Below are positions 1-64,000 of a DNA stretch of 64,000 bases, piece by piece. Made by a program: the position numbers and the translations under genes. How positions within the stretch are numbered: the first letter of the stretch is position 1; the number at the start of each line of letters is the position of its first letter. The DNA is from Phallus indusiatus (Eukaryota > Basidiomycota > Agaricomycetes > Phallales > Phallaceae), in assembly GCA_027605045.1 (NCBI GenBank), contig JAQFWX010000003.1, positions 2,294,001 through 2,358,000 of the forward strand. The letters are read 5' to 3'. Below the pieces are notes generated by a model. That model had not been told where the DNA came from, searched no databases, and worked only from the letters and a program-made list of their open reading frames with translations.

Positions 1-3000
1 CGCGCTTACTCTTTGAGGATTAACGCGGCTGGTATGGATATTCGCAAGGCCTCCACGACTGGAGACAGCGATTTTTTGAACTCGATTCCTGCGGAATATC
101 GTGATTTCGCTGACGTTTTCAGTTCTGAAAAAGCCGACATACTAGCTCCTCATCGACCATACGACTTAAAGATCGAGTTAGAAGATGGGACCACTCCTCC
201 CTTAGGTCCTATCTATTCCCTCTCTCCGATTGAGCTTCAAGCTTTGCGCGAATTCTTGGATGAAAATCTCGCCAATGGTTTCATTCGACATTCGAATTCA
301 CCTCATGGAGCACCTGTTCTTTTCGTTAAGAAGAAAGATGGATCACTTCGTCTTTGTGTCGATTTTCGTGGTCTTAATAGACTCACAAAGAAAGACAAGT
401 ATCCACTTCCCTTGATTTCTGATCTTCTTGATGCTCCTGGCAAAGCTCGAATTTACACCAAAATCGATTTGAAGCATGCTTATCACCTCGTTCGAATAGC
501 TGAAGGCGACGAATGGAAGACTGCTTTTCGTACGCGATATGGCTCTTTCGAATGGCTCGTTATGCCATTTGGTCTTTCGAATGCGCCTGCGGCTTTTCAG
601 CGATTTATGAACGAAATCTTTGGTGATCTACTCGATTCGTATGTCGTTATTTATCTTGACGATATTTTGATTTACTCCGATTCCCCCGAAATTCATCGCG
701 AACACGTTCGAGAAGTCCTTGCAAGACTTCGTGCGAATGGTCTCTTTGCTTCTCTGAAGAAATGCGAATTCTCCAGAGATCGCGTGAATTTCTCGGATTC
801 GTTCTAGGCCCGCAAGGTCTCGCCATGGACCCTGCTAAAGTCAAGGATATTCAACTTTGGCCACCCCCTCGTAAGGTCAAAGACGTTCAGTCTTTCCTTG
901 GGTTTGCCAATTTCTATCGTCGTTTTATTGATGAATACTCTCGAATTACCGTTCCACTGACGCGTCTTACCAAGAAAGGTATTGTGTGGAACTGGACTGA
1001 TGAGTGTCAACAGGCTTTCGACACGTTGAAGAAAGCTTTTACGACTGCCCCTGTGTTGGTACACTGGGTGCCCGACAAGCCAATCATAGTCGAGACGGAC
1101 GCGTCTGACTATGCTCTCGCCGCGATTTTATCACAATTCGACGAGAACGACGAACTCCATCCGATCGCTTTTCACTCTCGAACCTTTACAGGTCCCGAAC
1201 TGAACTACGATGTGCACGACAAAGAACTCCTTGCGATTTTTGAGGCGTTCAAGCGATGGAGACACTATCTCGAAGGTTCCGTTTTCCCTATCGATGTCTA
1301 CACCGATCACAAGAACTTGGTCTATTTTACGACGACTAAGGTTTTGACTCGTCGTCAGGCCAGATGGTCTGAATACTTGTCTCAGTTTAACCTTTCGATT
1401 AATTTCAGACCCGGCAAACTCGGCACGAAACCTGACTCTTTGACTAGACGATGGGACGTCTACGCTAAGGAGGGAGTAAACGACTATGCGTCCGTTAATC
1501 CGTTCAACGAAAAGTCGATTTTTACCTCCGAGCAACTCAAGGCGTGTATCAATGCTACGATTTTGCACCCCATCTTCGCTCGTGTTGCCGTGGTTATGGA
1601 TGTTGATAAGCTTCATTTCGATATCCTATCTGTTTTGAAAGACGACGAATTTGCTAAACGTCATCTTCCCCGCAGTTCCAATCCTCGTTGGACTGTCGAT
1701 TCCAAAGGTTTCCTTCGTTGTGATGGCAGGATTTACGTCCCGATCTTCTCGATTTACGATTGCGCGTTATGCAGTACAAGCACGACCACCCTTTGTCTGG
1801 CCACTTCGGCCAGAACAAGACACTTTCGCTGATTCGACGCGAATATGTTTGGCCAAGTATGCGCACGATGATCCGAGAATTTTGCAAGTCATGCATCCCT
1901 TGTATGCGTGGTAAGTCTCAGCGACATAAACCTTACGGTTTCTTGCAACAACTCCCGATTCCGATTCGTCCTTGGGATTCGATTTCCATGGATTTCATCG
2001 AACACCTGCCTCCCTCGAATGGTTTCACCTCTGTTCTCGTTATTGTAGAACGACTTACGAAATACGCTCTTTTCATTCCAACTTTCGATACGATTTCGTC
2101 AGCTGATCTTGCTCAGCTCTTCGTTTTACATGTTTTCTCGAAACATGGCATTCCATCTCACGTCACGTCAGACCGTGGTACAGAATTCGTCTCTCATTTC
2201 TTTCGATCTTTGGGTAAAGCTCTCGAAATGGAACTTCATTTCACTTCGGGCTACCACCCTGAGGGCGATGGTCAGACCGAACGAACTAATCAGACTCTAG
2301 AGCAGTACATTCGTATCTATTGCAATTATCAGCAAGATAATTGGGCGGATTTGTTGCCTCTTGCAGAGTTTGCGTTCAATAATGCTGAAAGTGCTACTAC
2401 AGGTGTTACCCCTTTCTTTGCGAACAAAGGATATCACCCTCGTCTTTCAGTCAACCACGATCTTCCCTCACTTCTTCTCGCGCTCTCGATTTCGTCTCTC
2501 GATTAGATGAAATTCACTCCGAACTCAAGTTTCAGATCGAACTCTCTCAGAAACGGTACCAAGCCCCAGCAGACAAGAAACGTTCGCGATCTCCCGATTT
2601 CCCGATTGGGTCAAAGGTCTTCGTGAAAGGCGATTTCTTTTCAACTACAAGACCTTCGCGAAAGCTGTCTGACAAGTACCTTGGTCCGTTCGAAGTAATT
2701 GCTATCCCTAATAAGGTTACGCGAACGCTTCGATTACCTGAAAACTTTCGTACCGTTCATCCTGTGTTTCATGTTTCTATGCTTGAACCAGCTACTGATA
2801 ATTCGATTCCCAATCGTGTTCAGGAACCACCTCCGTCTGTTGAAATCGAAGGTGAAATCGAATACGAAGTGGAAGCGATCCTCGATTCCAAGATCGACAA
2901 AAGGCGCGCTTGCCCGCTGTTGTATTTGGTTAAATGGCTTGGTTATGACGGTACTGATGAAGAATCCTCTTGGCTGATCGCCACCGAATTAGAGCACGCG

Positions 3001-3078
3001 AAAGAACTTGTCGAAGACTTTCACAAGTCTTATCCAGACAAACCCGGTCCCAACTGGCGTCACTTGGTTAAAAAATAA
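1..3078 (+). pseudogene. Ty3/gypsy pol (RT, RNase H, integrase, chromodomain), frameshifted
   Basis: This is the pol of a chromodomain Ty3/gypsy retroelement; its 5' part lies outside the window. Reverse transcriptase comes first, with the YLDD catalytic motif near base 652. RNase H follows, with ETDASDYA near 1093. Integrase then shows the H-H-C-C zinc motif (about 1775-1910) and the D-D-E core (MDFIEHL, SDRGTEF). The end (about 2860-3040) is a chromodomain with LVKWLGY. The frame changes three times, near 785, 1745-1760 and 2465, while homology to the family continues across each break, so no intact polyprotein can be made. The accessory antisense gene and LTR downstream belong to the same element. 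Confidence 0.93.
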
Positions 3079-3318
3079 AATGTTTTGACGTATCGTTTTC
3101 CTTTCGATTTTATTTTCGATTCTTTCGATCTCTTGAATGACTTAAGGTAGAATTACATGTAACGATTTTCTTTCGTTCTGTTTCAATCTCTTCCTTTTTC
3201 GATCTCTTACGATTTCTTTTCCGATTTCACACGATTTTAACTTGAAGAAAATTCTATAAGATACAAAGATAAACAAAAGAAAACATTATAGTAGTACAAA
3301 ATTAGTAGTTAGATTACA
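3079..3318. other. Spacer between pol and the antisense gene
   Basis: This is AT-rich sequence with no ORF of note. It lies between the tail-to-tail ends of pol and the antisense gene, so it should carry both 3' ends. I see no other structure. Confidence 0.5.
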
Positions 3319-4737
3319 CTATTGTAACGTTGGGGCCGGAGCTTCGTTTTCGTTCACAGTCCCCTCCACAATTTTGTCATTTCCTTCGTTTTCCCCTTCT
3401 ACACTTCCTTCTGCTGTATCTTCCCCCTTTTCTCCTTCTCCTTCGTTCTCCTCGATCTCCCCTGCGATCTCCTCCGAACCCTGTTCCTTATCCTTGCCTT
3501 TTCCTTTGTCCTTCCTCCCCGCGTTCTCCTCAACGATTTCGTCCGATCTTCCGAACCAGAACTCCTCGCCCTTTTCACCGTACTCGCGACTAGATGGAGA
3601 CAAGTTAGCTCCGATACTTACTAACTCGTCCCCCGAATCTTCCTCTCTTGCGTACCGAGGTAGCAGAGCCTTGACCAATGGCTCTTGCAACGACGCAGGC
3701 AAACCCCGACGACCATTGGTTGGAGTGTTGGCAACACTCTGACGAATGGCCAATGCCGAAGGATCGGTCCGATCTTGAGTCATGGCCAGCTGAACGAGCT
3801 TGTTGAAGCCCATTTCACACGTTCGGTGCATGGCCCGAACGGCCTCGGTCAGCATTCTAATGTCGTCCCGCGTCGCGAAGTTTTCGATCGGTGGAGCGGG
3901 TCGGGAGGGCTCTTCTTCCAACGAAATGATCTCGTCCTCGTCGTCGTATACGTATTGTTTTGTGGTCTTTTGGACCACTTTACCGCGATTTTGACCTCGA
4001 CCGAACTTTGGACGAGGATTATGCGAACATTTGCGTTTTTGTTCGCGACAGCGAACACAGATTGTTTTTGCCGGAACTTGTTTTCGACATTCGTAACCTT
4101 CTTTCTCGCATTGATCGCACGATTTGGGGTATAGAGCACCCCCTTCGCTTGGTTCGAGATCGGTCATTCGAACGCGTTTTGGTGGTGGTGGCGAATCTTC
4201 ACTTTCGACTTGTAATCGGGCCCTTTTCGATGGACCCGCGACTGGTTGTGGATTGAGTTTTGGCAACTCAACGACCATTTTTTTCGGCTTCGCCTAGAAA
4301 ATTACAAGTCAGAAATCGAACCGAAAAGAAAAAAGATCACGCACCGGTCTCAACTCGGGATACTGTTCTAACAGCTCCTCCATTTTCTTTCGCCCCTCCT
4401 CTTCCTTACGCTTCCTCTCCTCCTCCTGCTTCTTCTCCTCCTCTTCCAATCTCTTCCTCTCCTCTTCCTTCCGACGCGCCTCCTCTTTTGCCTTCTCCTC
4501 ATCGATTTTCTTCTTCGCTTCGAAATATTTCTTTTCGTAATGACGTTGGGCGTTAACGAAATCTTCATCATCGAAATCATCGTCGATCTTGCGAGGGATG
4601 ATTTCGACGCCTTCGAGAGCTGGCAACAAATAGATCTTGCGATTTTCGATCGCCCACTTGGCACGAGCGTCAAAAGTAGAGAGAGAAGTAGAGGATGAAG
4701 AAGACATAGAGCGAATTTTGTACCGATTGAAGGGCAA
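3319..4737 (-). CDS. Antisense accessory gene of the gypsy element: coiled coil plus Zn(II)2Cys6-type motif
   Basis: Two exons, 4737..4345 and 4293..3319, are joined by a 51-bp intron (donor GTGCGT, acceptor TTCTAG), giving 455 aa. The N-terminal half is a highly charged Glu/Lys/Arg coiled coil. Exon 2 encodes six cysteines spaced C-x2-C-x6-C-x9-C-x2-C-x6-C, which is the spacing of fungal Zn(II)2Cys6 DNA-binding clusters. A charged Glu/Gly-rich tail follows. The gene lies antisense between pol and the 3' LTR, so it is carried by the retroelement. The intron shows its transcript comes from the opposite strand to the genomic RNA. A second in-frame ATG at 4707 is possible. The function is unknown; DNA binding is inferred from cysteine spacing only. 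Confidence 0.72.
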
Positions 4738-5098
4738 TTGAGTAATGCCGAAGACGAAAAACCCAACTGACTTTATACAAGTTGACGCGTTTCAGAATTT
4801 TCAAACTCAGATTCATCACGTGACTGGTTCCGCTCATGCATGCCCCGCCGAATCCTTTTTTGGATAACGCCGTCGTTTGATGAATTTTAACCGACAGAGC
4901 GGACATTTTTTTTTCTGATCCGACACGTTTCACTGGAACTTCTTTATTTTCAGTGAAGAAAATTCGCGCGTTTCATGGGTTACGCTTCTTTTCTTGATTT
5001 TTCGAAACTTTTCACTGCGTTTCAGACAGAAACGTAATAGTTTCACTTGGATTTTTGGACACGGAGATCTCGAGGGCTCGATCTTAAGGAGGGAGTAC
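4738..5098. other. Gypsy element 3' non-coding region with polypurine tract
   Basis: This region lies upstream of the antisense gene and ends at the 3' LTR. A purine run (AAGGAGGGAG, 5086-5095) sits three bases before the LTR and is the expected primer site for plus-strand synthesis. Confidence 0.6.
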
Positions 5099-5677
5099 TG
5101 TCACGAGCCGATTTTCTCGTGACATCGATTTAACGATTTAATTCGATTTCACATTCTTTTCGAACTCGAACGAACGAACCTTATAGAGATCGCACTCTAT
5201 ACGATCTCTCGAACACCGATTACCGATTTATTCACTTTGACGATCGGTGAGGTTCCATGATATAAATAGAATACTTTCTATTTCTTTCTTTATGATTCTA
5301 ACGAACCTCACGACTTCCTCGAGTACTATTATGTACTTTCCGAATTAGTACTTTCTTTGTACTCGACCCTGCATCACTTTGTAGTATTTAAACTCGCTGT
5401 AAATACCATACAAAGTCGTCTTGAAATCGAACTCTGATTCGATTCAAATATATTTCATTGTATTTCAAACCTCTTTGAATTACAACTCGTCTCTTTATCT
5501 CGAAACCCGATTTTTCTCGATTCTCTCGATCTCTCGCCTTTGGCGACGGAGTCGCCAAAGTCTTCGTTATCTCCGGTTGTTCTTCGTTGTGAGTGCTGAT
5601 TCGTCACGATCCAAATTGAGGAATACTCTCAGGCCTTTGGAGCGGGCGCAACACATAAGTTGAAGCCAAGTTCCTCA
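5099..5677 (+). repeat. 3' LTR of the gypsy element
   Basis: The LTR starts TGTCACGAGCC and ends TTCCTCA, 579 bp. It is recognised because a diverged copy lies inverted at 15043-16856, matching along its whole length apart from one insertion. Its first 26 bases form a hairpin: GTCACGAG pairs with CTCGTGAC. Confidence 0.88.
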
Positions 5678-5744
5678 TCCTCCGATCTCTCGATTCTCGA
5701 TCCCTCGATCTCGCGATCTCGAACGGTCTCGGATCTTGACACAT

Positions 5745-5850
5745 AGCCAAGTCGAAGGACGAGATGGCCAAGTACTACGATCGGAAACACATCCCGGCAC
5801 CTGAATACAAGGTTGGCGACAAGGTATACCTCGATTCGAGCGACATTCGT
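5745..5850 (+). pseudogene. Relic of a second gypsy integrase C-terminus
   Basis: About 35 codons in the plus direction read AKSKDEMAKYYDRK followed by APEYKVGDKVYLDSSDIR. This is the conserved stretch after the integrase core in Ty3/gypsy elements (KVGDKVWL-type motif). It runs straight into the minus-strand hairpin-rich element at about 5850, so it marks a rearrangement or truncated insertion. Confidence 0.7.
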
Positions 5851-6417
5851 ATGTATGTCTTCCATGTCGTCGTCAGACGACATGTCGTTGAAGATATCAG
5901 GCAAAGGGGCTGCCTGGGATGGTTCAGGCGCTTTATCGGCCTGGTCTCTCGACCGCTTTTTGGAGGTCGATGGGGTAGTCGACGGGCCTGTCGTCGACGC
6001 TGAACGTTCAAGTTCAGCAATGCGAGCTTTCAGCTCGCAGATACGACGATTCGCATCGTCGAGGTGGTCTGTCAAGGACTTGACGTCCTTTTCAGCTTCT
6101 TCTAGACGTTCGTCTAGATGATAGTACTCCCTCCTTATGAAGGGAAATGCCTTGTAGACGGCCTGCTTGACCATATCATGGTCAAGGATGATTGCCCCGC
6201 TGCCAGCGGGGCCTGCCAGGTGACTGGCAAAGTCGTTGCACGCAGTGCAACTATCATTGTTATGATAGACGGATATGCATCCGTCCATTGCGTCTAAGGT
6301 CCATTCGGACCTTTGCAGGGCCAGTTGAGCCTCTGCTTTTTTGAACCTACTAACAGGTTGCGGCGTAGGCGACCGCGAGCGTGATCGTTCGCGTTGTTTT
6401 CCCTTGCTGTCAGGCAT
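5850..6417 (-). CDS. Third ORF of the hairpin-rich gypsy element (coiled-coil protein, 3' truncated)
   Basis: This ORF starts at 6417, downstream of the integrase. It encodes a basic Arg/Ser-rich N-terminus, a CxxC pair, a predicted coiled coil rich in Glu/Leu (about residues 100-140) and a Lys/Arg-rich stretch that could be a nuclear signal. A TATATA sequence on the minus strand at 6461-6466, about 45 bases upstream of the ATG, suggests its own promoter. The frame stays open to 5629, but from about 5850 it reads through foreign sequence, so the natural C-terminus is lost. I do not recognise the family. Confidence 0.5.
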
Positions 6418-6551
6418 GGGGGGTGTGAGGGAGAAAAGACCGTGAACGGACTTTTTGGGTTATATACTTGGGCGGCCTCATGGAGCGCCCAAGTGAAAAT
6501 TACCTCACCGCGTAGCAGTGAAGTGCCAGTGGATCCCTGTGGGTGGGATCT

Positions 6552-8270
6552 TCAAGCAGATCCCCGAGTGGGATCTGGGCGCTTGTTGTTGGTCCGCGAC
6601 TCTCCGTGATTGGATAGTCGTGGCAGCTGCCGAGGCTCGTTTACGCCTCGTAATTGCAAGTACTCGTCTAGAGCTTGCAAATCCTTACAGTTATTGTAAG
6701 GTTCCCAAGTGGTATCCCCAAGGGTCCACTGGACTAGGAACTCGAGATCTTTCTCGCGAGTTCCACTCCAGCGATGAGCTAGGAGTTCCTCGACGTGCCA
6801 TCCAGCATCGTCTGGCTGTCCAAAGTCATACGCCGTGAGTGTATCGCGGCGTGGAAATCTCTCATCATCATTGGCGATGTGAGGTTTAATCAAATCCACG
6901 TGAAATACGGGATTTATGCGACGTTGCTTGAGCTCTTCAGAGAGCTCAAGTTTTACTGTAATGTTGTCCTTGACGGACAACACTTTGTATGGTCCCACAT
7001 AACACGGGATCAACTTCTTAACTCTCCCCTTGGGGAGGTTGAGGTTCCTCGTCGACAGATAGACGAGATCACCCTCTTTGTACTCCGGTGCATCGCGCCG
7101 TGAGTTGTTCGCGTAGTGAGCCTGTTTAACGTGACTGGCTATGATAGCGTCATGCGCTATCATGAGATTCCACTTTGCCTGTTGAGCAAAGTGTTGAACA
7201 CCTTTGAATTTGGTGTTCGTCTCAATTTTCCTTCCCAAGCTGGGAAGGTAGCCGTAATTGAGTTCAAACGGCGCGAAACCAGTGGTTTCGCTGGTGCTGC
7301 TATTAATAGCAAACTCCACCATTGGGATCCTTTCGGCCCAATCTTTTTGATCGTTCTGTATGACGGAACGAAGTATTTGACCAATCGAGCGATTGGCTCG
7401 CTCGGTAGATCCATCCGTTTGCGGATGGAACGCCGTGGACATGAGCAATCGTGTCCCCATTAGGCGTTGTAGTTCCTGCCAGAACTTGGCAGTGAATCGT
7501 GCATCCCTGTCACTCACGATTGAGTCAGGGACACCGTGGAGTCTTACGACTTCACTGAGGTATAACCAGGCTGTGCCCTTGGCGGTCAGCTTGGTGGTGG
7601 TTGGCATCAGACGAACCATAGAGGTCAGTCTGTCAATCATGACGAATAGGAAGTCGTGGCCGTTTGACATGGGTAATGGACCGACGAAGTCCATTCCAAT
7701 CGATTCCCAAGGTCTATTGGGAATCGGGAGTTGTTTTAACAGACCACTGGGGTGATTATTCTCCCCTTTATTGGTCTGGCACGTTCCGCAGGATCTGCAG
7801 AACGTGTCGATGTCTTCAATCATCGATTTCCACCAGTACGCTTGTCTAACGTACTGAGACGTTTTGTAACGTCCGAAGTGCCCAACAATTTGGTGGGCCT
7901 CACTGATTATAATCTCAGTGATCCTCCTCCCCTTGTAAAATGCGTTATGGGGGACGCATAATACGTCGCGGAGGAACTGATTCTTGGTAAAGATCAGTTG
8001 GTTTTTAATTCCAAACGCCTTGTGAGCGTTTGGGTTGGCAAGTACCAGCTTAAATACTGGGTCCTTGTGATAACCTTGCTGTATCAGCGAGGTAAGTTCA
8101 GCAAAGCCCTCAATTTTGGCTTTAAGAAGCTTGCTGTCTTGCTCTGCACTTAGGGCAAGTATATCCTCATCGGATTGCGCTTCTGTAATATCAGAAGGCA
8201 TAGTATTTGAGGGACCTTCTACTCGAGGTTCCTCTCGTACTCGTGAACGTGTAATAACGTTCACTCTCAC
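6552..8270 (-). CDS. Gypsy integrase with C-terminal chromodomain-like region (hairpin-rich element)
   Basis: The 572-aa ORF begins with a linker, then the H-H-C-C zinc motif (HQIVGHFG ... CRSCGTCQ) and the integrase core with MDFVGPLP, SDRDARF and the later catalytic Glu. The C-terminal region has GDLVYL and HVEELLAHRW ... FLVQWTLGDTTWEP, like the divergent chromodomains of this clade. All catalytic residues are present. It is in a different frame from the upstream RT ORF and separated from it by about 390 bp. The coding sequence is full of short inverted repeats, for example a 10-bp stem at 7701-7726. Confidence 0.9.
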   Translation of the reverse strand: MRVNVITRSRVREEPRVEGPSNTMPSDITEAQSDEDILALSAEQDSKLLKAKIEGFAELTSLIQQGYHKDPVFKLVLANPNAHKAFGIKNQLIFTKNQFLRDVLCVPHNAFYKGRRITEIIISEAHQIVGHFGRYKTSQYVRQAYWWKSMIEDIDTFCRSCGTCQTNKGENNHPSGLLKQLPIPNRPWESIGMDFVGPLPMSNGHDFLFVMIDRLTSMVRLMPTTTKLTAKGTAWLYLSEVVRLHGVPDSIVSDRDARFTAKFWQELQRLMGTRLLMSTAFHPQTDGSTERANRSIGQILRSVIQNDQKDWAERIPMVEFAINSSTSETTGFAPFELNYGYLPSLGRKIETNTKFKGVQHFAQQAKWNLMIAHDAIIASHVKQAHYANNSRRDAPEYKEGDLVYLSTRNLNLPKGRVKKLIPCYVGPYKVLSVKDNITVKLELSEELKQRRINPVFHVDLIKPHIANDDERFPRRDTLTAYDFGQPDDAGWHVEELLAHRWSGTREKDLEFLVQWTLGDTTWEPYNNCKDLQALDEYLQLRGVNEPRQLPRLSNHGESRTNNKRPDPTRGSA

Positions 8271-8659
8271 TTCATCCCTTCTTTCGATGGGAAGATGATC
8301 CCCTTCTGTTAGGGCACGATCGTTCAGTGGTGAGACTTAAGGATCAGACTGCTACTATAACCCAGTAACCCAGTCTATAATAGCGCAAGGAACTACTCAT
8401 GCGCGCACAGTTGTATATATACATGATTACGCTATCTCTGACCAATAGCTATCAGGTGCATTATCTACCAATAGGAAGGACGGTAGCCGAGGACAATACG
8501 GATGACATAGAGAAAGAGGGAGATAGGGCAGAATGGAGCGAACGGAGAAACGGGGAGAGTTCGGAAGAATACGCGAGGGATAACTACGGACCGGCATACC
8601 GGGTACCGTATGACCGACGTAGAGCACGTAGGCATCTAAGTAGGTTATACTATACTGCG
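8271..8659. other. Non-coding gap between RT-RNase H and integrase
   Basis: Related elements run RT-RNase H into integrase in one frame, so this gap is unexpected. About 8330-8680 also lacks the dense hairpins of the rest of the element. It contains TATATATA near 8414 and looks like a later insertion, but I could not define matching target duplications. Confidence 0.45.
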
Positions 8660-10786
8660 CTAATATGCTAGAGTGACCGTAAACCAGAGACGTACCCTGA
8701 CACCTTCGGGATCAAGTCTAACGTCAGCATTGACGTATACCTCCGGAGGGTGAACCTCATCCGGAGAGTCCTCTTCGTAATAACGAGAGAGGCCATCGGC
8801 GACATTGTTAGTGACGCCCTTGACATGAATCGTTTCGTAATCAAAATGAGACAGGTATTCATACCACCGTGCTTGGCGCGGTGACATGCGAGGCTGGGTC
8901 TTGAAGTGGACCATGGCCTCATTGTCCGTTACTAGGGTGAATCTTCGCCCTAGTAGTTTGTCTTCCCACTTGAGGAAGGCTTCAAGTACCGCGATGAGTT
9001 CATGCTCATGGGTGCGGTAGTTGTACTGCGCAGGGGTGAATTTCTTCGAGAGAAACCCTGCTGGCCTACATGTCTGCCATGTAGGCCCTTGCCCATAATA
9101 GGCACCGACGCCACATTTAGAGCCGTCGGTTACGACCCAAATTGGATCTGGGTCGTCCATGTTAATAGGCTTCAAGATAGGAGCCTTTCGCGTGAGTGCT
9201 TTGATTGAATCAAAGCACTTGTTCAACAACGGCGTCCATACGAACGGTCTGTTGTTGTACGTACACCCTGATAGTGGTGTAGTGTATGCGGCTACCCCTG
9301 GTAGGTATGCCGCAACGTATTGTACGAGGCCCAGAAATTTCTGGACATCGTTATACGTGCGTGGGGTTCTCCACTCACGTATTTTATCCATCTTCTCGTG
9401 ATCGGGATGGATGCCATCATCGTCGATGATGTGGCCTAAGCACTCCAGTCGCTTAGAGTACAAATCAACTTTACGACTACTTAGGTAAAGTTGTGCTTCT
9501 CGCAGACGCGAGAAGGCATTCTCTAGATGCTGCTGATGCAGATCTATTGTGTTTGAATAGACGAACACGTCGTCTATGTATGCATCCGTCGAACGACCGA
9601 TGCAGTCCCTAAATATATGGGTCATCAGACGTTGAAATGTCGATGGGGCATTGCAGTCTCCTTGCTGCATGACATGGCTCTTGAAAGTGCCATAGATGGT
9701 GGCAAAGGTCGTCTTGTGGACGTCCTCTGGGACTATGCGTACCTGCTCGTACGCCTCAGTCAGATCAATCTTTGATCTGTATTTGTGTCTCGCCACGTTC
9801 TGGCGGATGGTTTCCTGATCAGGGAAGGGCGTTACGTCCTTCTCTGTGTTTTCGTTCTGCAGGCGCAGATCGAACACGGTCCGTAGTGCTAAGACCACGG
9901 CTCGTTTCTGCAGGCAAAGCATAGGGATTGCCTGTGTAGCTACAGTTGGTTCCCACCAACCTGCAGCTACGTATCGCTGAATCTTCTCAGCGAGTAGCGC
10001 TTTGAGCGCATCCGGGCACCTGGGAAGGTGGTACCGGATCTTCTTATTGGGTTCAATAAGAGGAATCTGATGATTCACTTCCCGAAACGGGGGAAGTCGG
10101 GAAGGGACAGGACCGAAAAGGTCACTGTACTTGTTCTTCCAGTACTCGATGAGTGCTGGGATATTCTTTTCCGTCATCTCAGGGACGGAGGAGCTGGAAT
10201 GTTGGGTGCTGGCTAGCACCATCGCTCCTGTTTCAGGAGCGTGTCCAATCACATGGTGATTGGTGTCAATCACCTCGCCGTCGCGGGTGATTGTACCTCT
10301 GCTGAAATCCAGGCAGATGTTGTAGCGTCTCAGGAATGGGACGCCAATGATCACATCATAGTGATCGATGTTGACGATGTCAAAGTACTCTTGGACATCG
10401 ATACCTCCGAATTGGATTCGGGTGTACGTTCCATACTGGATGGAAGACTTGCTGCCCTTAACGGCCAGCTGCAGCACGACAGGTTTGTCGAGCTTGAAGG
10501 TTCTTGCCCCGGTGGCAAGAGAGAAATGAGGGGACATGATCATCCCCTGGCATCCACTGTCGACTAGGCAGTGAGCCAATTGGCCATTAACTGGCCAGAA
10601 ACCCTCAATGGGTCTCGATGCGTTTCTGTCTCGTGTTGGGGCACGAGAGCTCACTCTAGCCGTATGGTCATAGAGTGGTTCCTTGCTCGTAGCGAGCGAG
10701 GACTCATTGTCATCCAATGGCGATGACTTGTGGACCGCGAAGTGCAGTCTGCGCTCCTCATACTCGTCACCAATTGTGAGGAGCAT
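8660..10786 (-). CDS. Gypsy protease, reverse transcriptase and RNase H (hairpin-rich element)
   Basis: The 708-aa ORF has an aspartic protease with DSG (CLVDSGCQG, about residue 77), reverse transcriptase with YIDD (DAYIDDVFVYSN) and RNase H starting at VVTDGSKCGVGAYY. It ends at RLDPEG plus a short unrelated tail, where the family would continue to integrase. It overlaps the gag ORF by 136 bp in another frame, as expected for gag-pol frameshifting or an indel. The ORF has no internal stop. Short perfect inverted repeats occur throughout, including a 12-bp-arm palindrome at 9195-9219. Confidence 0.92.
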   Translation of the reverse strand: MLLTIGDEYEERRLHFAVHKSSPLDDNESSLATSKEPLYDHTARVSSRAPTRDRNASRPIEGFWPVNGQLAHCLVDSGCQGMIMSPHFSLATGARTFKLDKPVVLQLAVKGSKSSIQYGTYTRIQFGGIDVQEYFDIVNIDHYDVIIGVPFLRRYNICLDFSRGTITRDGEVIDTNHHVIGHAPETGAMVLASTQHSSSSVPEMTEKNIPALIEYWKNKYSDLFGPVPSRLPPFREVNHQIPLIEPNKKIRYHLPRCPDALKALLAEKIQRYVAAGWWEPTVATQAIPMLCLQKRAVVLALRTVFDLRLQNENTEKDVTPFPDQETIRQNVARHKYRSKIDLTEAYEQVRIVPEDVHKTTFATIYGTFKSHVMQQGDCNAPSTFQRLMTHIFRDCIGRSTDAYIDDVFVYSNTIDLHQQHLENAFSRLREAQLYLSSRKVDLYSKRLECLGHIIDDDGIHPDHEKMDKIREWRTPRTYNDVQKFLGLVQYVAAYLPGVAAYTTPLSGCTYNNRPFVWTPLLNKCFDSIKALTRKAPILKPINMDDPDPIWVVTDGSKCGVGAYYGQGPTWQTCRPAGFLSKKFTPAQYNYRTHEHELIAVLEAFLKWEDKLLGRRFTLVTDNEAMVHFKTQPRMSPRQARWYEYLSHFDYETIHVKGVTNNVADGLSRYYEEDSPDEVHPPEVYVNADVRLDPEGVRVRLWFTVTLAY

Positions 10787-11598
10787 GTATACACTGGGAC
10801 CATTGTCATCATCGTCCCATTGGTATTGGATGCCCTCGTCGTCCTCGACGGGGTCGTTGGTGGGCTGTCTTGGGCCACCTCTTCCTCCACAGCTTGTTCA
10901 GCTGTGGGGTCTTCCACGTTCTCCTGCGGGGCATCGTTCGATGTCTCGCCAGAGGTCTCTTCAACCTCTTCGATACGACCCACATTGGCTCGTACCTGTC
11001 TCAGTCTGGGGCACGCATTTCTGTAATGTCCCACCTGCCCACAGTTGAAACACGTGGGAGGGGTAGTGCTAGTGCGATTGTTCGTACTAGTTGGGGCAGT
11101 CCTAGCGGGCTGTGAGTTATGATTTCTCGAGCTTGATGAGCTCGAGGGGCGATTCCCCAATGGGGAATTGCCATTAGTTCGTGTCTCATGAGGACGCGCA
11201 GAGGGACCGTGGTTCCTCTGGTTCAAGCGCATGTTGTTTGAGTGCGCTTGTCTGGCCAAGTTAGTGTGGCTGCTGCTGCTGCCACTACCACTACTGCCAC
11301 TACTACCCGTTGGACGGGTAGTGCTTCCTTGGGAGGCCGTTATCGACCTCCGCTTCTTGAACGCCTCCTCTACTTGGATGGCGAGTGCAAGAAGTTCCTT
11401 AGCAGACATCTGCTCAGGACTACCGCCTCTGAATGCTACTTCAGCGGCGAGGCTGTGGTTCAGCCCATCAAGGAACCTCCTCCTGAATGTATAATCATCA
11501 GGAGGGTGCGCTAGTCTGTTGGCTAGCGTGAGTAACGCACTCATGTATTCGTGTACAGAGTGCGATCCTTGCCGTTCGCGTTCGAACTGGATCGCCAC
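10651..11598 (-). CDS. Gypsy gag, C-terminal part with zinc knuckle
   Basis: This is the C-terminal half of gag, with a retrotransposon-gag domain (RERQGSHSVHEYMSALLTLA), a Ser/Asn-rich linker and a CCHC zinc knuckle (CFNCGQVGHYRNAC). No ATG begins this frame. It continues the upstream gag ORF after a +1 shift at the stop at 11600. The last 50 or so residues look out of frame where pol begins. Confidence 0.85.
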   Translation of the reverse strand: MAIQFERERQGSHSVHEYMSALLTLANRLAHPPDDYTFRRRFLDGLNHSLAAEVAFRGGSPEQMSAKELLALAIQVEEAFKKRRSITASQGSTTRPTGSSGSSGSGSSSSHTNLARQAHSNNMRLNQRNHGPSARPHETRTNGNSPLGNRPSSSSSSRNHNSQPARTAPTSTNNRTSTTPPTCFNCGQVGHYRNACPRLRQVRANVGRIEEVEETSGETSNDAPQENVEDPTAEQAVEEEVAQDSPPTTPSRTTRASNTNGTMMTMVPVYTCSSQLVTSMRSADCTSRSTSHRHWMTMSPRSLRARNHSMTIRLE

Positions 11599-11599
11599 C

Positions 11600-13471
11600 T
11601 CACTTCTCGAGTGGGGTGGGAGGAATCGTTCGTGTAGTCTCCGTAGCGGGGACTAGGGTCCACTCATGCATGGGACGAGTACCTCGTTCCACGTTCTGGG
11701 TGAACCACTCTTGTGCCAACCCTTCTAGGCGCATGCCTAGAAAGGAGAGTTGCTCTGCTTGGCTGACTTCTCCAAGCAGGTGGTTTACGCGTAGCCAGCG
11801 TAACAGACCCGACACAAAGTTGTCGAAGTCCTCGGCTCTGGACGAGCCGCTATATGTGGGCGGGAGCCCTATCTTCGCTCCTGCTTTCGCAAGGGGCGAG
11901 TTGCCTGGCATCATATCCCTGTTTGCAATCAGGGCTTCTTGAACCATGGCTATGACGCCCTCAAGTACTGGGGCGTCGTCGTTGAAAGGGTCAAACCTTT
12001 CAACACGTTCCTCATCGAACGGTGTGGCGCGGAGATCCTCGCCATACTGTGGTCGACGAGCGTATCCATCATATGGATCGATACGTGGTGCTTCTGCTGG
12101 GTTAGCAGATGCTTGCCTCTGCCCATTGGGCTCGGCACTTTGCCTTGGCAGTTGTCTGCCAGGGGGTGATGCTCTGTCGTCTGGACGACTTGAGCTTGTG
12201 GCTGGGTCTGGCGATGGGATCCTATCGCCAGTGATGGCATTATAGCCACCTTCAAGCACACGAGCATGGCGGACCGCGTTCATACGCGCGTCCCTCGCGA
12301 TGCGGATCCTATCTTGGATGATCCGCATTTGCTGCTCGTTGGGAGTGTCAGTCTCGAGAGAGCCTGCTACAGCTTCCTCGAGCGCGTTAGTGGCCGTCTC
12401 AACAGCCCGTGCATGCGTACGGATTGCTCTGTCGGAGAGTAGCCTTGCTATCCTCTGGTATTCGAGGGCAGCTTGGGCGACCACTTCAGCATCCTCTCGT
12501 GGGGGTGCTCCATTTCGCGACTGGTTCACCAGTCGCGTGGCTATCTCGGTATCGATATAGTCACCAACCGCGTCAGACTCGTGAGGCGGTTGTCTTGTGA
12601 AACGGTGCATTCGTCTCACTGTTTCTCTGCCAGCCTCTATTTCGGGGCCGGGGTTTCTAGGAGCTGTATATGCTGTAGCTCCTTGAGTAGGAGGTCTATC
12701 AGGACGCGTACTCGGTCCTGGGGTAACGTTCTGGGAACGTTGTCTGGTGCCTGTTGGTGCAGGCTCAGGGGATTGGGAATTACCAGCTGTCGCTGGTGAC
12801 GGACTGGCATATGTCGGTCCCGTCGGTGTAACAAACCTAGCTTGTGGGGCTGGGTTTGTGAATTGATATGCAAGGCGACTCGTCGGCCCTGCTGGTCTAG
12901 GACGAGTAGATCCAGTACCTGATGCAGGCGGATCTACCGCTCTGCTTTTTCCTTTGTCAGAGCGTGCTCGTGCAGGCTCTGCTTCAGGAGACAAGTCTGT
13001 TGTCCTGACTTGGTCCCTGTCAGTGCCTGTAGTAACAGGCTCTGGCTCAGGGTTTTCAACTCCTGCGTTGACATTCTCGATTAATCGAGCTAGTCTCTGC
13101 AGTTCTGACAGGGACATATTCCCGTTCCTCACGCCATCGAGTAACGATGCGTGAACAGCGTTCATTGTCTCGTCCCTTCGGATGGACCTGTCGCTCCTGA
13201 CGCTAAGTCTGGAGCGACCAGATGCTACGGACTTTACGTCCTCATCTTCTTCATCAGCGAGTTGGGGCTGATGTTCCATCGTCTGCGATGCAGAACGAGT
13301 GGGATTTTGTGTTGATGCATCCACTCTCTCCCATGTGGATGACTCTCCTTCGAGGGTTCCTTCCCTAGACGGGTCGGGATTTTCGGTTTGCACTGGCCCG
13401 GGTGGGTCAGGCTGATTGGAATCAGGTGTACCACGATCTGGTGCACTCTGACTTCTGGTAGTAGGAGCCAT
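11600..13471 (-). CDS. Gypsy gag, N-terminal part
   Basis: The 623-aa ORF starts only about 10 bases inside the probable LTR. The N-terminal two thirds is low-complexity Pro/Ser/Thr/Arg sequence. The end holds the first part of the gag domain (LPPTYSGSSRAEDFDNFVSG, then LRWLRV and the EWF motif). A stop at 11600 interrupts gag, which continues one base out of frame; this may be an indel or a programmed shift. The stop sits in a small hairpin (CACT/AGTG). Confidence 0.82.
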   Translation of the reverse strand: MAPTTRSQSAPDRGTPDSNQPDPPGPVQTENPDPSREGTLEGESSTWERVDASTQNPTRSASQTMEHQPQLADEEDEDVKSVASGRSRLSVRSDRSIRRDETMNAVHASLLDGVRNGNMSLSELQRLARLIENVNAGVENPEPEPVTTGTDRDQVRTTDLSPEAEPARARSDKGKSRAVDPPASGTGSTRPRPAGPTSRLAYQFTNPAPQARFVTPTGPTYASPSPATAGNSQSPEPAPTGTRQRSQNVTPGPSTRPDRPPTQGATAYTAPRNPGPEIEAGRETVRRMHRFTRQPPHESDAVGDYIDTEIATRLVNQSRNGAPPREDAEVVAQAALEYQRIARLLSDRAIRTHARAVETATNALEEAVAGSLETDTPNEQQMRIIQDRIRIARDARMNAVRHARVLEGGYNAITGDRIPSPDPATSSSRPDDRASPPGRQLPRQSAEPNGQRQASANPAEAPRIDPYDGYARRPQYGEDLRATPFDEERVERFDPFNDDAPVLEGVIAMVQEALIANRDMMPGNSPLAKAGAKIGLPPTYSGSSRAEDFDNFVSGLLRWLRVNHLLGEVSQAEQLSFLGMRLEGLAQEWFTQNVERGTRPMHEWTLVPATETTRTIPPTPLEK

Positions 13472-13481
13472 TGAATCCTCC

Positions 13482-13877
13482 TGTAATAGGAAGGGTTAAT
13501 TTCGCTTGCTTAATACAGCGGCGGGTTGTTTTTAACGCCTTTGGTGTTAAAAAAGATGTAACGTTTCGTTACTTTTTATAGTGTACCGCTTGCGGTACAC
13601 AGTTTATATCACGCTGTAGTTTCACGCCACAAGTAACAGACCAAAGTGCTGTATTTTCTTTGTGGAGTAAAACAAATTGCGCGTGCTGAATCAGCACGCG
13701 CGTAGCTACTACTAATGTATAGTTATTACATAATGGCTCGCCGCGCCGCGGCGAGCCAGAGGCGTTAAGCGCCTCTGTTATTAGAGTAAGTAATAGTAAC
13801 TACTGCAGAGGGCGAAGCCCTCTGCATATGCTTAAGTGGCATATACTCAATCCACCGCGTGCGGTGGATCCATTACA
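13482..13877 (-). repeat. Probable 5' LTR of the hairpin-rich element
   Basis: On the minus strand it starts TGTAATGG and ends CCTATTACA, so it has the TG...CA ends and short inverted termini (TGTAAT/ATTACA) of an LTR. It contains a TATA-like CTATAAAAAG. It holds at least five perfect hairpins with 8-11 bp stems (13581-13600, 13679-13701, 13735-13757, 13805-13825, 13850-13869) and two shorter ones. No second copy survives in the window to confirm the ends. Confidence 0.6.
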
Positions 13878-14748
13878 GGGAGTGTGATGAATTTCGGAAA
13901 ACATACGCCGATTCTGATCCTGATTCGAAGTCATGGGCGGCGGCGGCTATCTCTGGCTGATTCTTGAGTATGCGTGCCTTGATGTCCGGTGGCATGTCTT
14001 TGACGCAGTACTGAGAAATGTGGCCTGACCGTCCACATCTCCAACAAACTCCTTCTCTCCCTTGGGTGTTGCCCCAGTCGAAGTCGGTGTGGATTTTCCT
14101 GGCACCCCCATGCCTCTTTGGTCTGTAGTCTTTGGCGGCATGGGCTTCGTCTGATGACGAGACGCTGCGGGTCTTTGGTTTTGTCCGGAGCTTCTCTTGG
14201 TTTTCGAACTCCTTTAATGCATCAGTGAGTTCATCAATAGACGGTGCTGGGCTCCGGTGTGAGAGGACGACGCGGATTGAGCTGAAAGATTGATCAAGGC
14301 TCATAAGGATCTTGTCCATTATTTCGGTGTCGTTGGGTCGATGGCCAATGTTTCCCAACTTGTCGGCAATGTTGAGGATCTTGTTGATGAATTGGGTCAC
14401 GTCCTCGGTCTTGGAATCGAATTTCGTGAAGTAGAATTCACTGCGTAGAGTGAGACGGGAGGATGGCGTGTCGCGACAGTACTTTTTCTTCAGGGCGGCC
14501 CACGCTGCGCTTCCGCACTTGTTGGTGGTTTTTATAACCCGTCTGCAGCTGTCGCTCACTGTCAATGAGATGATCGAGTAGAGTATCTTCTCTTGTTCGG
14601 GTTTTAATGTCGATTCTTCCGACGCGCCAGGTAGGGTATAGCCGAGTGCGGTCAGGTAGTCTTCTAGCACATCTGACCAATCTGACCAGTTGTCGCCCTC
14701 GAGTTTTGGTAAACTACTGATGAACTTGATATCAGTGGTTGAGGGCAT
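13873..14748 (-). pseudogene. Copia-type gag, truncated by the gypsy insertion
   Basis: The 291-aa ORF belongs to the copia gag family (UBN2-like). The N-terminus reads KLEGDNWSDWSDVLEDYL, the middle has the family's CGSAAWAALKKKYC stretch, and a CCHC zinc knuckle (CWRCGRSGHISQYC) lies near residue 235. Copia gag normally continues into protease, integrase and RT in one frame. Here the frame stops where the hairpin-rich LTR begins, and no copia pol is found. Confidence 0.85.
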
Positions 14749-14939
14749 GGTTTTATAGTGATTGAAGGATGGATGGGTGGATAGTGTAGGGCGAAAAATT
14801 AAGTGGTGATGGGACTCCTAAAATGTGGTTGACTCAAAAAAGTTGGATGCTCAAAAAACACAGAAATGGATGCTCGAAAAGAAACACAAAAAAGACACGA
14901 AAAAAGACACGAAAAATTACGCTGACGGGGCCCGTAACC
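14749..14939 (-). other. Copia leader between LTR and gag
   Basis: This is the untranslated leader of the copia element. Just inside the LTR the minus strand reads GGTTACGGGCCCCGTCAG, which is where a primer-binding site would lie. I could not match it to a particular tRNA. Confidence 0.5.
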
Positions 14940-15042
14940 TGTTGGAATCCCAGGCACGATGGTGTAGCGGACGCACAAAGGTGTCGTCTATAAGCGCTGT
15001 GACTAGCTACTATATACAGGAGGAGTAACTCATATTCCAACA
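14940..15042 (-). repeat. Copia 5' LTR (103 bp)
   Basis: It begins TGTTGGAATATGAG and ends GGGATTCCAACA on the minus strand, with matching inverted ends (TGTTGGAAT/ATTCCAACA). It contains TATATA. It lies 191 bases upstream of the copia gag and directly abuts the 3' edge of the inverted gypsy LTR. Confidence 0.75.
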
Positions 15043-16856
15043 GAGGAACTTGGCTTCAACTTATGTGTTGCGCCCGCTCCAAAGGCCTGAGAGTATTCCT
15101 CAATTTGGATCGTGACGAATCAGTACTCACAACAAGGGACAACCAGAGATAACGAAGACTTTGGCGACAGAGTCGCCAAAGGCAAGAGATCGAGAAATCG
15201 AGAGTTCGGGAGAAAACGAGGTTTCGAGATAAAAAGAAGAGTTGTAATTCAAAGAGGTTTGAATACAATGAAATATATTTGAATTGAATCAAAGTTCGAT
15301 TTCAAGACGACTTTGTAAAGTATTTACAGTGAGTTTAAATACTACAAAGTCATGCAGGGTCAAGTACAAAGAAAGTACTAATTCGGATAAGTACATAATA
15401 GTACTTGAGGAAGTCGTGAGGTTCGTTAGAATCATAAAGAAGGAAATAGAAGTATTCTATTTATATCATGGAACCTCACCGATCGTCAGAATCAATAAAT
15501 CGGTAAATCAGTAAATCGAGAGATCGCATAGAGTGCGATTGTCAAGTACCGATATCCGGGAACGGTAATAGATACTATAATGTATTTTAGTCGCTGAATA
15601 TAACACCAATAACTGTCACCGTTGGTTGACGACAGTCAGGACTTGGCCTCAACCTATAAGAGGTTGTGCTGCGACAGTCTTCTTCAGGATTTGTCCTGAC
15701 GTTCGTCACGAGCGTCGAGTTCGTCAAGGACGTTTCTGTCACGGTACGCTAGCGCCTTTTCCGATTATTCAATTCCTTCGATTTCTTTCGGTTTCATTTC
15801 GTGTTACGATTTCCTTCATTTCCCGTACTTTGCCGTTTCCATTAGTTCCATCGTTTTCTCGATTTTTCGATCTCTTCGATTTTCCTCAATTTCTGTCTGT
15901 ATCTCCTCGGATCCCATGGGGATCAGTCGAGTGCTTCGTATCCTGTACTTATATGCGTTTTCCCTAGAGGGGGATACCTAAGCTTGTTCTCTTAGGTTTT
16001 CCCTCCTCTAGGTGAGTAGTTAGTCGCTGCCCCTCAATAGATCTTAGGTTTTCCCTCCTCTAGGTGTGTGCCCTGAGTCGCCCTAACAGTTTCTGATATG
16101 TGCGTTCCGAGCTTCGAGAGTCGCGAGCTGTATCTCGTACTGGATGATATCAAGCTCGACGATAATGAAGAAAACTTCAAGATGTAACTCTCGGCAACGA
16201 CGGATGGCTTCCGTCGCTGCAAGTCTCGAGGTGTGATCTCGACGTTCAATGATGAATAGAATAAGAGAAAGAGAGTTTATAGAGATATCGAACTACGTTC
16301 GATATTAAGTCTGAAGAACTATCTACGTGTATGCTAGGGTTTATATACACGTCAGATAAACAATTCTAGCTCAGTTCGAAATAGATTCCGAACTTGAGAA
16401 ATACAAACAAGTCGTGAGATTCGTAAGTAACATCAATATATGCAGGGTATGATGTCTCATGTGATGAACATGAGGTGTGCAGGGATAAGAGCTGTGCATA
16501 CATGGACCTACGTTCGTCATCTATGATCTCATAGCCGGAACGTGCGTGGAATATTCTAGAAAGGCCTATCCGCGGGTGTTCCAGGAGTTAAGAGAGACGG
16601 GTGCATCTCTATTCGAGTTGTAAGGTTGATTGAGATGACTGAACGCGAAGGTCATATCGTGAGTGACGTAAGCGAGATAAGATTACGGAGATAAACGGTA
16701 AATGATTGGATATGGATTACGTAACGTTACCGGAAGTGATGTCATGAATCGGATCATGACAGCGATCTCTATGAGGTTCATTCGTTCGAAATCAAAAAGA
16801 ATGTGAAATCGAATTAAATCGTTAAATCGATGTCACGAGAAAATCGGCTCGTGACA
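15043..16856 (-). repeat. Second gypsy LTR, inverted and split by an insertion
   Basis: Bases 16856-16762 and 15539-15043, read on the minus strand, align along the LTR at 5099-5677, from TGTCACGAGCC to CCAAGTTCCTC. The copy is diverged by many substitutions and small indels. Removing the insert and one target copy restores continuity (ATAGAGATCGCACTCTAT). No internal part of this second element remains beside it. Confidence 0.85.
15540..16761 (-). mobile_element. 1.2-kb solo-LTR-like insertion with 5-bp target duplication
   Basis: The segment has TGTCA...TGACA ends and is flanked by GCGAT on both sides (15535-15539 and 16762-16766). The uninterrupted sister LTR at 5099-5677 shows the empty site. 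On the minus strand it starts TGTCATGATCCGATTCATGA, the same hairpin design as the host LTR. It contains TATATA near 16343 and a direct repeat (TCTTAGGTTTTCCCTCCTCT) near 15990 and 16042. It encodes no protein. It is either a long solo LTR or a small non-autonomous element. Confidence 0.75.
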
Positions 16857-17503
16857 AGGGGCGCGCATGGGAGAAATAGACAACGTGCTACCAGGCACAA
16901 GCTTTCTGAAATTAACCAATAAGTTCCCACGTCGCAATACGTCCATACTAATGCAGTTAAGAACAGGCCACATACCGTTAAACCATTTCCTGTACAAGAT
17001 AGGAAAGGCGGAGTCACCACTATGCCAAGCATGCGAGCTAGAAAGAGAAGACGTGTCACACTACTTGATGAAATGCCCGAGACACGACAGGCACCGCCTC
17101 AAGATGCAGCAATATTATCGGCAGCACATCATCTCTAAGAAGACACTTCTAGCAAGCCCAAAAGCGATGAAGTACCTCTTCGAATTCGTCAACAAAACAA
17201 AACGATTCGAAACACCATACGGAATCTTTGACGAACCCAAGACAACCGACCGGGGCAAGAACTCGAAGAGGAAGAGGAACCCAAATGCGATGTAATGGCC
17301 ACACTCATAATCATAACCCGGAGAACCGCCAACGAGAAACAAGCAAGAAGAAGAAATAGACGGAGACGACAGACATTTCAAGCTATCAGGACAAAACACA
17401 GAGACCTAAGCGGCAAAGAAGAACACGAAGGAGGAAAAGTCTCAAAACATAGGGCCAGGCCCTTCGAGACTTATAGGATCTACACACACACACACACACA
17501 ATG
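16857..17503 (+). mobile_element. LINE 3' fragment ending in a CA repeat
   Basis: The ORF at 16867-17295 encodes the C-terminal end of a non-LTR retrotransposon: the family's LRTGHIPLNHFLYKIG stretch, then the zinc motif CQACELEREDVSHYLMKC. RT and endonuclease are absent; the fragment is cut on the left by the gypsy LTR. About 200 bp of 3' UTR follows and ends in about nine CA units (17482-17500) instead of poly(A). The next base is duplicated gene sequence, so the element sits in that duplicate. Confidence 0.8.
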
Positions 17504-18270
17504 AATACTATTCGTGAACTGGGGTGTGCATATAGAGAGGTATTTATGGGGAAAGTCGCGTCAAGCGTACTGCGTATTGTTAGAGGAACTTTGGGCTATT
17601 CGTTGAGAGCATACAGTCGTACTACTTTGTGGCTCGGAGTGCTAGGAATATATGTATATATATCTTCACAATATTGTTGACTTCCATCCACACATTCAGA
17701 AACACGGGATAAACACAGCATAACTCGCGCGTTCGACAATGGCCGGGAGATCTGAAACTGTACATCCTGCCAAGGATGCCTCGATCGTTTTACTCCGATA
17801 GTGTAATTTCGTCGTCTTCTGCGAGTAAGAAAACCGCGGGATTCGTAAGAGACAATAATTTTCATGCTTCAGCAGGGAGAAGATAATATTGTTATTATAC
17901 AATGACAGCAGATAAATTATTTGCATACGGACATTCTTAAAAGTATAATCTTCACCAAGAGCGTCGAAAGATCTGTCAAGACATGACAGGCTTGCCCCAA
18001 CGGGTAGAACGATATCGATGTTTATTGGAGAGTGCGAGACTGGTCGTGAATGCTGGATCAATAAATATTAATAAATGGCCGGTAACGGTGAAATAGGAAT
18101 GTAAGAAATACTGTCAATATTTAGAGACAGTGACTAAAAAGTACGCACCTTGTTTTCCAAAATAAAGACGAGATATTCCGCCTGGCGTAACTACGGAAAT
18201 CCCATTTGGCCTTTGTTCTCCCGCGCTGAACCCGTCTGAATCTCCAAAGAGCTTGGTAAGTGACGTCGAG
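17504..18270 (+). repeat. Diverged duplicate of 30408-31120 (3' end of the DUF6535 gene and flank)
   Basis: The block opens ATGAATACTATTCGTGAACT and follows the last 70 or so codons of the 27012-30623 gene and its downstream flank to about 18270, with indels. The rest of the gene is missing on the left, where the LINE begins. The minus strand keeps an open stretch (SRPVSHSPINIDIVLPVG ... DRSFDALGEDYTFKNVRM) also present at 30.8-30.9 kb. Confidence 0.8.
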
Positions 18271-18554
18271 AATGAGATAATGAAAGTTAAATGATTAGAC
18301 GTACATAGTATAATAATGCGTGCGTTTTCGAAAGTGATTTGTATTGAACTTAAAGCGATTTCGATTGATGATCTTGTTGTCGATGCTGATGCGGGTAATT
18401 TTATTCCGGGGAATTTGTAGAGAAATAAAGAGGATACAGGTCTAACCTGGATGGTAGCGGGAGGAGAAAAACGATGGAATTTGCCGGGAATTTCCGGTAT
18501 GATCTCTACGACGGTAACCATCGTCAAACTAGCCTGGATCCGATGCATCCACAT
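18271..18554 (-). pseudogene. Possible exon relic of an unknown minus-strand gene
   Basis: The minus strand stays open from 18554 to 18114 (146 codons), reading into the duplicated block, with plausible intron signals (GTACGT ... TTACCAAG). The second locus at 31 kb has only the downstream half. I do not recognise a family and cannot define a complete gene. Confidence 0.25.
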
Positions 18555-18860
18555 CTATATTGTATCCCAAACGCACGTCTATACCTTCCATCATCGAACA
18601 CATTCACTCTTCTCATCGCCTACCCCTGCAGTCATCCCGCCAACACCATCCTCTAGCTTTCCCAAACCCAACACCCACCATCACTGAGTCCCAGTCATCT
18701 CTCCAATTACACACATAACTAGCTCTACTAGCGCGTGCAGCACACATACACGACTTGTGGGCTAACACATGCTTGCTTTTATTTGTGTCGGATGAGTTTG
18801 GGGTCATTGAGGTTGTGTGGGCTGTTTTGATCGCGTCGGGTCTTTTCGCTAGCCGGCACA
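18545..18860 (+). pseudogene. Clp1-like relic, copy 1 (C-terminal part)
   Basis: In shifting frames the sequence reads LPSSNTFTLLIAYP and, after a gap, LARAAHTHDLWANT. This resembles the C-terminal half of Clp1-like (clampless-1) proteins of mushrooms. Stops and frameshifts exclude a functional product. The family name rests on memory of motifs and is moderate in confidence. Confidence 0.4.
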
Positions 18861-18989
18861 GGGGTACTACTAGTAGTAGGACTATGAGCGGATTACCGTT
18901 GAGGATTAAAGATGGTCGTATGTCTTCCCGTTATCAACTCGCCTTTTGCACAATACTTCTTGTTGCCAATCTGCAACGCAACAAAAAAA

Positions 18990-19575
18990 TGCCTTCAATC
19001 CTAAGACGAACCAAGGCTCAAACACTCGATCGTCAAAAGGTACGTTCAGTCTGTTGGTATACTCTTATCAACGAGACTGATTCCTATCTTCAAAATGTTC
19101 TAACCCAACCATTCACAAACTACTCCCCCTGCGAACCTGAACTTCTTATTGAGTATTATCCGCATTCATATCACATCTCACATCTTCGCCGTCTACTTTC
19201 GCACACCAAACGACCAACACAATACACCCACAAAACCCGAAAAGATGACACTTCACCCTGCACACGGTACAATCCTCGCCGCGCATTGCGTCAACCTTCC
19301 TCCTCTAACCAACACCAGAACAGTCGCAAGAATCGTCGTCGTTGCTGAAACACCCAATTACACCTCTATCTCTCCCATCACCAAACACATTCCCGCTTCT
19401 TATCGCCTAGTACATTCACACCTAGCAACTTCTCGAAATCTTTTCGTAGTCCTCCTCCCACCAACTCAATCATCTCTTACACGTCTCAAATTACACACCC
19501 ACTTCTGAATCCCAACTTCCGTCTCTTCAAACTCCCACACAACTCGCTCAAATGCTGGCACAAACCTACACCACC
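18990..19575 (+). pseudogene. Clp1-like relic, copy 2
   Basis: The block contains MTLHPAHGTILAAHCVNLPP and, in another frame, FPLLIA followed by a stop, the counterpart of a FPLLHAYLYTK-type stretch in Clp1-like proteins. It aligns with the third copy at 24.9-25.8 kb. At least two frame changes are needed. The 5' half of the gene is not visible. Confidence 0.42.
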
Positions 19576-19965
19576 TACTACACGAAGAAATATGGGGATA
19601 TTCACGCGAATACCGAATTTAACCCTTTTTTTATGCATTATCATAAGTGAGGTCTTTATGCCGGATTCTTCAGTACTAATGACTTGCTAACGTTTTTCGG
19701 ATTTTCAAGTGTTCAGAATTTAATATTTACCTATTCCCTCCCTGCCAATACCCGCCAGTCTCGTTGATTCCGAAGAATTATCATCAATTATCGCGTAAAT
19801 CAACACCACGACTGAAAGAACAAATACAATGAATCCGATGAATCCGAGATTTCAGTTCTATGACAGTTCCACAGACAAATTTCCGAAATTATGCAACTCT
19901 GTCTCCGGGAGTGCATCCTATAAAACATGATGAACCATACATTCGGAGCTTTTTCTTCATCGACG
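19576..19965. other. Intergenic spacer
   Basis: AT-rich sequence between the Clp1-like relic and the GH131 pseudogene. I see no coding or repeat structure beyond the likely decayed promoter of the latter. Confidence 0.4.
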
Positions 19966-21337
19966 ATGAAGCTCTCTGTGCCCTTTTTTGCTCTTCTCGC
20001 TTCAATATCATCGGCCAAAGCCGGAACGATATTGTGGAGCGGCTTTTTTAACTCATCCGCCACCGTCGCAGATTTTGATGATTGTAGGACTTGCTGTACC
20101 ATTATAAGATTCGTTGATACGTATCTCTCATAGGGTCATGGTCGAATGAAATTGGCGACTGGCAGTGGTACATTCATGGCTCGGAGCCAACAGCAGATTA
20201 CCTTGCGTTGTCTCCAAGCTACAAAAACCCCACCGACACCACCGACGCCCAAGGTATAGAACTTCATTCTGGAATGATCAAACAATGGAATGTACTGAAA
20301 TTATCCCACAAACATCCAACAACTTGGGTCAAGGTCACTTGTACTATCACTTCTCGCTCATGACAAGTACCACGAATGCCCAATTCGGGATTTGAACATC
20401 AGATCGCTTTGTACGGGATTACATTCTTTTTATATATAAAACATCCTCTGACGTTTCTGTAGCTTTGAATCACATTTCACCGGGATCAAGTTCGGTTTGA
20501 TTGACGGCGAAGCTGGCACAACTGACACTAACCTCCGATGGGACATCAACAGTCAGTGTCAATGGGCAACGACTCTAGAGGCAGGAAACTGGTACAATTT
20601 GTGAGTCCGGACGCATTTTGCTCTTATGCTTTTCGAACGTCGGTGGTAACTAATGCTTTTTGGCGTAGCGCCTACGATATTGATTTCAGCGGCGGCACCT
20701 GCGGTTTTTGGGTCTCAAACGGATCGAGTCCTCTTACTCAGATAATGGAGTCTATCTCTTGCAGCCCCATCGACTAAATCTGAAGATTGGTATGCGTCGA
20801 ATTGTTATGCATAAATTTTGTTTCGTTGATCTTTGTATTGTGTTGTATCTTAAAGGCACATCGGTGTTCTTCGTCTTCCCAACGGCGGAACAGACGCTGC
20901 CCCAGAAGATTAGTACTGGTCAGGTATTTTCATCGAAGAGGCACCAATCACAACATCTATCGCTGGTCCTAACCCGGGATCTGGTGGAACTGCTCCATCA
21001 TCCTCCGCTCCCTCTTCCGCGCCAGCATCACAGTCTTCATCTCCCACTTCAGCACCCTCGTCCAAAGCACCCGTTAGTACAGCTCCAACAACGACTGCGC
21101 CTGCTGCTCCAGCTCAATCTCAATGGGGACAATGTGGTGGAACTGGATGGACGTAAGTAAACTCCCATTTTTCCCAAAAATAAGGCTAACGATTATTGGA
21201 TGGTAGCGGCCCAACTACTTGCGCAAGTCCTTTTAATTGTGTTGCTGTTTCACCCCCGTATTATTACCAGGTACGGTCTGAACTGTCTCGACATTGGTAA
21301 CTCTAACCTTGTATTTTTTTCTCCGCAGTGCCAATAA
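19966..21337 (+). pseudogene. GH131 glucanase with CBM1 cellulose-binding module, decayed
   Basis: The gene model starts with a signal peptide (MKLSVPFFALLASISSAKAG). Catalytic-domain motifs follow: TILWSGFF, WYIHGSEPTADYLALSPSYK, LYYHFSLMTSTTNA, AYDIDFSGGTCGFWVS and HIGVLRLPNGG. A Ser/Pro/Ala linker leads to a CBM1 (WGQCGGTGWTGPTTC ... YYQCQ). Six introns keep GT-AG ends (20084-20133, 20411-20462, 20601-20668, about 20790-20857, 21153-21206, 21271-21328). Frameshifts near 20265, 20391 and 20750, plus a TAG at 20911 replacing a conserved Trp, make it a pseudogene. The family is a secreted beta-1,3/1,4-glucanase of lignocellulose decay. Confidence 0.85.
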
Positions 21338-21527
21338 ACACCGTTTGACGCTATAGAACGCAAAGATGGATAATCAAATTTTTGTTTAAATTCCAGTTTT
21401 AAGGAATTTAAGGAGATAATTTGGTCATATTTTCTTAATGTCAAAGTTTCTCAGGCTATTGAAAATGATATACTAGCGCGATCAGACTGTTGACTGATAT
21501 CTTCTTGTGCTAATACGTCGAGTCCCC

Positions 21528-21684
21528 ATGCCCTTGAAAGAGCTTGAACGAAACAACCATTCCGACGGGAAACGATTATTCAAGAGTAATGTCTGAAGAT
21601 TGTATTGACATAATTCGAGAGTCTGAGCGTACTCAAATTTGTTCCTGGAAAAGGCGAGTTAAGGCTCGGAGTTCACACAGCGGG
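21528..21684 (+). repeat. Dispersed repeat, copy 1
   Basis: About 157 bp starting ATGCCCTTGAAAGAGCTTGA, matching 38535-38699 with scattered differences. It has no obvious coding potential or terminal repeats. Confidence 0.7.
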
Positions 21685-21741
21685 TTTGAAGAATTGGAGA
21701 TATATTGGAGTTTTGGGGTCGGACTATAATCTGTCTAGACA

Positions 21742-23190
21742 TCATACATAATAGACTTCGGGCGCTTGGAATACACCATACATGTCTCCGTATCCTTCGT
21801 CGTCGAAACCTCTGTTGCGCGCATCGGTGTTTGCATTGTTGTTCGATGGATTAAAATTGTTGTTTTGTCCGCCAACTTCAGAATTGTTTCCTCTACCAGC
21901 CCGTCCGTCCTCTGAATGGAGAGATTTGAGATTCTTGGCATCCTCAGCCAGTGAGAGCAGCGTTCTTTCAAGTTCGTCCTCTATTCTGAAATTCTCGGAC
22001 ATGCGAACAGCCTTGTCTCTAATGTTGAGCATTTCTAGAAAAAACCGATTCGCTTCGTCGTTGTTCTTCAAATTAAAAGTCTTCAAGACAATGTGGACCT
22101 ATGAAGAAACAAGGTGTTGGGTATTCATAACTACACGTTAAATTGATTGCCTCCTTACCTTTGGATCTAATCCACCTTCGGAAACCAGAATATATCCGTG
22201 TGCCTTAAGTTCTGCAGTGAGGTAAATCGCGACCATGAAAAACCACTTCTGGAACTCGACCTCTGGATCGGTGAAATGTTGCCCGATACGAACAGCCGCG
22301 ATAGCTTGCATGAGCATACGTTGCTTATCCTCTTCATTTTTCTGTGAAACAACCTCCGAAATAACAAGCGGACATAGAAGTCTCTTATCCATCACAGACC
22401 AGTCGCTTTTCGGTGTATACTTGACGGTAATATCGTCCTCCACGATTTTCAAGAAAATAGGAAATTTCCACGATTGATCCCTGAGAGACGTTCAAATAAT
22501 TGACAAATGATAACAGAATTAATGAAACATACTGTTTATAATTCAAGCGAGGATTCCGGATATAAAGAAAAGGTGTGTGTACAAGGAAATGGCAAAAAAT
22601 AGCAGCTTTGAAATTGGAAGCATTTTGATCTGCCGAAATGGAATCTGTGAGAAAAGTGCGATTGAGGACAAAAAAAGATAAGTATTCTCGTTGGTCATGT
22701 TCGACCTGATCTGATGTGTAGACGAATACGCTGTCAAATTGACCTTGATAACGAGCCCTGGCTAATTGCAATTCCTCAATTATGTCGCGATTCTGTTTGA
22801 AAAAACAATGAATAAATGATTTGAGGGGGAAAAGCATGGACGTGAACAATTACAGAATATGGTCGACGGATAGATAGATCATTCCGAAACTGGCGTAAGG
22901 CCGCTAGAGCGGGTATCCTTAAATTTGCGATGTCATTTTCGCGAGAATACATGATACAGTTGTTGAGTTGGATGTCATTTGCTTTCCATTGATTCAAGGC
23001 CGACACTTTGAGAAGAAGCAGAGAATAGATTGGATTGTGACGAGATTCGAGTGTTGCCAATGCTAGTGTGTGGGCGTCAATCTTCTGCAACACCGCTGAG
23101 GACTTTACTTAGTAGATGTTGTTATGATTCGGGCTACGAAATATATACCGTTGTCAAAGTTGCGATTTTGCCAGTCTGTATATAACACAT
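21742..23190 (-). CDS. Uncharacterised five-exon protein
   Basis: Exons 23190..23149, 23084..22854, 22792..22533, 22480..22159 and 22098..21742 join in frame to 403 aa; all four introns are 52-64 bp with GT-AG ends. The protein is mostly helical, with few Gly/Pro, and has no signal peptide or membrane segment that I can see. The C-terminus is Asn/Gly-rich and acidic (GGQNNNFNPSNNN ... DDEGYGDMYG). I recognise no family or motif. The exact phase fit across four introns argues for a real gene; the short first exon is the weakest part. Confidence 0.65.
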
Positions 23191-24880
23191 TGTGAATATC
23201 CCAGGATATTGCGTTATCAACCCCTCTCGCCATGGTTGCACAACTCTTCGACAAGGAGACGACATGCCGATGGAACGCGGTTATGAGATCGATCCTATAA
23301 GTCCACCTTTAGGGGTAGCTGAGGCGGTTGCAACGCATCCGTTTCGCCATTCTGTTGTCCTGATATCGAAACGCAAGAAGACGCAACTTTTATCTGTCTC
23401 ACTAGAGGTCTTTTCTAAGTGCTGAGAGCTGCCACAATTTAAATTCCATCCATCTGGAACTGTAAAGAAATCGTCGTCCCAGCCTTCGCCATCGCTCGTG
23501 CTGCTTCTGCTTTGCCCGCTGCCATTCTTCTGATTTTTATCCCCGTGTATCTTTTCTCAATCTCGTTCGTAGAAACGCAACGCCCGTTGTTTTGAACGTT
23601 CAATTCGCTTCATGACGCACTGCCCATCGCATCATAGATGAATGTCAAGTAGGGCGAAACAAAACAGGTCGTGCTTCTAGACTCGTTCGCGACGAGGATG
23701 CGACAAGAAACCTCATGCCATCAAGAGTGTTGGAAACCGTCGTCTCGTCCGGTTCCAATAGAGCCGAAAAATTGAGTACAGGAGAACAAATCCACGAGGT
23801 CGATCGTTTGAGATAGCTTGTTTGTTAGCGGTAGAGACGATCCACCAGGTATTACTTGATTTATCATCATCTAGAAATCCAAAACGTCCTTGCCTCTACA
23901 TAACGCTGCCGTTCATTATTTGAGGATCCTGGCAGAACGTATATTACCACCTGCAGCCTTGCAGGAACATATTTATCGTGTTACTTACGAATGAGGGCCC
24001 AAAAATGCCAAGGAAGAACGGAAGGATATGAAGTGGGTGATACGCCTGGAAGAATAGGTTGAGATGATATGTTTGAATTGACGGGAAGGGCCCTTAAAAA
24101 TGAACGGTAAAATACGCACACAATCAGCCAGCTGTTCTTCCCATATCACCGTCTGGGGATCCAATAGTCTGACAGAGCGACCTCTTTTAACGACTTTGTA
24201 AGATACCATTTTCTCGCAGTTTGTCGCGTTAACGCACGCTCCCAAAATGTTCTTCAAACCAGAGGTATAGTGCTAAAGCGTTAAACCCTCGGCTAGGATG
24301 AAACTGGAGAAAGAACAGCAATGGATTCGATTATGAACGTCCTATGTAAGTCAATCAGGATATCTATATCAGCTGACTTTATAATCGAAATTGAAGGAAA
24401 GTACGCACGTCAAACGATATTCAGCGGTCAATACGAGACCAGCTTTCCTCAGCAGCAGACTACGTTAACCCTTTTGACATCGCAACCTTGATGGAAATGG
24501 ACCAGTAAATTCGCACCTGTTTTCAATTCTCCAGTCGTACAATCATTCAATGTCCCAAGTACAGCTGAGGCATTGCGTGAAATGACACAAATGAAACAAG
24601 AGTTGCGGGCGAAAAAATGTACCATACCTGTGGGATTACAAGGACGGCAGAGTTGACAGACTGGACTACTTGGTGTGACTCGGGTGACTCGGGCGACATC
24701 CGTCCAATGGCTGATTTCCAAATAGACGCTCACCGTGCTGACTGTAGATGATGCTCGACGCACTGTACTTGATGACGATGTCCGCCATTGTTTATGAATT
24801 CGAGCACTGAGCCAAGAACGGCCGTACTTCTCACCGTTACAGACTGTCTCCTAAAAAATGGTTTTTTCCTGCCAACTTGC
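23191..24880. other. Stretch without a supported gene
   Basis: Several minus-strand ORFs of about 90-105 codons (for example 24257-23985 and 24763-24449) could be exons, but they have no recognisable homology and I could not link them in phase. The start probably includes the promoter of the neighbouring minus-strand gene. Confidence 0.4.
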
Positions 24881-25870
24881 TAGACAGACCAAGGCTCAAA
24901 AACATTCCAAATTTAGGTCGACAGGATCTCCTGCTCCCGCGTCTCCGGCACCCGTAACATGCAAACTGCGCTCTAAATCACACATTCCTCTTCCAACATA
25001 ATCTACTCCATCCCATGTCTTGCTCGTTCAAAAACATGCCAAGAAAGCGAAGTCGCAGAGGCGCACGACTTTGGGACGATATACGTGGACATGACGGACT
25101 GTTCCCCTCCAATCGTAGTCGCCGACTCTTCTCCATCTAAACAGGAGTTGCAAAATGTTCCTATACCTCGTCGACAAACTCAGAACGACGGGTAAAGGGT
25201 ACGTCCAACCTCTTTGTATCCCAGCATCTGCGATCCTAATTCCCGTTTGTAGAATGCCTCAAGCGGCATGCTCATCCGCAACCCAGCCACCTACAAACTG
25301 CTACCCTCGCGAACTTGAGCTCTTTATTCGTTCCTCTGCATTCACACTGCTATCTCACATCTCCGCTGTCTACTCTCGCACACCCAATGATCAAGACACT
25401 ACATTTAAAAAACCCAAGAACATGGCGCTTCATCCAGCACATGGCATAGTCCTCGCAGCGCATTGCGCTAACCTTCCTCTTTCACCAACACCAGAACGTT
25501 CATCCGAGCCTTCGTCGTCACCACGGAAGCTCCCAATTGCACCTTCCCATCACCTAATAATACATCCCCGCTTCTTCTCACCTGCCTTTACACCAAGCAA
25601 CCCAACGCCTCTTCGTAGCCCTGCTCCCATCGACACAACCCTCTCAAAACCAACACCCACTACCTCGTAATCGCAACCTCCAGCCCTCCAATTACTCACA
25701 CAACTGATCAAGCACTAGCACAAACCTACATAACAGAGGCTCTCTTAGCACACATAGCACGCGTACATGGTTTGTAGGCTAACACGATTGCTTCCGGTGT
25801 GTCGGATGAGGATTTGTGGAGGGTTGTTCAGTCCTGTGTGCTGTTTTGATTTCCGGCCCAGAAGTTGGCA
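24880..25870 (+). pseudogene. Clp1-like relic, copy 3
   Basis: It aligns with 18990-19575 (both start ACCAAGGCTCAAA) and contains MALHPAHGIVLAAHCANLP. Further on it reads LLTCLYTKQPN and ALAQTYITEALLAHIARVHGL, then a stop, then SDEDLWRVVQ. Together these outline the C-terminal half of a Clp1-like protein, broken by frameshifts and an in-frame TAG. It is the most complete of the three relics. Confidence 0.45.
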
Positions 25871-27011
25871 TGTCAGCGCAGTAAGTAGTACTACTCGTAT
25901 GGTTACTTTATTATTTGTTAATTTGTGATGTATAGATTAGAAAGAAAGACATTGTTACCTGTAGTACTATTTTAATCATCAAAGGTCTTTGTACTCGTGC
26001 GACAAATCAATCCGTAAAAAGAAAATTCGTGCCAGCCATTCACACAAACTGTCAACGCTTCGCTAGCTGGCGTAGTGGTATGTAGGACAACGAGCGGATA
26101 CACTTTGATTGTGAGTGATAGACGCCCTTCTCAGCCCAGTCTGCACTAAAGGTGGCAAGGTAAGGCTGAAAATCTTGGGAGCGAACGAACGCGCAATTCA
26201 TATACAAGATATGAATTCCATATTGGTCATTCATATGGATATTAACGTGTAACTTGAAGGCAATGCATTTTGCCATGATATTGTTGCAGAGCCACAAGCA
26301 TTTGGACTATTGACAGCACCTCAATACAACATCGACGTTCAACGTTCAATAACCAAAGGGATGCGAGATGTACCATGCTGCAATAGAAATGTCTGTGGTG
26401 TTTTTTTTTATCCTGAGCTGAATTTAGTGGGAGGCGCACCGAAAGAAACAACCACCTGCACAAACCGATATATCTACATTTCGATGCGATTTATCAGTGG
26501 ATGCTGACGCCACTGACGTCGAAACGAATTCAACTGTCCACCGAGCCTTCCGAAGGTCAAGGCAAATATGTATTGATCTGACAGAACGTATTGGGTCTTC
26601 CTGCAGCAACCCGCGCCAAAATCCAAAATCTTTTCTTCGTGGTAAAATAACTGAACGTGCACAGCAAGTCTATTCCCCTTCCGAATGGCACTTCACAATG
26701 ATTCCTTCCACAATTTATCGGAGTTTTATCTAACTGAATCTTTCGAAGCAGATTTCTATACAGGTTCTTTTGTTCTCCCAGAATTGTCACCTACCCTCGA
26801 ATTACCGGAATATAAACGTCTTTCATCCGATAGAATTGGTTGTTGGGAGATCACACGAAGTTGTGATCTACTTTTGAATTGCCATATACACATGTTGATA
26901 ACACGAGGTAATTGTGACATTCAACATTTTCATAATTCTCTGTAGCAACGTTAACAGCACCCCCATCCTCTCAACCTAAAACCACGCATCGCAAGTGACG
27001 GTCTCCCTTAC
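25871..27011. other. Intergenic region
   Basis: Only short, unrelated ORFs in all frames. The 3' end should hold the promoter of the DUF6535 gene. No repeat or RNA gene recognised. Confidence 0.4.
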
Positions 27012-30000
27012 ATGTCCGACGAAACGGCGAGCTTGAACAGAATAGAAATGCATGCCATTAGTAGTGGCGACCTTCCATGCGTCAAGGCTCAAAACAACCT
27101 GGAATCTGAGGCTAGAGGCGGCGAAATCTCTGGGAGTGTCAAATCGGATAAGCTCTCACAGCACAACCCGGATGCACATCATGATGATGGTAATTTGGGC
27201 GACCACGAGGGCCAACATGGAGGGACCAATACGCCCATTCAAGCCGACAGTATCAAGCCACCACACTGGCAGACAAACGATGAACCGGCTTCCTTGAACG
27301 AGGAGAAAAACGAACATTCTCAGGCTCAGGCTGCCGGTGCTGTACCAATGAATGGCGGAGGGACGGATGAGAATATGGAAAGATTGGTGGGCCTCTTCCG
27401 CGAGTTTCTAGGTCAGTTTTTCGTTTTGAGGTTCAAATGAAAATATCTCTGGCGCTGACGCTGACGCTGCATTTAACTTGTAGAGGCTGCATCCAATCCG
27501 AATCCGGAAACGTCCAATAACAATTCTAATCCTCCGCACACTCAACGAAACGCGCCAGCACGCAAGAGGCTTTTCGGGTTGAAAAAGGGATTATCGCCAG
27601 ATGTTGGTTGTGAGTGTTTCTTAAGTAACTCGTTGTCATCTGTGCACTTTTAATATCTCGCCACATAAGTAAATAATCGATATGATTATGAGCAAAAATA
27701 TCCACGAGATGAATTCGGGAAAGAGACAGCGGCTAACGCTCGGATTTGGTTGACTTACCTTGACGAAGCCGAGGCATTTGATCGCGAGAGAGTAGAAGGA
27801 TGGAAAGAGACGGTTGATGTTCTCCTAGTTTTTGTAGGCAGAAGTTTGTTTGTTATTATGCCTTTCAAGACTTATCTCTCATGTCAGGCTGGTCTCTTTT
27901 CTGGCGTTATAACGACTTTCATTTCACAGGCTTCCACAAGCCTTCAGCAAGATAACACACAGGTTACCGCGTCATTACAATTCGAAACGGTCCAAATACT
28001 CAGGGCACAGTTCAGTGGGCTACCCATAAGCAATGTACCCTCCTCAACGATAACCCCTAGTTCACCATTCGCACCGTCAACAAATGCATCTTTGGTGAAC
28101 GGTCTATGGTTCACCAGTCTGGCGATTACGCTATCTACAGCACTGTTTGCTGTTCTGGCTAAACAATGGTTGTATTATTACGTGGCTTCGTTTTCCGGAA
28201 CACCAAATGAAAAAGTGAGAGCGAGGCAATTACGGTTCAACGGTTTCGAACAGTGGAAGGTCGCAGCGATTGTCGACCTCCTCCCTATCCTCCTTCATCT
28301 CGCTGTCGGTCTGTTCCTCACGGGTATTATGATACTACTGTTTCCACTGGATGCTCATATCGCCTGGACGGTTGTCGCGATTACGGGAGTCACTTTTACT
28401 CTATATTTTATCTCGGTGATATTACCCATTTGGTATCCAGAATGCCCGTACACAACCTCGTTGACGATTTATGCTGGAATCCTTTTTTTCTTTTTGCAAG
28501 AAATCCCTCGTTGGGTTAGCATGATCTTGCGGATTATTTGGGGAAAAGGGAAACTCAAAGCTCGGCGTACAATTCAGCGTCTCGTTGACTATACCTTGGG
28601 CCTCTTCTGGTGTCGTTTCATGTTAATCTCGGACTCCGAGTCGGAGCTGAGTGGTAACGGTATTGAAGAACATCAAGTTGAAATAATTTCTGCCGATTTC
28701 CCTAAATTCACGAAGTGGAGAGAAGAGAATATAAAACGAGCTGTCTCAAACGCGACTTTTCTCGATTTCCAGGCGGTCAAATGGCTTTACACGGCTTCGG
28801 CTGATAGGAGCGTCCATCGGATTATTGCTCGATCTGTAGCTGTCCACCCAACTCTCGCTGAACACTTCAAAGAGGCTATCGACGCACTCTCCCGTACTCT
28901 TGAGGTCAGCGGGACAAATGTCCAGGATTTGCGTTATGGACTTTGTCTGGATCTCTTGGGTGATGGAATTCATCACTGGCGTCTACTCCATGATCATGTG
29001 GCCGAAAGTGAGCTGGAGGAAAGAGAGTGTAAAACCTATCTTCGCCTTCTGACGGAGCCTGAGAATTTAGTCACCGGCGGTGATTCTGTCAAGCTCCCGC
29101 TAGTCATGTGGTGTTGGCACCTAAAACAGATGTCATGGATTCAGGATGAGATAATGGCTGCGCATATACTCCAGTCTCAGGGGTCGGATTCGAATCTCTT
29201 CTGTTATAGATTTAATCCCACTCGTGAACTCGTAGATAGCGCAGGGTTAGTATCCTTGGGTAGTGACGAGTTGGGATGGTGGAAATTTGAATACCTCTTT
29301 GATTTCTTCAAACTTGGCAAACCTGACTTTTCCTCAGAAACCAAATCCTATGCAACACGCTATCGTCTCCTTATCACCGTCTACCGCCAACTTACCTCCG
29401 AAGAACCGTTAATTACCAACAAAGAAGAGAGACAGAAGTCATTGGAAAATCTGTTTGACAGCTTTGATGTGTACTGTGATGACTCCACTGTACCTAGGAC
29501 ACCCGAACACCGTTTCACTTTCTTCAAAGAGATTCTCTTTGTGGACTCATTCTGGTCTGAGTCTATGACGGATGATGCCAGATCTCAGGCAGTAGGGTGC
29601 CTGGACTGGATTAGCGCCAAAGAGGCTGCCTTATTTCCTTGTACAGATTATGAGGAGCTCTCTCTCATATATCAATGGTGTTCACGAGATCTCAACCCAC
29701 ACTTATCAATTCGTACATCTCCCATTTTTACAGTCTTGCTCCTGTCACAGAACCGCCACCATTTATCCACAATCATCTCGAATGACCCCGAAGCCGTGTC
29801 CAACTTATCAACCTGTCTTCGAAACTTGGGGAATCATTTGAATCCGAGCATACAGGGCAACGTCATATACCCACTCTTAATGGATCTCCTCAAGTCTGTG
29901 AAGATGCCTCTGTTCACTCATTTCTACAACTTGTCTGTGCTCTGCCGACTATGGGAACTGATTGTGAGGTTCGAACGGGATCCGAAACAATTTTTCCACC

Positions 30001-30623
30001 TTGTGAAATCGAAACTTGACAGAGAACAGTTGGATGGGCTGTTTACTGCCATGAAAGATCGAGAACGGCCCAACTCGACGGTCCCTTCCTTCTATTTCTA
30101 TGATGACGAAGAAAGGGAAGACTTTGATTGTCGGTTGCAGGCATCTTTATCCATGTTTGGACAAATCATAAGTCAGTCCGAGGAACCATCTCCGCCCTCA
30201 GGTGCAATGCTGGACAATGATCATGACAATGAAGAGCGTGCACAGGTGCCTGGTCTGAATCAGGTATTTCTTCCCAACAGTTTATTATCATCAGACTGCA
30301 CTGGCATGCTAAGAGATAATATGTACACAGCGCCCAGTCTTTCACTCCGTAGCCGATTGGACGAGAAAAGCGTTCGGATACGTGTGGTCAAAGCTACTCG
30401 CCAAATAATGAATACTATTCGTGAACTGGGGTGTGGGTGTGGGTATAGAGAGGTATTTATGGGGAAAGTCGCGTCAAGCGTACTGCGTAATATTTTTAGA
30501 GAAACTTTGGGCTATTCGTTGAGCATACAGTCGTACTACCTTGTGGCTCGGACCGCTGGGAATATATGTATATATATCTTCATAATGTTGACTTCCATCC
30601 ATACATTCAGAAACACGGGATAA
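27012..30623 (+). CDS. DUF6535-domain membrane protein
   Basis: Exons 27012..27411, 27484..27609, 27670..27833 and 27888..30623 join to 1141 aa. The third intron (54 bp) has no stop, so it could be misread as coding. The N-terminus (about 175 residues) is charged and disordered. The DUF6535 domain follows: NARIWLTYLDEAEAFD, DVLLVFAGLFSGVITTFISQ, ALFAVLAKQWL, and about four membrane segments to residue 370. The long C-terminal part is soluble and helical. This is a large expanded family in mushrooms with no known biochemical role. The last 70 or so codons and the 3' flank are duplicated at 17504-18270. Confidence 0.85.
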
Positions 30624-31129
30624 ACACAGCATAATTCGCGCGTTCGACAATGGCCGGGAGATCTGAAACTGTGCATTCTGCCAAGGATGCCTTGATCGTT
30701 TACTCCGATAGTGTAATTTCTTCGTTTTCAATGCTTTTGCAAGTATATTCTGGGAGATGCGAGTAAGAAATCCGTGGGGTTCGTAAGAGAAAATAATGCA
30801 ATGACGGCGGATAAATTGTTTGCATGCGGACATTCTTAAAAATATAATCTTCACCAAGAGCGTCGAAAGATCTGTCAAGACATAACAGGATTTCCCTAAC
30901 GGGTAGAACGATATCGATGTTTATTGGAGAGTGCGGGACTGGTCGTGAACGCTGAATCAATAAATGGCCGGTAACGGTGAAATAGGAACGTAAATACTGT
31001 CCATACTTAGAGACAGTGACTAAAAAGTACGCGCCGTGTTTTCCAATATTCCACCTGATGTTTGTTCGCCCGTGCCGAACCCGTCTCCAAAGATCGTGGT
31101 AAGTGACGTCGAGCAGGTTGACATTGTGC
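30624..31129 (-). pseudogene. Duplicated flank with relic minus-strand reading frame
   Basis: This is the counterpart of 17700-18270. The minus strand encodes SRPVPHSPINIDIVLPV and LDRSFDALGEDYIFKNVRM, nearly the same as the other copy, which hints at a former exon. It is joined at about 31115 to the tail of a SET pseudogene. No family is recognised. Confidence 0.4.
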
Positions 31130-32194
31130 CATACATATAAATGGAGAACAGTCCGATGACAAAATTGGTAGATATTTTCCGGGATTTCCATTTAGCCTCT
31201 TGACAACCCAACTGACGAGGTATTTTATTTCTGGGGCTGACGAGACGGTTATATATAACATCAACTAAGTCCGAGGATGTGATGTTTGGTATCAGCATTT
31301 GGCGGGTTTTATCGGAGGTCGCTGTTGATTCGACACAGTATGAACATTTACAGTTGAACTTGTAGGCATCCTTAAGGAAAGATCGGCGGTCGGCACAAGG
31401 TGAAAGTAGGTCTGCAATATGAGACGGTTAGTTCTTCGCCTGCGCGAATAGGGCGAACGGCTTGAGCCGACATGATGAAAAGGTGAGGATTCCAGAAAGT
31501 CCTGAGATTGGGCCCACAGCTGAGGAAAGATATGAATAGGTGAAACATGAGGGAAAAAATTGAGAACTCACCTGTGATTCAAACGCGAAAGCTCTATAAA
31601 AACACCACTATAGCCTTCTTTTCCTTCTTGTAAATCGATACCAAACGCGTTCGTGCTTTTGATACCATCAAAATTGGGAAAAATATCGCCTTTCACATTC
31701 GCAAGATCATTAAACTTGATCCTATCCTCCTGATTCATCGTGTGCTCTGCGTGTCTTTGAAAGTTAGAGAAGGTGTGCACGTCGATCATCAGACGAGGGT
31801 ATATCAGAATGGGCCGTTCAACTATGACGAGTTCTCCGGGGTAAATATCCCGGTTTGCGATCAAGCCTTTTCCCTTCCCTGGGACATCGCGCAGCTCATA
31901 TGCTGGACGTGGCAGAGGAGGTGGCAAGGCAGGAAGTGTTGTAGGGAGTGTGTCGTATATCACGTTATACACCGCGATGGCGATAGTTTTGCTATTGTCG
32001 TTGTGATCAACATAAGGAATTTTTGTATAAACGATATGCTGTGGATTGAGTCCGCCGTTGAGTATGATGTCAAAGTCCTTTTTGTGTTCGGATGGAAGGG
32101 AGTTTCTGAAAGAGATCAAGTTAGTGCTTGTTGCCCCACATCTTGAAAACCTGTTAATTGAAAATTCCCATAAATACAACCCCAATGTATACAA
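31130..32194 (-). pseudogene. SET-domain pseudogene, relative of the 54-64 kb array
   Basis: Exon 1 (to about 31573) matches the array genes closely: YELRDVPGKGKGLIANRDI, ERPILIYPR and ELSRLNHR. The shared intron (about 31518-31572) follows, then CGPNL and GEELTVSY. A frameshift near 31390 moves the cysteine region (YKFNCKCSYCVE) into another frame. Similarity ends at about 31130, where unrelated duplicated sequence starts. The open frame has no ATG at its start (a TTG opens it), and it nearly touches the BNA1 stop. Loss of start, frame and C-terminus make it non-functional. Confidence 0.8.
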
Positions 32195-32199
32195 CGTCG

Positions 32200-32895
32200 T
32201 TATTTCGGTTCAGCTACCGCGCCGCATGAACCACATTTCCTTAACTCGGCATTGTTAATCCAATTGTTGATAAGAGGCTTGAGTTGTGTACCAAGATCTT
32301 CGCAATGAAAAGCCTCTTCGCGGATGATAACGGGAGAATCATGGTTCCCAGAACGACAGTACCATCTTAGTCGATCTAATTAATGTTCGGACTAGTAATT
32401 AAGTTGAGTTTGACCAATCAAAGGAGACGAACCAATCGACGCAGCCGGACGTTTGCGTTCCATGACTAGTCCGATCGTATTGGCAAATCTGACAGGATTG
32501 TGTGGTGTATTTGCTGTCCGAGATTGCGTCATACCATCATCCGAAAACATAATTTAGGGAACGTACGAGGAAGTAAAAACATCTCCCCCTCGTCGATGTG
32601 AATGTCCTTAAACTCTTCGCCGTCGACCACACGTAGGAGCATCTTTCCTTGATGCTGATAAAACCATTCCTGTAAAAATGTGTAACTTGAGCCAATCACG
32701 AGCGTATAGCCAAGCGATAACGAGAATAACTTCGGTTTCATTAATATGATAATCATTCCGCTCATTTGGACCGCCGACGGCCATAACGATGAAATCATCC
32801 CCGGAGTAAAGACAATAGTTGTTTACTGGTGGCTTCAAAAGGTCTGAGTTCTCAGAAAGCCATTTACGAAAATTCAAAGGAGGTGAGAGAGGCAT
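32200..32895 (-). CDS. BNA1: 3-hydroxyanthranilate 3,4-dioxygenase
   Basis: Exons 32895..32731, 32669..32567, 32513..32433 and 32375..32200 give 174 aa, a normal length. The enzyme opens the ring of 3-hydroxyanthranilate in the kynurenine route to NAD. Family stretches include [48 protein letters not shown] and DRLRWYCR. The predicted Fe(II) ligands His50, Glu56 and His94 have the same spacing as the known enzymes (47, 53, 91). A C-terminal CGSC pair is present. It is cytosolic in other fungi. No frameshift or stop is seen. Confidence 0.93.
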
Positions 32896-33288
32896 CGTTA
32901 GTGGGATCAATTGCTGAACGCTGGCATTTCAAATTGATGGTGACATTGTTTACGTCATGTCACGATGAAGCCGGGTCAGCCGGAAATCTTCAGCACCGAG
33001 CGCCGATGAAAAGGAGTCATAAGTAGATAAGAAAATCAAAAAACTTCGTTCTTCGAGAGAAGTGTGCTCCATCCAACCCTTCGTGCATAATCTGCACATT
33101 TATCCGGTGGCAGAATCGTCTCAATAATTGTCGGGAACTCCCTGATAAGGAATTTTGCCTTCTGGGTGGGAACTTTGAAGTGTTTGCTCCACAGAAATTT
33201 ATACCGCAAGTTTCTAGGTTTTCACGTTTCTATTAAATATTTGTCAATGATTTTGATATGATTTCTAGTTCCGAAAATCTACCTAACT
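32896..33288. other. Divergent intergenic region between BNA1 and the permease
   Basis: About 390 bp between two divergent starts, so both promoters should lie here. No clear TATA box or named operator recognised. Confidence 0.4.
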
Positions 33289-35281
33289 ATGGACAAAAAC
33301 GACTTTGCCCCTGAAAAATATCAATATGACCCGCCCGACGCACATGAAACGAAACAACTGAGGTTGGTTGAAAGGCTTTTACAATGGGGGGTTGAAACTA
33401 GAGGTACTCTCAATTTTAATTCTATGCATGTTTATTTGACTGACAAAATTTCTGACATAAACAGGGATATCACCTGTTCCTGCTGAAGAACGAACAGACG
33501 TGGCTTACAGCCGAATGTTCACATTTTGGGTAACAATGAACATAAATGTTCTGACGTAAATCATACTTGAAATGTCATTCGGTCCGCATACTCAAATTTT
33601 ATAAACCAGGTTTTCCACAGGTTCTTTAGGTCCTTTGGCATACGGATTAAGCAGACGTGACAGCTGCCTTGTTATCTTGTTTATAAATATTTTGTGTATC
33701 ATACCCCCTGCATATTTGCAAGTGCTTCCCTTGATCCATTTCAATAAGTTGTCTCTAACCTGTTAATTAGTGTAACTTTCGGACCGAGGTTAGGTCTAAG
33801 GCAAATGATCCTTGCCAGATATAGTTTTGGGTTAGTAATTCATGCAATCTCTCGTTGTTCATCTGACTCCTGTTCATTGGAAATAGTTACTACCTTGTCG
33901 TCCTTCCCGTTTTGTTCAATCTTATCGGCATGGTGGGATTCAATATCCTTAACACTATTCTTGGAGGGCAGACCCTTTCGAGTATTACCAATGAATCCAT
34001 GAGTTGGACGTGCGTATTCACCCTGATTCCCTTTCTTCTATCCTAAAAATTAATTGTCAAAAAACAAGTGTCGGAATTGTAATAGTAGCATTAATATCAT
34101 TGTTCATATCATTTATGGGATATACGGTATTGCACTGGTTAGTCATCTCAACGACTTGATCCTTGAAGTTATTGAAGATATAACTACCCTTCTAGGTATG
34201 ACCGATTAGCATGGATACCGGTCTTTATCGCATTTATAGTAGCCGTGGGTGTTGGAGGACATGATCTCACCCGCCCAGCTCAATTTCCGCCTGCTACAGC
34301 ACCGGTCGTACTATCATTCGCATCGGTCATTGCAGGTTTTATATTTACCTATGTTGGACTCAGCTCAGACTTCTCTTGCTATCTATCCCCTCGTGCTCCA
34401 AAGTACGTATATTTCAGCAAAGCTCCCTTCAAAACGAAGATTCAATCTTATCAATGTTAGGCTTCGATTATTTCTTTACACCTATTTAGGTTTATTACTT
34501 CCAGTGGTACGGTATCTTCTCAGACGATAAACCGTTGGCTGTTACTCATATGGATTAATCAGGTTGCCATACAATGTCTTGGAGCAGCTGTTGGAGCGTG
34601 TGTACCCAACATTCCTTCATGGCAAGCAGGGTACGAAAGTGGATCCGTCGGTGGACTGCTAAACGCAATGCTCGAACCTACTGGCGGATTTGGAAAATTC
34701 CTCATGGTTCTTCTGGCTTTAAGCGTTACAGGGAACATCGCTGCCACATTTTACTCAATCTCACTCAATTTCCAAATCATTTTCCCGCCATTATTGCGTG
34801 TTTCAAGATACGTCTTCTGCCTCGTCGGAACAGCCATGTAAGTTCCCATTGTTTCTTTATTGAACTTCTTTCTTTTTTAAAAAAATCTACCTTTCCGGAT
34901 AGTGTTATTCCTTTGGCTATAGCAGGTGCTCACCGGTTTTTCGACGTCCTTAGTAACTTCCTGGGAATAATAAGCTATTGGCCGGGTCCGTACACGGTTA
35001 TATTAGTCTTCGAACATTTCTTATTTCGTCGCGGAAGTACATCCAACTACGATGTCTCAATATGGAATAGACCCTCCAAGCTTCCATATGGTCTGGCGGC
35101 ATTCTTGAGCTTGGCTGTAGGCTTTGCAGTCGCCGTGCCGGCGATGGATCAAGTCTGGTACGTGGGTCCCATTGCGAAAACCACGGGCGATTTGGGTTTC
35201 GAACTTTCTTTTGTGGTGGCGTTGATCATCTATCCGCCCTTAAGGTGGCTAGAGATACGGGTGTCAAAAAGAAGAATTTAG
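33289..35281 (+). CDS. FCY2: Purine-cytosine permease (NCS1 family)
   Basis: Ten exons (33289..33403, 33465..33555, 33610..33717, 33771..33830, 33887..34009, 34069..34137, 34196..34402, 34461..34506, 34563..34837, 34903..35281) give 490 aa. The protein imports cytosine and purines with protons across the plasma membrane. It shows the family stretches FSTGSLGPLAYGLS, TFGPRLGLRQMILARYSFGY, NLIGMVGFNILNTILGGQ and about 12 hydrophobic segments. The fourth exon is reached through a GC-AG intron (33718-33770, GCAAGT donor), the only splice that keeps frame. All introns are 51-65 bp. Confidence 0.92.
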
Positions 35282-35555
35282 AGAGAGAGAGAGAAAAATA
35301 AAGCACATTTCAGGATATAGACACACACATTATTATTTGTTTAATAATCTACTCATTTGGATTTCCGTGTTCTCCGTTTTGATTCCCATGGAGTCTCCTG
35401 GGATAATTCCCGTGACTCTGGGCGATCGGGTCACACCTGCCAATGAAAGACCCGACTCGGGCGCATGCTCAAGAATATAAATCCCACACAAAGTAAATGG
35501 GCTTTTGAGACATTCCAAGGTATTTCATCCCCCACTATCATCAAACTTGAGCAAG
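35282..35555. other. Short intergenic region upstream of cyanase
   Basis: Contains an AG-repeat (GA)n at 35282-35295 and a short CA tract near 35321. The cyanase promoter must lie here. No specific site recognised. Confidence 0.4.
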
Positions 35556-36261
35556 ATGGTCACCGTAAGTGTTCCCAGACTGTCTTTTGTTAGCCATGAC
35601 TTGTCGGTCTTCTGACGTGCAACGGTTAGGCCCCCTATGAGTATCTGCTTGAAGCCAAGAAGAGAAAGAGTCAGAATTTCGTTTCCAATGATCACATTTC
35701 ATTAACAAGGCTAATATCCCGCTTATATAGATGTTACCTTTGAACAAATAGGAAAGGCAATCGGAAGAGACGAGGTGTGGGTTGCTGCTTTGCTGTACGG
35801 TCAAGTAAGGATTTCTCTGTGTTTCGGCTATTCGTTCGTCATATCAACTTGTCCACAAACTAGGCAAAACCGACGGCTCAAGATATTCAAAAACTGAACG
35901 AATATTTGGAAATCCAAGAAGTCTCTGCTGTCTCCGAACTTGCGAGCGAACAATGGTTTCCAATCCGTGGTGATACAGGACCAATTCCACCAACTGACCC
36001 AGTAATCTATCGTCTATACGAAGGGATATTGGTCTATGGAACCCCAATCAAACAAATCATTCATGAGAAGTTTGGCGATGGCATTATGTCCATGATTGAT
36101 TGCTTCATCAAAGTTGAGCGTAAACCCGACCCTAAGGGTGATCGCGTTGTCTTGACATTCGAGTACGTTCGCTTTCTCCTCACGCTCTTGTGCTTTGTTT
36201 TTGATAACCGACACTCATTTGCTTTTGTAGTGGAAAATTCTTGCCATACGCAAAATGGTGA
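35556..36261 (+). CDS. cynS: Cyanate hydratase (cyanase)
   Basis: Exons 35556..35564, 35630..35669, 35731..35804, 35864..36162 and 36231..36261 give 150 aa. The first exon encodes only three residues. The enzyme turns cyanate and bicarbonate into ammonia and CO2 as a decamer. Visible family features are the helix-turn-helix-like N-terminus ([22 protein letters not shown]) and the catalytic C-terminal domain. Active-site residues fit at Arg91, Glu94 and Ser117 (YRLYE, IMSMID), with spacing identical to the bacterial enzyme (96, 99, 122). The C-terminus FLPYAKW is typical. It sits next to the permease in the same direction. Confidence 0.95.
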
Positions 36262-36326
36262 AGATGTATTTTATATATAAATTGTCTTTTGGAACTATGT
36301 AATAATATCATGGAACATACACTGTA

Positions 36327-36974
36327 CTATGGAAATTGATTAGGATCTTTCGTGGTATGACCTGGAGGGTCAGGCGTATTGTCTGATTGGTGCCAAATCT
36401 CTTTAGTAGAATGCATGACTTCATACAACTGTTGTATTTGATCATCAGACATCTACAACGATTCAATATTCAGTCTTTCGCATGTCTGACTTATAAGACG
36501 ATTAGAAACGCACCTTTTCAAAAAGCTCAGCGTCGAGCTTCTTCCCCCGAAACTGCTCGGGATTCTCAGTGCCGCGAATCGTGTCTAAATAGATCTTCCA
36601 TTCTTTCAAGAAACCAATGATATGAAGGGGATTCGACGTAGTCTTATGCCGCCGGAATTCTAATGCGCATGGCATTGAAAACAGTCTGGAATCAACTTTT
36701 TTGCGGATCTGAGATTGGTAAACGGAGGATGTTGCTGACCATCTTTGACGTAATTGTCACCAATTAGACGCATCTCTTTAGGAAGCTTGGTATGGGCTCG
36801 TAGTATTTGTCGAAACAACCTGAGAAGGTGTCCTTAACAGATGGTCATTTTGGAATAGAGCGTGGAAGAGTGTTTGGCGTACGAGATGGGAGGATAAAGC
36901 TGTTTGCGCGCTTCCTGCAGGTCAATAGATGCTTTTGAAAGTGAACTTGCCCATCTTATTGTTATTGTACGCAT
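36327..36974 (-). CDS. SDHAF3: Succinate dehydrogenase assembly factor 3 (LYR-motif protein)
   Basis: Exons 36974..36883, 36819..36740, 36659..36514 and 36452..36327 give 147 aa. The family (Acn9/Sdh7) is mitochondrial and helps mature the iron-sulfur subunit of complex II. The N-terminus is rich in Arg/Ser without acids at first, as in mitochondrial presequences. The LYR-like [10 protein letters not shown] (residues 31-40), GDNYVKDEFRRHK (51-63), the [12 protein letters not shown] segment and [12 protein letters not shown] are diagnostic. All phases fit. It is convergent with cyanase, 65 bp apart. Confidence 0.9.
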
Positions 36975-37276
36975 ATTTTGAAGGAATAAAAAGCTAGTTG
37001 TCTTTGCGGAGAAAGAGACTGAAGACCGTGCTGTTGGGGTTACGTAAGGAACTTGGAGCACCGTCTCACTGGCAGGAGGATGTCCGAGACTCCGAGTTGG
37101 GAGTGGAATGATTGTATTCAACGATATAAGCCTAATGACATTGTTGCTAATAATAAATATATGAAATGCGTTTCGAAAGAAGTGTCCATCATGAAAGAAC
37201 GTAAAAAAATATGGGGGGCTCGGTCGTGAAGATAGTAGCAAGACAAAAATGATGCAAGAAGGGAAGGGGCGAAATA

Positions 37277-38461
37277 CTACGAACCCGCCGCCTGTGATTT
37301 AAATGACACTCTTTTGACACTCTTCTTAACGCTATCCATGACACTTTCAATTCTGCTCAGTTTTTTGCGTGGCGTCATGGGTGGTGTTGATGGATCCGAC
37401 GGTGTGTTTTCCGGTACGTAAACAAACGTCCCTGTCGACGATTGGGACATGGAAGGCTCGTGATGACTGGTTTTAAAGGTCGATACCGATAGATTGCTGA
37501 GCGGATGACGTAGTAAGACTCGGCTCTTAGGCTTCGGAGTCGGAGGGGTCTGGTAAGATGAAGGTGCTGCCGTCTTTTGTGACGTCGGTGTTGCTGGACT
37601 TGACATGGCTCGTAATATGTTGCCGCTAAGGTCGAACTTTGGAGAACCGAATCTGTCTTCTGACAATTCGTCCAACAGAGTATCGACATAGCTAGGAAGC
37701 ACGGACTGGTCTTGCAGTTCACGCTTGTCTGGCGTTCGGAGACGATCTGACGGATATATGACAACGGCCCCGAAACAATCCTCTTCAATTGAGACAGCAG
37801 AAGACGTCGATGCTGATGATACGGATAATGGAGAATTAGGCGTTGGTTTTGACGGCCCCGATAAACTTGACGCTCTTCTCCGGCTTTCTTCATGTTTCAA
37901 GGGCAGCCGCAAAGGTTCAACACTGTGTCGAGACCGAGGCAGTCGTTCCAAATACGGGTACGGGAATCTGCCAGAGAATAGCATTTTCGCCTTGGACGAT
38001 GGAGGTTCGTCAGCTTCATGGGTATAAGTCGGCGTAGGCACTAGAGAAGACCTCTTCGAGCCAGACTGAAGCTCTTTCTTCAGCTCATCAGTAAGCTGCT
38101 TGATCTTCCTGACCATCTCCAGTGCTTCATCTCGCTCTTTGATACCCATCCATTTCTCCTTCTGAAGCTCGCTCAGGCTAAACCTGGACAACGCCGGCGA
38201 TTGGTCACCAACTTGCAATGCTGCCATGGCACGTTCAGCATTTTGAACCCGTTGTTGACCGTGAATAACGTGCATGTTCCACGCTGCAAGACCGTTCTGC
38301 ATTACGCGAATTTGTACTGCGAGAGGGTTTGATTCGCTTTCGCATTTCAGGAGAGCGGAACGCAGGGCAGCTTCTGCTCGGGCATACCGAACTTGTCGAG
38401 AAAGACTGCGAAGAGAGGGTAAGGAGGAGAGTTGGGAGAGTCGATAAGAGGGGCCATTCAA
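37277..38461 (-). CDS. Uncharacterised Ser/Pro-rich protein with coiled coil
   Basis: A single exon of 394 aa. Residues 20-135 are helical and charged (ARAEAALRSALLKCESE, ERDEALEMVRKIKQLTDELK), probably a coiled coil. The remaining two thirds is low-complexity Ser/Pro/Thr sequence with many SP/TP sites, ending in a basic stretch (KKSVKRVSFKS). This layout suits a phosphorylated cytoskeletal or signalling scaffold, but that is a guess. No named domain recognised. Confidence 0.7.
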   Translation of the reverse strand: MNGPSYRLSQLSSLPSLRSLSRQVRYARAEAALRSALLKCESESNPLAVQIRVMQNGLAAWNMHVIHGQQRVQNAERAMAALQVGDQSPALSRFSLSELQKEKWMGIKERDEALEMVRKIKQLTDELKKELQSGSKRSSLVPTPTYTHEADEPPSSKAKMLFSGRFPYPYLERLPRSRHSVEPLRLPLKHEESRRRASSLSGPSKPTPNSPLSVSSASTSSAVSIEEDCFGAVVIYPSDRLRTPDKRELQDQSVLPSYVDTLLDELSEDRFGSPKFDLSGNILRAMSSPATPTSQKTAAPSSYQTPPTPKPKSRVLLRHPLSNLSVSTFKTSHHEPSMSQSSTGTFVYVPENTPSDPSTPPMTPRKKLSRIESVMDSVKKSVKRVSFKSQAAGS

Positions 38462-38534
38462 AGAAATAGCTTTTCTCGTGAGGCTGAAGAAAGAGTAAGT
38501 TTACAGGCGTTGAGAAAAGGAGTAACTACTTACT

Positions 38535-38699
38535 ATGCCCTTGAAAGAGCTTGAATGCGAACAACCAGTTCGACGGGAAATGATTGCTCATTAAGAGTAA
38601 TGTTTGGAGATTGTATTGACATAATTTGAGAGTCTGAGAGTACTCAGATGTGCTGTTGCCTGGAAAAGGCGAGTTTAGGCTCGGAGTCCACAGAGCGGG
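38535..38699 (+). repeat. Dispersed repeat, copy 2
   Basis: Matches 21528-21684, starting ATGCCCTTGAAAGAGCTTGA. It lies 74 bp upstream of the start of the preceding minus-strand gene, so it may be part of its promoter region. Confidence 0.7.
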
Positions 38700-40499
38700 G
38701 AGCAAACAACCTCGGTTTACGTAAGTGAATCACGTGCAAATTTGGCGCGAAAAGAATGAAAATGTTATTGTTCTTCTATACCACGACATATTTAGGTTCT
38801 TCTTTGGTTTATCGCGTACCTGAGCCAGAGTCAAGTTGATTTATATTATCAGAAGGTGTATACATAGCAATCCCTTGGAGGAAAATAAGTTTTGTTTATC
38901 AACAAATTGCTATTGATTTAGTCTTTGAATTCAACGTCAATTTTGCCTATAATTACCCATGAAGAATCTGATCTTAATTCTTGACTAGTTTGATTTTGGC
39001 ATGACGGTCATTACTGAATGGCATAGCCAACGAAAATGTTCCTAAATTAACCGACCAATAACAGAAAGGTGATGAAGTACTAGACCGAGTACCAAAAGCC
39101 TACTAGGCGACTTGTATACCACCGTACCACTATAGATATTCTTCAAAATTAGCGAACAGGCTACTAAAGTATTCGGCGAAAAACACTTCCGACCAATTCA
39201 TTTTTTCTTGATTTTTTTCTCAACGAAAGAGATCAGCAAGGAATCGAGATTCAACAGGAGTGGGAGAAAAGTAAAACATAGCACGAAGATCATGATCATT
39301 GCTTATTATATTCAATTGTACCGGTTTGCGAGCACATGTTGCTAGTACTAGTATCAACGGAACTTGAAGCTTGAAACACCGACTTCCCCTTTGTGCTCCA
39401 AGTTTGCCCCGGAGATCAGAGCGGAACAAAAGAACAAATCTCCGTCCATCAACTTTCGGTGGATATATATGTGTGTAGTGAAGATATGGCATCCTTCTAG
39501 GTCTTGAAGTCTTTCGGCTCCCCGTAACCGCAACCACGACAGAATCAAGATGAGATGACGTTTCCATTTCGAGTTCATTAAAACAGGAATCTGGGTGAGT
39601 GAGAAAAGAAAAAAACTAGCCAAAGTATATTTGGATTCTTGTCTGCCTATTCTGCCTATTTTTCCCCCGGGTCACAATATGTCAAATAGTCGATGTCTGT
39701 TGGGAGCTTGCATGAGACGTCAGTTTCCGGGATTGATGGTGATCTCAGATTTTATCTGAGACCCATAATCAGCGAACTTTTCGCCTCAGTAGGATTCCAA
39801 CGGTATCCACAATGACCGAAAATATAGTCGCACGTTGCATCGTATTGGCAACAAGAATTTTGCGTAACGCGTCCTCTTGTTAACGGGTAAATGATACCGA
39901 AAGGATCTACTCAATTTAATGTAAACGAAGTTGTTCAAAAAATAGAAAAGTTACGGGATCATCTTGATGACAAATAAACAAATGGTTTGAAGAAAGCCTG
40001 TTGAAACCTGACATGTAGGGATTTTAACTTGTGAATTATAATACCGAGGAAGAAATGGTGCCACCCGCTACGATATGACGAACCCCGCTGAGATGTGCAG
40101 TGGATTTATATTTGATGGCGAACGCCAAACGGGCGAGCCGGCGAACGATGCGCGGTTTTGCGTAACAAGTGCCAATGGCGAACCCGTTCGAGCTGACGCT
40201 GTAGCGTTTACTTTCTTGTCCTCATGAAACGGGTAAGCTAGTCAACCGAATCCAAACCACTAATAGAGAAAGGATGAACCTGGCTAAGTTGGCTCTACGC
40301 GTTTTTAGTGGACCGGTAATACCCATTGGCCCATCATCATCGCGCGATTCAACATCTGCCAACTTTATATGTAAGTCAAGCCTTATATACTTATCGCTAG
40401 AATGAAAATTAAGTAACACAAATTTAGTTCCGCGATGGGATAATAAATACGGTTCGTTTTCTAAACCCACTCCGATTTTTGCGACGTTGAATTTGGCAC
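38700..40499. other. Long intergenic region
   Basis: About 1.8 kb of AT-rich sequence with only short ORFs (largest near 39220-39567, minus) and no recognisable protein, repeat or RNA. The right end holds the promoter of the HET gene. Confidence 0.4.
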
Positions 40500-42663
40500 A
40501 TGCAGCAAGACAGCGAGAAAACCTTGGGCGATATTTATAATGGCAATCCTCATCCTCATCTAAACAACCTCTTTCTCACATTACAGAAATCAGAGTTTCA
40601 GCTTAAGCGTCAACAGGTTCAAAAATGGGCTCAGAACTTACGGTTCTTGTGCACGTTGTCTAATGTGATATCTGAACCGGTACCAGGCTCGAGCTCCCTT
40701 CCTGCGCCTGCGCCTTCTCCTCCCGCCACACATTCCACCCCTAGTTCTGTTCCTACTCAAACACCTCAGCATACGGATCCGACCAAAAAATGTTCTTGCG
40801 ACGCACTTTTTGATCACAAGAAATTTTCGGCCATGGTTCCTGGAGACAGACTCTATGTTTCAAATAGAGGCGCTACCCCGCTCTGCAGAGATTATGTGGC
40901 GGTCTCGTACTGTTGGCAACATACTCCGAAGTCTTCCGATGGTACCGAAAATCAAGGTAAATTTAGCTCTTCTGATATCTCTTTAAAAAGGAAAATGAAT
41001 CACAACAGAGCCGTATATCATCCAGACGAAATCTGGAACCCGCCACAATCGAGCCCCGAGAGATGTCATCGACCGAGCAATGAAGTATGCGGACTCGGTA
41101 GCGACACGATTTATCTGGATTGACCAAGAATGCATTGAACAAGACAACCGCGCCGACAAAGAACACGGTATCCAGTCAATGGACTTGGTTTACTTCAACG
41201 CCAGACGGGCTGTTGGGTTACTTGACGGTTATATTCACACGCAAGCACAGATGGATGCTCTATCATGGGTTATGCAGTATAACCGATTTTACGGTGAAGC
41301 TGGTCCTGAAGCAGTTGACGAAGTTCTCGAGTCGATCGCCAAAGAACGATGGCTTACACGTGCTTGGATATACCAGGAAATCATCGCGGCCCAAAAGCGA
41401 ATGATGCTTCTTCTTCGATGTAATCCAGAGCTTGAGAAACCGCCTCATTTGGGGACGATTCCTGGAGAGATTGTTATTTCACTGGACATACTGGAGTACC
41501 AGACAGGTTTAATGCGGTCACAAGATGACAAGCCTCTCCGACGCCAGTTGGAGGGACTCTACGCAATACACCTGTACGGTCGTTCAGGTTTGCACGCGTT
41601 CCAGCATCTTGCTAGATTGCAGAACTCAAGAATCCCTGACAAAATTGCCATTCTTGGGAACCTCTGTGACTATCCCATCCGACTTGACACGACATTACTT
41701 ACTCCCAATATTTCATCAAGCTTCAGTGCCTGCGCTTTCACGTTGGCGATGCTGAATGGCGATATCTCGTTTGCGATGGGCTTTTCCTCTGCTTTCGCTC
41801 AGGTAACTGCAAACACAGAGGACGAGGCAATCATAACCAGCGAAGCCGACAGTAGCCATTTTTCTTGGATGCCGTCGTCGACGGTGTCCTTCAAAGCCAT
41901 CGGGTTTTCCACTGCTGATCCTCCCTGTAGGATTGCCTGTCAGCTGCACCAGGAAGGTCTTCTAGTTAAGGGCTGGATTTGGGAAATAAATAAGGCCGTT
42001 TGCCTCCCGAAAACCAAAGCACGCTATTCACTTTCCCCGCAGCTACCTCCCGTCGACGAAATTCCTCGGTCCGAAAGGGTAGAACGTATAGAGGCAGCAT
42101 TTCAGTACTCAAACCGGAGACGTATCGGTTTCCCAGATGTTGAAATCTATTGGGAAATTTTACGCGAGTTAATTGAATTAGGTCATATTAACCTTGCTCA
42201 AATCCTGTGGAATGCGCCGTGTGTGCGAGAAAACAAATTACGGCAAGACAGATCGCGACAAGACAAACCGCCCAATCTGCCTGAAGATGTGACCAAAGTT
42301 ATTGATCCAGCAACTCATCAGTATCTATTGGACAAATCACCATATAATATTCCAGAATCCGATGCTCCTTACCTTTTCCTTAGTAATCATGAGTATCTGT
42401 TCATCTCGTATCGCGTAGTACGTGATGGCTACTTTTGGCATAATAACGACGAAAATGCGATTGCGGACGTCGGAGGCCCTACCAAGCTATTCACTCCAGA
42501 ATTACAAAAAGCGTCAAGAAGAGATAAAACAAGAGTTTCTTGGATTGTTAGTCCTGTTTTGAGGAAAGTGGATGGCATCCCTGTCCACCGGGGAATATCG
42601 CTGATGACTAGTTTGCCAGCTGAGCAGGTCAATCATGATACGGAAGAGATTATTATAGTATAA
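40500..42663 (+). CDS. HET-domain protein
   Basis: Exons 40500..40956 and 41009..42663 give 703 aa. The HET domain (about residues 120-270) shows YVAVSYCWQ, then RFIWIDQECIEQDN and ERWLTRAWIYQEI, the three classical blocks. The family carries out heterokaryon incompatibility in ascomycetes, where activation kills fused cells; in basidiomycetes the members are numerous and mostly untested. The N-terminus has a Pro/Ser-rich linker (PAPAPSPPATHSTPSS). The C-terminal 400 residues match no domain I know. The gene looks intact. Confidence 0.9.
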
Positions 42664-43332
42664 AACAATTAAGAAATTAGCTTGCAGTTGCAGTCTCTGT
42701 ATATGATAGGTAGCGTAAAATTTCACTCAGCTTGACTCAGAAAAATCGTTCGATATACTTTCGTCGCTGCAAACAGTGCCAAACACAGCGTTCTCTGTGT
42801 CTGGCAAGAGAAGTAAGATACTAATTCAAGCCGTGACATAAATAGATATTCAGATATTTATGTTTGACCTCAAATGCACATATGATCTCGTGGCAGTGTC
42901 AAGATGCCTTGCGCAGCTTTCAAGCACTGCATGTAAAGCCTTGAATTTGCACAATGTTCTCAATAGTACGCTTAGTGAAAGCGCCTGGGACAGCACGTAT
43001 GTAGGCGGCATCTTCTATGACAGACGTAATAGAAAGACGACATTAGCGTTATTCCATCGTCAAATTGAGTGAATTACCAACTGTCCGCCTTGATACATGT
43101 GCCATCAGGTACCGGTACCAGTTCCTAGATGTCATCTGCCGCGCGCGCATCTTTTAATTCCCATAACAGGTTGGCACGAGAAGCCTTACAGCCTTACAGC
43201 CTTCTTTACCAACATGTGTCGCCTTGCTTTCTGCTTCCAACCCCTTCCTATTCAAAACATCTTCATCTTCATCTACTTCGTGAATCATTAAACACCATAA
43301 AATCTCTCTTTTTCAGCCTTTTAATAAACGAA
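42664..43332. other. Intergenic region
   Basis: Holds the end of the HET gene transcript and the promoter of the next gene. A small ORF at 42860-43072 has no recognisable product. Confidence 0.4.
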
Positions 43333-44397
43333 ATGGGTCAATCATTATCAGGAAACTCAAAGTCATGGACATTCGACGTATCATCGTTCATGGTTTTGGT
43401 TGGCGAATCACAAGAATTCAAATACCGCTCAATGAGACGTTCTGTGGTAGAATGCCTCACAGCAGCACCGGTAGTTGGTCTTCAATCGTATTTATTCTCC
43501 ACCGATGAGCTTGAGAAAGCCACTGGAGACACATACTTCAGCCCATTCGGGTTGAAAAACGCCCCACTTCGAAACATGCGGCTTGCACATAGTCTTCACC
43601 ATAAAAATTTATTGCGGGATGGACGGTGTTGGGTATATCGTGTTCCACCACGTCAGGCCCGGCGCGAATGGTCGAAGCTGATGGTTTTTTGGACGATGTC
43701 AACTTGGTTGGCGTATTGCGGTATCCTCACGGGGCTTATCTTGCACCCAGGACTATCTTGGATCGGTATTGCAAACGCCACTATTTTTGTTGCCTGGTCA
43801 ATTATAGTTCGATTATTGGACAGATATTGTACAGAGCCAGCTTCTCTTCACATATCAAGGCCAGATGAAGAGGACGCTGTATTCATTCTTGGTAGAAGGA
43901 ATTCATGTTTTATTCTTGAAGGTCATCGCAAAGACATTGCGAAATGGACAGGTCGAGGGAATCGTCAGAAAGAAGGACGAGACGTGGAATTTCTCGTTTA
44001 TCTAATGCGATTGGGGTCATTAATCGTCATACTCTTTGTTTTTATAACGATACCGAACGGAACGACGTGGGATCAAGTCGCGTTTATTGCAGTAAACATA
44101 ATTGGCCAGCTGAACGTTCTGATTGGCCAATATTTGGCCGCTAGTCACTGTTTTTCCGAGCTTGAAGTGAAAGATGCATGTTCTGTCCCTTCAAGGACCC
44201 ACGTGTACGCGGTTCTTCTGAGGAGATTTGGTAACGGAAAATGGGTAGATGTGGCTTCTTTATTGCCTCAAACTACTGCCTGGAAGAAGTGGAGGAAACT
44301 TTGTTGCAGTTACATTACCTGGGATGCTAAAAAGTTGTATGATCATTGTCTGAAACTTCAAGAAGAGGAGGATTCTCTTTGGCATAAACATCGCTAG
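43333..44397 (+). CDS. Uncharacterised multi-spanning membrane protein
   Basis: A single exon of 354 aa. I chose ATG 43333 (MGQSLSGN) because the open frame upstream is low-quality sequence. The protein has about four hydrophobic segments: two close together near residues 125-165 (WLAYCGILTGLILHPG, ATIFVAWSIIVRLL) and two near 235-280 (LIVILFVFITIP, VAFIAVNIIGQL). MGQSLS could be an N-myristoylation site. A conserved-looking C-terminus follows (TTAWKKWRKLCCSYITWD). It probably belongs to a mushroom-specific family, but I cannot name it. Confidence 0.75.
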   Translation: MGQSLSGNSKSWTFDVSSFMVLVGESQEFKYRSMRRSVVECLTAAPVVGLQSYLFSTDELEKATGDTYFSPFGLKNAPLRNMRLAHSLHHKNLLRDGRCWVYRVPPRQARREWSKLMVFWTMSTWLAYCGILTGLILHPGLSWIGIANATIFVAWSIIVRLLDRYCTEPASLHISRPDEEDAVFILGRRNSCFILEGHRKDIAKWTGRGNRQKEGRDVEFLVYLMRLGSLIVILFVFITIPNGTTWDQVAFIAVNIIGQLNVLIGQYLAASHCFSELEVKDACSVPSRTHVYAVLLRRFGNGKWVDVASLLPQTTAWKKWRKLCCSYITWDAKKLYDHCLKLQEEEDSLWHKHR

Positions 44398-44814
44398 ATA
44401 TGTTTTATGTATGTATGTTAATTTACTCTCGTTGCTTGTAGGTTTACATATGTACTTTCAATACGTTCCTAATATGAAATTGAGTATAATAAAAATGTAA
44501 TCTAAGGGTTGGTGAACCAGAATGCACTCACAAGCAAATAACTAGTGACGGTTTGTTGCAAACGACAACTTTTATGAAGTGGTAACTTGAAGTGCAGTGA
44601 AACGCGAGAGACGCGGTGACGTATTCGTCAGGCGCCTAAAAATCAAAACAGAGTCTCTTTAGGTAATCCATTACATAATCACATGTCCCATGTTTCTTCG
44701 CCTCTTTCTTCGACGAGGCTAACATCTCCACGCTCTTTAATTTATTCTTTAAAATATTCCTTAGATATACACTTCGTTCTTTTAATATCAAACTATCATT
44801 ATCACTAGCCTTCA
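44398..44814. other. Intergenic region
   Basis: AT-rich sequence upstream of the kinase gene; no further structure recognised. Confidence 0.4.
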
Positions 44815-47800
44815 ATGGCAGAAGACACTTCAATTATACCCCCAGTCGCCCCTAAGCACAGTCACAGAACATATCCGACAAGATGGGAAAAAGAAAAGGC
44901 GGCAGCTGACAGCGTGGACGCATTTGATTATCCAAGTGATCCGAAATTCATTGGTCCATGGATTCTAGGAGAGACAGTTGGGAAAGGAGCTAGTGGTAAC
45001 ATTTATCCTCGGTTCATCCGCTTTCGTGTGCTCATCGGAACAGGACGCGTCAAAATAGCAAGACACAGATCCACCGGAATGCTTGCCGCCGTGAAAATTC
45101 TTCCATACAACCTGATGAGCTCTTCATCTTCCAAGAAAGTCGAAAAACATCGAACTAGTGTAGAACGTGAAATTGTGCTAATGAAACTCATGGAGCATCC
45201 AAACATTATGCGCTTGTACGATGTCTGGGAAGGTAAAGGAAACCTGTAAGTGTCTTCAAAACTTGGAAATATTGGTTCCTAACTGTTTTCAGCTATCTTA
45301 TATTGGAATGGGTTGAAGGCGGTGAACTTTTCGATCTTATCGTGGAACGCGGTTGTTTGCCTCATGCGCAAGCGCTGATATACTTCAAACAACTCATTTA
45401 TGGTCTCTCGTATTGTCACGCTTTCTCAATAGCTCATAGAGACTTGAAGCCTGAAAATATCTTAATTCATGGTACGAGCAGCTACTACGTCAAAATCGCC
45501 GATTGGGGAATGGCAACTTTCCAAACACCCTATGCCCAGCTGGAAACGAGTTGCGGATCGCCACACTATGCAAGTCCTGAAGTCATTCGCGGCGAACCCT
45601 ATAATGGCGAAAAGGCTGATGTTTGGAGTGTCGGCGTTGTGTTATATGCTTTGCTTGTTGGAAGACTCCCTTTCGACGATCCCGATGTGCCTCGGCTTTT
45701 GAGTAAAGTTAGATCTGGTTACTTTGAGATTCCAAGTCGTGTTCACGCAGATGCGGCTGATCTTATTCGAAAGATGCTGGTGGTGAATCCTAGCCAACGA
45801 GTCTCCGTACGCAGGTCGAGTAAAAAAACGTGCATATACTAATTGCCTGTTATAGATGGCGGCTATCCTGGAGCATCCTTTCTTTAAACACGATACCCCG
45901 GGAATTTATTACATTCCCCCGCCCTCCCCTTCCAAACTTCAAGTTACCTTTGAATCTGATAAAGACATAGATCCTGATATCTTTGTTAGTCTTCGTGTCA
46001 TTTACGGAAAACATGCCACTGGAGAAGCCATACGGAAAGCTTTACTCTCGGCTAAACCAACCCGCGCCAAGGCTTTTTATACCCTGCTTCTGAAATTTCG
46101 CGAAAGGCGCAAAGAGACTTTTGATGACAGCGATCCCTTCGGTCCAGCGACAGATCTACGTCCGTATTATCCTTCTCGCACTCGAATCTTCGCACTCCAT
46201 GCCCTATCATCGCCCGCAATACCTTCCAATAGTTTACGTCAAAACCTACAGAGACACACTCATACCCGAACTAGATCATCCCCTCCCCGCCAATCACCAC
46301 CTGCTTTAATTCAATCGCGCCTTCCAGTATTGGTTGTCAATAAACGCATGAGCAAAATCGATAAGGCTAGAGGTAATCCGGTTGAGTCAAAAGGTACCTC
46401 TTCCGATGTCACACTCGTTTCAAAGAAGGTTCGCGATCCACATGTCATTACTCAAGCCCGGAATGTGAACGACGAAGTCTCCGCGGATGTTAATGATGGC
46501 ATAAATCAAGGTCTGACGGTTGACGATCAGGGCGAGACTGGTCCGAAACTTCACCAACGAGTCGCAACTGTCAGTTCATATGACGACAAAAATGTGGCTG
46601 ATGCATCGAACCATCATTCTTTTCAGCAAAAATTAAACATATCAAAGCGCACCTCAGATCAAAGGACATGCCAGTTTCGACCATCGACACCTCATGAGAC
46701 CGTTGTTGATGATCCCTTTCTGCCTATCAAAGTTCCCCGCTTGCGTCATCCCAAAGCTCAGCTAGAAATGGAAGAACTGGTGAAGCGGATGAACACGCTG
46801 TGCCTCCAGGACGCCGAATACATGCGCAAAGAAACTTTGGCTGACAACGACGTTTCTGACACTTCCGCCGGGAAAGATTCTGCTCTATCTTCGAAACTTA
46901 AACCAAAGGAAATTGGGTCAGTATCTGAAAAAGAAAACGTTCCTATCAAAGCTTTCGCAAATGAGTTTGGAAGAAAAGTCCCCAATTTCATGTTCAGACG
47001 AGGATCTATGCCCGATAGATGTTCTACCAACGACGATTCAAAGCGAAGTCGGAATGATAGGAGTTTGATGAGAAAGCTTAAGTGTAAGTGCTTTTCTTGA
47101 GTGCGAGTGTCGTATGTTAACTGGATCCTATTGCGCGCAGTCCCAGATTTAGACAATAGCTGGATATCGGCTATGACGACTTCGGATGCTCCCAGTTATT
47201 GTCTTCAGTCTGATGGCTCTCCTACCTCCTCTACACCCCTGTTGACGCCCATTGTGCAAGAATTTCGAGGGTGGTTTTCGAACCTTTTCAATTTCAAGCA
47301 TCCCGTTTATAGAATACACTCTTTTCTCAATTGCGTAGCGTCTAAGGACGAGGTCAAAAGACTGCTGAGCATGCTGAAAATCAATGTCTCAGAAGATCTA
47401 TTCAACTGGAATGTCCTTAAATGCAAAGTAAATTTCGGAATAGGTTTGTCTAAGCCATTGTTCCACTTCTTTTTTTTTTTCTAAAAAAACGTTTTTCTCA
47501 TCATATACAGAGAAAGCTGGTTCTATCTCCCGAAGCTACATTAAATTCAGAATTGAATTTCAGCCTCACAAGCGGGCAAGTAGCGCATCGGAAAATTCAT
47601 CGAGAAATACGAGTGGCTATAGACTATTTCCTCTGCAACAATCCGGGTTCACAACTATTATTACATTCATACCAGAAAGGGGATCTTTGTCCTCTTTTAA
47701 AGCCGTGTGTGAGAAAATACAAGACGAATGGAGGTGCGTTCTTAGACCTGAATTGTTTGATGATCCCCCTTTTTTTGATTTTTAATTTTTATGAAGGTTC

Positions 47801-47911
47801 GACGTTGCTCAGCCAGTCGATGTAGACGTCGAGATGGGAAGAGTACGCTCAAAAGAAATCAATGCTATGGAAGTTGAAAACAGTTTCATGATCGTACAGC
47901 CAGAGATATGA
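44815..47911 (+). CDS. Nim1/Gin4/Hsl1-type Ser/Thr protein kinase
   Basis: Exons 44815..44995, 45044..45245, 45293..45806, 45856..47083, 47141..47443, 47511..47733 and 47797..47911 give 921 aa. The kinase domain (about 45-310) has GKGASGRVKIA, the ATP-binding Lys78, HRDLKPEN (175-182) and SPEVI. The magnesium loop reads Asp-Trp-Gly (197-199) instead of DFG. A ubiquitin-associated-like segment (DIDPDIFVSLRVIYG) follows, then a long Ser-rich region. The C-terminus (YIKFRIEF ... GSLSSFKAVCEKIQDEW) looks like a KA1 membrane-binding domain. These kinases link morphogenesis or nutrition to mitotic entry in yeasts. The first intron is in frame with no stop. Confidence 0.88.
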
Positions 47912-49016
47912 GATTCTAATTTCTTAAATGTCCAATTCGTGTAATTTTTGTATCCTTCTTTTTATAGATCAGCTGACATTGCCGTTCAACTGTTTCCCAT
48001 TGAGATTTGCCGATGATTCTGGCCAAAGGGACGCTCATCAGTATTTACAATAAATTGATTCCGGCGATCCCTGCGCCAGCTACGTTTTGTCCACAGTTTA
48101 AGGACCAACCGCTCCTTTGGACGCGATCGATCTGTGGACACGAATTTACACGATACACGTGCTTTTTATTGTTCTCCGTCATCCCTTTTTTACTTCCTGA
48201 ACTGATGTTTCATTTTACGACCAGATTACAACAGGAGTTTATAGATGTGATGGTAAGTATTAAGCTGGCTTGTTTACTTCTGCAGCGACTCTCAACAACG
48301 TATAATAGCGTATGATATGAATATTTCCCGCTTCCGGGCATGATACGCCGTATATAAGCTCTCAGCCCCGAAGATTATCATCTTTTTGTCATCAAACCCT
48401 ATCCGGGCTAGTTGTGGACAACACCACCAAAGCCGTTGTGCCCAAGTCGTGGCTGTGTGACATGGCGACAAAGGTAAGGAACAAATGCTTATGTATCTGG
48501 GAGAAAGATAGCTCAATTCGGATAAACAAGAGGACCGGCCAAGTATTGCCGACACGTTTTTGTACATTTGTGTCCTTCATCCAAGTTGATCTGATCAGCT
48601 GCGAGGCTGGGCAATTGTGGTGCGGTTACTCGCCTTGGACCGTATGTTATCAACCAACGTGTAACTTTTTCTACTTGTCCACAAAACCAAATCACATGAC
48701 ATCGGCATATCAATTCGGATCTGGCTAGAGTCAATCTGACATTTTTTGTACCAACTGCGCGCGCTCTTTCCCGTGCCGGGAATCGTGTTTAATTAAGTTT
48801 GACTGGTGATTTAAATACGTCCTCGCATTCCACGTCCTAACGAGTTTTCGCCCCCGTTTACAAAAAAAATCTCGCCACAGCCCAAGACGTTTGTGCAATC
48901 CTCTGTCTGTACCTCCCCTTTTCTTTTATTCACAAGACCTGCCATCCTGATCTCATCTACACCCCTTTCAGGCGTTCCTCTTATCAGCCCATTATAACCT
49001 ACCCTCGTTGCCCCTC
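47912..49016. other. Intergenic region
   Basis: About 1.1 kb with short ORFs on both strands and no recognisable product. The part before 49017 is pyrimidine-rich, as in many fungal promoters near the start site. Confidence 0.4.
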
Positions 49017-50338
49017 ATGACTTGCGCTATCCCCATCCCTCTGGAATCGGTTACCTCTCGTCAGTCTACACCAGGATACTTTGACGATTCGATGGACGTC
49101 AGCTATACCGTCTCCGCGAAGAACCAAGGACAGTATCTGAATCCTTATGAACAGATGCCAAACTCAGGATACTTTTTTGATGCTCGTGCCGTAGGAGGTG
49201 GACAACAACAAGTCGCGCTACCATCGCAGAATTTGCCCGGCTATCTCATACCCGGTGCTCCAGCAATGTGCAACCCTTTCGGAAAGGATCAAAGACAGGT
49301 AAGCGGAGAATTCTGTCGCAATTCCCAAACCGTTTGATGCGTATATATATTTTACCAGTTTCGGCCCGTCCTACAGAATACCAATTTCAATTACAACACG
49401 TTTGCGCCTGCTATGCTACAAGCCGATCCCTCTTACGTGTATCAACGCCAGCAGCAGCCTGTCCGCGATGTTTCAAGACACCCAAACAGCCACGCGTTTC
49501 CGATAAATCAAGGGCATGTACCGTCATACCATAATCCAAACTTGCCCCAGCCTCCATATTCTTATGCTCCTATACCATCGCAAAACGTTTATCCGGCGCC
49601 GCTGCGTTCTCCGTGGCCTTATTTATCAAAGGAAGATACATTGCGAGTTATAGAAGCGGCGATTATGATTCAGGCGGCGAGGTTAGATATTGTGATGTCT
49701 AGCGGGCGCTCTTCACCACAAGATATTCAAAATTATTTGCATGCTATCCAGTTGCGCCGTACCATGGCCATGAACCCACATAACTACGTCAGTCCGACTC
49801 AACAGTGGAATAACCCCAATCAAGGTTCGTTCGCTCCATTAAACACAAAGTCTGGGGTATTTATTTCATTCTAGGCTTTTTTTATGGCAACGCACCTCAG
49901 CAGTTTCCGGTTCCACCCCCGCAGTTCCGTTGGCCTGTTCCTCGACATTTACTACAACGCCCGATGTGCCTTTCGTGTCTTGCTCTCGCGAGGTCAAAAA
50001 TGCGCGTTCGCGAATGGCTTGATTCAATTGACATGCTTAAGCTTGAAACAGTCCCAGACGATGACCTCAATGGGTATGAACTCGAAGGCGAGGAGGATGT
50101 GGAGTTCAGCGAGGCGGATGGAAGTGAAGATGAGGAAGATGAGGATTCGGATTCGGATGCAGATGATGATGATGGAAGTGAGGAGGATGAAAGCGAAGAG
50201 GATGGAAACAGCGAAAATGGATTTGAGCATGACAGCGATGAAGATACAAGCGATTGTTCGTTCAAAACCCGTTCTGAAAGAGATTCGGTACGCACAGTAC
50301 CCTCAACGGATGAACGAAAATTAATGGCTCGGCCATAA
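49017..50338 (+). CDS. Uncharacterised low-complexity protein with acidic tail
   Basis: Exons 49017..49298, 49359..49824 and 49875..50338 give 403 aa. The first 250 residues are rich in Pro, Gln, Asn and Tyr (disordered), with one helical island (EDTLRVIEAAIMIQAARLDI). A CLSC pair occurs in exon 3. Next comes a block of about 60 residues made almost wholly of Asp, Glu and Ser. This composition is seen in nuclear or RNA/chromatin-associated proteins, but no domain is recognised. Confidence 0.7.
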
Positions 50339-51315
50339 CTGCCTGCCCACTCAATCTCATGAATGAGTTGTGATGTACCACATGAACCTCAAGAACTTGA
50401 TGCCCTCGAAAATCGATCGTAAATATTTGCTTTGAAATTGCTTTGAAATCTCGCTCTGAACTCGCTTTGAATTTGCTTTGAAATAGTTTTGATATATTGC
50501 TTTGATAATGCTTTGCTTAATTTGTTCCCCTCCAACTGTAGCATGTAGCCCATGGTCGTTGATTCACATAAAGCCCAGTTATTACGTATCAATGTATTAT
50601 TTAATTACTTATATATCTCGTTTAGAATTGTGATCCATTAGAATTAGCCGGGCGTTCACCCCTTTACGTACACATGGTTACGCCACATTGCGTTTTGAGG
50701 GCTATGTATATAATCTTTATGAGAAATATAACTTTTCAAAATATACACGATACAGAACATGTATTTAAGCGTCACTGATACTTGCACCAATACGCCGCTA
50801 TTTTTAATCCATAAGCAAAGCACAAAAAAATATCAGTAATATACATGTTTAAACTGTACATCTCCGATTCGGAGGGTCCGAATTGGCGTTACAGGGTCAA
50901 AAACGGAATTGACAGATTCAGATCACTTTCGAAAAATAAACCTGAACGACCTCGTTACTCCAGGCACTGAAAGTGTGATATCGCGCCAGGAATTGTGTTG
51001 CTAGATTTCAAGGACAGGAAAACTTGAAGGCGACAGAGACCGAAGTAATGAGACAAATGTGCAAAGATAAGCAACAGAGAAGATGCTTTTCGCAGATAAG
51101 ACCCACTGACGTAGCCTTAAAGACGTGTCGGAGTCGCACATCTCTTCTTTGATAACACAATTACGTCTAGAAAATTCGCATCTATTCTGAAAACTGCCAC
51201 ACCTGGTGATTTGACGAATCGAATAGAGGGAGAAACACTAAAAACAAAACAGGAGGTCTTATTTCCATTACAGCGTCAAGGATGATTGATCAAGCTGAAT
51301 GAGGAAGTGCTTGGT
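50339..51315. other. Convergent intergenic region
   Basis: About 1 kb between two 3' ends. A short degenerate tandem array, TTTGAAAT/CGCTTTGAA, runs near 50428-50505 (TTGAAATTGCTTTGAAATC and variants). Otherwise nothing recognised. Confidence 0.45.
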
Positions 51316-52683
51316 TTAATTTTTGATGAAATTAGTGACTAGTTCTACGAATTCATGAGGCCTACAGGGTAAGTATTAGCCACGAAGGTGACATGTGGGT
51401 AGAGGAGTCATCTCACCTTTCCGCATGAACTGTCGAGAGAAAAAAACATGGTAGGTGATCAGCAATTAGGGACGACCACTTTAAGTCAAAACACTTACCC
51501 CAATGACCCGTATCTAATGATTTTATTTCAGAATTAGGAAAAAAGTGCTGTACGAGAGGCGTGTTATGTTTATTGATATATCTGTGGAGCCGCAGTTTCA
51601 CATTTTAAAACAATACACATGTCAAGCTTCGAGGTATACACTAACTTGCTTTTCTCTCCTTTGATGACTAGTGTTTGACCATTCCATTGACGATCGTCTT
51701 GGGTATCGTAAGGGAAATCCCCTAGGTGTTCCAAAGAATCTTTAATCAAATCAACAGGAATTCTGAATCTAACAAATCCGGAATCCCGATCAAAAGTGAT
51801 ATTAGTCAAAAGAAAAGCCCTTATTGAGGTATCCTGATTTATAAATTCGTCAGCGAACGATTATGGATACCCGCGCGTCACTAGCATTGACAAACTCATA
51901 AACAAACTACTGACAGGTTCAATTTCGGCCAGAATTTCATCAGCTTCCTTGCGACTTTTGACTTGTCCATGTTCAATCCGACTCATAGCGTATGTGTATT
52001 CTCTAAAATCTGACGAGAGCGCACCTCTCGCTGGAGCGATATCCGCAACGATTAATTTCGATAGAAGATTCTGTGGTAAGCGCGGGCTGAGAGCAACAGA
52101 CATGACTGCTTTACCGCCCCTGGAATAAACGACACCTGAATCAGATTGAGTTGAAAGTGATGCATTGGATTTTGGATTCACATCGAATGACCGAGGAGTG
52201 ATATGTTGGATAGATCATGTGTTTGGCAAAAATGGACAATATCGTCTGCCATAGCGGTATAGATCATTGGGGATGCATGAGGTGATGTTCCGTGGTTTCG
52301 AAGATCCTTTTTTATATTCAGATGATTGATATGAAAATATCGAAGTGGAAAAGAGACGAACAAGAGAATAGACTGGACAGCCTAGACGAGACGCAAAGGT
52401 TTTTGATAAGGACCTCCAGTTTTGTTTAGAACCGCTGTTTGATTGAGGATTATTCAGAAAAAAAAACTTTTATGGAGTCTGTTCGTTTTACTTACAATAG
52501 TCCATGACAGATCACCAAAGGCCCAATCGATAAATTCTTTCCTGGAAGCTCAGTTTTCTCGTAATGCAGCTCCACCGGCGCTGTGCTGTTTGAGACAAAT
52601 CTTGACTCATAACGGTTCCTTCTCGGGTATAGAATCCGTTTCAACGGAATGGACCGTCTTTGGGCCGAACAAACCAACTGCAT
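51316..52683 (-). CDS. IMO32: Mitochondrial alpha/beta hydrolase, ABHD11/Imo32 type
   Basis: Eight exons (52683..52496, 52434..52362, 52306..52182, 52119..51915, 51833..51646, 51581..51499, 51429..51417, 51361..51316) give 306 aa. Exon 7 is a 13-base microexon. Family motifs: VICHGLFGSKQNWRSLSK (oxyanion region), DLRNHGTSPH, the nucleophile GHSMGG (126-131, Ser128), VVDIAP-like VADIAPARG, and DTGHWVHAERP with catalytic His286. The N-terminus is basic and Ser/Arg-rich, fitting mitochondrial import. The yeast and human relatives are mitochondrial hydrolases. All seven intron phases fit the conserved sequence. Confidence 0.9.
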
Positions 52684-54087
52684 AGTTCACAGCAGAGCAG
52701 AAGTCGAGAAGAAGCAGAAAACAAAAGGACGACGACGACGAGCACTACGCCTTTTCACATGAGTAAAGCCTCTGTTTAAAAACGAACACGAAACTTACAA
52801 GTGTGCTATTCAATTCATTGAAATAATATTATGACGACGGTGACACTGGTTTGTAAAAACGGCGGGTGTGGAGCAGCGGAGCTGAGTCTCAAAAATTATG
52901 GCGTCGTTTGTCGGCATATGCCAAGGCGTCTGCGAGTTTTCGTCTTGACCAATGACCAACGTTTGTCAAGTTAACTACCATTGACTAACTCTTGTGCATC
53001 CACGGCAACTTTAATATCAGCGAGAAAGCTAATAGGGTTGAAGCAGGACGATAGGAACAGCCGAACGAACAAAGAATGGATAAGCAGCAATGACTGGGAT
53101 TGCATAAGGAATAACACAAAATCTTCGTGAGTTTATTCAATTTATTGAGGTGGTCAAAACCCCTACTCATCTGTTCGAATTTCGGTATTTATCGGAAATC
53201 TTAGTGGCTCACCCATTCTCAAGCTAGCTACGAGATCAAGTCCTTGAATAAGTAAAAAAAGGGCCGAATTTTGTAAGATCAAGAGCAAAACAGAAAGACC
53301 AAGTTGTTTGATCGGAGATATCCTATCTATTTAAGGAGTTTTGATGCGATAGAATGTAGGATCGGAGGCTGGTTTTTGAAGAGTCGACATGAGGACTTGC
53401 AAGGTATGGCATACGCAAATGGAACCACTTAGTGAAAGCATCGCTCTACGCAGGTATCTAATCCCAGTGAGATCGATAATAGCTCAGGGAGGAGGGCGGA
53501 AAGAGGGATGTGTTTGGTACCATCTCCCAATCCGCGCGGCGGGCACCCAAGGCCGAGACGTTGAGACGTAGTCAACAATGATGAATTACCCAAAGTAACA
53601 TTTAACTGGAGATTTTCTAAACGAATTGTTGGTAGCCCGGGACTTTTTGACATGCAATGCCAGGCCCATAACACGATGCTGAGAATCTAATTGAAAACCG
53701 GTTCGGCTACCTACGGTTCTATCTCGTTTAGGACACGATTTGGCAAGCTTGAGGAACTCTTGAATGAAAGTCAAAAATCGTTGCTTTGTGGAAGAGTGGT
53801 TTCCCATTGTCTTGCTGCAGTTCATCCCCGATCATTTCTTTGCAGACATATTTCATCGTTTATGCTTGTGAGATCGGAGATCGGAGCTCCCTTTCTTCTT
53901 CCCTTCTTTCTTCCTTTCTTTCTTCCTTCCTTTCTTCCTTCCTTTCTTCTTTCCTTCCTTTCTTTCTTCCTTTCTTCCTTCTGGTTATAAGGACAGTGTG
54001 AGCAAGTAACATAGCTCATCTACATACTCAGCCACTAAATCTTATCTTTCTTTTCTTCCTTTATCGCCTTTCACGTATCTCCTCGTT
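52684..54087. other. Intergenic region with pyrimidine-rich microsatellite
   Basis: No supported gene. Near 53840-53880 a stretch (TTTCATCGTTTATGCTTGTG, then GATCGGAGATCGG) weakly resembles the upstream region shared by the other SET genes. The microsatellite lies between it and the SET gene start. Confidence 0.45.
53884..53985 (+). repeat. CCTT/CTTT microsatellite
   Basis: About 100 bp of almost pure pyrimidine in units of TTCC, TTCT and CTTT, ending at CTTCTGG. It lies about 100 bp upstream of the first SET gene. Confidence 0.9.
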
Positions 54088-54822
54088 ATGCTCACAGAAA
54101 CAACTATGGATTCCACCTCTCTCAAAGAATCTCTCCCTCCTGATTACCATAGGGACTTTACCATCCTATGCGGCGGACGCAATCCCCAATACATAGTGTT
54201 TACAGGTATCTCTTACCTTGACCACAACAATGACAAGAAAATTATCGCTAGCGCGGTGTACAATGTGATACACAAAACCAAGTTCCCTTTGACCCTCCCT
54301 ACCTTGCTGCCTCCCTTACAAACTTCCCCAGCCTATGAGTTGCACGACATTCCAGGAAAAGGAAAAGGCCTGATTGCAGTTCGAGATATTGCTTTTGGCG
54401 AAATCGTCATAGTCGAGCGTCCGATTCTTATATATCCCCGTATGGTACCACTTGACGTAGATTTCGACACAAAACTTCAAATATGCGCGAAGCGAATGAT
54501 GGATTCCAGAGATTGGAACAGGCTCAACGACTTGTCGAATGTTATGGACGACGTTTCAGAATTCGATGGAATCCGAAATACGAATGCATTTAGCATTGAG
54601 CTCCAAAAGGGAAGAGAGTCCTACAGTGGTATTTTTCCCGAACTCTCGCGTGTAAATCACAGGTATGTTTTCCTCGCATTGTATTCTCAAAGATTTTATA
54701 TTTATTATTACCGTCCCTCAGCTGTGGACCCAATCTCAGACATATATGGAATCCCCACCTTCTCACTTATTCGGCTCAAGCCGTCCGTCCGATCCGTGCA
54801 GGCCAAGAATTAACCATCTCAT

Positions 54823-54839
54823 ATGTAAACCCATCTTTG
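54823..54839 (+). repeat. Target site duplication, left
   Basis: ATGTAAACCCATCTTTG, identical to 58166-58182; it flanks the retroposon. Confidence 0.95.
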
Positions 54840-55035
54840 TTTTTTTTTTTTTTTTTTTAATGGAGCTAAAGTCTGTAAAGTGTTTGGACATAGTCCAGCA
54901 TTCACGGACAGCTGGTGAATCACGCGTAGTGACCTGGGTGTAGACCGTGGGTGTTCCTATTGTTCTTATGCCAGTGACGTTCGATCAGGGGAAAAATGCA
55001 TTTACGCACACCTCTCGTTGGAGGTAGTGTGGGAC

Positions 55036-57042
55036 TCAGGGCGGACGCCCTTGTGCAATACCCACTAAAAAACCCCTGATGTCGTCGGGCGTCATGTCTT
55101 TGATTCTATCGTTGTGGAGGGCTGGGCCCCATATGGCTTGAACCTTTTTTATCTTTTTTGTTCTTCTTCCGAATTTTGGATTTGTGGCTCGGATGTCGAA
55201 GAGGATGCGTTCTGTAAAAGTTTGGATCCATGAGTTGATGAGTTTTCCTCTTGGCGGTATTTTTTCAGGGTTGGATTCGTGTTCTATTTTCCAGTTGCAG
55301 CGAGTTTTCCAGTGTAGAAATGCCGTTTCAGACATTATGATTGTGTATAGACTAGATTTGCCACCTAATGTTCTATTATTTTCGTTTTTGAAGTTGACGG
55401 CTGTGCTTCCTAGGATGGTGCCGATATTCTTTTCGGGCCAGTCGTAACCGGCGCTCTCCCATAATTTTCTTGTTAGGTCCCATAGGGTCTCATAATTTAT
55501 GGCGTTGCACTCTAGCATGATGTGGAGCATATTTTCTGTGGTGCCGCATGTTTGGCATTGGCCATAGTGGGCTACTTCCGGTATGTATTTCCAGTATTCC
55601 CCTATTTTGTATGCATTGTGCATGGATTTCCAGAGGAAGTGTTGAATTTCCTTGCTTAGGTTTTTGTTTCTGATGGAGAGCCATAGCCGGCTTGAGGTTG
55701 GAGGTTCTCCGGTTGTTATTTCTAGGTTTGTTTTGATTATATCGGCCATGATCTCCGTTTTACGCCTTTCTTCGTAGTTTTTACTCTGAATCAGGGCTTT
55801 GTATATTAGGGCTTGGGAGGCCGTTGCGAGCTTTAGACCTCTTGTCTTATGTGAGGTAGGTACGTCAAGGTTTATTAGGTCTTCGTGGGCTTTTGACAGC
55901 CCCATTGAGGCCAATTCGTCTGCCCCTTCATTACCTTCTATCCCGGAGTGGCCTTTTACTTTTCGGAAGATTGTTATGGCGTTTCGGGATTTTAGCCAGG
56001 CCAGTGTTGCTTGTATGATCTCATTATTTGCACTGTTTGTCCATCCTTCGTCTTCATTCTTTTCAGCGTGTTTGGTTAGTTGATCTATGGCGTATTGTGA
56101 GTCTGTTCTTATTTCCAGGTCTTCGTTTTTTGGAGTCATTTGTAGTAGTTTCAGGATTGCTATTAATTCACCGGCGTTGTTCGTGTTGAATCTTTGGGGT
56201 AGTTTAATTGATGTATTTCTTGGGTCGTTTTCTCCGAACCAGATTCCTCCTGCTGCGGTTGCGTTCTCACATCCGTTCTTTATACATGCCCCGTCGGTAT
56301 ATGCAGTAGTCCTGTTTCGGTTGGGGGGAACCTGGTCTCGTATTAGGTGGGTTGGTGATGGTTCGGTTTTCCTTGTTAGGATTCTGAAGCCCTCGTAAAT
56401 TGATTGTAGGGCTGCGTTATGTCTGAATTGGATTGCTGGTTCTTGATCGCGTTCGTTTTCGGCGTCCATGTGGGGAATTGGGTCGTTTGGCCTTGTGTGG
56501 GGGTTCCACTTTGGTGGTAGTAGGTTGATTATCTCTGATATTGTTTTCCTACAGGAGATGGGATTTTTACATCCTCTGTTTTTTATTTCCCTGCAGGTTG
56601 CGCATCTGCATTTATTGGTTGGTCGGTGGTTCTCTGGGTGTGGGAGGTCAATGTATTCCAGAGCGTCTCTGACGGTGGTGATATGGTGGTGAGTTCTTAG
56701 GCATATTCTAGAGGCGGTGTTCCATTTTAGGTTGTTGTTTTCTAGGCTTATGTGGTACCAGATCGGCATCTCTAGTTTAACGTCTCGTGATATTTCGAGT
56801 CCATCTATGGCCGTGCCGTGTTTATAGGCGGTCAGTATCATTCTTTTAATGTTTCCTGGTATTGTTGAGTAATGGTTTAACTTAGGTTTCCAAGTTTGGA
56901 GGAAAATGTTTTCGGTGGTTTCGGGAATGTCTGTTCTTATGTTTTTCCTGGCGTTTATTGAGATGAGGTCATCCGCAAAGAAGGACCAAGTTGGTCTGGT
57001 TTGATCGCGTTTTAGGTAGCTTTTTAGTTTCATGAGTCCCAA
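55036..57042 (-). CDS. RNase H protein of the retroposon
   Basis: The 668-aa intact ORF has an N-terminal region with a cysteine cluster (CRCATCREIKNRGCKNPISC, about residues 160-180). A type-1 RNase H domain follows (about 245-390): YTDGACIKNGCENATAAGG, the helix with NNAGELIAIL, RTDSQYAID and VKGHSGIEGNEGADELA, so the catalytic Asp-Glu-Asp-Asp set is present. The C-terminal part has a CQTCGTTENMLHIMLEC zinc motif typical of LINE C-termini. An FADD string near residue 23 is not in an RT context. Related fungal proteins are common; whether this one helps its own mobility is unknown. Confidence 0.85.
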   Translation of the reverse strand: MGLMKLKSYLKRDQTRPTWSFFADDLISINARKNIRTDIPETTENIFLQTWKPKLNHYSTIPGNIKRMILTAYKHGTAIDGLEISRDVKLEMPIWYHISLENNNLKWNTASRICLRTHHHITTVRDALEYIDLPHPENHRPTNKCRCATCREIKNRGCKNPISCRKTISEIINLLPPKWNPHTRPNDPIPHMDAENERDQEPAIQFRHNAALQSIYEGFRILTRKTEPSPTHLIRDQVPPNRNRTTAYTDGACIKNGCENATAAGGIWFGENDPRNTSIKLPQRFNTNNAGELIAILKLLQMTPKNEDLEIRTDSQYAIDQLTKHAEKNEDEGWTNSANNEIIQATLAWLKSRNAITIFRKVKGHSGIEGNEGADELASMGLSKAHEDLINLDVPTSHKTRGLKLATASQALIYKALIQSKNYEERRKTEIMADIIKTNLEITTGEPPTSSRLWLSIRNKNLSKEIQHFLWKSMHNAYKIGEYWKYIPEVAHYGQCQTCGTTENMLHIMLECNAINYETLWDLTRKLWESAGYDWPEKNIGTILGSTAVNFKNENNRTLGGKSSLYTIIMSETAFLHWKTRCNWKIEHESNPEKIPPRGKLINSWIQTFTERILFDIRATNPKFGRRTKKIKKVQAIWGPALHNDRIKDMTPDDIRGFLVGIAQGRPP

Positions 57043-58165
57043 ATAAAGAGCGCTCTTGCGAGGCTCACCAAAAGGTCCTGGGGAAACAACATGAGCCGAC
57101 AGCTCATTTCAGAACTGACGACCGGCAGGGGATTTTGTCCTCTCAGACCGTGCAAGGGAACTACCCTTACACGCCACGGCCCACTCTGCAAAACAGAGCT
57201 TCCCGTTCCCCTACTGGTGCTTCGTTTGACAACCGGAGTTGCCGTACGGATCCGCTACCAATAAGAGTCCACTGCCTTGCCACACCCACTAATCTTAGTG
57301 GTAAATATTGAGCGTATCCGGGGCAGTATTGTAATTTAATGTATGCGGCTCTCTGGCCTTTAATATATGGAGACTTACCACCGGACAGCTTTTCGAGACT
57401 TTTCTCTGATGTGACTAAACACCGTCCTGTGCCAGATGACCTGACGGTCAAACTAGAGGAGGCTGAGGGTGTCCTGCGATCATGTTGACCTCGGATGGTT
57501 TTTAAAAACGATTTCCCTCTATTATTTTCGCCTATGCTGCCTGTTATTAGGAGCGCCCTTTTACGGATTGGCTAATTTGTTTTTAAGAAAAAGGTCCAAC
57601 AAGCGCAGCTACTGCCACTTCCAACCTCCCTTACTACAGGAGGACTTGTCAGAACAGAGCGCAACCGAAGCTACTGTGAACCATAAAGGACTCTGCAGGT
57701 TTATAGTCTCTTCCCACCCACCAAGTGTAGCCCAAGGGCCTCGAAGGAAGCGACTGTAAATTTGGGGAGCCGGCGTCTGCCTGAACCCCAACGAAAGTGA
57801 GCGCAGCTAGTGCCACTTCAAGTCTCCTTTACCAAGGGAGAACTCCTTCCATTTTTCGAAACAGAGTGTAACTAGCGTTACTGTGAATCTCCTTTACCAA
57901 GGGAGAGCTCTGCACGAGATTTATAGTCCGGTTACCAGACTCTGAGGAGCGCAGCTAACACCACTTCAATTGCCCTCACCAGTGGCAAACTCACTCAGGC
58001 GACGGGCCATCGTCTTCCCAGGCTTAGTTTTCATGAATGTACACACTCTGAGGTGTGTTTTACGTTGTGAAATAAAGTCTTTTCCTTTCCGCAAAAGTCC
58101 CCAGCAGCTTTCGGCGAACCTCGGCTAACTGAGAACATGGTGGTACGGATCAAGGAGCCCCCCCC
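57043..58165 (-). repeat. Retroposon leader with imperfect tandem repeats
   Basis: At least three related units (about 57600-57690, 57795-57925, 57950-58010) share GCGCAGCTA, a CACTTC motif, an inverted CTCCTTTACCAAGGGAGA-type motif and GTTACTGTGAA. Such arrays in LINE 5' ends often act as promoters. No coding potential seen. Confidence 0.6.
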
Positions 58166-58182
58166 ATGTAAACCCATCTTTG
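58166..58182 (+). repeat. Target site duplication, right
   Basis: Second copy of ATGTAAACCCATCTTTG; SET gene A resumes in frame directly after it. Confidence 0.95.
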
Positions 58183-58647
58183 CCCCAGGCCGAACGCCAA
58201 TCTGCCCTTCAGGGTATTTACAAATTCAAATGCAAATGCCCATACTGCGTAAACTCCTCGCAGATTTCGCGTCTCAGCCGTGGACCCTCGATTCCCGACC
58301 TCACATTCATATATAAACTCCTCAGTGAACAAGGAATCAAAGAATCTCGCTATCTAGGTCGACAATACGCTGAATCTCTTTTAAACGCTTCCACGAACAT
58401 GTTGATAACTATCGCAAATGAAGGCATGGAGTCCGTTGCCTCTCCGGCTATCTACGTGTGTCTGATGAAGTTATCGGGAGCTTTGGGGGATAAGAAAAGG
58501 TTCAAAGAGTGGGGTTTTAAGGCGATATTGTCTTGTGTGGATTCTATCGAGTTTGAAGGTAAAAGGTTTGGGCGTGAAGTCGAGCAGTGGATTGAATGGG
58601 TGAGAGCTCCTGAGGAGAGGTTTCCTCAGTGGGGCCAATATCAGTGA

Positions 58648-59412
58648 AGTTACGACATTCTCAGGTATATCATGACGTTTGAGATGGTAAATTATGTTGA
58701 GATAATGTTGTGGGAGGAGCATAGCGCTCGTTGGAGCCTACGGTCCTCTGTTCATGTCCAATGCCCACTTTGTTCGTTTGTCTTATTATTCTCCTTTCTC
58801 TCTTCGTTTCCTTTATCTTCCCACCTTCCCTTAATCCCCGCTTCTTTAGACTAGTCTATTCTGTTTTTAATCCGTCCGTCATTTCTAGATTATTATTATA
58901 TCATCGTATAATATTCAAGCTCCCCTGTCTTAGACAACGATCTAAACGAGTAACGCGAGCACAGTGGTGAACGATGCGCCCACATCAGCAACTGTGATCT
59001 AGTCCCAAATCTACCGGCTTTGGACACCGGTCAGCTTGGGGAATACGACATTGGACACGCTGTAACTTTTCCCAGAGGACCCAGCCCATGAATGCGATAC
59101 GCAACGTGTTCAACACGCGTTACTGTCAAATCATGAATGTGATGTTCTGCGGCCATGTGGCTCCCCTCATCATCCAATCAGGATGCCGCAACTCATCTTC
59201 ATTTATTACTTAACTATCATCTCGTTGTTTTTATGTCGGTGAAGGCGGTCCGGGAGAGAGGTTTCTGTGCTTATTACTAGTGAGCTAGTGACCACTGGCG
59301 GCTAACGTTACAGTTGCAAAGGGCGTTTCAAATTTCGCGGAACGGGGCTCGCACTTTCTTTTCCTCTGTATCTTTCGCTGCCTCTCGTCAGTTCTTCCTT
59401 AAACTCAATCTC
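58648..59412. promoter_or_regulatory. Intergenic region with shared SET-gene upstream block
   Basis: Bases about 59107-59250 align with 60708-60835 and 62405-62545. Common parts are CAACACGCG, TGATGTT-type, CATCATCCAATCA, CTTCATTTATT and TATAATCTCGTCGTTTT-type sequence. As all three lie at similar distances upstream of paralogous genes, they are probable core promoters copied with the genes. CCAATCA could be a CCAAT-box. Confidence 0.55.
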
Positions 59413-60627
59413 ATGCTCCGAACAAAAGCTGATGAATTGGCTGCTCTCAAAAGATCCCTCCCACCAGAATGTCTAGAAGATTATAGTATCATATTCGATG
59501 GACCTAGTCCACAACATCTCTTATTTACAGAAATTCCTTATTTTGACCACAACAACAGCAAGAAAGTTATCGTTTGCGCGGTGTACAACGTGGTACACAA
59601 AACACTCCCTTCATCACTTCCTACCTTATTACCTCCCCCGCCTCCAGCTTACGAGTTGCGCGACATTCCGGGAAAAGGAAAAGGCCTGATTGCAACACGA
59701 GATATTGCTCTCAATGAACTTGTCATAGTCGAACGGCCCGTCATGTTATTTCCTCTGGTAATGAGCGACATAGGTTCCGCCGTGAAGGTCGAGGATTTCC
59801 AAACACACGCAAAGCGAATGATGAATCGCGAGGATTGGATCAAGTTTAACGATCTATCGGATGTGCAAACTAAATACGTTTCCAGCTTCGATGGAATTAG
59901 AAACACCAACGCGTTCGATATCCGAGATTTGCAGACAGGGAAGGAGGATTATAGTGGTATTTTTCTCGAGCAGTCGCGTCTAAACCATAGGTATCTTGTC
60001 ATTATTTATCTTATTATTACACAATGGTTCATTGACGGATTATTATTCCTCAGCTGCGGTCCCAATCTGAGAGGTAGATGGGACCCCCACCTCTTCACCT
60101 TGTCCGTTCAAGCCGCCCGCCCAATTCATGCAGGTCAAGAACTAACTGTCTCATATCTGAGCATATTTTCACCCTACGCCGATCGCCAGTCCACACTTCG
60201 GGATGTTTACAAATTTAAATGCAAATGCCCATGTTGCGTCAAATCATCTCCTACCTCCGATTTCAATCGCCAACTCTCGTTGCCAGACATCACACGCTCC
60301 ATCTTTGATTTGAAATATAATCTCTTAAACAGGCGTCCACAGGCGATAGAACTCCGGAACAATTTGATTGGCAGGTTGGTCACCATCACGAAGGAGGGTG
60401 TTGAGTCTGTTGCCGCTCCAATTGTTTACGTGTGTCTGATGAAAATATCGGGAATTATGGGCGATAAAAAAGAGTTCATAAAGTGGGGTTTCAAGGCGAT
60501 ACTGTCTTCTGTGAGTTACACCGAACGCGCAGGTGGAAAGATGTACAGTGAGGTCGAGACGTGGATTGATTGGATGAGAGATCCCGAGAAGACGTTTCCC
60601 GAGTGGGGTAGATATAAATACCGCTAA
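59413..60627 (+). CDS. SMYD-like SET-domain protein B
   Basis: Exons 59413..59990 and 60054..60627 give 383 aa; the 63-bp intron is in frame without a stop. The frame is open further upstream, but ATG 59413 matches the start of paralogue C. SET parts: YELRDIPGKGKGLIATRDI (about residue 77), ERPVMLFP, NHR-SCGPNL at the splice junction, GQELTVSY, then CKCPCC and the C-terminal helical region ending WIDWMRDPEKTFPEWGRY. The predicted role is protein-lysine methylation. It lacks a MYND finger. It appears intact. Confidence 0.88.
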   Translation: MLRTKADELAALKRSLPPECLEDYSIIFDGPSPQHLLFTEIPYFDHNNSKKVIVCAVYNVVHKTLPSSLPTLLPPPPPAYELRDIPGKGKGLIATRDIALNELVIVERPVMLFPLVMSDIGSAVKVEDFQTHAKRMMNREDWIKFNDLSDVQTKYVSSFDGIRNTNAFDIRDLQTGKEDYSGIFLEQSRLNHRYLVIIYLIITQWFIDGLLFLSCGPNLRGRWDPHLFTLSVQAARPIHAGQELTVSYLSIFSPYADRQSTLRDVYKFKCKCPCCVKSSPTSDFNRQLSLPDITRSIFDLKYNLLNRRPQAIELRNNLIGRLVTITKEGVESVAAPIVYVCLMKISGIMGDKKEFIKWGFKAILSSVSYTERAGGKMYSEVETWIDWMRDPEKTFPEWGRYKYR

Positions 60628-60975
60628 CCGTGGTTTTTGTTCTTCGAAGATTCAGGTAATGATCATGCACTTAACGAGACTTTGTGCAAGGCTGTTTACG
60701 CGTCATCGGTCGACACGCGATGTTGTTGAATGTGAACGTGTAGCTCCTCCATGATCATCGTCCAACCATCGGCTGCAATTGACCTTCAGTTAGAATTTCA
60801 AACTATAATCTTGTCGTTTTAGTAGCGGAGATCCTTGTCCCTTTTTTCACAATTATGTAGACCATGATGCCCGTGGCAAGCCCGTAGTTGCGGATGGTGT
60901 TTACATAACCCACTGACGCTCGAGCCTCGTTCTTTCTTTTTTCTCTGTTGAATTTATTTCTTCCAACCTGATCGC
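60628..60975. promoter_or_regulatory. Intergenic region with shared SET-gene upstream block
   Basis: Bases about 60708-60835 are the second copy of the shared block (CGACACGCGATGTTG ... CATCGTCCAACCAT ... CTATAATCTTGTCGTTTT). It starts about 270 bp upstream of gene C. Confidence 0.55.
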
Positions 60976-62249
60976 ATGTTCAAAGTAAAACCTGTCGATT
61001 TATCCGCTTACAAAAAATCTCTCCCACCTGAATGCCTGAAAGACTATGCTATTATATTCGACGGTCCTAGTCCGCAATATACCGAATTTTCCGAGATCCC
61101 TTATCTTGATCACAACAACAACAAAAAAATCATCGTTAGTGCGGTGTATAACGTGTTACACAAGACGCTTCCTTCGTCGCTTTCTACTTTATTACCTCCC
61201 CCACCTGCAGCTTATGAATTGCGCGACATTCCAGGAAAAGGAAAAGGCTTGATTGCAACTCGGGATATTGCCTTCGGTGAACTCGTTATAGTTGAACGGC
61301 CCGTCCTGTTATGCCCTTTCCTGATGGACGACGTCACTTCCGTCGTGAATTTCCAAATACACGCGAGGCTGTCGATGAAGCGGGAAGATTGGATCAAGTT
61401 CAATGATCTGGTGAATGTGCAAAATACCAACTTCACTAGATTTGATGGAATCAGAAGAACAAACGCGTTCGCTATCGATTTGCAGAAAGGGAAGGAGGGC
61501 TATAGTGGTATTTTCCTCGAGCAATCGCGTCTAAATCACAGGTATCCCCGACATCATCGACTTTATATATCTGACGCATGTCATCCACTGATTGATTTTC
61601 CGATTCTTTTTTCTTTCTCAGTTGCGGTCCCAATTTGAGGAGTACATGGGATCCCTACCTCTTCACCTTGTCGGTTCAAGCGGCCTGCCCAATCCGCGCA
61701 GGCGAAGAACTAACCATCTCATACGTAACCTTATCTTCACCCTACACCGACCGCCAAAACATCCTTCAAAAAGTTTATAAATTCACATGCAAATGCCCAT
61801 GCTGCGTCAAACCACTTCCAACTTCCGATTCCAACCGCCAATCTTTGATACCAGATGTCACATACACCGTCTTCGAAGCGACATATGATCTCCTCACCAC
61901 GCCCGATGTACCTCGTCACACTCTTCTTCCAATGGTTATAGAACTCCGGAGCACTTTGCTTGGTATGCTGGCCACCAGCAAGAAGGAATGCATCGACTCC
62001 GTTGCTGCTCCAATTATTTACGTGTGTTTGATGAAACTGTCGGGAATTATGGGCGATAAAAAAGAGTTTCATGAATGGGGTTTCAAGGCGATACTCTGTC
62101 CAGTGAATTACACCGAACACGCAGGTGGAAAGATGTACTCTGAGCTTGAGCTGTGGATTGATTGCATGAGAGATCCCGAGAAGAAGTTTCCTGAGTGGGG
62201 TTTATACCAACAAAGTTTACCATGTCTGTTCTTCAGGATTTATCATTGA
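60976..62249 (+). CDS. SMYD-like SET-domain protein C
   Basis: Exons 60976..61541 and 61622..62249 give 397 aa. It has the same layout and intron position as B: GKGKGLIATRDIAFGELVIV, SRLNHR-SCGPNL, GEELTISY and CKCPCC. The C-terminus runs past the usual WGLY end by about 15 residues (QQSLPCLFFRIYH), probably because the ancestral stop was lost. No frameshift is seen. Confidence 0.88.
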
Positions 62250-62653
62250 AATTTGTAGGAAGAACTGACATTTTCATGTAGCGTTAAATGCATTCATTCA
62301 TGAATAGGGTTTTAATCTCCGCGCGATAAAAGTTCAAGATTTTACACCCGGATACAAGACGAGGGTTAAACGTAGGCACGTAGTACTTTTACGATCACAA
62401 GTGCAGTTCAACACGCGATGTTGTCGCATGTGGTGTTTTGTGGACGTGTCGCTTCGCATCGTCCAATCATCTCGCTGCCAATACATCTTCAGTTATTTCT
62501 TTACTATAATCTCATCGTTTTACGTTTGCAAAAGCGGAGATCGTGTGCTTTCTCTTCGATCTTTGTCCGACATGTCCCGCCTTTACATAACCCACTGACG
62601 CTCGTTTTTTCTTTTCCTTTGTTTCTTTCGTTCCTCCAGGCTGCAATCTGATT
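62250..62653. promoter_or_regulatory. Intergenic region with shared SET-gene upstream block
   Basis: Bases about 62405-62545 are the third copy of the shared block (CAACACGCGATGTTG ... CATCGTCCAATCAT ... CTATAATCTCATCGTTTT), about 110-250 bp before gene D. Confidence 0.55.
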
Positions 62654-63827
62654 ATGTTCGGAACAAGATTACAAGAGGACCATGCTATCATATTCGGGGG
62701 ACCCAATCCGCAACATCTCGTATTCACACAGATTCATTACTTCGATCACAACAACAACAAGAAAGCCGTCGTTGGCGCGGTGTACAGCGTGGTAAACAAG
62801 ACGCTCCCTTCGCTGCTTCCTACCTTATTATCTCCCCCGCCTCCAGCTTACAAGTTGCGCGACATTCCAGGGAAAGGAAAAGGATTGATTGCAATTCGAG
62901 ATATTGCTCTTGGTGAACTCGTCATAGTCGAACGGCCTGTCCTTTTGTTCCCTCGGTTGATGGACAGCGCGGGTACCGTATTTGAATTCCGGAAATACGC
63001 AGAGCGATCGATGAATCATGAAGATTGGATCAAGTTTAATGATTTAGCGAACGTACAGAGTACCTACATCTCCAAATTCAGTGGAATTAGAAACACGAAC
63101 GCGTTCGGTATTGATTTGCAGAAAGGGATGGAAGGGTATAGTGCTGTTTTTCTCGAACAGTCACGTCTAAACCATAGGTATCTTGTCATCCTATGCCTTA
63201 TATTTAACTTTATTAATCTTTTATAGCTGCGGTCCCAATTTGAGAAGCACATGGAATCCTTACCTCTTTACCTTGTCGGCTCAAGCTGCCCGCCCAATTC
63301 GTGCAGGCCAAGAACTAACCATCTCATACGTCGACTTATTTTCACCCCGCTCCGAACGTCAAACCATCCTTCAGAATATCTACAAATTCGAATGCAAATG
63401 CCCATACTGTGTTGAATATTCACCAATCTCCGATTGCCGCCGCATAGCTTTGATGCCAGATATCGCATTCGCTCACTTTAATTCGATATATAATTCCCTC
63501 ATCGATCCAGAACGTGAAATACCTCGTCGGACCGGTCGTCAAGAAGCCAACCAACTCCGGAACACTTTGATCGACGTACTGGGACTCGGCATTACGAAGG
63601 AAGGCATCGAATCAGTTGCCGCTCCAATTTTCTACGTGTGTTTGATGAAGCTATCGGGAATCCTGGGAGATAAGAAAGGGTTTAAAGAGTGGGGTTTTAG
63701 GGCGATACTGTCTCCTGTAAATTTCACCGAGTATGGAAGGGAAGGAACGTATCGTGAAGTCGAGCAGTGGATTGATTGGGTGAAAAGCCCTGAGAAGAAA
63801 TTTCCAGAGTGGGGTCGATATAAATAA
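62654..63827 (+). CDS. SMYD-like SET-domain protein D
   Basis: Exons 62654..63177 and 63227..63827 give 374 aa. The N-terminus lacks about 15 residues found in B and C (the ALKRSLPPECL-type stretch), otherwise the layout is the same: GKGKGLIAIRDIALGELVIV, SRLNHR-SCGPNL, GQELTISY and CKCPYC. It ends WIDWVKSPEKKFPEWGRYK like B. It appears intact. Confidence 0.88.
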
Positions 63828-64000
63828 TGAAGTTTACGATGTTTAGTTTGAAAGTGTATGAAACCAAAAGCACAGATATCTTCGCCTTCACGAACATTAA
63901 AACTATGAGGAAATTTTAGTTACACAATATAAGACGGATACGTTTGCAACTTGAAGATACAACAATTCGACGGCATTGCGCATTGAAAGTTGGTTGCTTT
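63828..64000. other. 3' flank of SET gene D
   Basis: Short AT-rich flank to the window end; no feature recognised. Confidence 0.3.

What the first reader, a model, noticed from the sequence alone, without database searches (positions are those of the whole stretch)
5850..13877. A gypsy retroelement whose whole sequence is packed with short perfect hairpins
More than 25 hairpins with perfect stems of 8-12 bp and loops of 1-13 bases were checked by hand, plus many of 6-7 bp, spaced about every 25-40 bases from 5863 to 13869. With loops up to 11 bases, chance alone would give one or two stems of 8 bp or more in 8 kb (rough hand estimate for equal base use). The neighbouring copia gag and the other gypsy element do not show this on the same reading. 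The stems lie in coding sequence that keeps its catalytic motifs. Possible causes are selection for RNA structure, repeated template switching that perfects quasi-palindromes during reverse transcription, or a structural role in priming or packaging. I know of no described element of this kind.
Basis: partly seen in the sequence, partly recalled or inferred. Interest (0 to 1): 0.92.

Follow-up and report, generated by a model that had tools for sequence, protein, structure and literature searches.

The report
Fungal retrotransposon studded with short hairpins
A family of jumping genes in a fungus has a sequence full of small fold-back hairpins that its proteins do not require, which suggests an unusually strong and still unexplained demand on the shape of its RNA.

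Summary
The window copy of a chromodomain Ty3/gypsy element (5854-13877, minus strand) holds 52 maximal perfect stems of >=8 bp with loops of 1-12: 6.5/kb against 1.0 and 0.3/kb beside it. Its five ORFs hold 5-15 each; codon-preserving shuffles average 0.3-0.6 and never exceed 5. All 26 family loci examined show it. A sister family (77% protein identity) has a weaker form with 6-7 bp stems. Other sampled gypsies and host genes lie near or modestly above chance. Mean folding-energy difference is 39% (sister 16%); one paper gives 23.4% as the highest among vertebrate RNA viruses.

Stems are isolated, do not favour sense G-U pairs, are mostly not shared between the families, and fit around the protein. 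Selection on synonymous sites for local hairpins fits best; arm-copying by template switching is disfavoured. The strand is unsettled: in the window family mismatches look antisense, loops mainly sense. Function (shielding from silencing, packaging, compaction) is inference. In type: an extreme, odd relative of genome-scale ordered RNA structure, in a retroelement.

The parts
5854..13877 (-). Hairpin-dense chromodomain Ty3/gypsy element, window copy; lacks the rest of the second ORF and the 3' LTR
   Evidence: Aligned to copies L031 and L032; no second LTR in the window; stem counts
13557..13877 (-). 5' LTR (321 bp), starts TG and ends CA; 6 perfect stems >=7, the longest 12, 11 and 10 bp
   Evidence: LTR pair in L031, 321-bp matches in L019 and L023, ends and stems (6 observed vs 0.45 expected)
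11600..13471 (-). gag, N-terminal part (no Pfam match); in L032 gag-pol is one 2020-codon open frame
   Evidence: 6 stems >=8 vs 0.37 in codon shuffles
10651..11652 (-). gag, C-terminal part with Retrotrans_gag and CCHC zinc knuckle; a separate ORF in this copy
   Evidence: Pfam; 6 stems >=8 vs 0.28
8660..10786 (-). protease, reverse transcriptase, RNase H
   Evidence: Pfam RVP_2, RVT_1, RT_RNaseH; 15 stems >=8 vs 0.64
6552..8336 (-). integrase (H2C2, rve, SH3_Tf2-1) and chromodomain
   Evidence: Pfam (rve and Chromo below their curated cut-offs); 12 stems >=8 vs 0.5
5854..6459 (-). start of a second ORF (about 600 codons in L032 and L033) with a coiled-coil stretch; hairpin-dense
   Evidence: 12 stems >=7 vs 0.38 expected
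8307..8702 (.). 396-bp insert with TG..CA ends and a 5-bp target duplication (likely a solo LTR of another element); no stem >=7
   Evidence: also present in L010 and L026
13734..13758 (-). 12-bp stem, 1-nt loop, in the LTR
13679..13701 (-). 11-bp stem, 1-nt loop, in the LTR
13804..13826 (-). 10-bp stem, 3-nt loop, in the LTR
12516..12537 (-). 10-bp stem, 2-nt loop, in gag
9195..9219 (-). 12-bp stem, 1-nt loop, in the RNase H region
   Evidence: domain position
9063..9087 (-). 10-bp stem, 5-nt loop, in the RNase H region
   Evidence: domain position
7701..7726 (-). 10-bp stem, 6-nt loop, in integrase
7834..7856 (-). 7-bp stem, 9-nt loop; the sister family keeps loop and stem with two compensatory pair changes
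13529..13553 (-). 8-bp stem, 9-nt loop just inside the LTR; the stretch is similar in the sister family

Best explanation
This is an LTR retrotransposon family whose RNA has been under pervasive selection, mostly through synonymous sites, to be a string of short local hairpins. Shown here: the excess, its independence of protein and codon use, its presence in all 26 family loci examined and in weaker form in the sister family, isolated stems, weak conservation of individual hairpins, A-rich loops, and signs of a stability ceiling in the sister's coding sequence. Inferred: that the cause is selection on folding rather than mutation, and that the folded molecule is RNA. Mechanism that I think likeliest (inference, about 1 in 4): stems too short for Dicer keep the element's sense and antisense RNAs folded on themselves, so that they anneal poorly to each other and to host small RNAs, which blunts RNA silencing; the host encodes Piwi-domain and RNA-dependent RNA polymerase genes.
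For: Stems >=7 and >=8 exceed codon shuffles 12 and 30 fold in L032, and each element ORF of the window exceeds all 200 of its shuffles. Folding z -32 and -16 (L032 gag-pol, ORF2), -11 and -6 (sister), against +1.5 to -3.2 on the sense strand of 5 controls. Energy difference 38-39% (antisense 29-31%) against -1 to 6% in 7 controls (antisense -3 to 9%). At stems >=7 the pairing phase in which only 3-3 pairs are free is enriched half as much (7.9x) as the other two (16x) in gag-pol of L032. Amino-acid identity to the sister is no lower in stems than outside (0.778 vs 0.762). Loops at fourfold sites: A 0.35 vs 0.23, G 0.12 vs 0.22 in L032. Enrichment rises with stability to 14-21x. Some stems are kept with compensatory changes, e.g. 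one with two pair exchanges around an identical loop. Piwi and RdRP genes.
Against: Sense G-U pairs are not favoured: one-mismatch 8-bp stems of L032 are enriched 2.4x for G-U, 8.1x for A-C, 2.8x for the rest, whereas simulated sense-folding selection gives 3.8-4.8x for G-U against 2.6-2.7x for A-C. Pairing stops at the first mismatch. The stems have little more GC than chance stems. The phase bias is not seen in the sister family. Stem sites in the copies are not clearly more constrained than others: shared changes in perfect stems 63 vs 74.4 expected, but another tally shows more shared variation in stems than outside hairpins (57.7 vs 44.1 per kb). Conservation of stems between families is weak. 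Nothing here shows expression, folding or any link to silencing.
Confidence: 0.5

Rival explanations
1. Mutation, not selection: template switching during reverse transcription copies one arm of a near-palindrome from the other and so perfects stems; protein constraint then filters the products.
For: Stems are perfect and isolated, with no carry-on beyond the first mismatch, little different in GC from chance stems, longer in the non-coding LTR (12 and 11 bp with 1-nt loops). Template switching is known to homogenise short inverted repeats in yeast genes (PMC8604942, passages read).
Against: 0 inverted loops among 143 tested. Changes at mismatches of quasi-hairpins do not favour pairing. 17 of 19 rare hairpins differ by one arm base. 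It does not predict A-rich loops, the A-C excess, or the near absence of stems >=8 with A-T ends in the sister's coding sequence.
Confidence: 0.2
2. Dispersed packaging signals: Gag binds many short stem-loops, which gather and compact the genomic RNA for the virus-like particle.
For: Short stem-loops spread through the RNA, as in packaging signals of several RNA viruses (PMC6281560, start of abstract in the listing). Gag has a zinc knuckle. Loops are A-rich.
Against: No shared loop motif or fixed loop size: sizes 3-12 all occur and the top 3-mers differ between the families. The LTR has the longest stems listed for the window copy, together with one 12-bp stem in pol. Individual stems are mostly not shared between the families.
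Confidence: 0.15
3. The folded molecule is an antisense RNA or the minus-strand copy, and the hairpins matter there.
For: In L032, among 90 one-mismatch 8-bp stems, A-C mismatches (G-U on the antisense strand) number 40 against 18.2 expected by codon position, G-T 8 against 12.0. Simulated antisense selection gives the same pattern (A-C 4.6x, G-U 1.8x). Loops of L032 are also somewhat C-poor and T-rich (0.28 vs 0.34, 0.25 vs 0.21), as in the antisense simulation.
Against: The stronger loop signal, G-poor and A-rich on the sense strand, is the one that the sense simulation gives. In the sister family A-C is only 15 vs 11.7 expected, and A-A is the mismatch in excess (16 vs 7.1). Folding energy gained is similar on both strands, 9.0 (sense) vs 8.3 kcal/mol per 90 nt in L032 gag-pol.
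Confidence: 0.15

Closest known systems
[quoted passage not shown]
   Same: Folding energy far beyond shuffled controls along the coding sequence; many consecutive stem-loops; individual pairings poorly conserved between relatives
   Different: Retroelement, not an RNA virus; mean energy difference 39% against the 7-24% quoted there for structured viruses; stems isolated, mostly 6-8 bp, sense G-U not favoured
Chromoviruses (chromodomain Ty3/gypsy elements)
   Same: Gag with CCHC, protease, RT, RNase H, integrase, chromodomain, LTRs
   Different: Hairpin density; an extra ORF of about 600 codons after pol, for which a search with the sister's protein found no relative
Inverted-repeat homogenisation by template switching (PMC8604942, passages)
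   Same: Short perfect inverted repeats with small spacers in coding DNA
   Different: There 30 yeast genes with multi-base changes, and spacer inversions; here about 6 stems per kb, no inversion found, no multi-base signature
Dispersed RNA packaging signals (PMC6281560, start of abstract only)
   Same: Many short stem-loops along one RNA
   Different: No loop motif found here

Membership tests
GORS | Native RNA folds well below dinucleotide-preserving shuffles throughout the coding region | tested here: met
   38.7% (33 fragments, range 24-51) and 38.0% (9 fragments, 31-49) in L032; sister 15.8% (35, range 0-30) and 11.1% (9, 7-15)
GORS | Positions and identities of pairings poorly conserved between relatives | tested here: met
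   20 of 106 mapped stems >=6 of L032 gag-pol have <=1 mismatch in L033; kept pairs 366 of 738 vs null 343 (sd 11)
GORS | Structure as ordinary RNA folding would give it, with sense G-U pairs (my expectation, from simulation) | tested here: not met
   G-U stems 2.4x in L032 vs 3.8-4.8x in simulated sense selection; sister 2.8x, inconclusive
GORS | Positive-strand RNA virus | tested here: not met
   Integrated LTR element with integrase
Chromovirus | RT, RNase H, integrase, chromodomain in that order | tested here: met
   Pfam in L032 and L033 and across two ORFs of the window; Chromo and rve scores below their curated cut-offs
Chromovirus | Paired LTRs | tested here: met
   L031 261 bp at 99.6%, L033 240 bp at 100%, both cut by the locus end; no such pair within L032's 10 kb; the window copy has only the 5' LTR
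Template-switch inverted repeats | Spacer inversion between copies | tested here: not met
   0 of 143 loops tested
Template-switch inverted repeats | Stems gained by multi-base change | tested here: not met
   2 of 19 rare stems differ at two arm bases, 17 at one
Packaging signals | Common motif presented in loops | tested here: inconclusive
   Loops A-rich, no common motif seen by 3-mer count
Packaging signals | Stem-loops bind the capsid protein | not testable with these tools
   needs cross-linking

The most novel reading that the evidence does not exclude
A retrotransposon clade has been remodelled along its whole length, in the window family LTR included, into an array of isolated, mostly 6-8 bp Watson-Crick hairpins by a force that counts complementarity within about 34 nt, does not count sense G-U pairs and has a family-specific length limit: a kind of nucleic-acid architecture not described before, perhaps acting on the antisense strand or on both strands.
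Probability: 0.4. Interest if true: 0.88.

Novelty: new variant of a known kind. Interest (0 to 1): 0.76.

Why it matters
Large-scale RNA structure in RNA viruses has no agreed function (my knowledge; the coronavirus paper discusses it too). Here is a retroelement with a far stronger signal, a natural weaker sister family in the same genome, little-affected gypsies beside it, and many recent copies. That makes the causes (silencing, packaging, mutation) separable by comparison. It would also mean that synonymous sites of a transposon can carry a second, dense layer of information.

Tried and rejected
Chance and composition: rejected by codon-preserving shuffles, dinucleotide shuffles and local controls. 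Of the 30 loci brought in by RT_RNaseH_2 (counted) most lie within about twofold of expectation; L034-L039 have about 2x at 6 bp, L044, L053 and L054 2-4x in one size class, L056 and L058-L061 2-3 stems >=9 against 0-0.6. L062 is high (7 of 8 bp, 6 of >=9), but its flank overlaps a stretch that one search lists as window-family ORF2. L034 folds somewhat better than its shuffles, more on the antisense strand (z -6.4 vs -3.2).

Known RNA families: none at gathering score in 4000-17000. Regular spacing: rejected; gaps are more uneven than random in the window family (CV 1.19-1.22 vs 0.98) and random-like in the sister (1.07 vs 0.99). Post-insertion decay as the source of A-C mismatches: unlikely, since singleton rates would make A-C and G-U in a ratio of only about 1.4 and the excess stands in majority alleles (34 A-C vs 6 G-T of 86). 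Covariation between copies: weak; 7 concordant pairs against 0-5 in nine slid controls. Length ceiling in the sister: it holds for coding sequence (0 stems >=8 in gag-pol against 1.3 by chance alone; 2 of 8 bp with ORF2), so the case rests on the contrast with its excess at 6-7 bp; its whole 10-kb locus has 9 stems >=8, so it does not hold outside.

Relatives elsewhere: 4 pattern matches in viral contigs, none a relative. Protein relatives: 413 at E <= 1e-30 of 7994 scored, 120 listed, up to 64% identity; the named ones are from Rhizoctonia, Phanerochaete, Trametes and Pleurotus; their DNA was out of reach. ORF2: no homologue for P0122 among 7999 scored candidates (P0121 was searched only in its own genome), and a useless model (mean pLDDT 40.5). 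The host name is unknown; an agaricomycete is my inference.

Simulations (4, 40 and 40 sequences of 990 nt) used random order of codons drawn from three window ORFs outside the element, one of which (55036-57042) carries an RNase H domain and may belong to another mobile element. They stop at a 45% gain and show only what folding selection tends to leave.
Full report
What is there. The window lies in a 67.2-Mb genome of 206 contigs, probably an agaricomycete fungus (inference from named relatives). At 5854-13877 on the minus strand lies a copy of a Ty3/gypsy element with Gag, CCHC knuckle, protease, RT, RNase H, integrase and chromodomain. A search with its RT region returned 65 matching places, 63 of 620 candidates being scored, so copy numbers are lower bounds. 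The rows fall into the window family (A here; 93-100% protein identity) and a sister family (B, 71-82%). In A copy L032 gag-pol is one open frame of 2020 codons followed by a second ORF of 599; in B copy L033 they have 2141 and 603. The window copy has separate ORFs, a 396-bp insert at 8307-8702, and ends inside the second ORF without a 3' LTR. LTR pairs in L031 and L033 are 99.6% and 100% identical over the 261 and 240 bp held, so I infer that both families moved recently.

The element has 52 maximal perfect stems of >=8 bp with loops 1-12, 6.5 per kb against 1.0 and 0.3 per kb to left and right. Codon-preserving shuffles, 200 per ORF, average 0.28-0.64 such stems per element ORF with maxima of 2-5, against 5-15 observed. 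All 26 A loci examined (L001 is the window copy) have 11-20 stems >=8 within bases 1501-3600 of the locus; the 4 B loci L027-L030 have 0-1. With loops 3-16, B has instead 43-46 stems of 6 bp (8-9 expected) and 17-20 of 7 bp (1.8-2.0 expected) in each 5.1-kb locus, and 0-1 of >=8. In gag-pol the enrichment over codon shuffles for stems of 5, 6, 7, 8 bp is 1.9, 3.4, 7.8 and 15 in A, and 1.5, 4.4, 6.8 and 0 (0 seen, 1.2 expected) in B. The LTR of the window copy has 6 stems >=7 against 0.45 expected, up to 12 bp; the 240 bp seen of the B LTR have 1.

How strong it is. Against codon-preserving shuffles the mean energy of 90-nt windows has z -32 (A gag-pol), -16 (A ORF2), -11 and -6 (B), against +1.5 to -3.2 on the sense strand of five controls. 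With 350-nt fragments and dinucleotide shuffles the energy difference is 38.7% and 38.0% in L032 and 39.4% in the window copy (antisense 31, 31 and 29%), 15.8% and 11.1% in B (antisense 12 and 12%), and -1.2 to 5.8% in 7 controls: three gypsies, two host genes, the RNase H ORF and the copia gag (antisense -2.9 to 9.3%, the highest being gypsy L034). A paper on coronaviruses quotes 7-9% for hepatitis C virus, about 15% for SARS-CoV-2 and 23.4% as the highest on record for vertebrate RNA viruses (PMC7642675, passages including the abstract). The fragment size matches; the shuffling program and step differ, so the comparison is approximate.

What the hairpins are like. Loops of 3 to about 16 nt are enriched, and inverted repeats with loops beyond about 30 nt are not. 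Beyond the first mismatch pairing is at about the chance level of 0.25. Hairpins of >=6 bp cover 40-42% of the A sequence examined and 22% of B. In B the outermost pair is A-T in 77% of 65 6-bp and 90% of 21 7-bp stems, and the longer stems have less GC, so that 6- and 7-bp stems have nearly the same mean energy (-6.3 and -6.7 kcal/mol) with a narrower spread than chance stems (sd 1.7 vs 2.5, 1.9 vs 3.1). Enrichment rises with stability to 14-21 fold in A; B reaches about 5-6 fold and has nothing beyond -11 kcal/mol, where 0.9 would be expected by chance. The ceiling concerns B's coding sequence only; its 10-kb locus has 9 stems >=8 in all.

Selection or mutation. For selection: at stems >=7 in A gag-pol the phase in which only third-third pairs are free is enriched 7.9 fold, the other two 16 fold (not seen in B); amino-acid identity between the families is not lower in stems; loops are A-rich and G-poor at fourfold sites of A. 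Against mutation by template switching: no inverted loop among 143; changes to a Watson-Crick pair at mismatches of quasi-hairpins number 3 against 5.3 expected (singletons) and 4 against 5.4 (shared); 17 of 19 rare hairpins differ by a single arm base. Against my reading: shared changes in perfect stems are only slightly below expectation (63 vs 74.4); another tally shows more shared variation in stems than outside hairpins (57.7 vs 44.1 per kb, loops 68.6); covariation among copies is weak.

Conservation. Of 106 mapped A stems >=6 in gag-pol, 20 have at most one mismatch in B, 5 of these 20 with at least one compensatory pair; the clearest keeps its 9-nt loop and exchanges two pairs. In five tests (A stems >=6, 7, 8; B stems >=6, 7) kept pairs exceed the null by 1.9 to 3.0 sd. 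So the density, more than any single hairpin, is what persists.

Strand. Among one-mismatch 8-bp stems, A (L032) has an excess of A-C (40 vs 18.2 expected by codon position, of 90; G-T 8 vs 12.0), B (L033) of A-A (16 vs 7.1, of 58). Random codon sequences selected for folding of the sense strand gain G-U stems (4.8x, A-C 2.7x); selected for the antisense strand they gain A-C (4.6x, G-U 1.8x). A resembles the second (A-C 8.1x, G-U 2.4x, rest 2.8x); B is indecisive (3.7x, 2.8x, 2.6x). Loop composition resembles mainly the first in both families. I leave the strand open.

How it may work. The host has several loci matching Piwi and RNA-dependent RNA polymerase families, so small-RNA silencing is possible there. 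Short stems that keep the transcripts folded locally could hinder annealing of sense with antisense RNA and of small RNAs with their target, without offering a Dicer substrate. This is inference from general knowledge. Packaging by Gag and plain compaction remain open; no loop motif was found.

Novelty. Seven searches of the held papers for ordered RNA structure in retrotransposons, hairpins in gypsy elements of basidiomycetes, short inverted repeats, antisense RNA and packaging signals listed nothing of this kind; I saw the listings (at most 20 rows of each), and the library holds open-licence papers only.

Noticed in passing
L032:318-2114 (-), L033:297-2105 (-); window 5854-6459 (-): A second ORF of about 600 codons after pol in both families, 31% identical between them, with a coiled-coil stretch, no Pfam family over its cut-off and no homologue found with the sister's protein.
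   Followed up: partly
window 8307-8702: A 396-bp TG..CA insert with a 5-bp target duplication, also found in L010 and L026; probably a solo LTR of another element.
   Followed up: partly
window 5189-5676 and 15043-15539: Inverted copies (91% identical) of one sequence flank the nest of the gypsy and the copia gag; both carry the same 10-bp hairpin (5538-5560 and 15159-15181).
   Followed up: no
window family, aligned copies: Singleton changes show a sense-strand asymmetry: T to C is twice as frequent per site as A to G (51 vs 24 per kb).
   Followed up: no
window 13520-13580 and L033 start: The end of the LTR and the stretch after it are nearly identical in both families and show no obvious tRNA-type TGG primer site; self-priming is possible.
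   Followed up: no
L034-L039: Another gypsy family with a mild excess of 6-bp stems; L034 folds better than its shuffles, more so on the antisense strand (z -6.4 vs -3.2).
   Followed up: no
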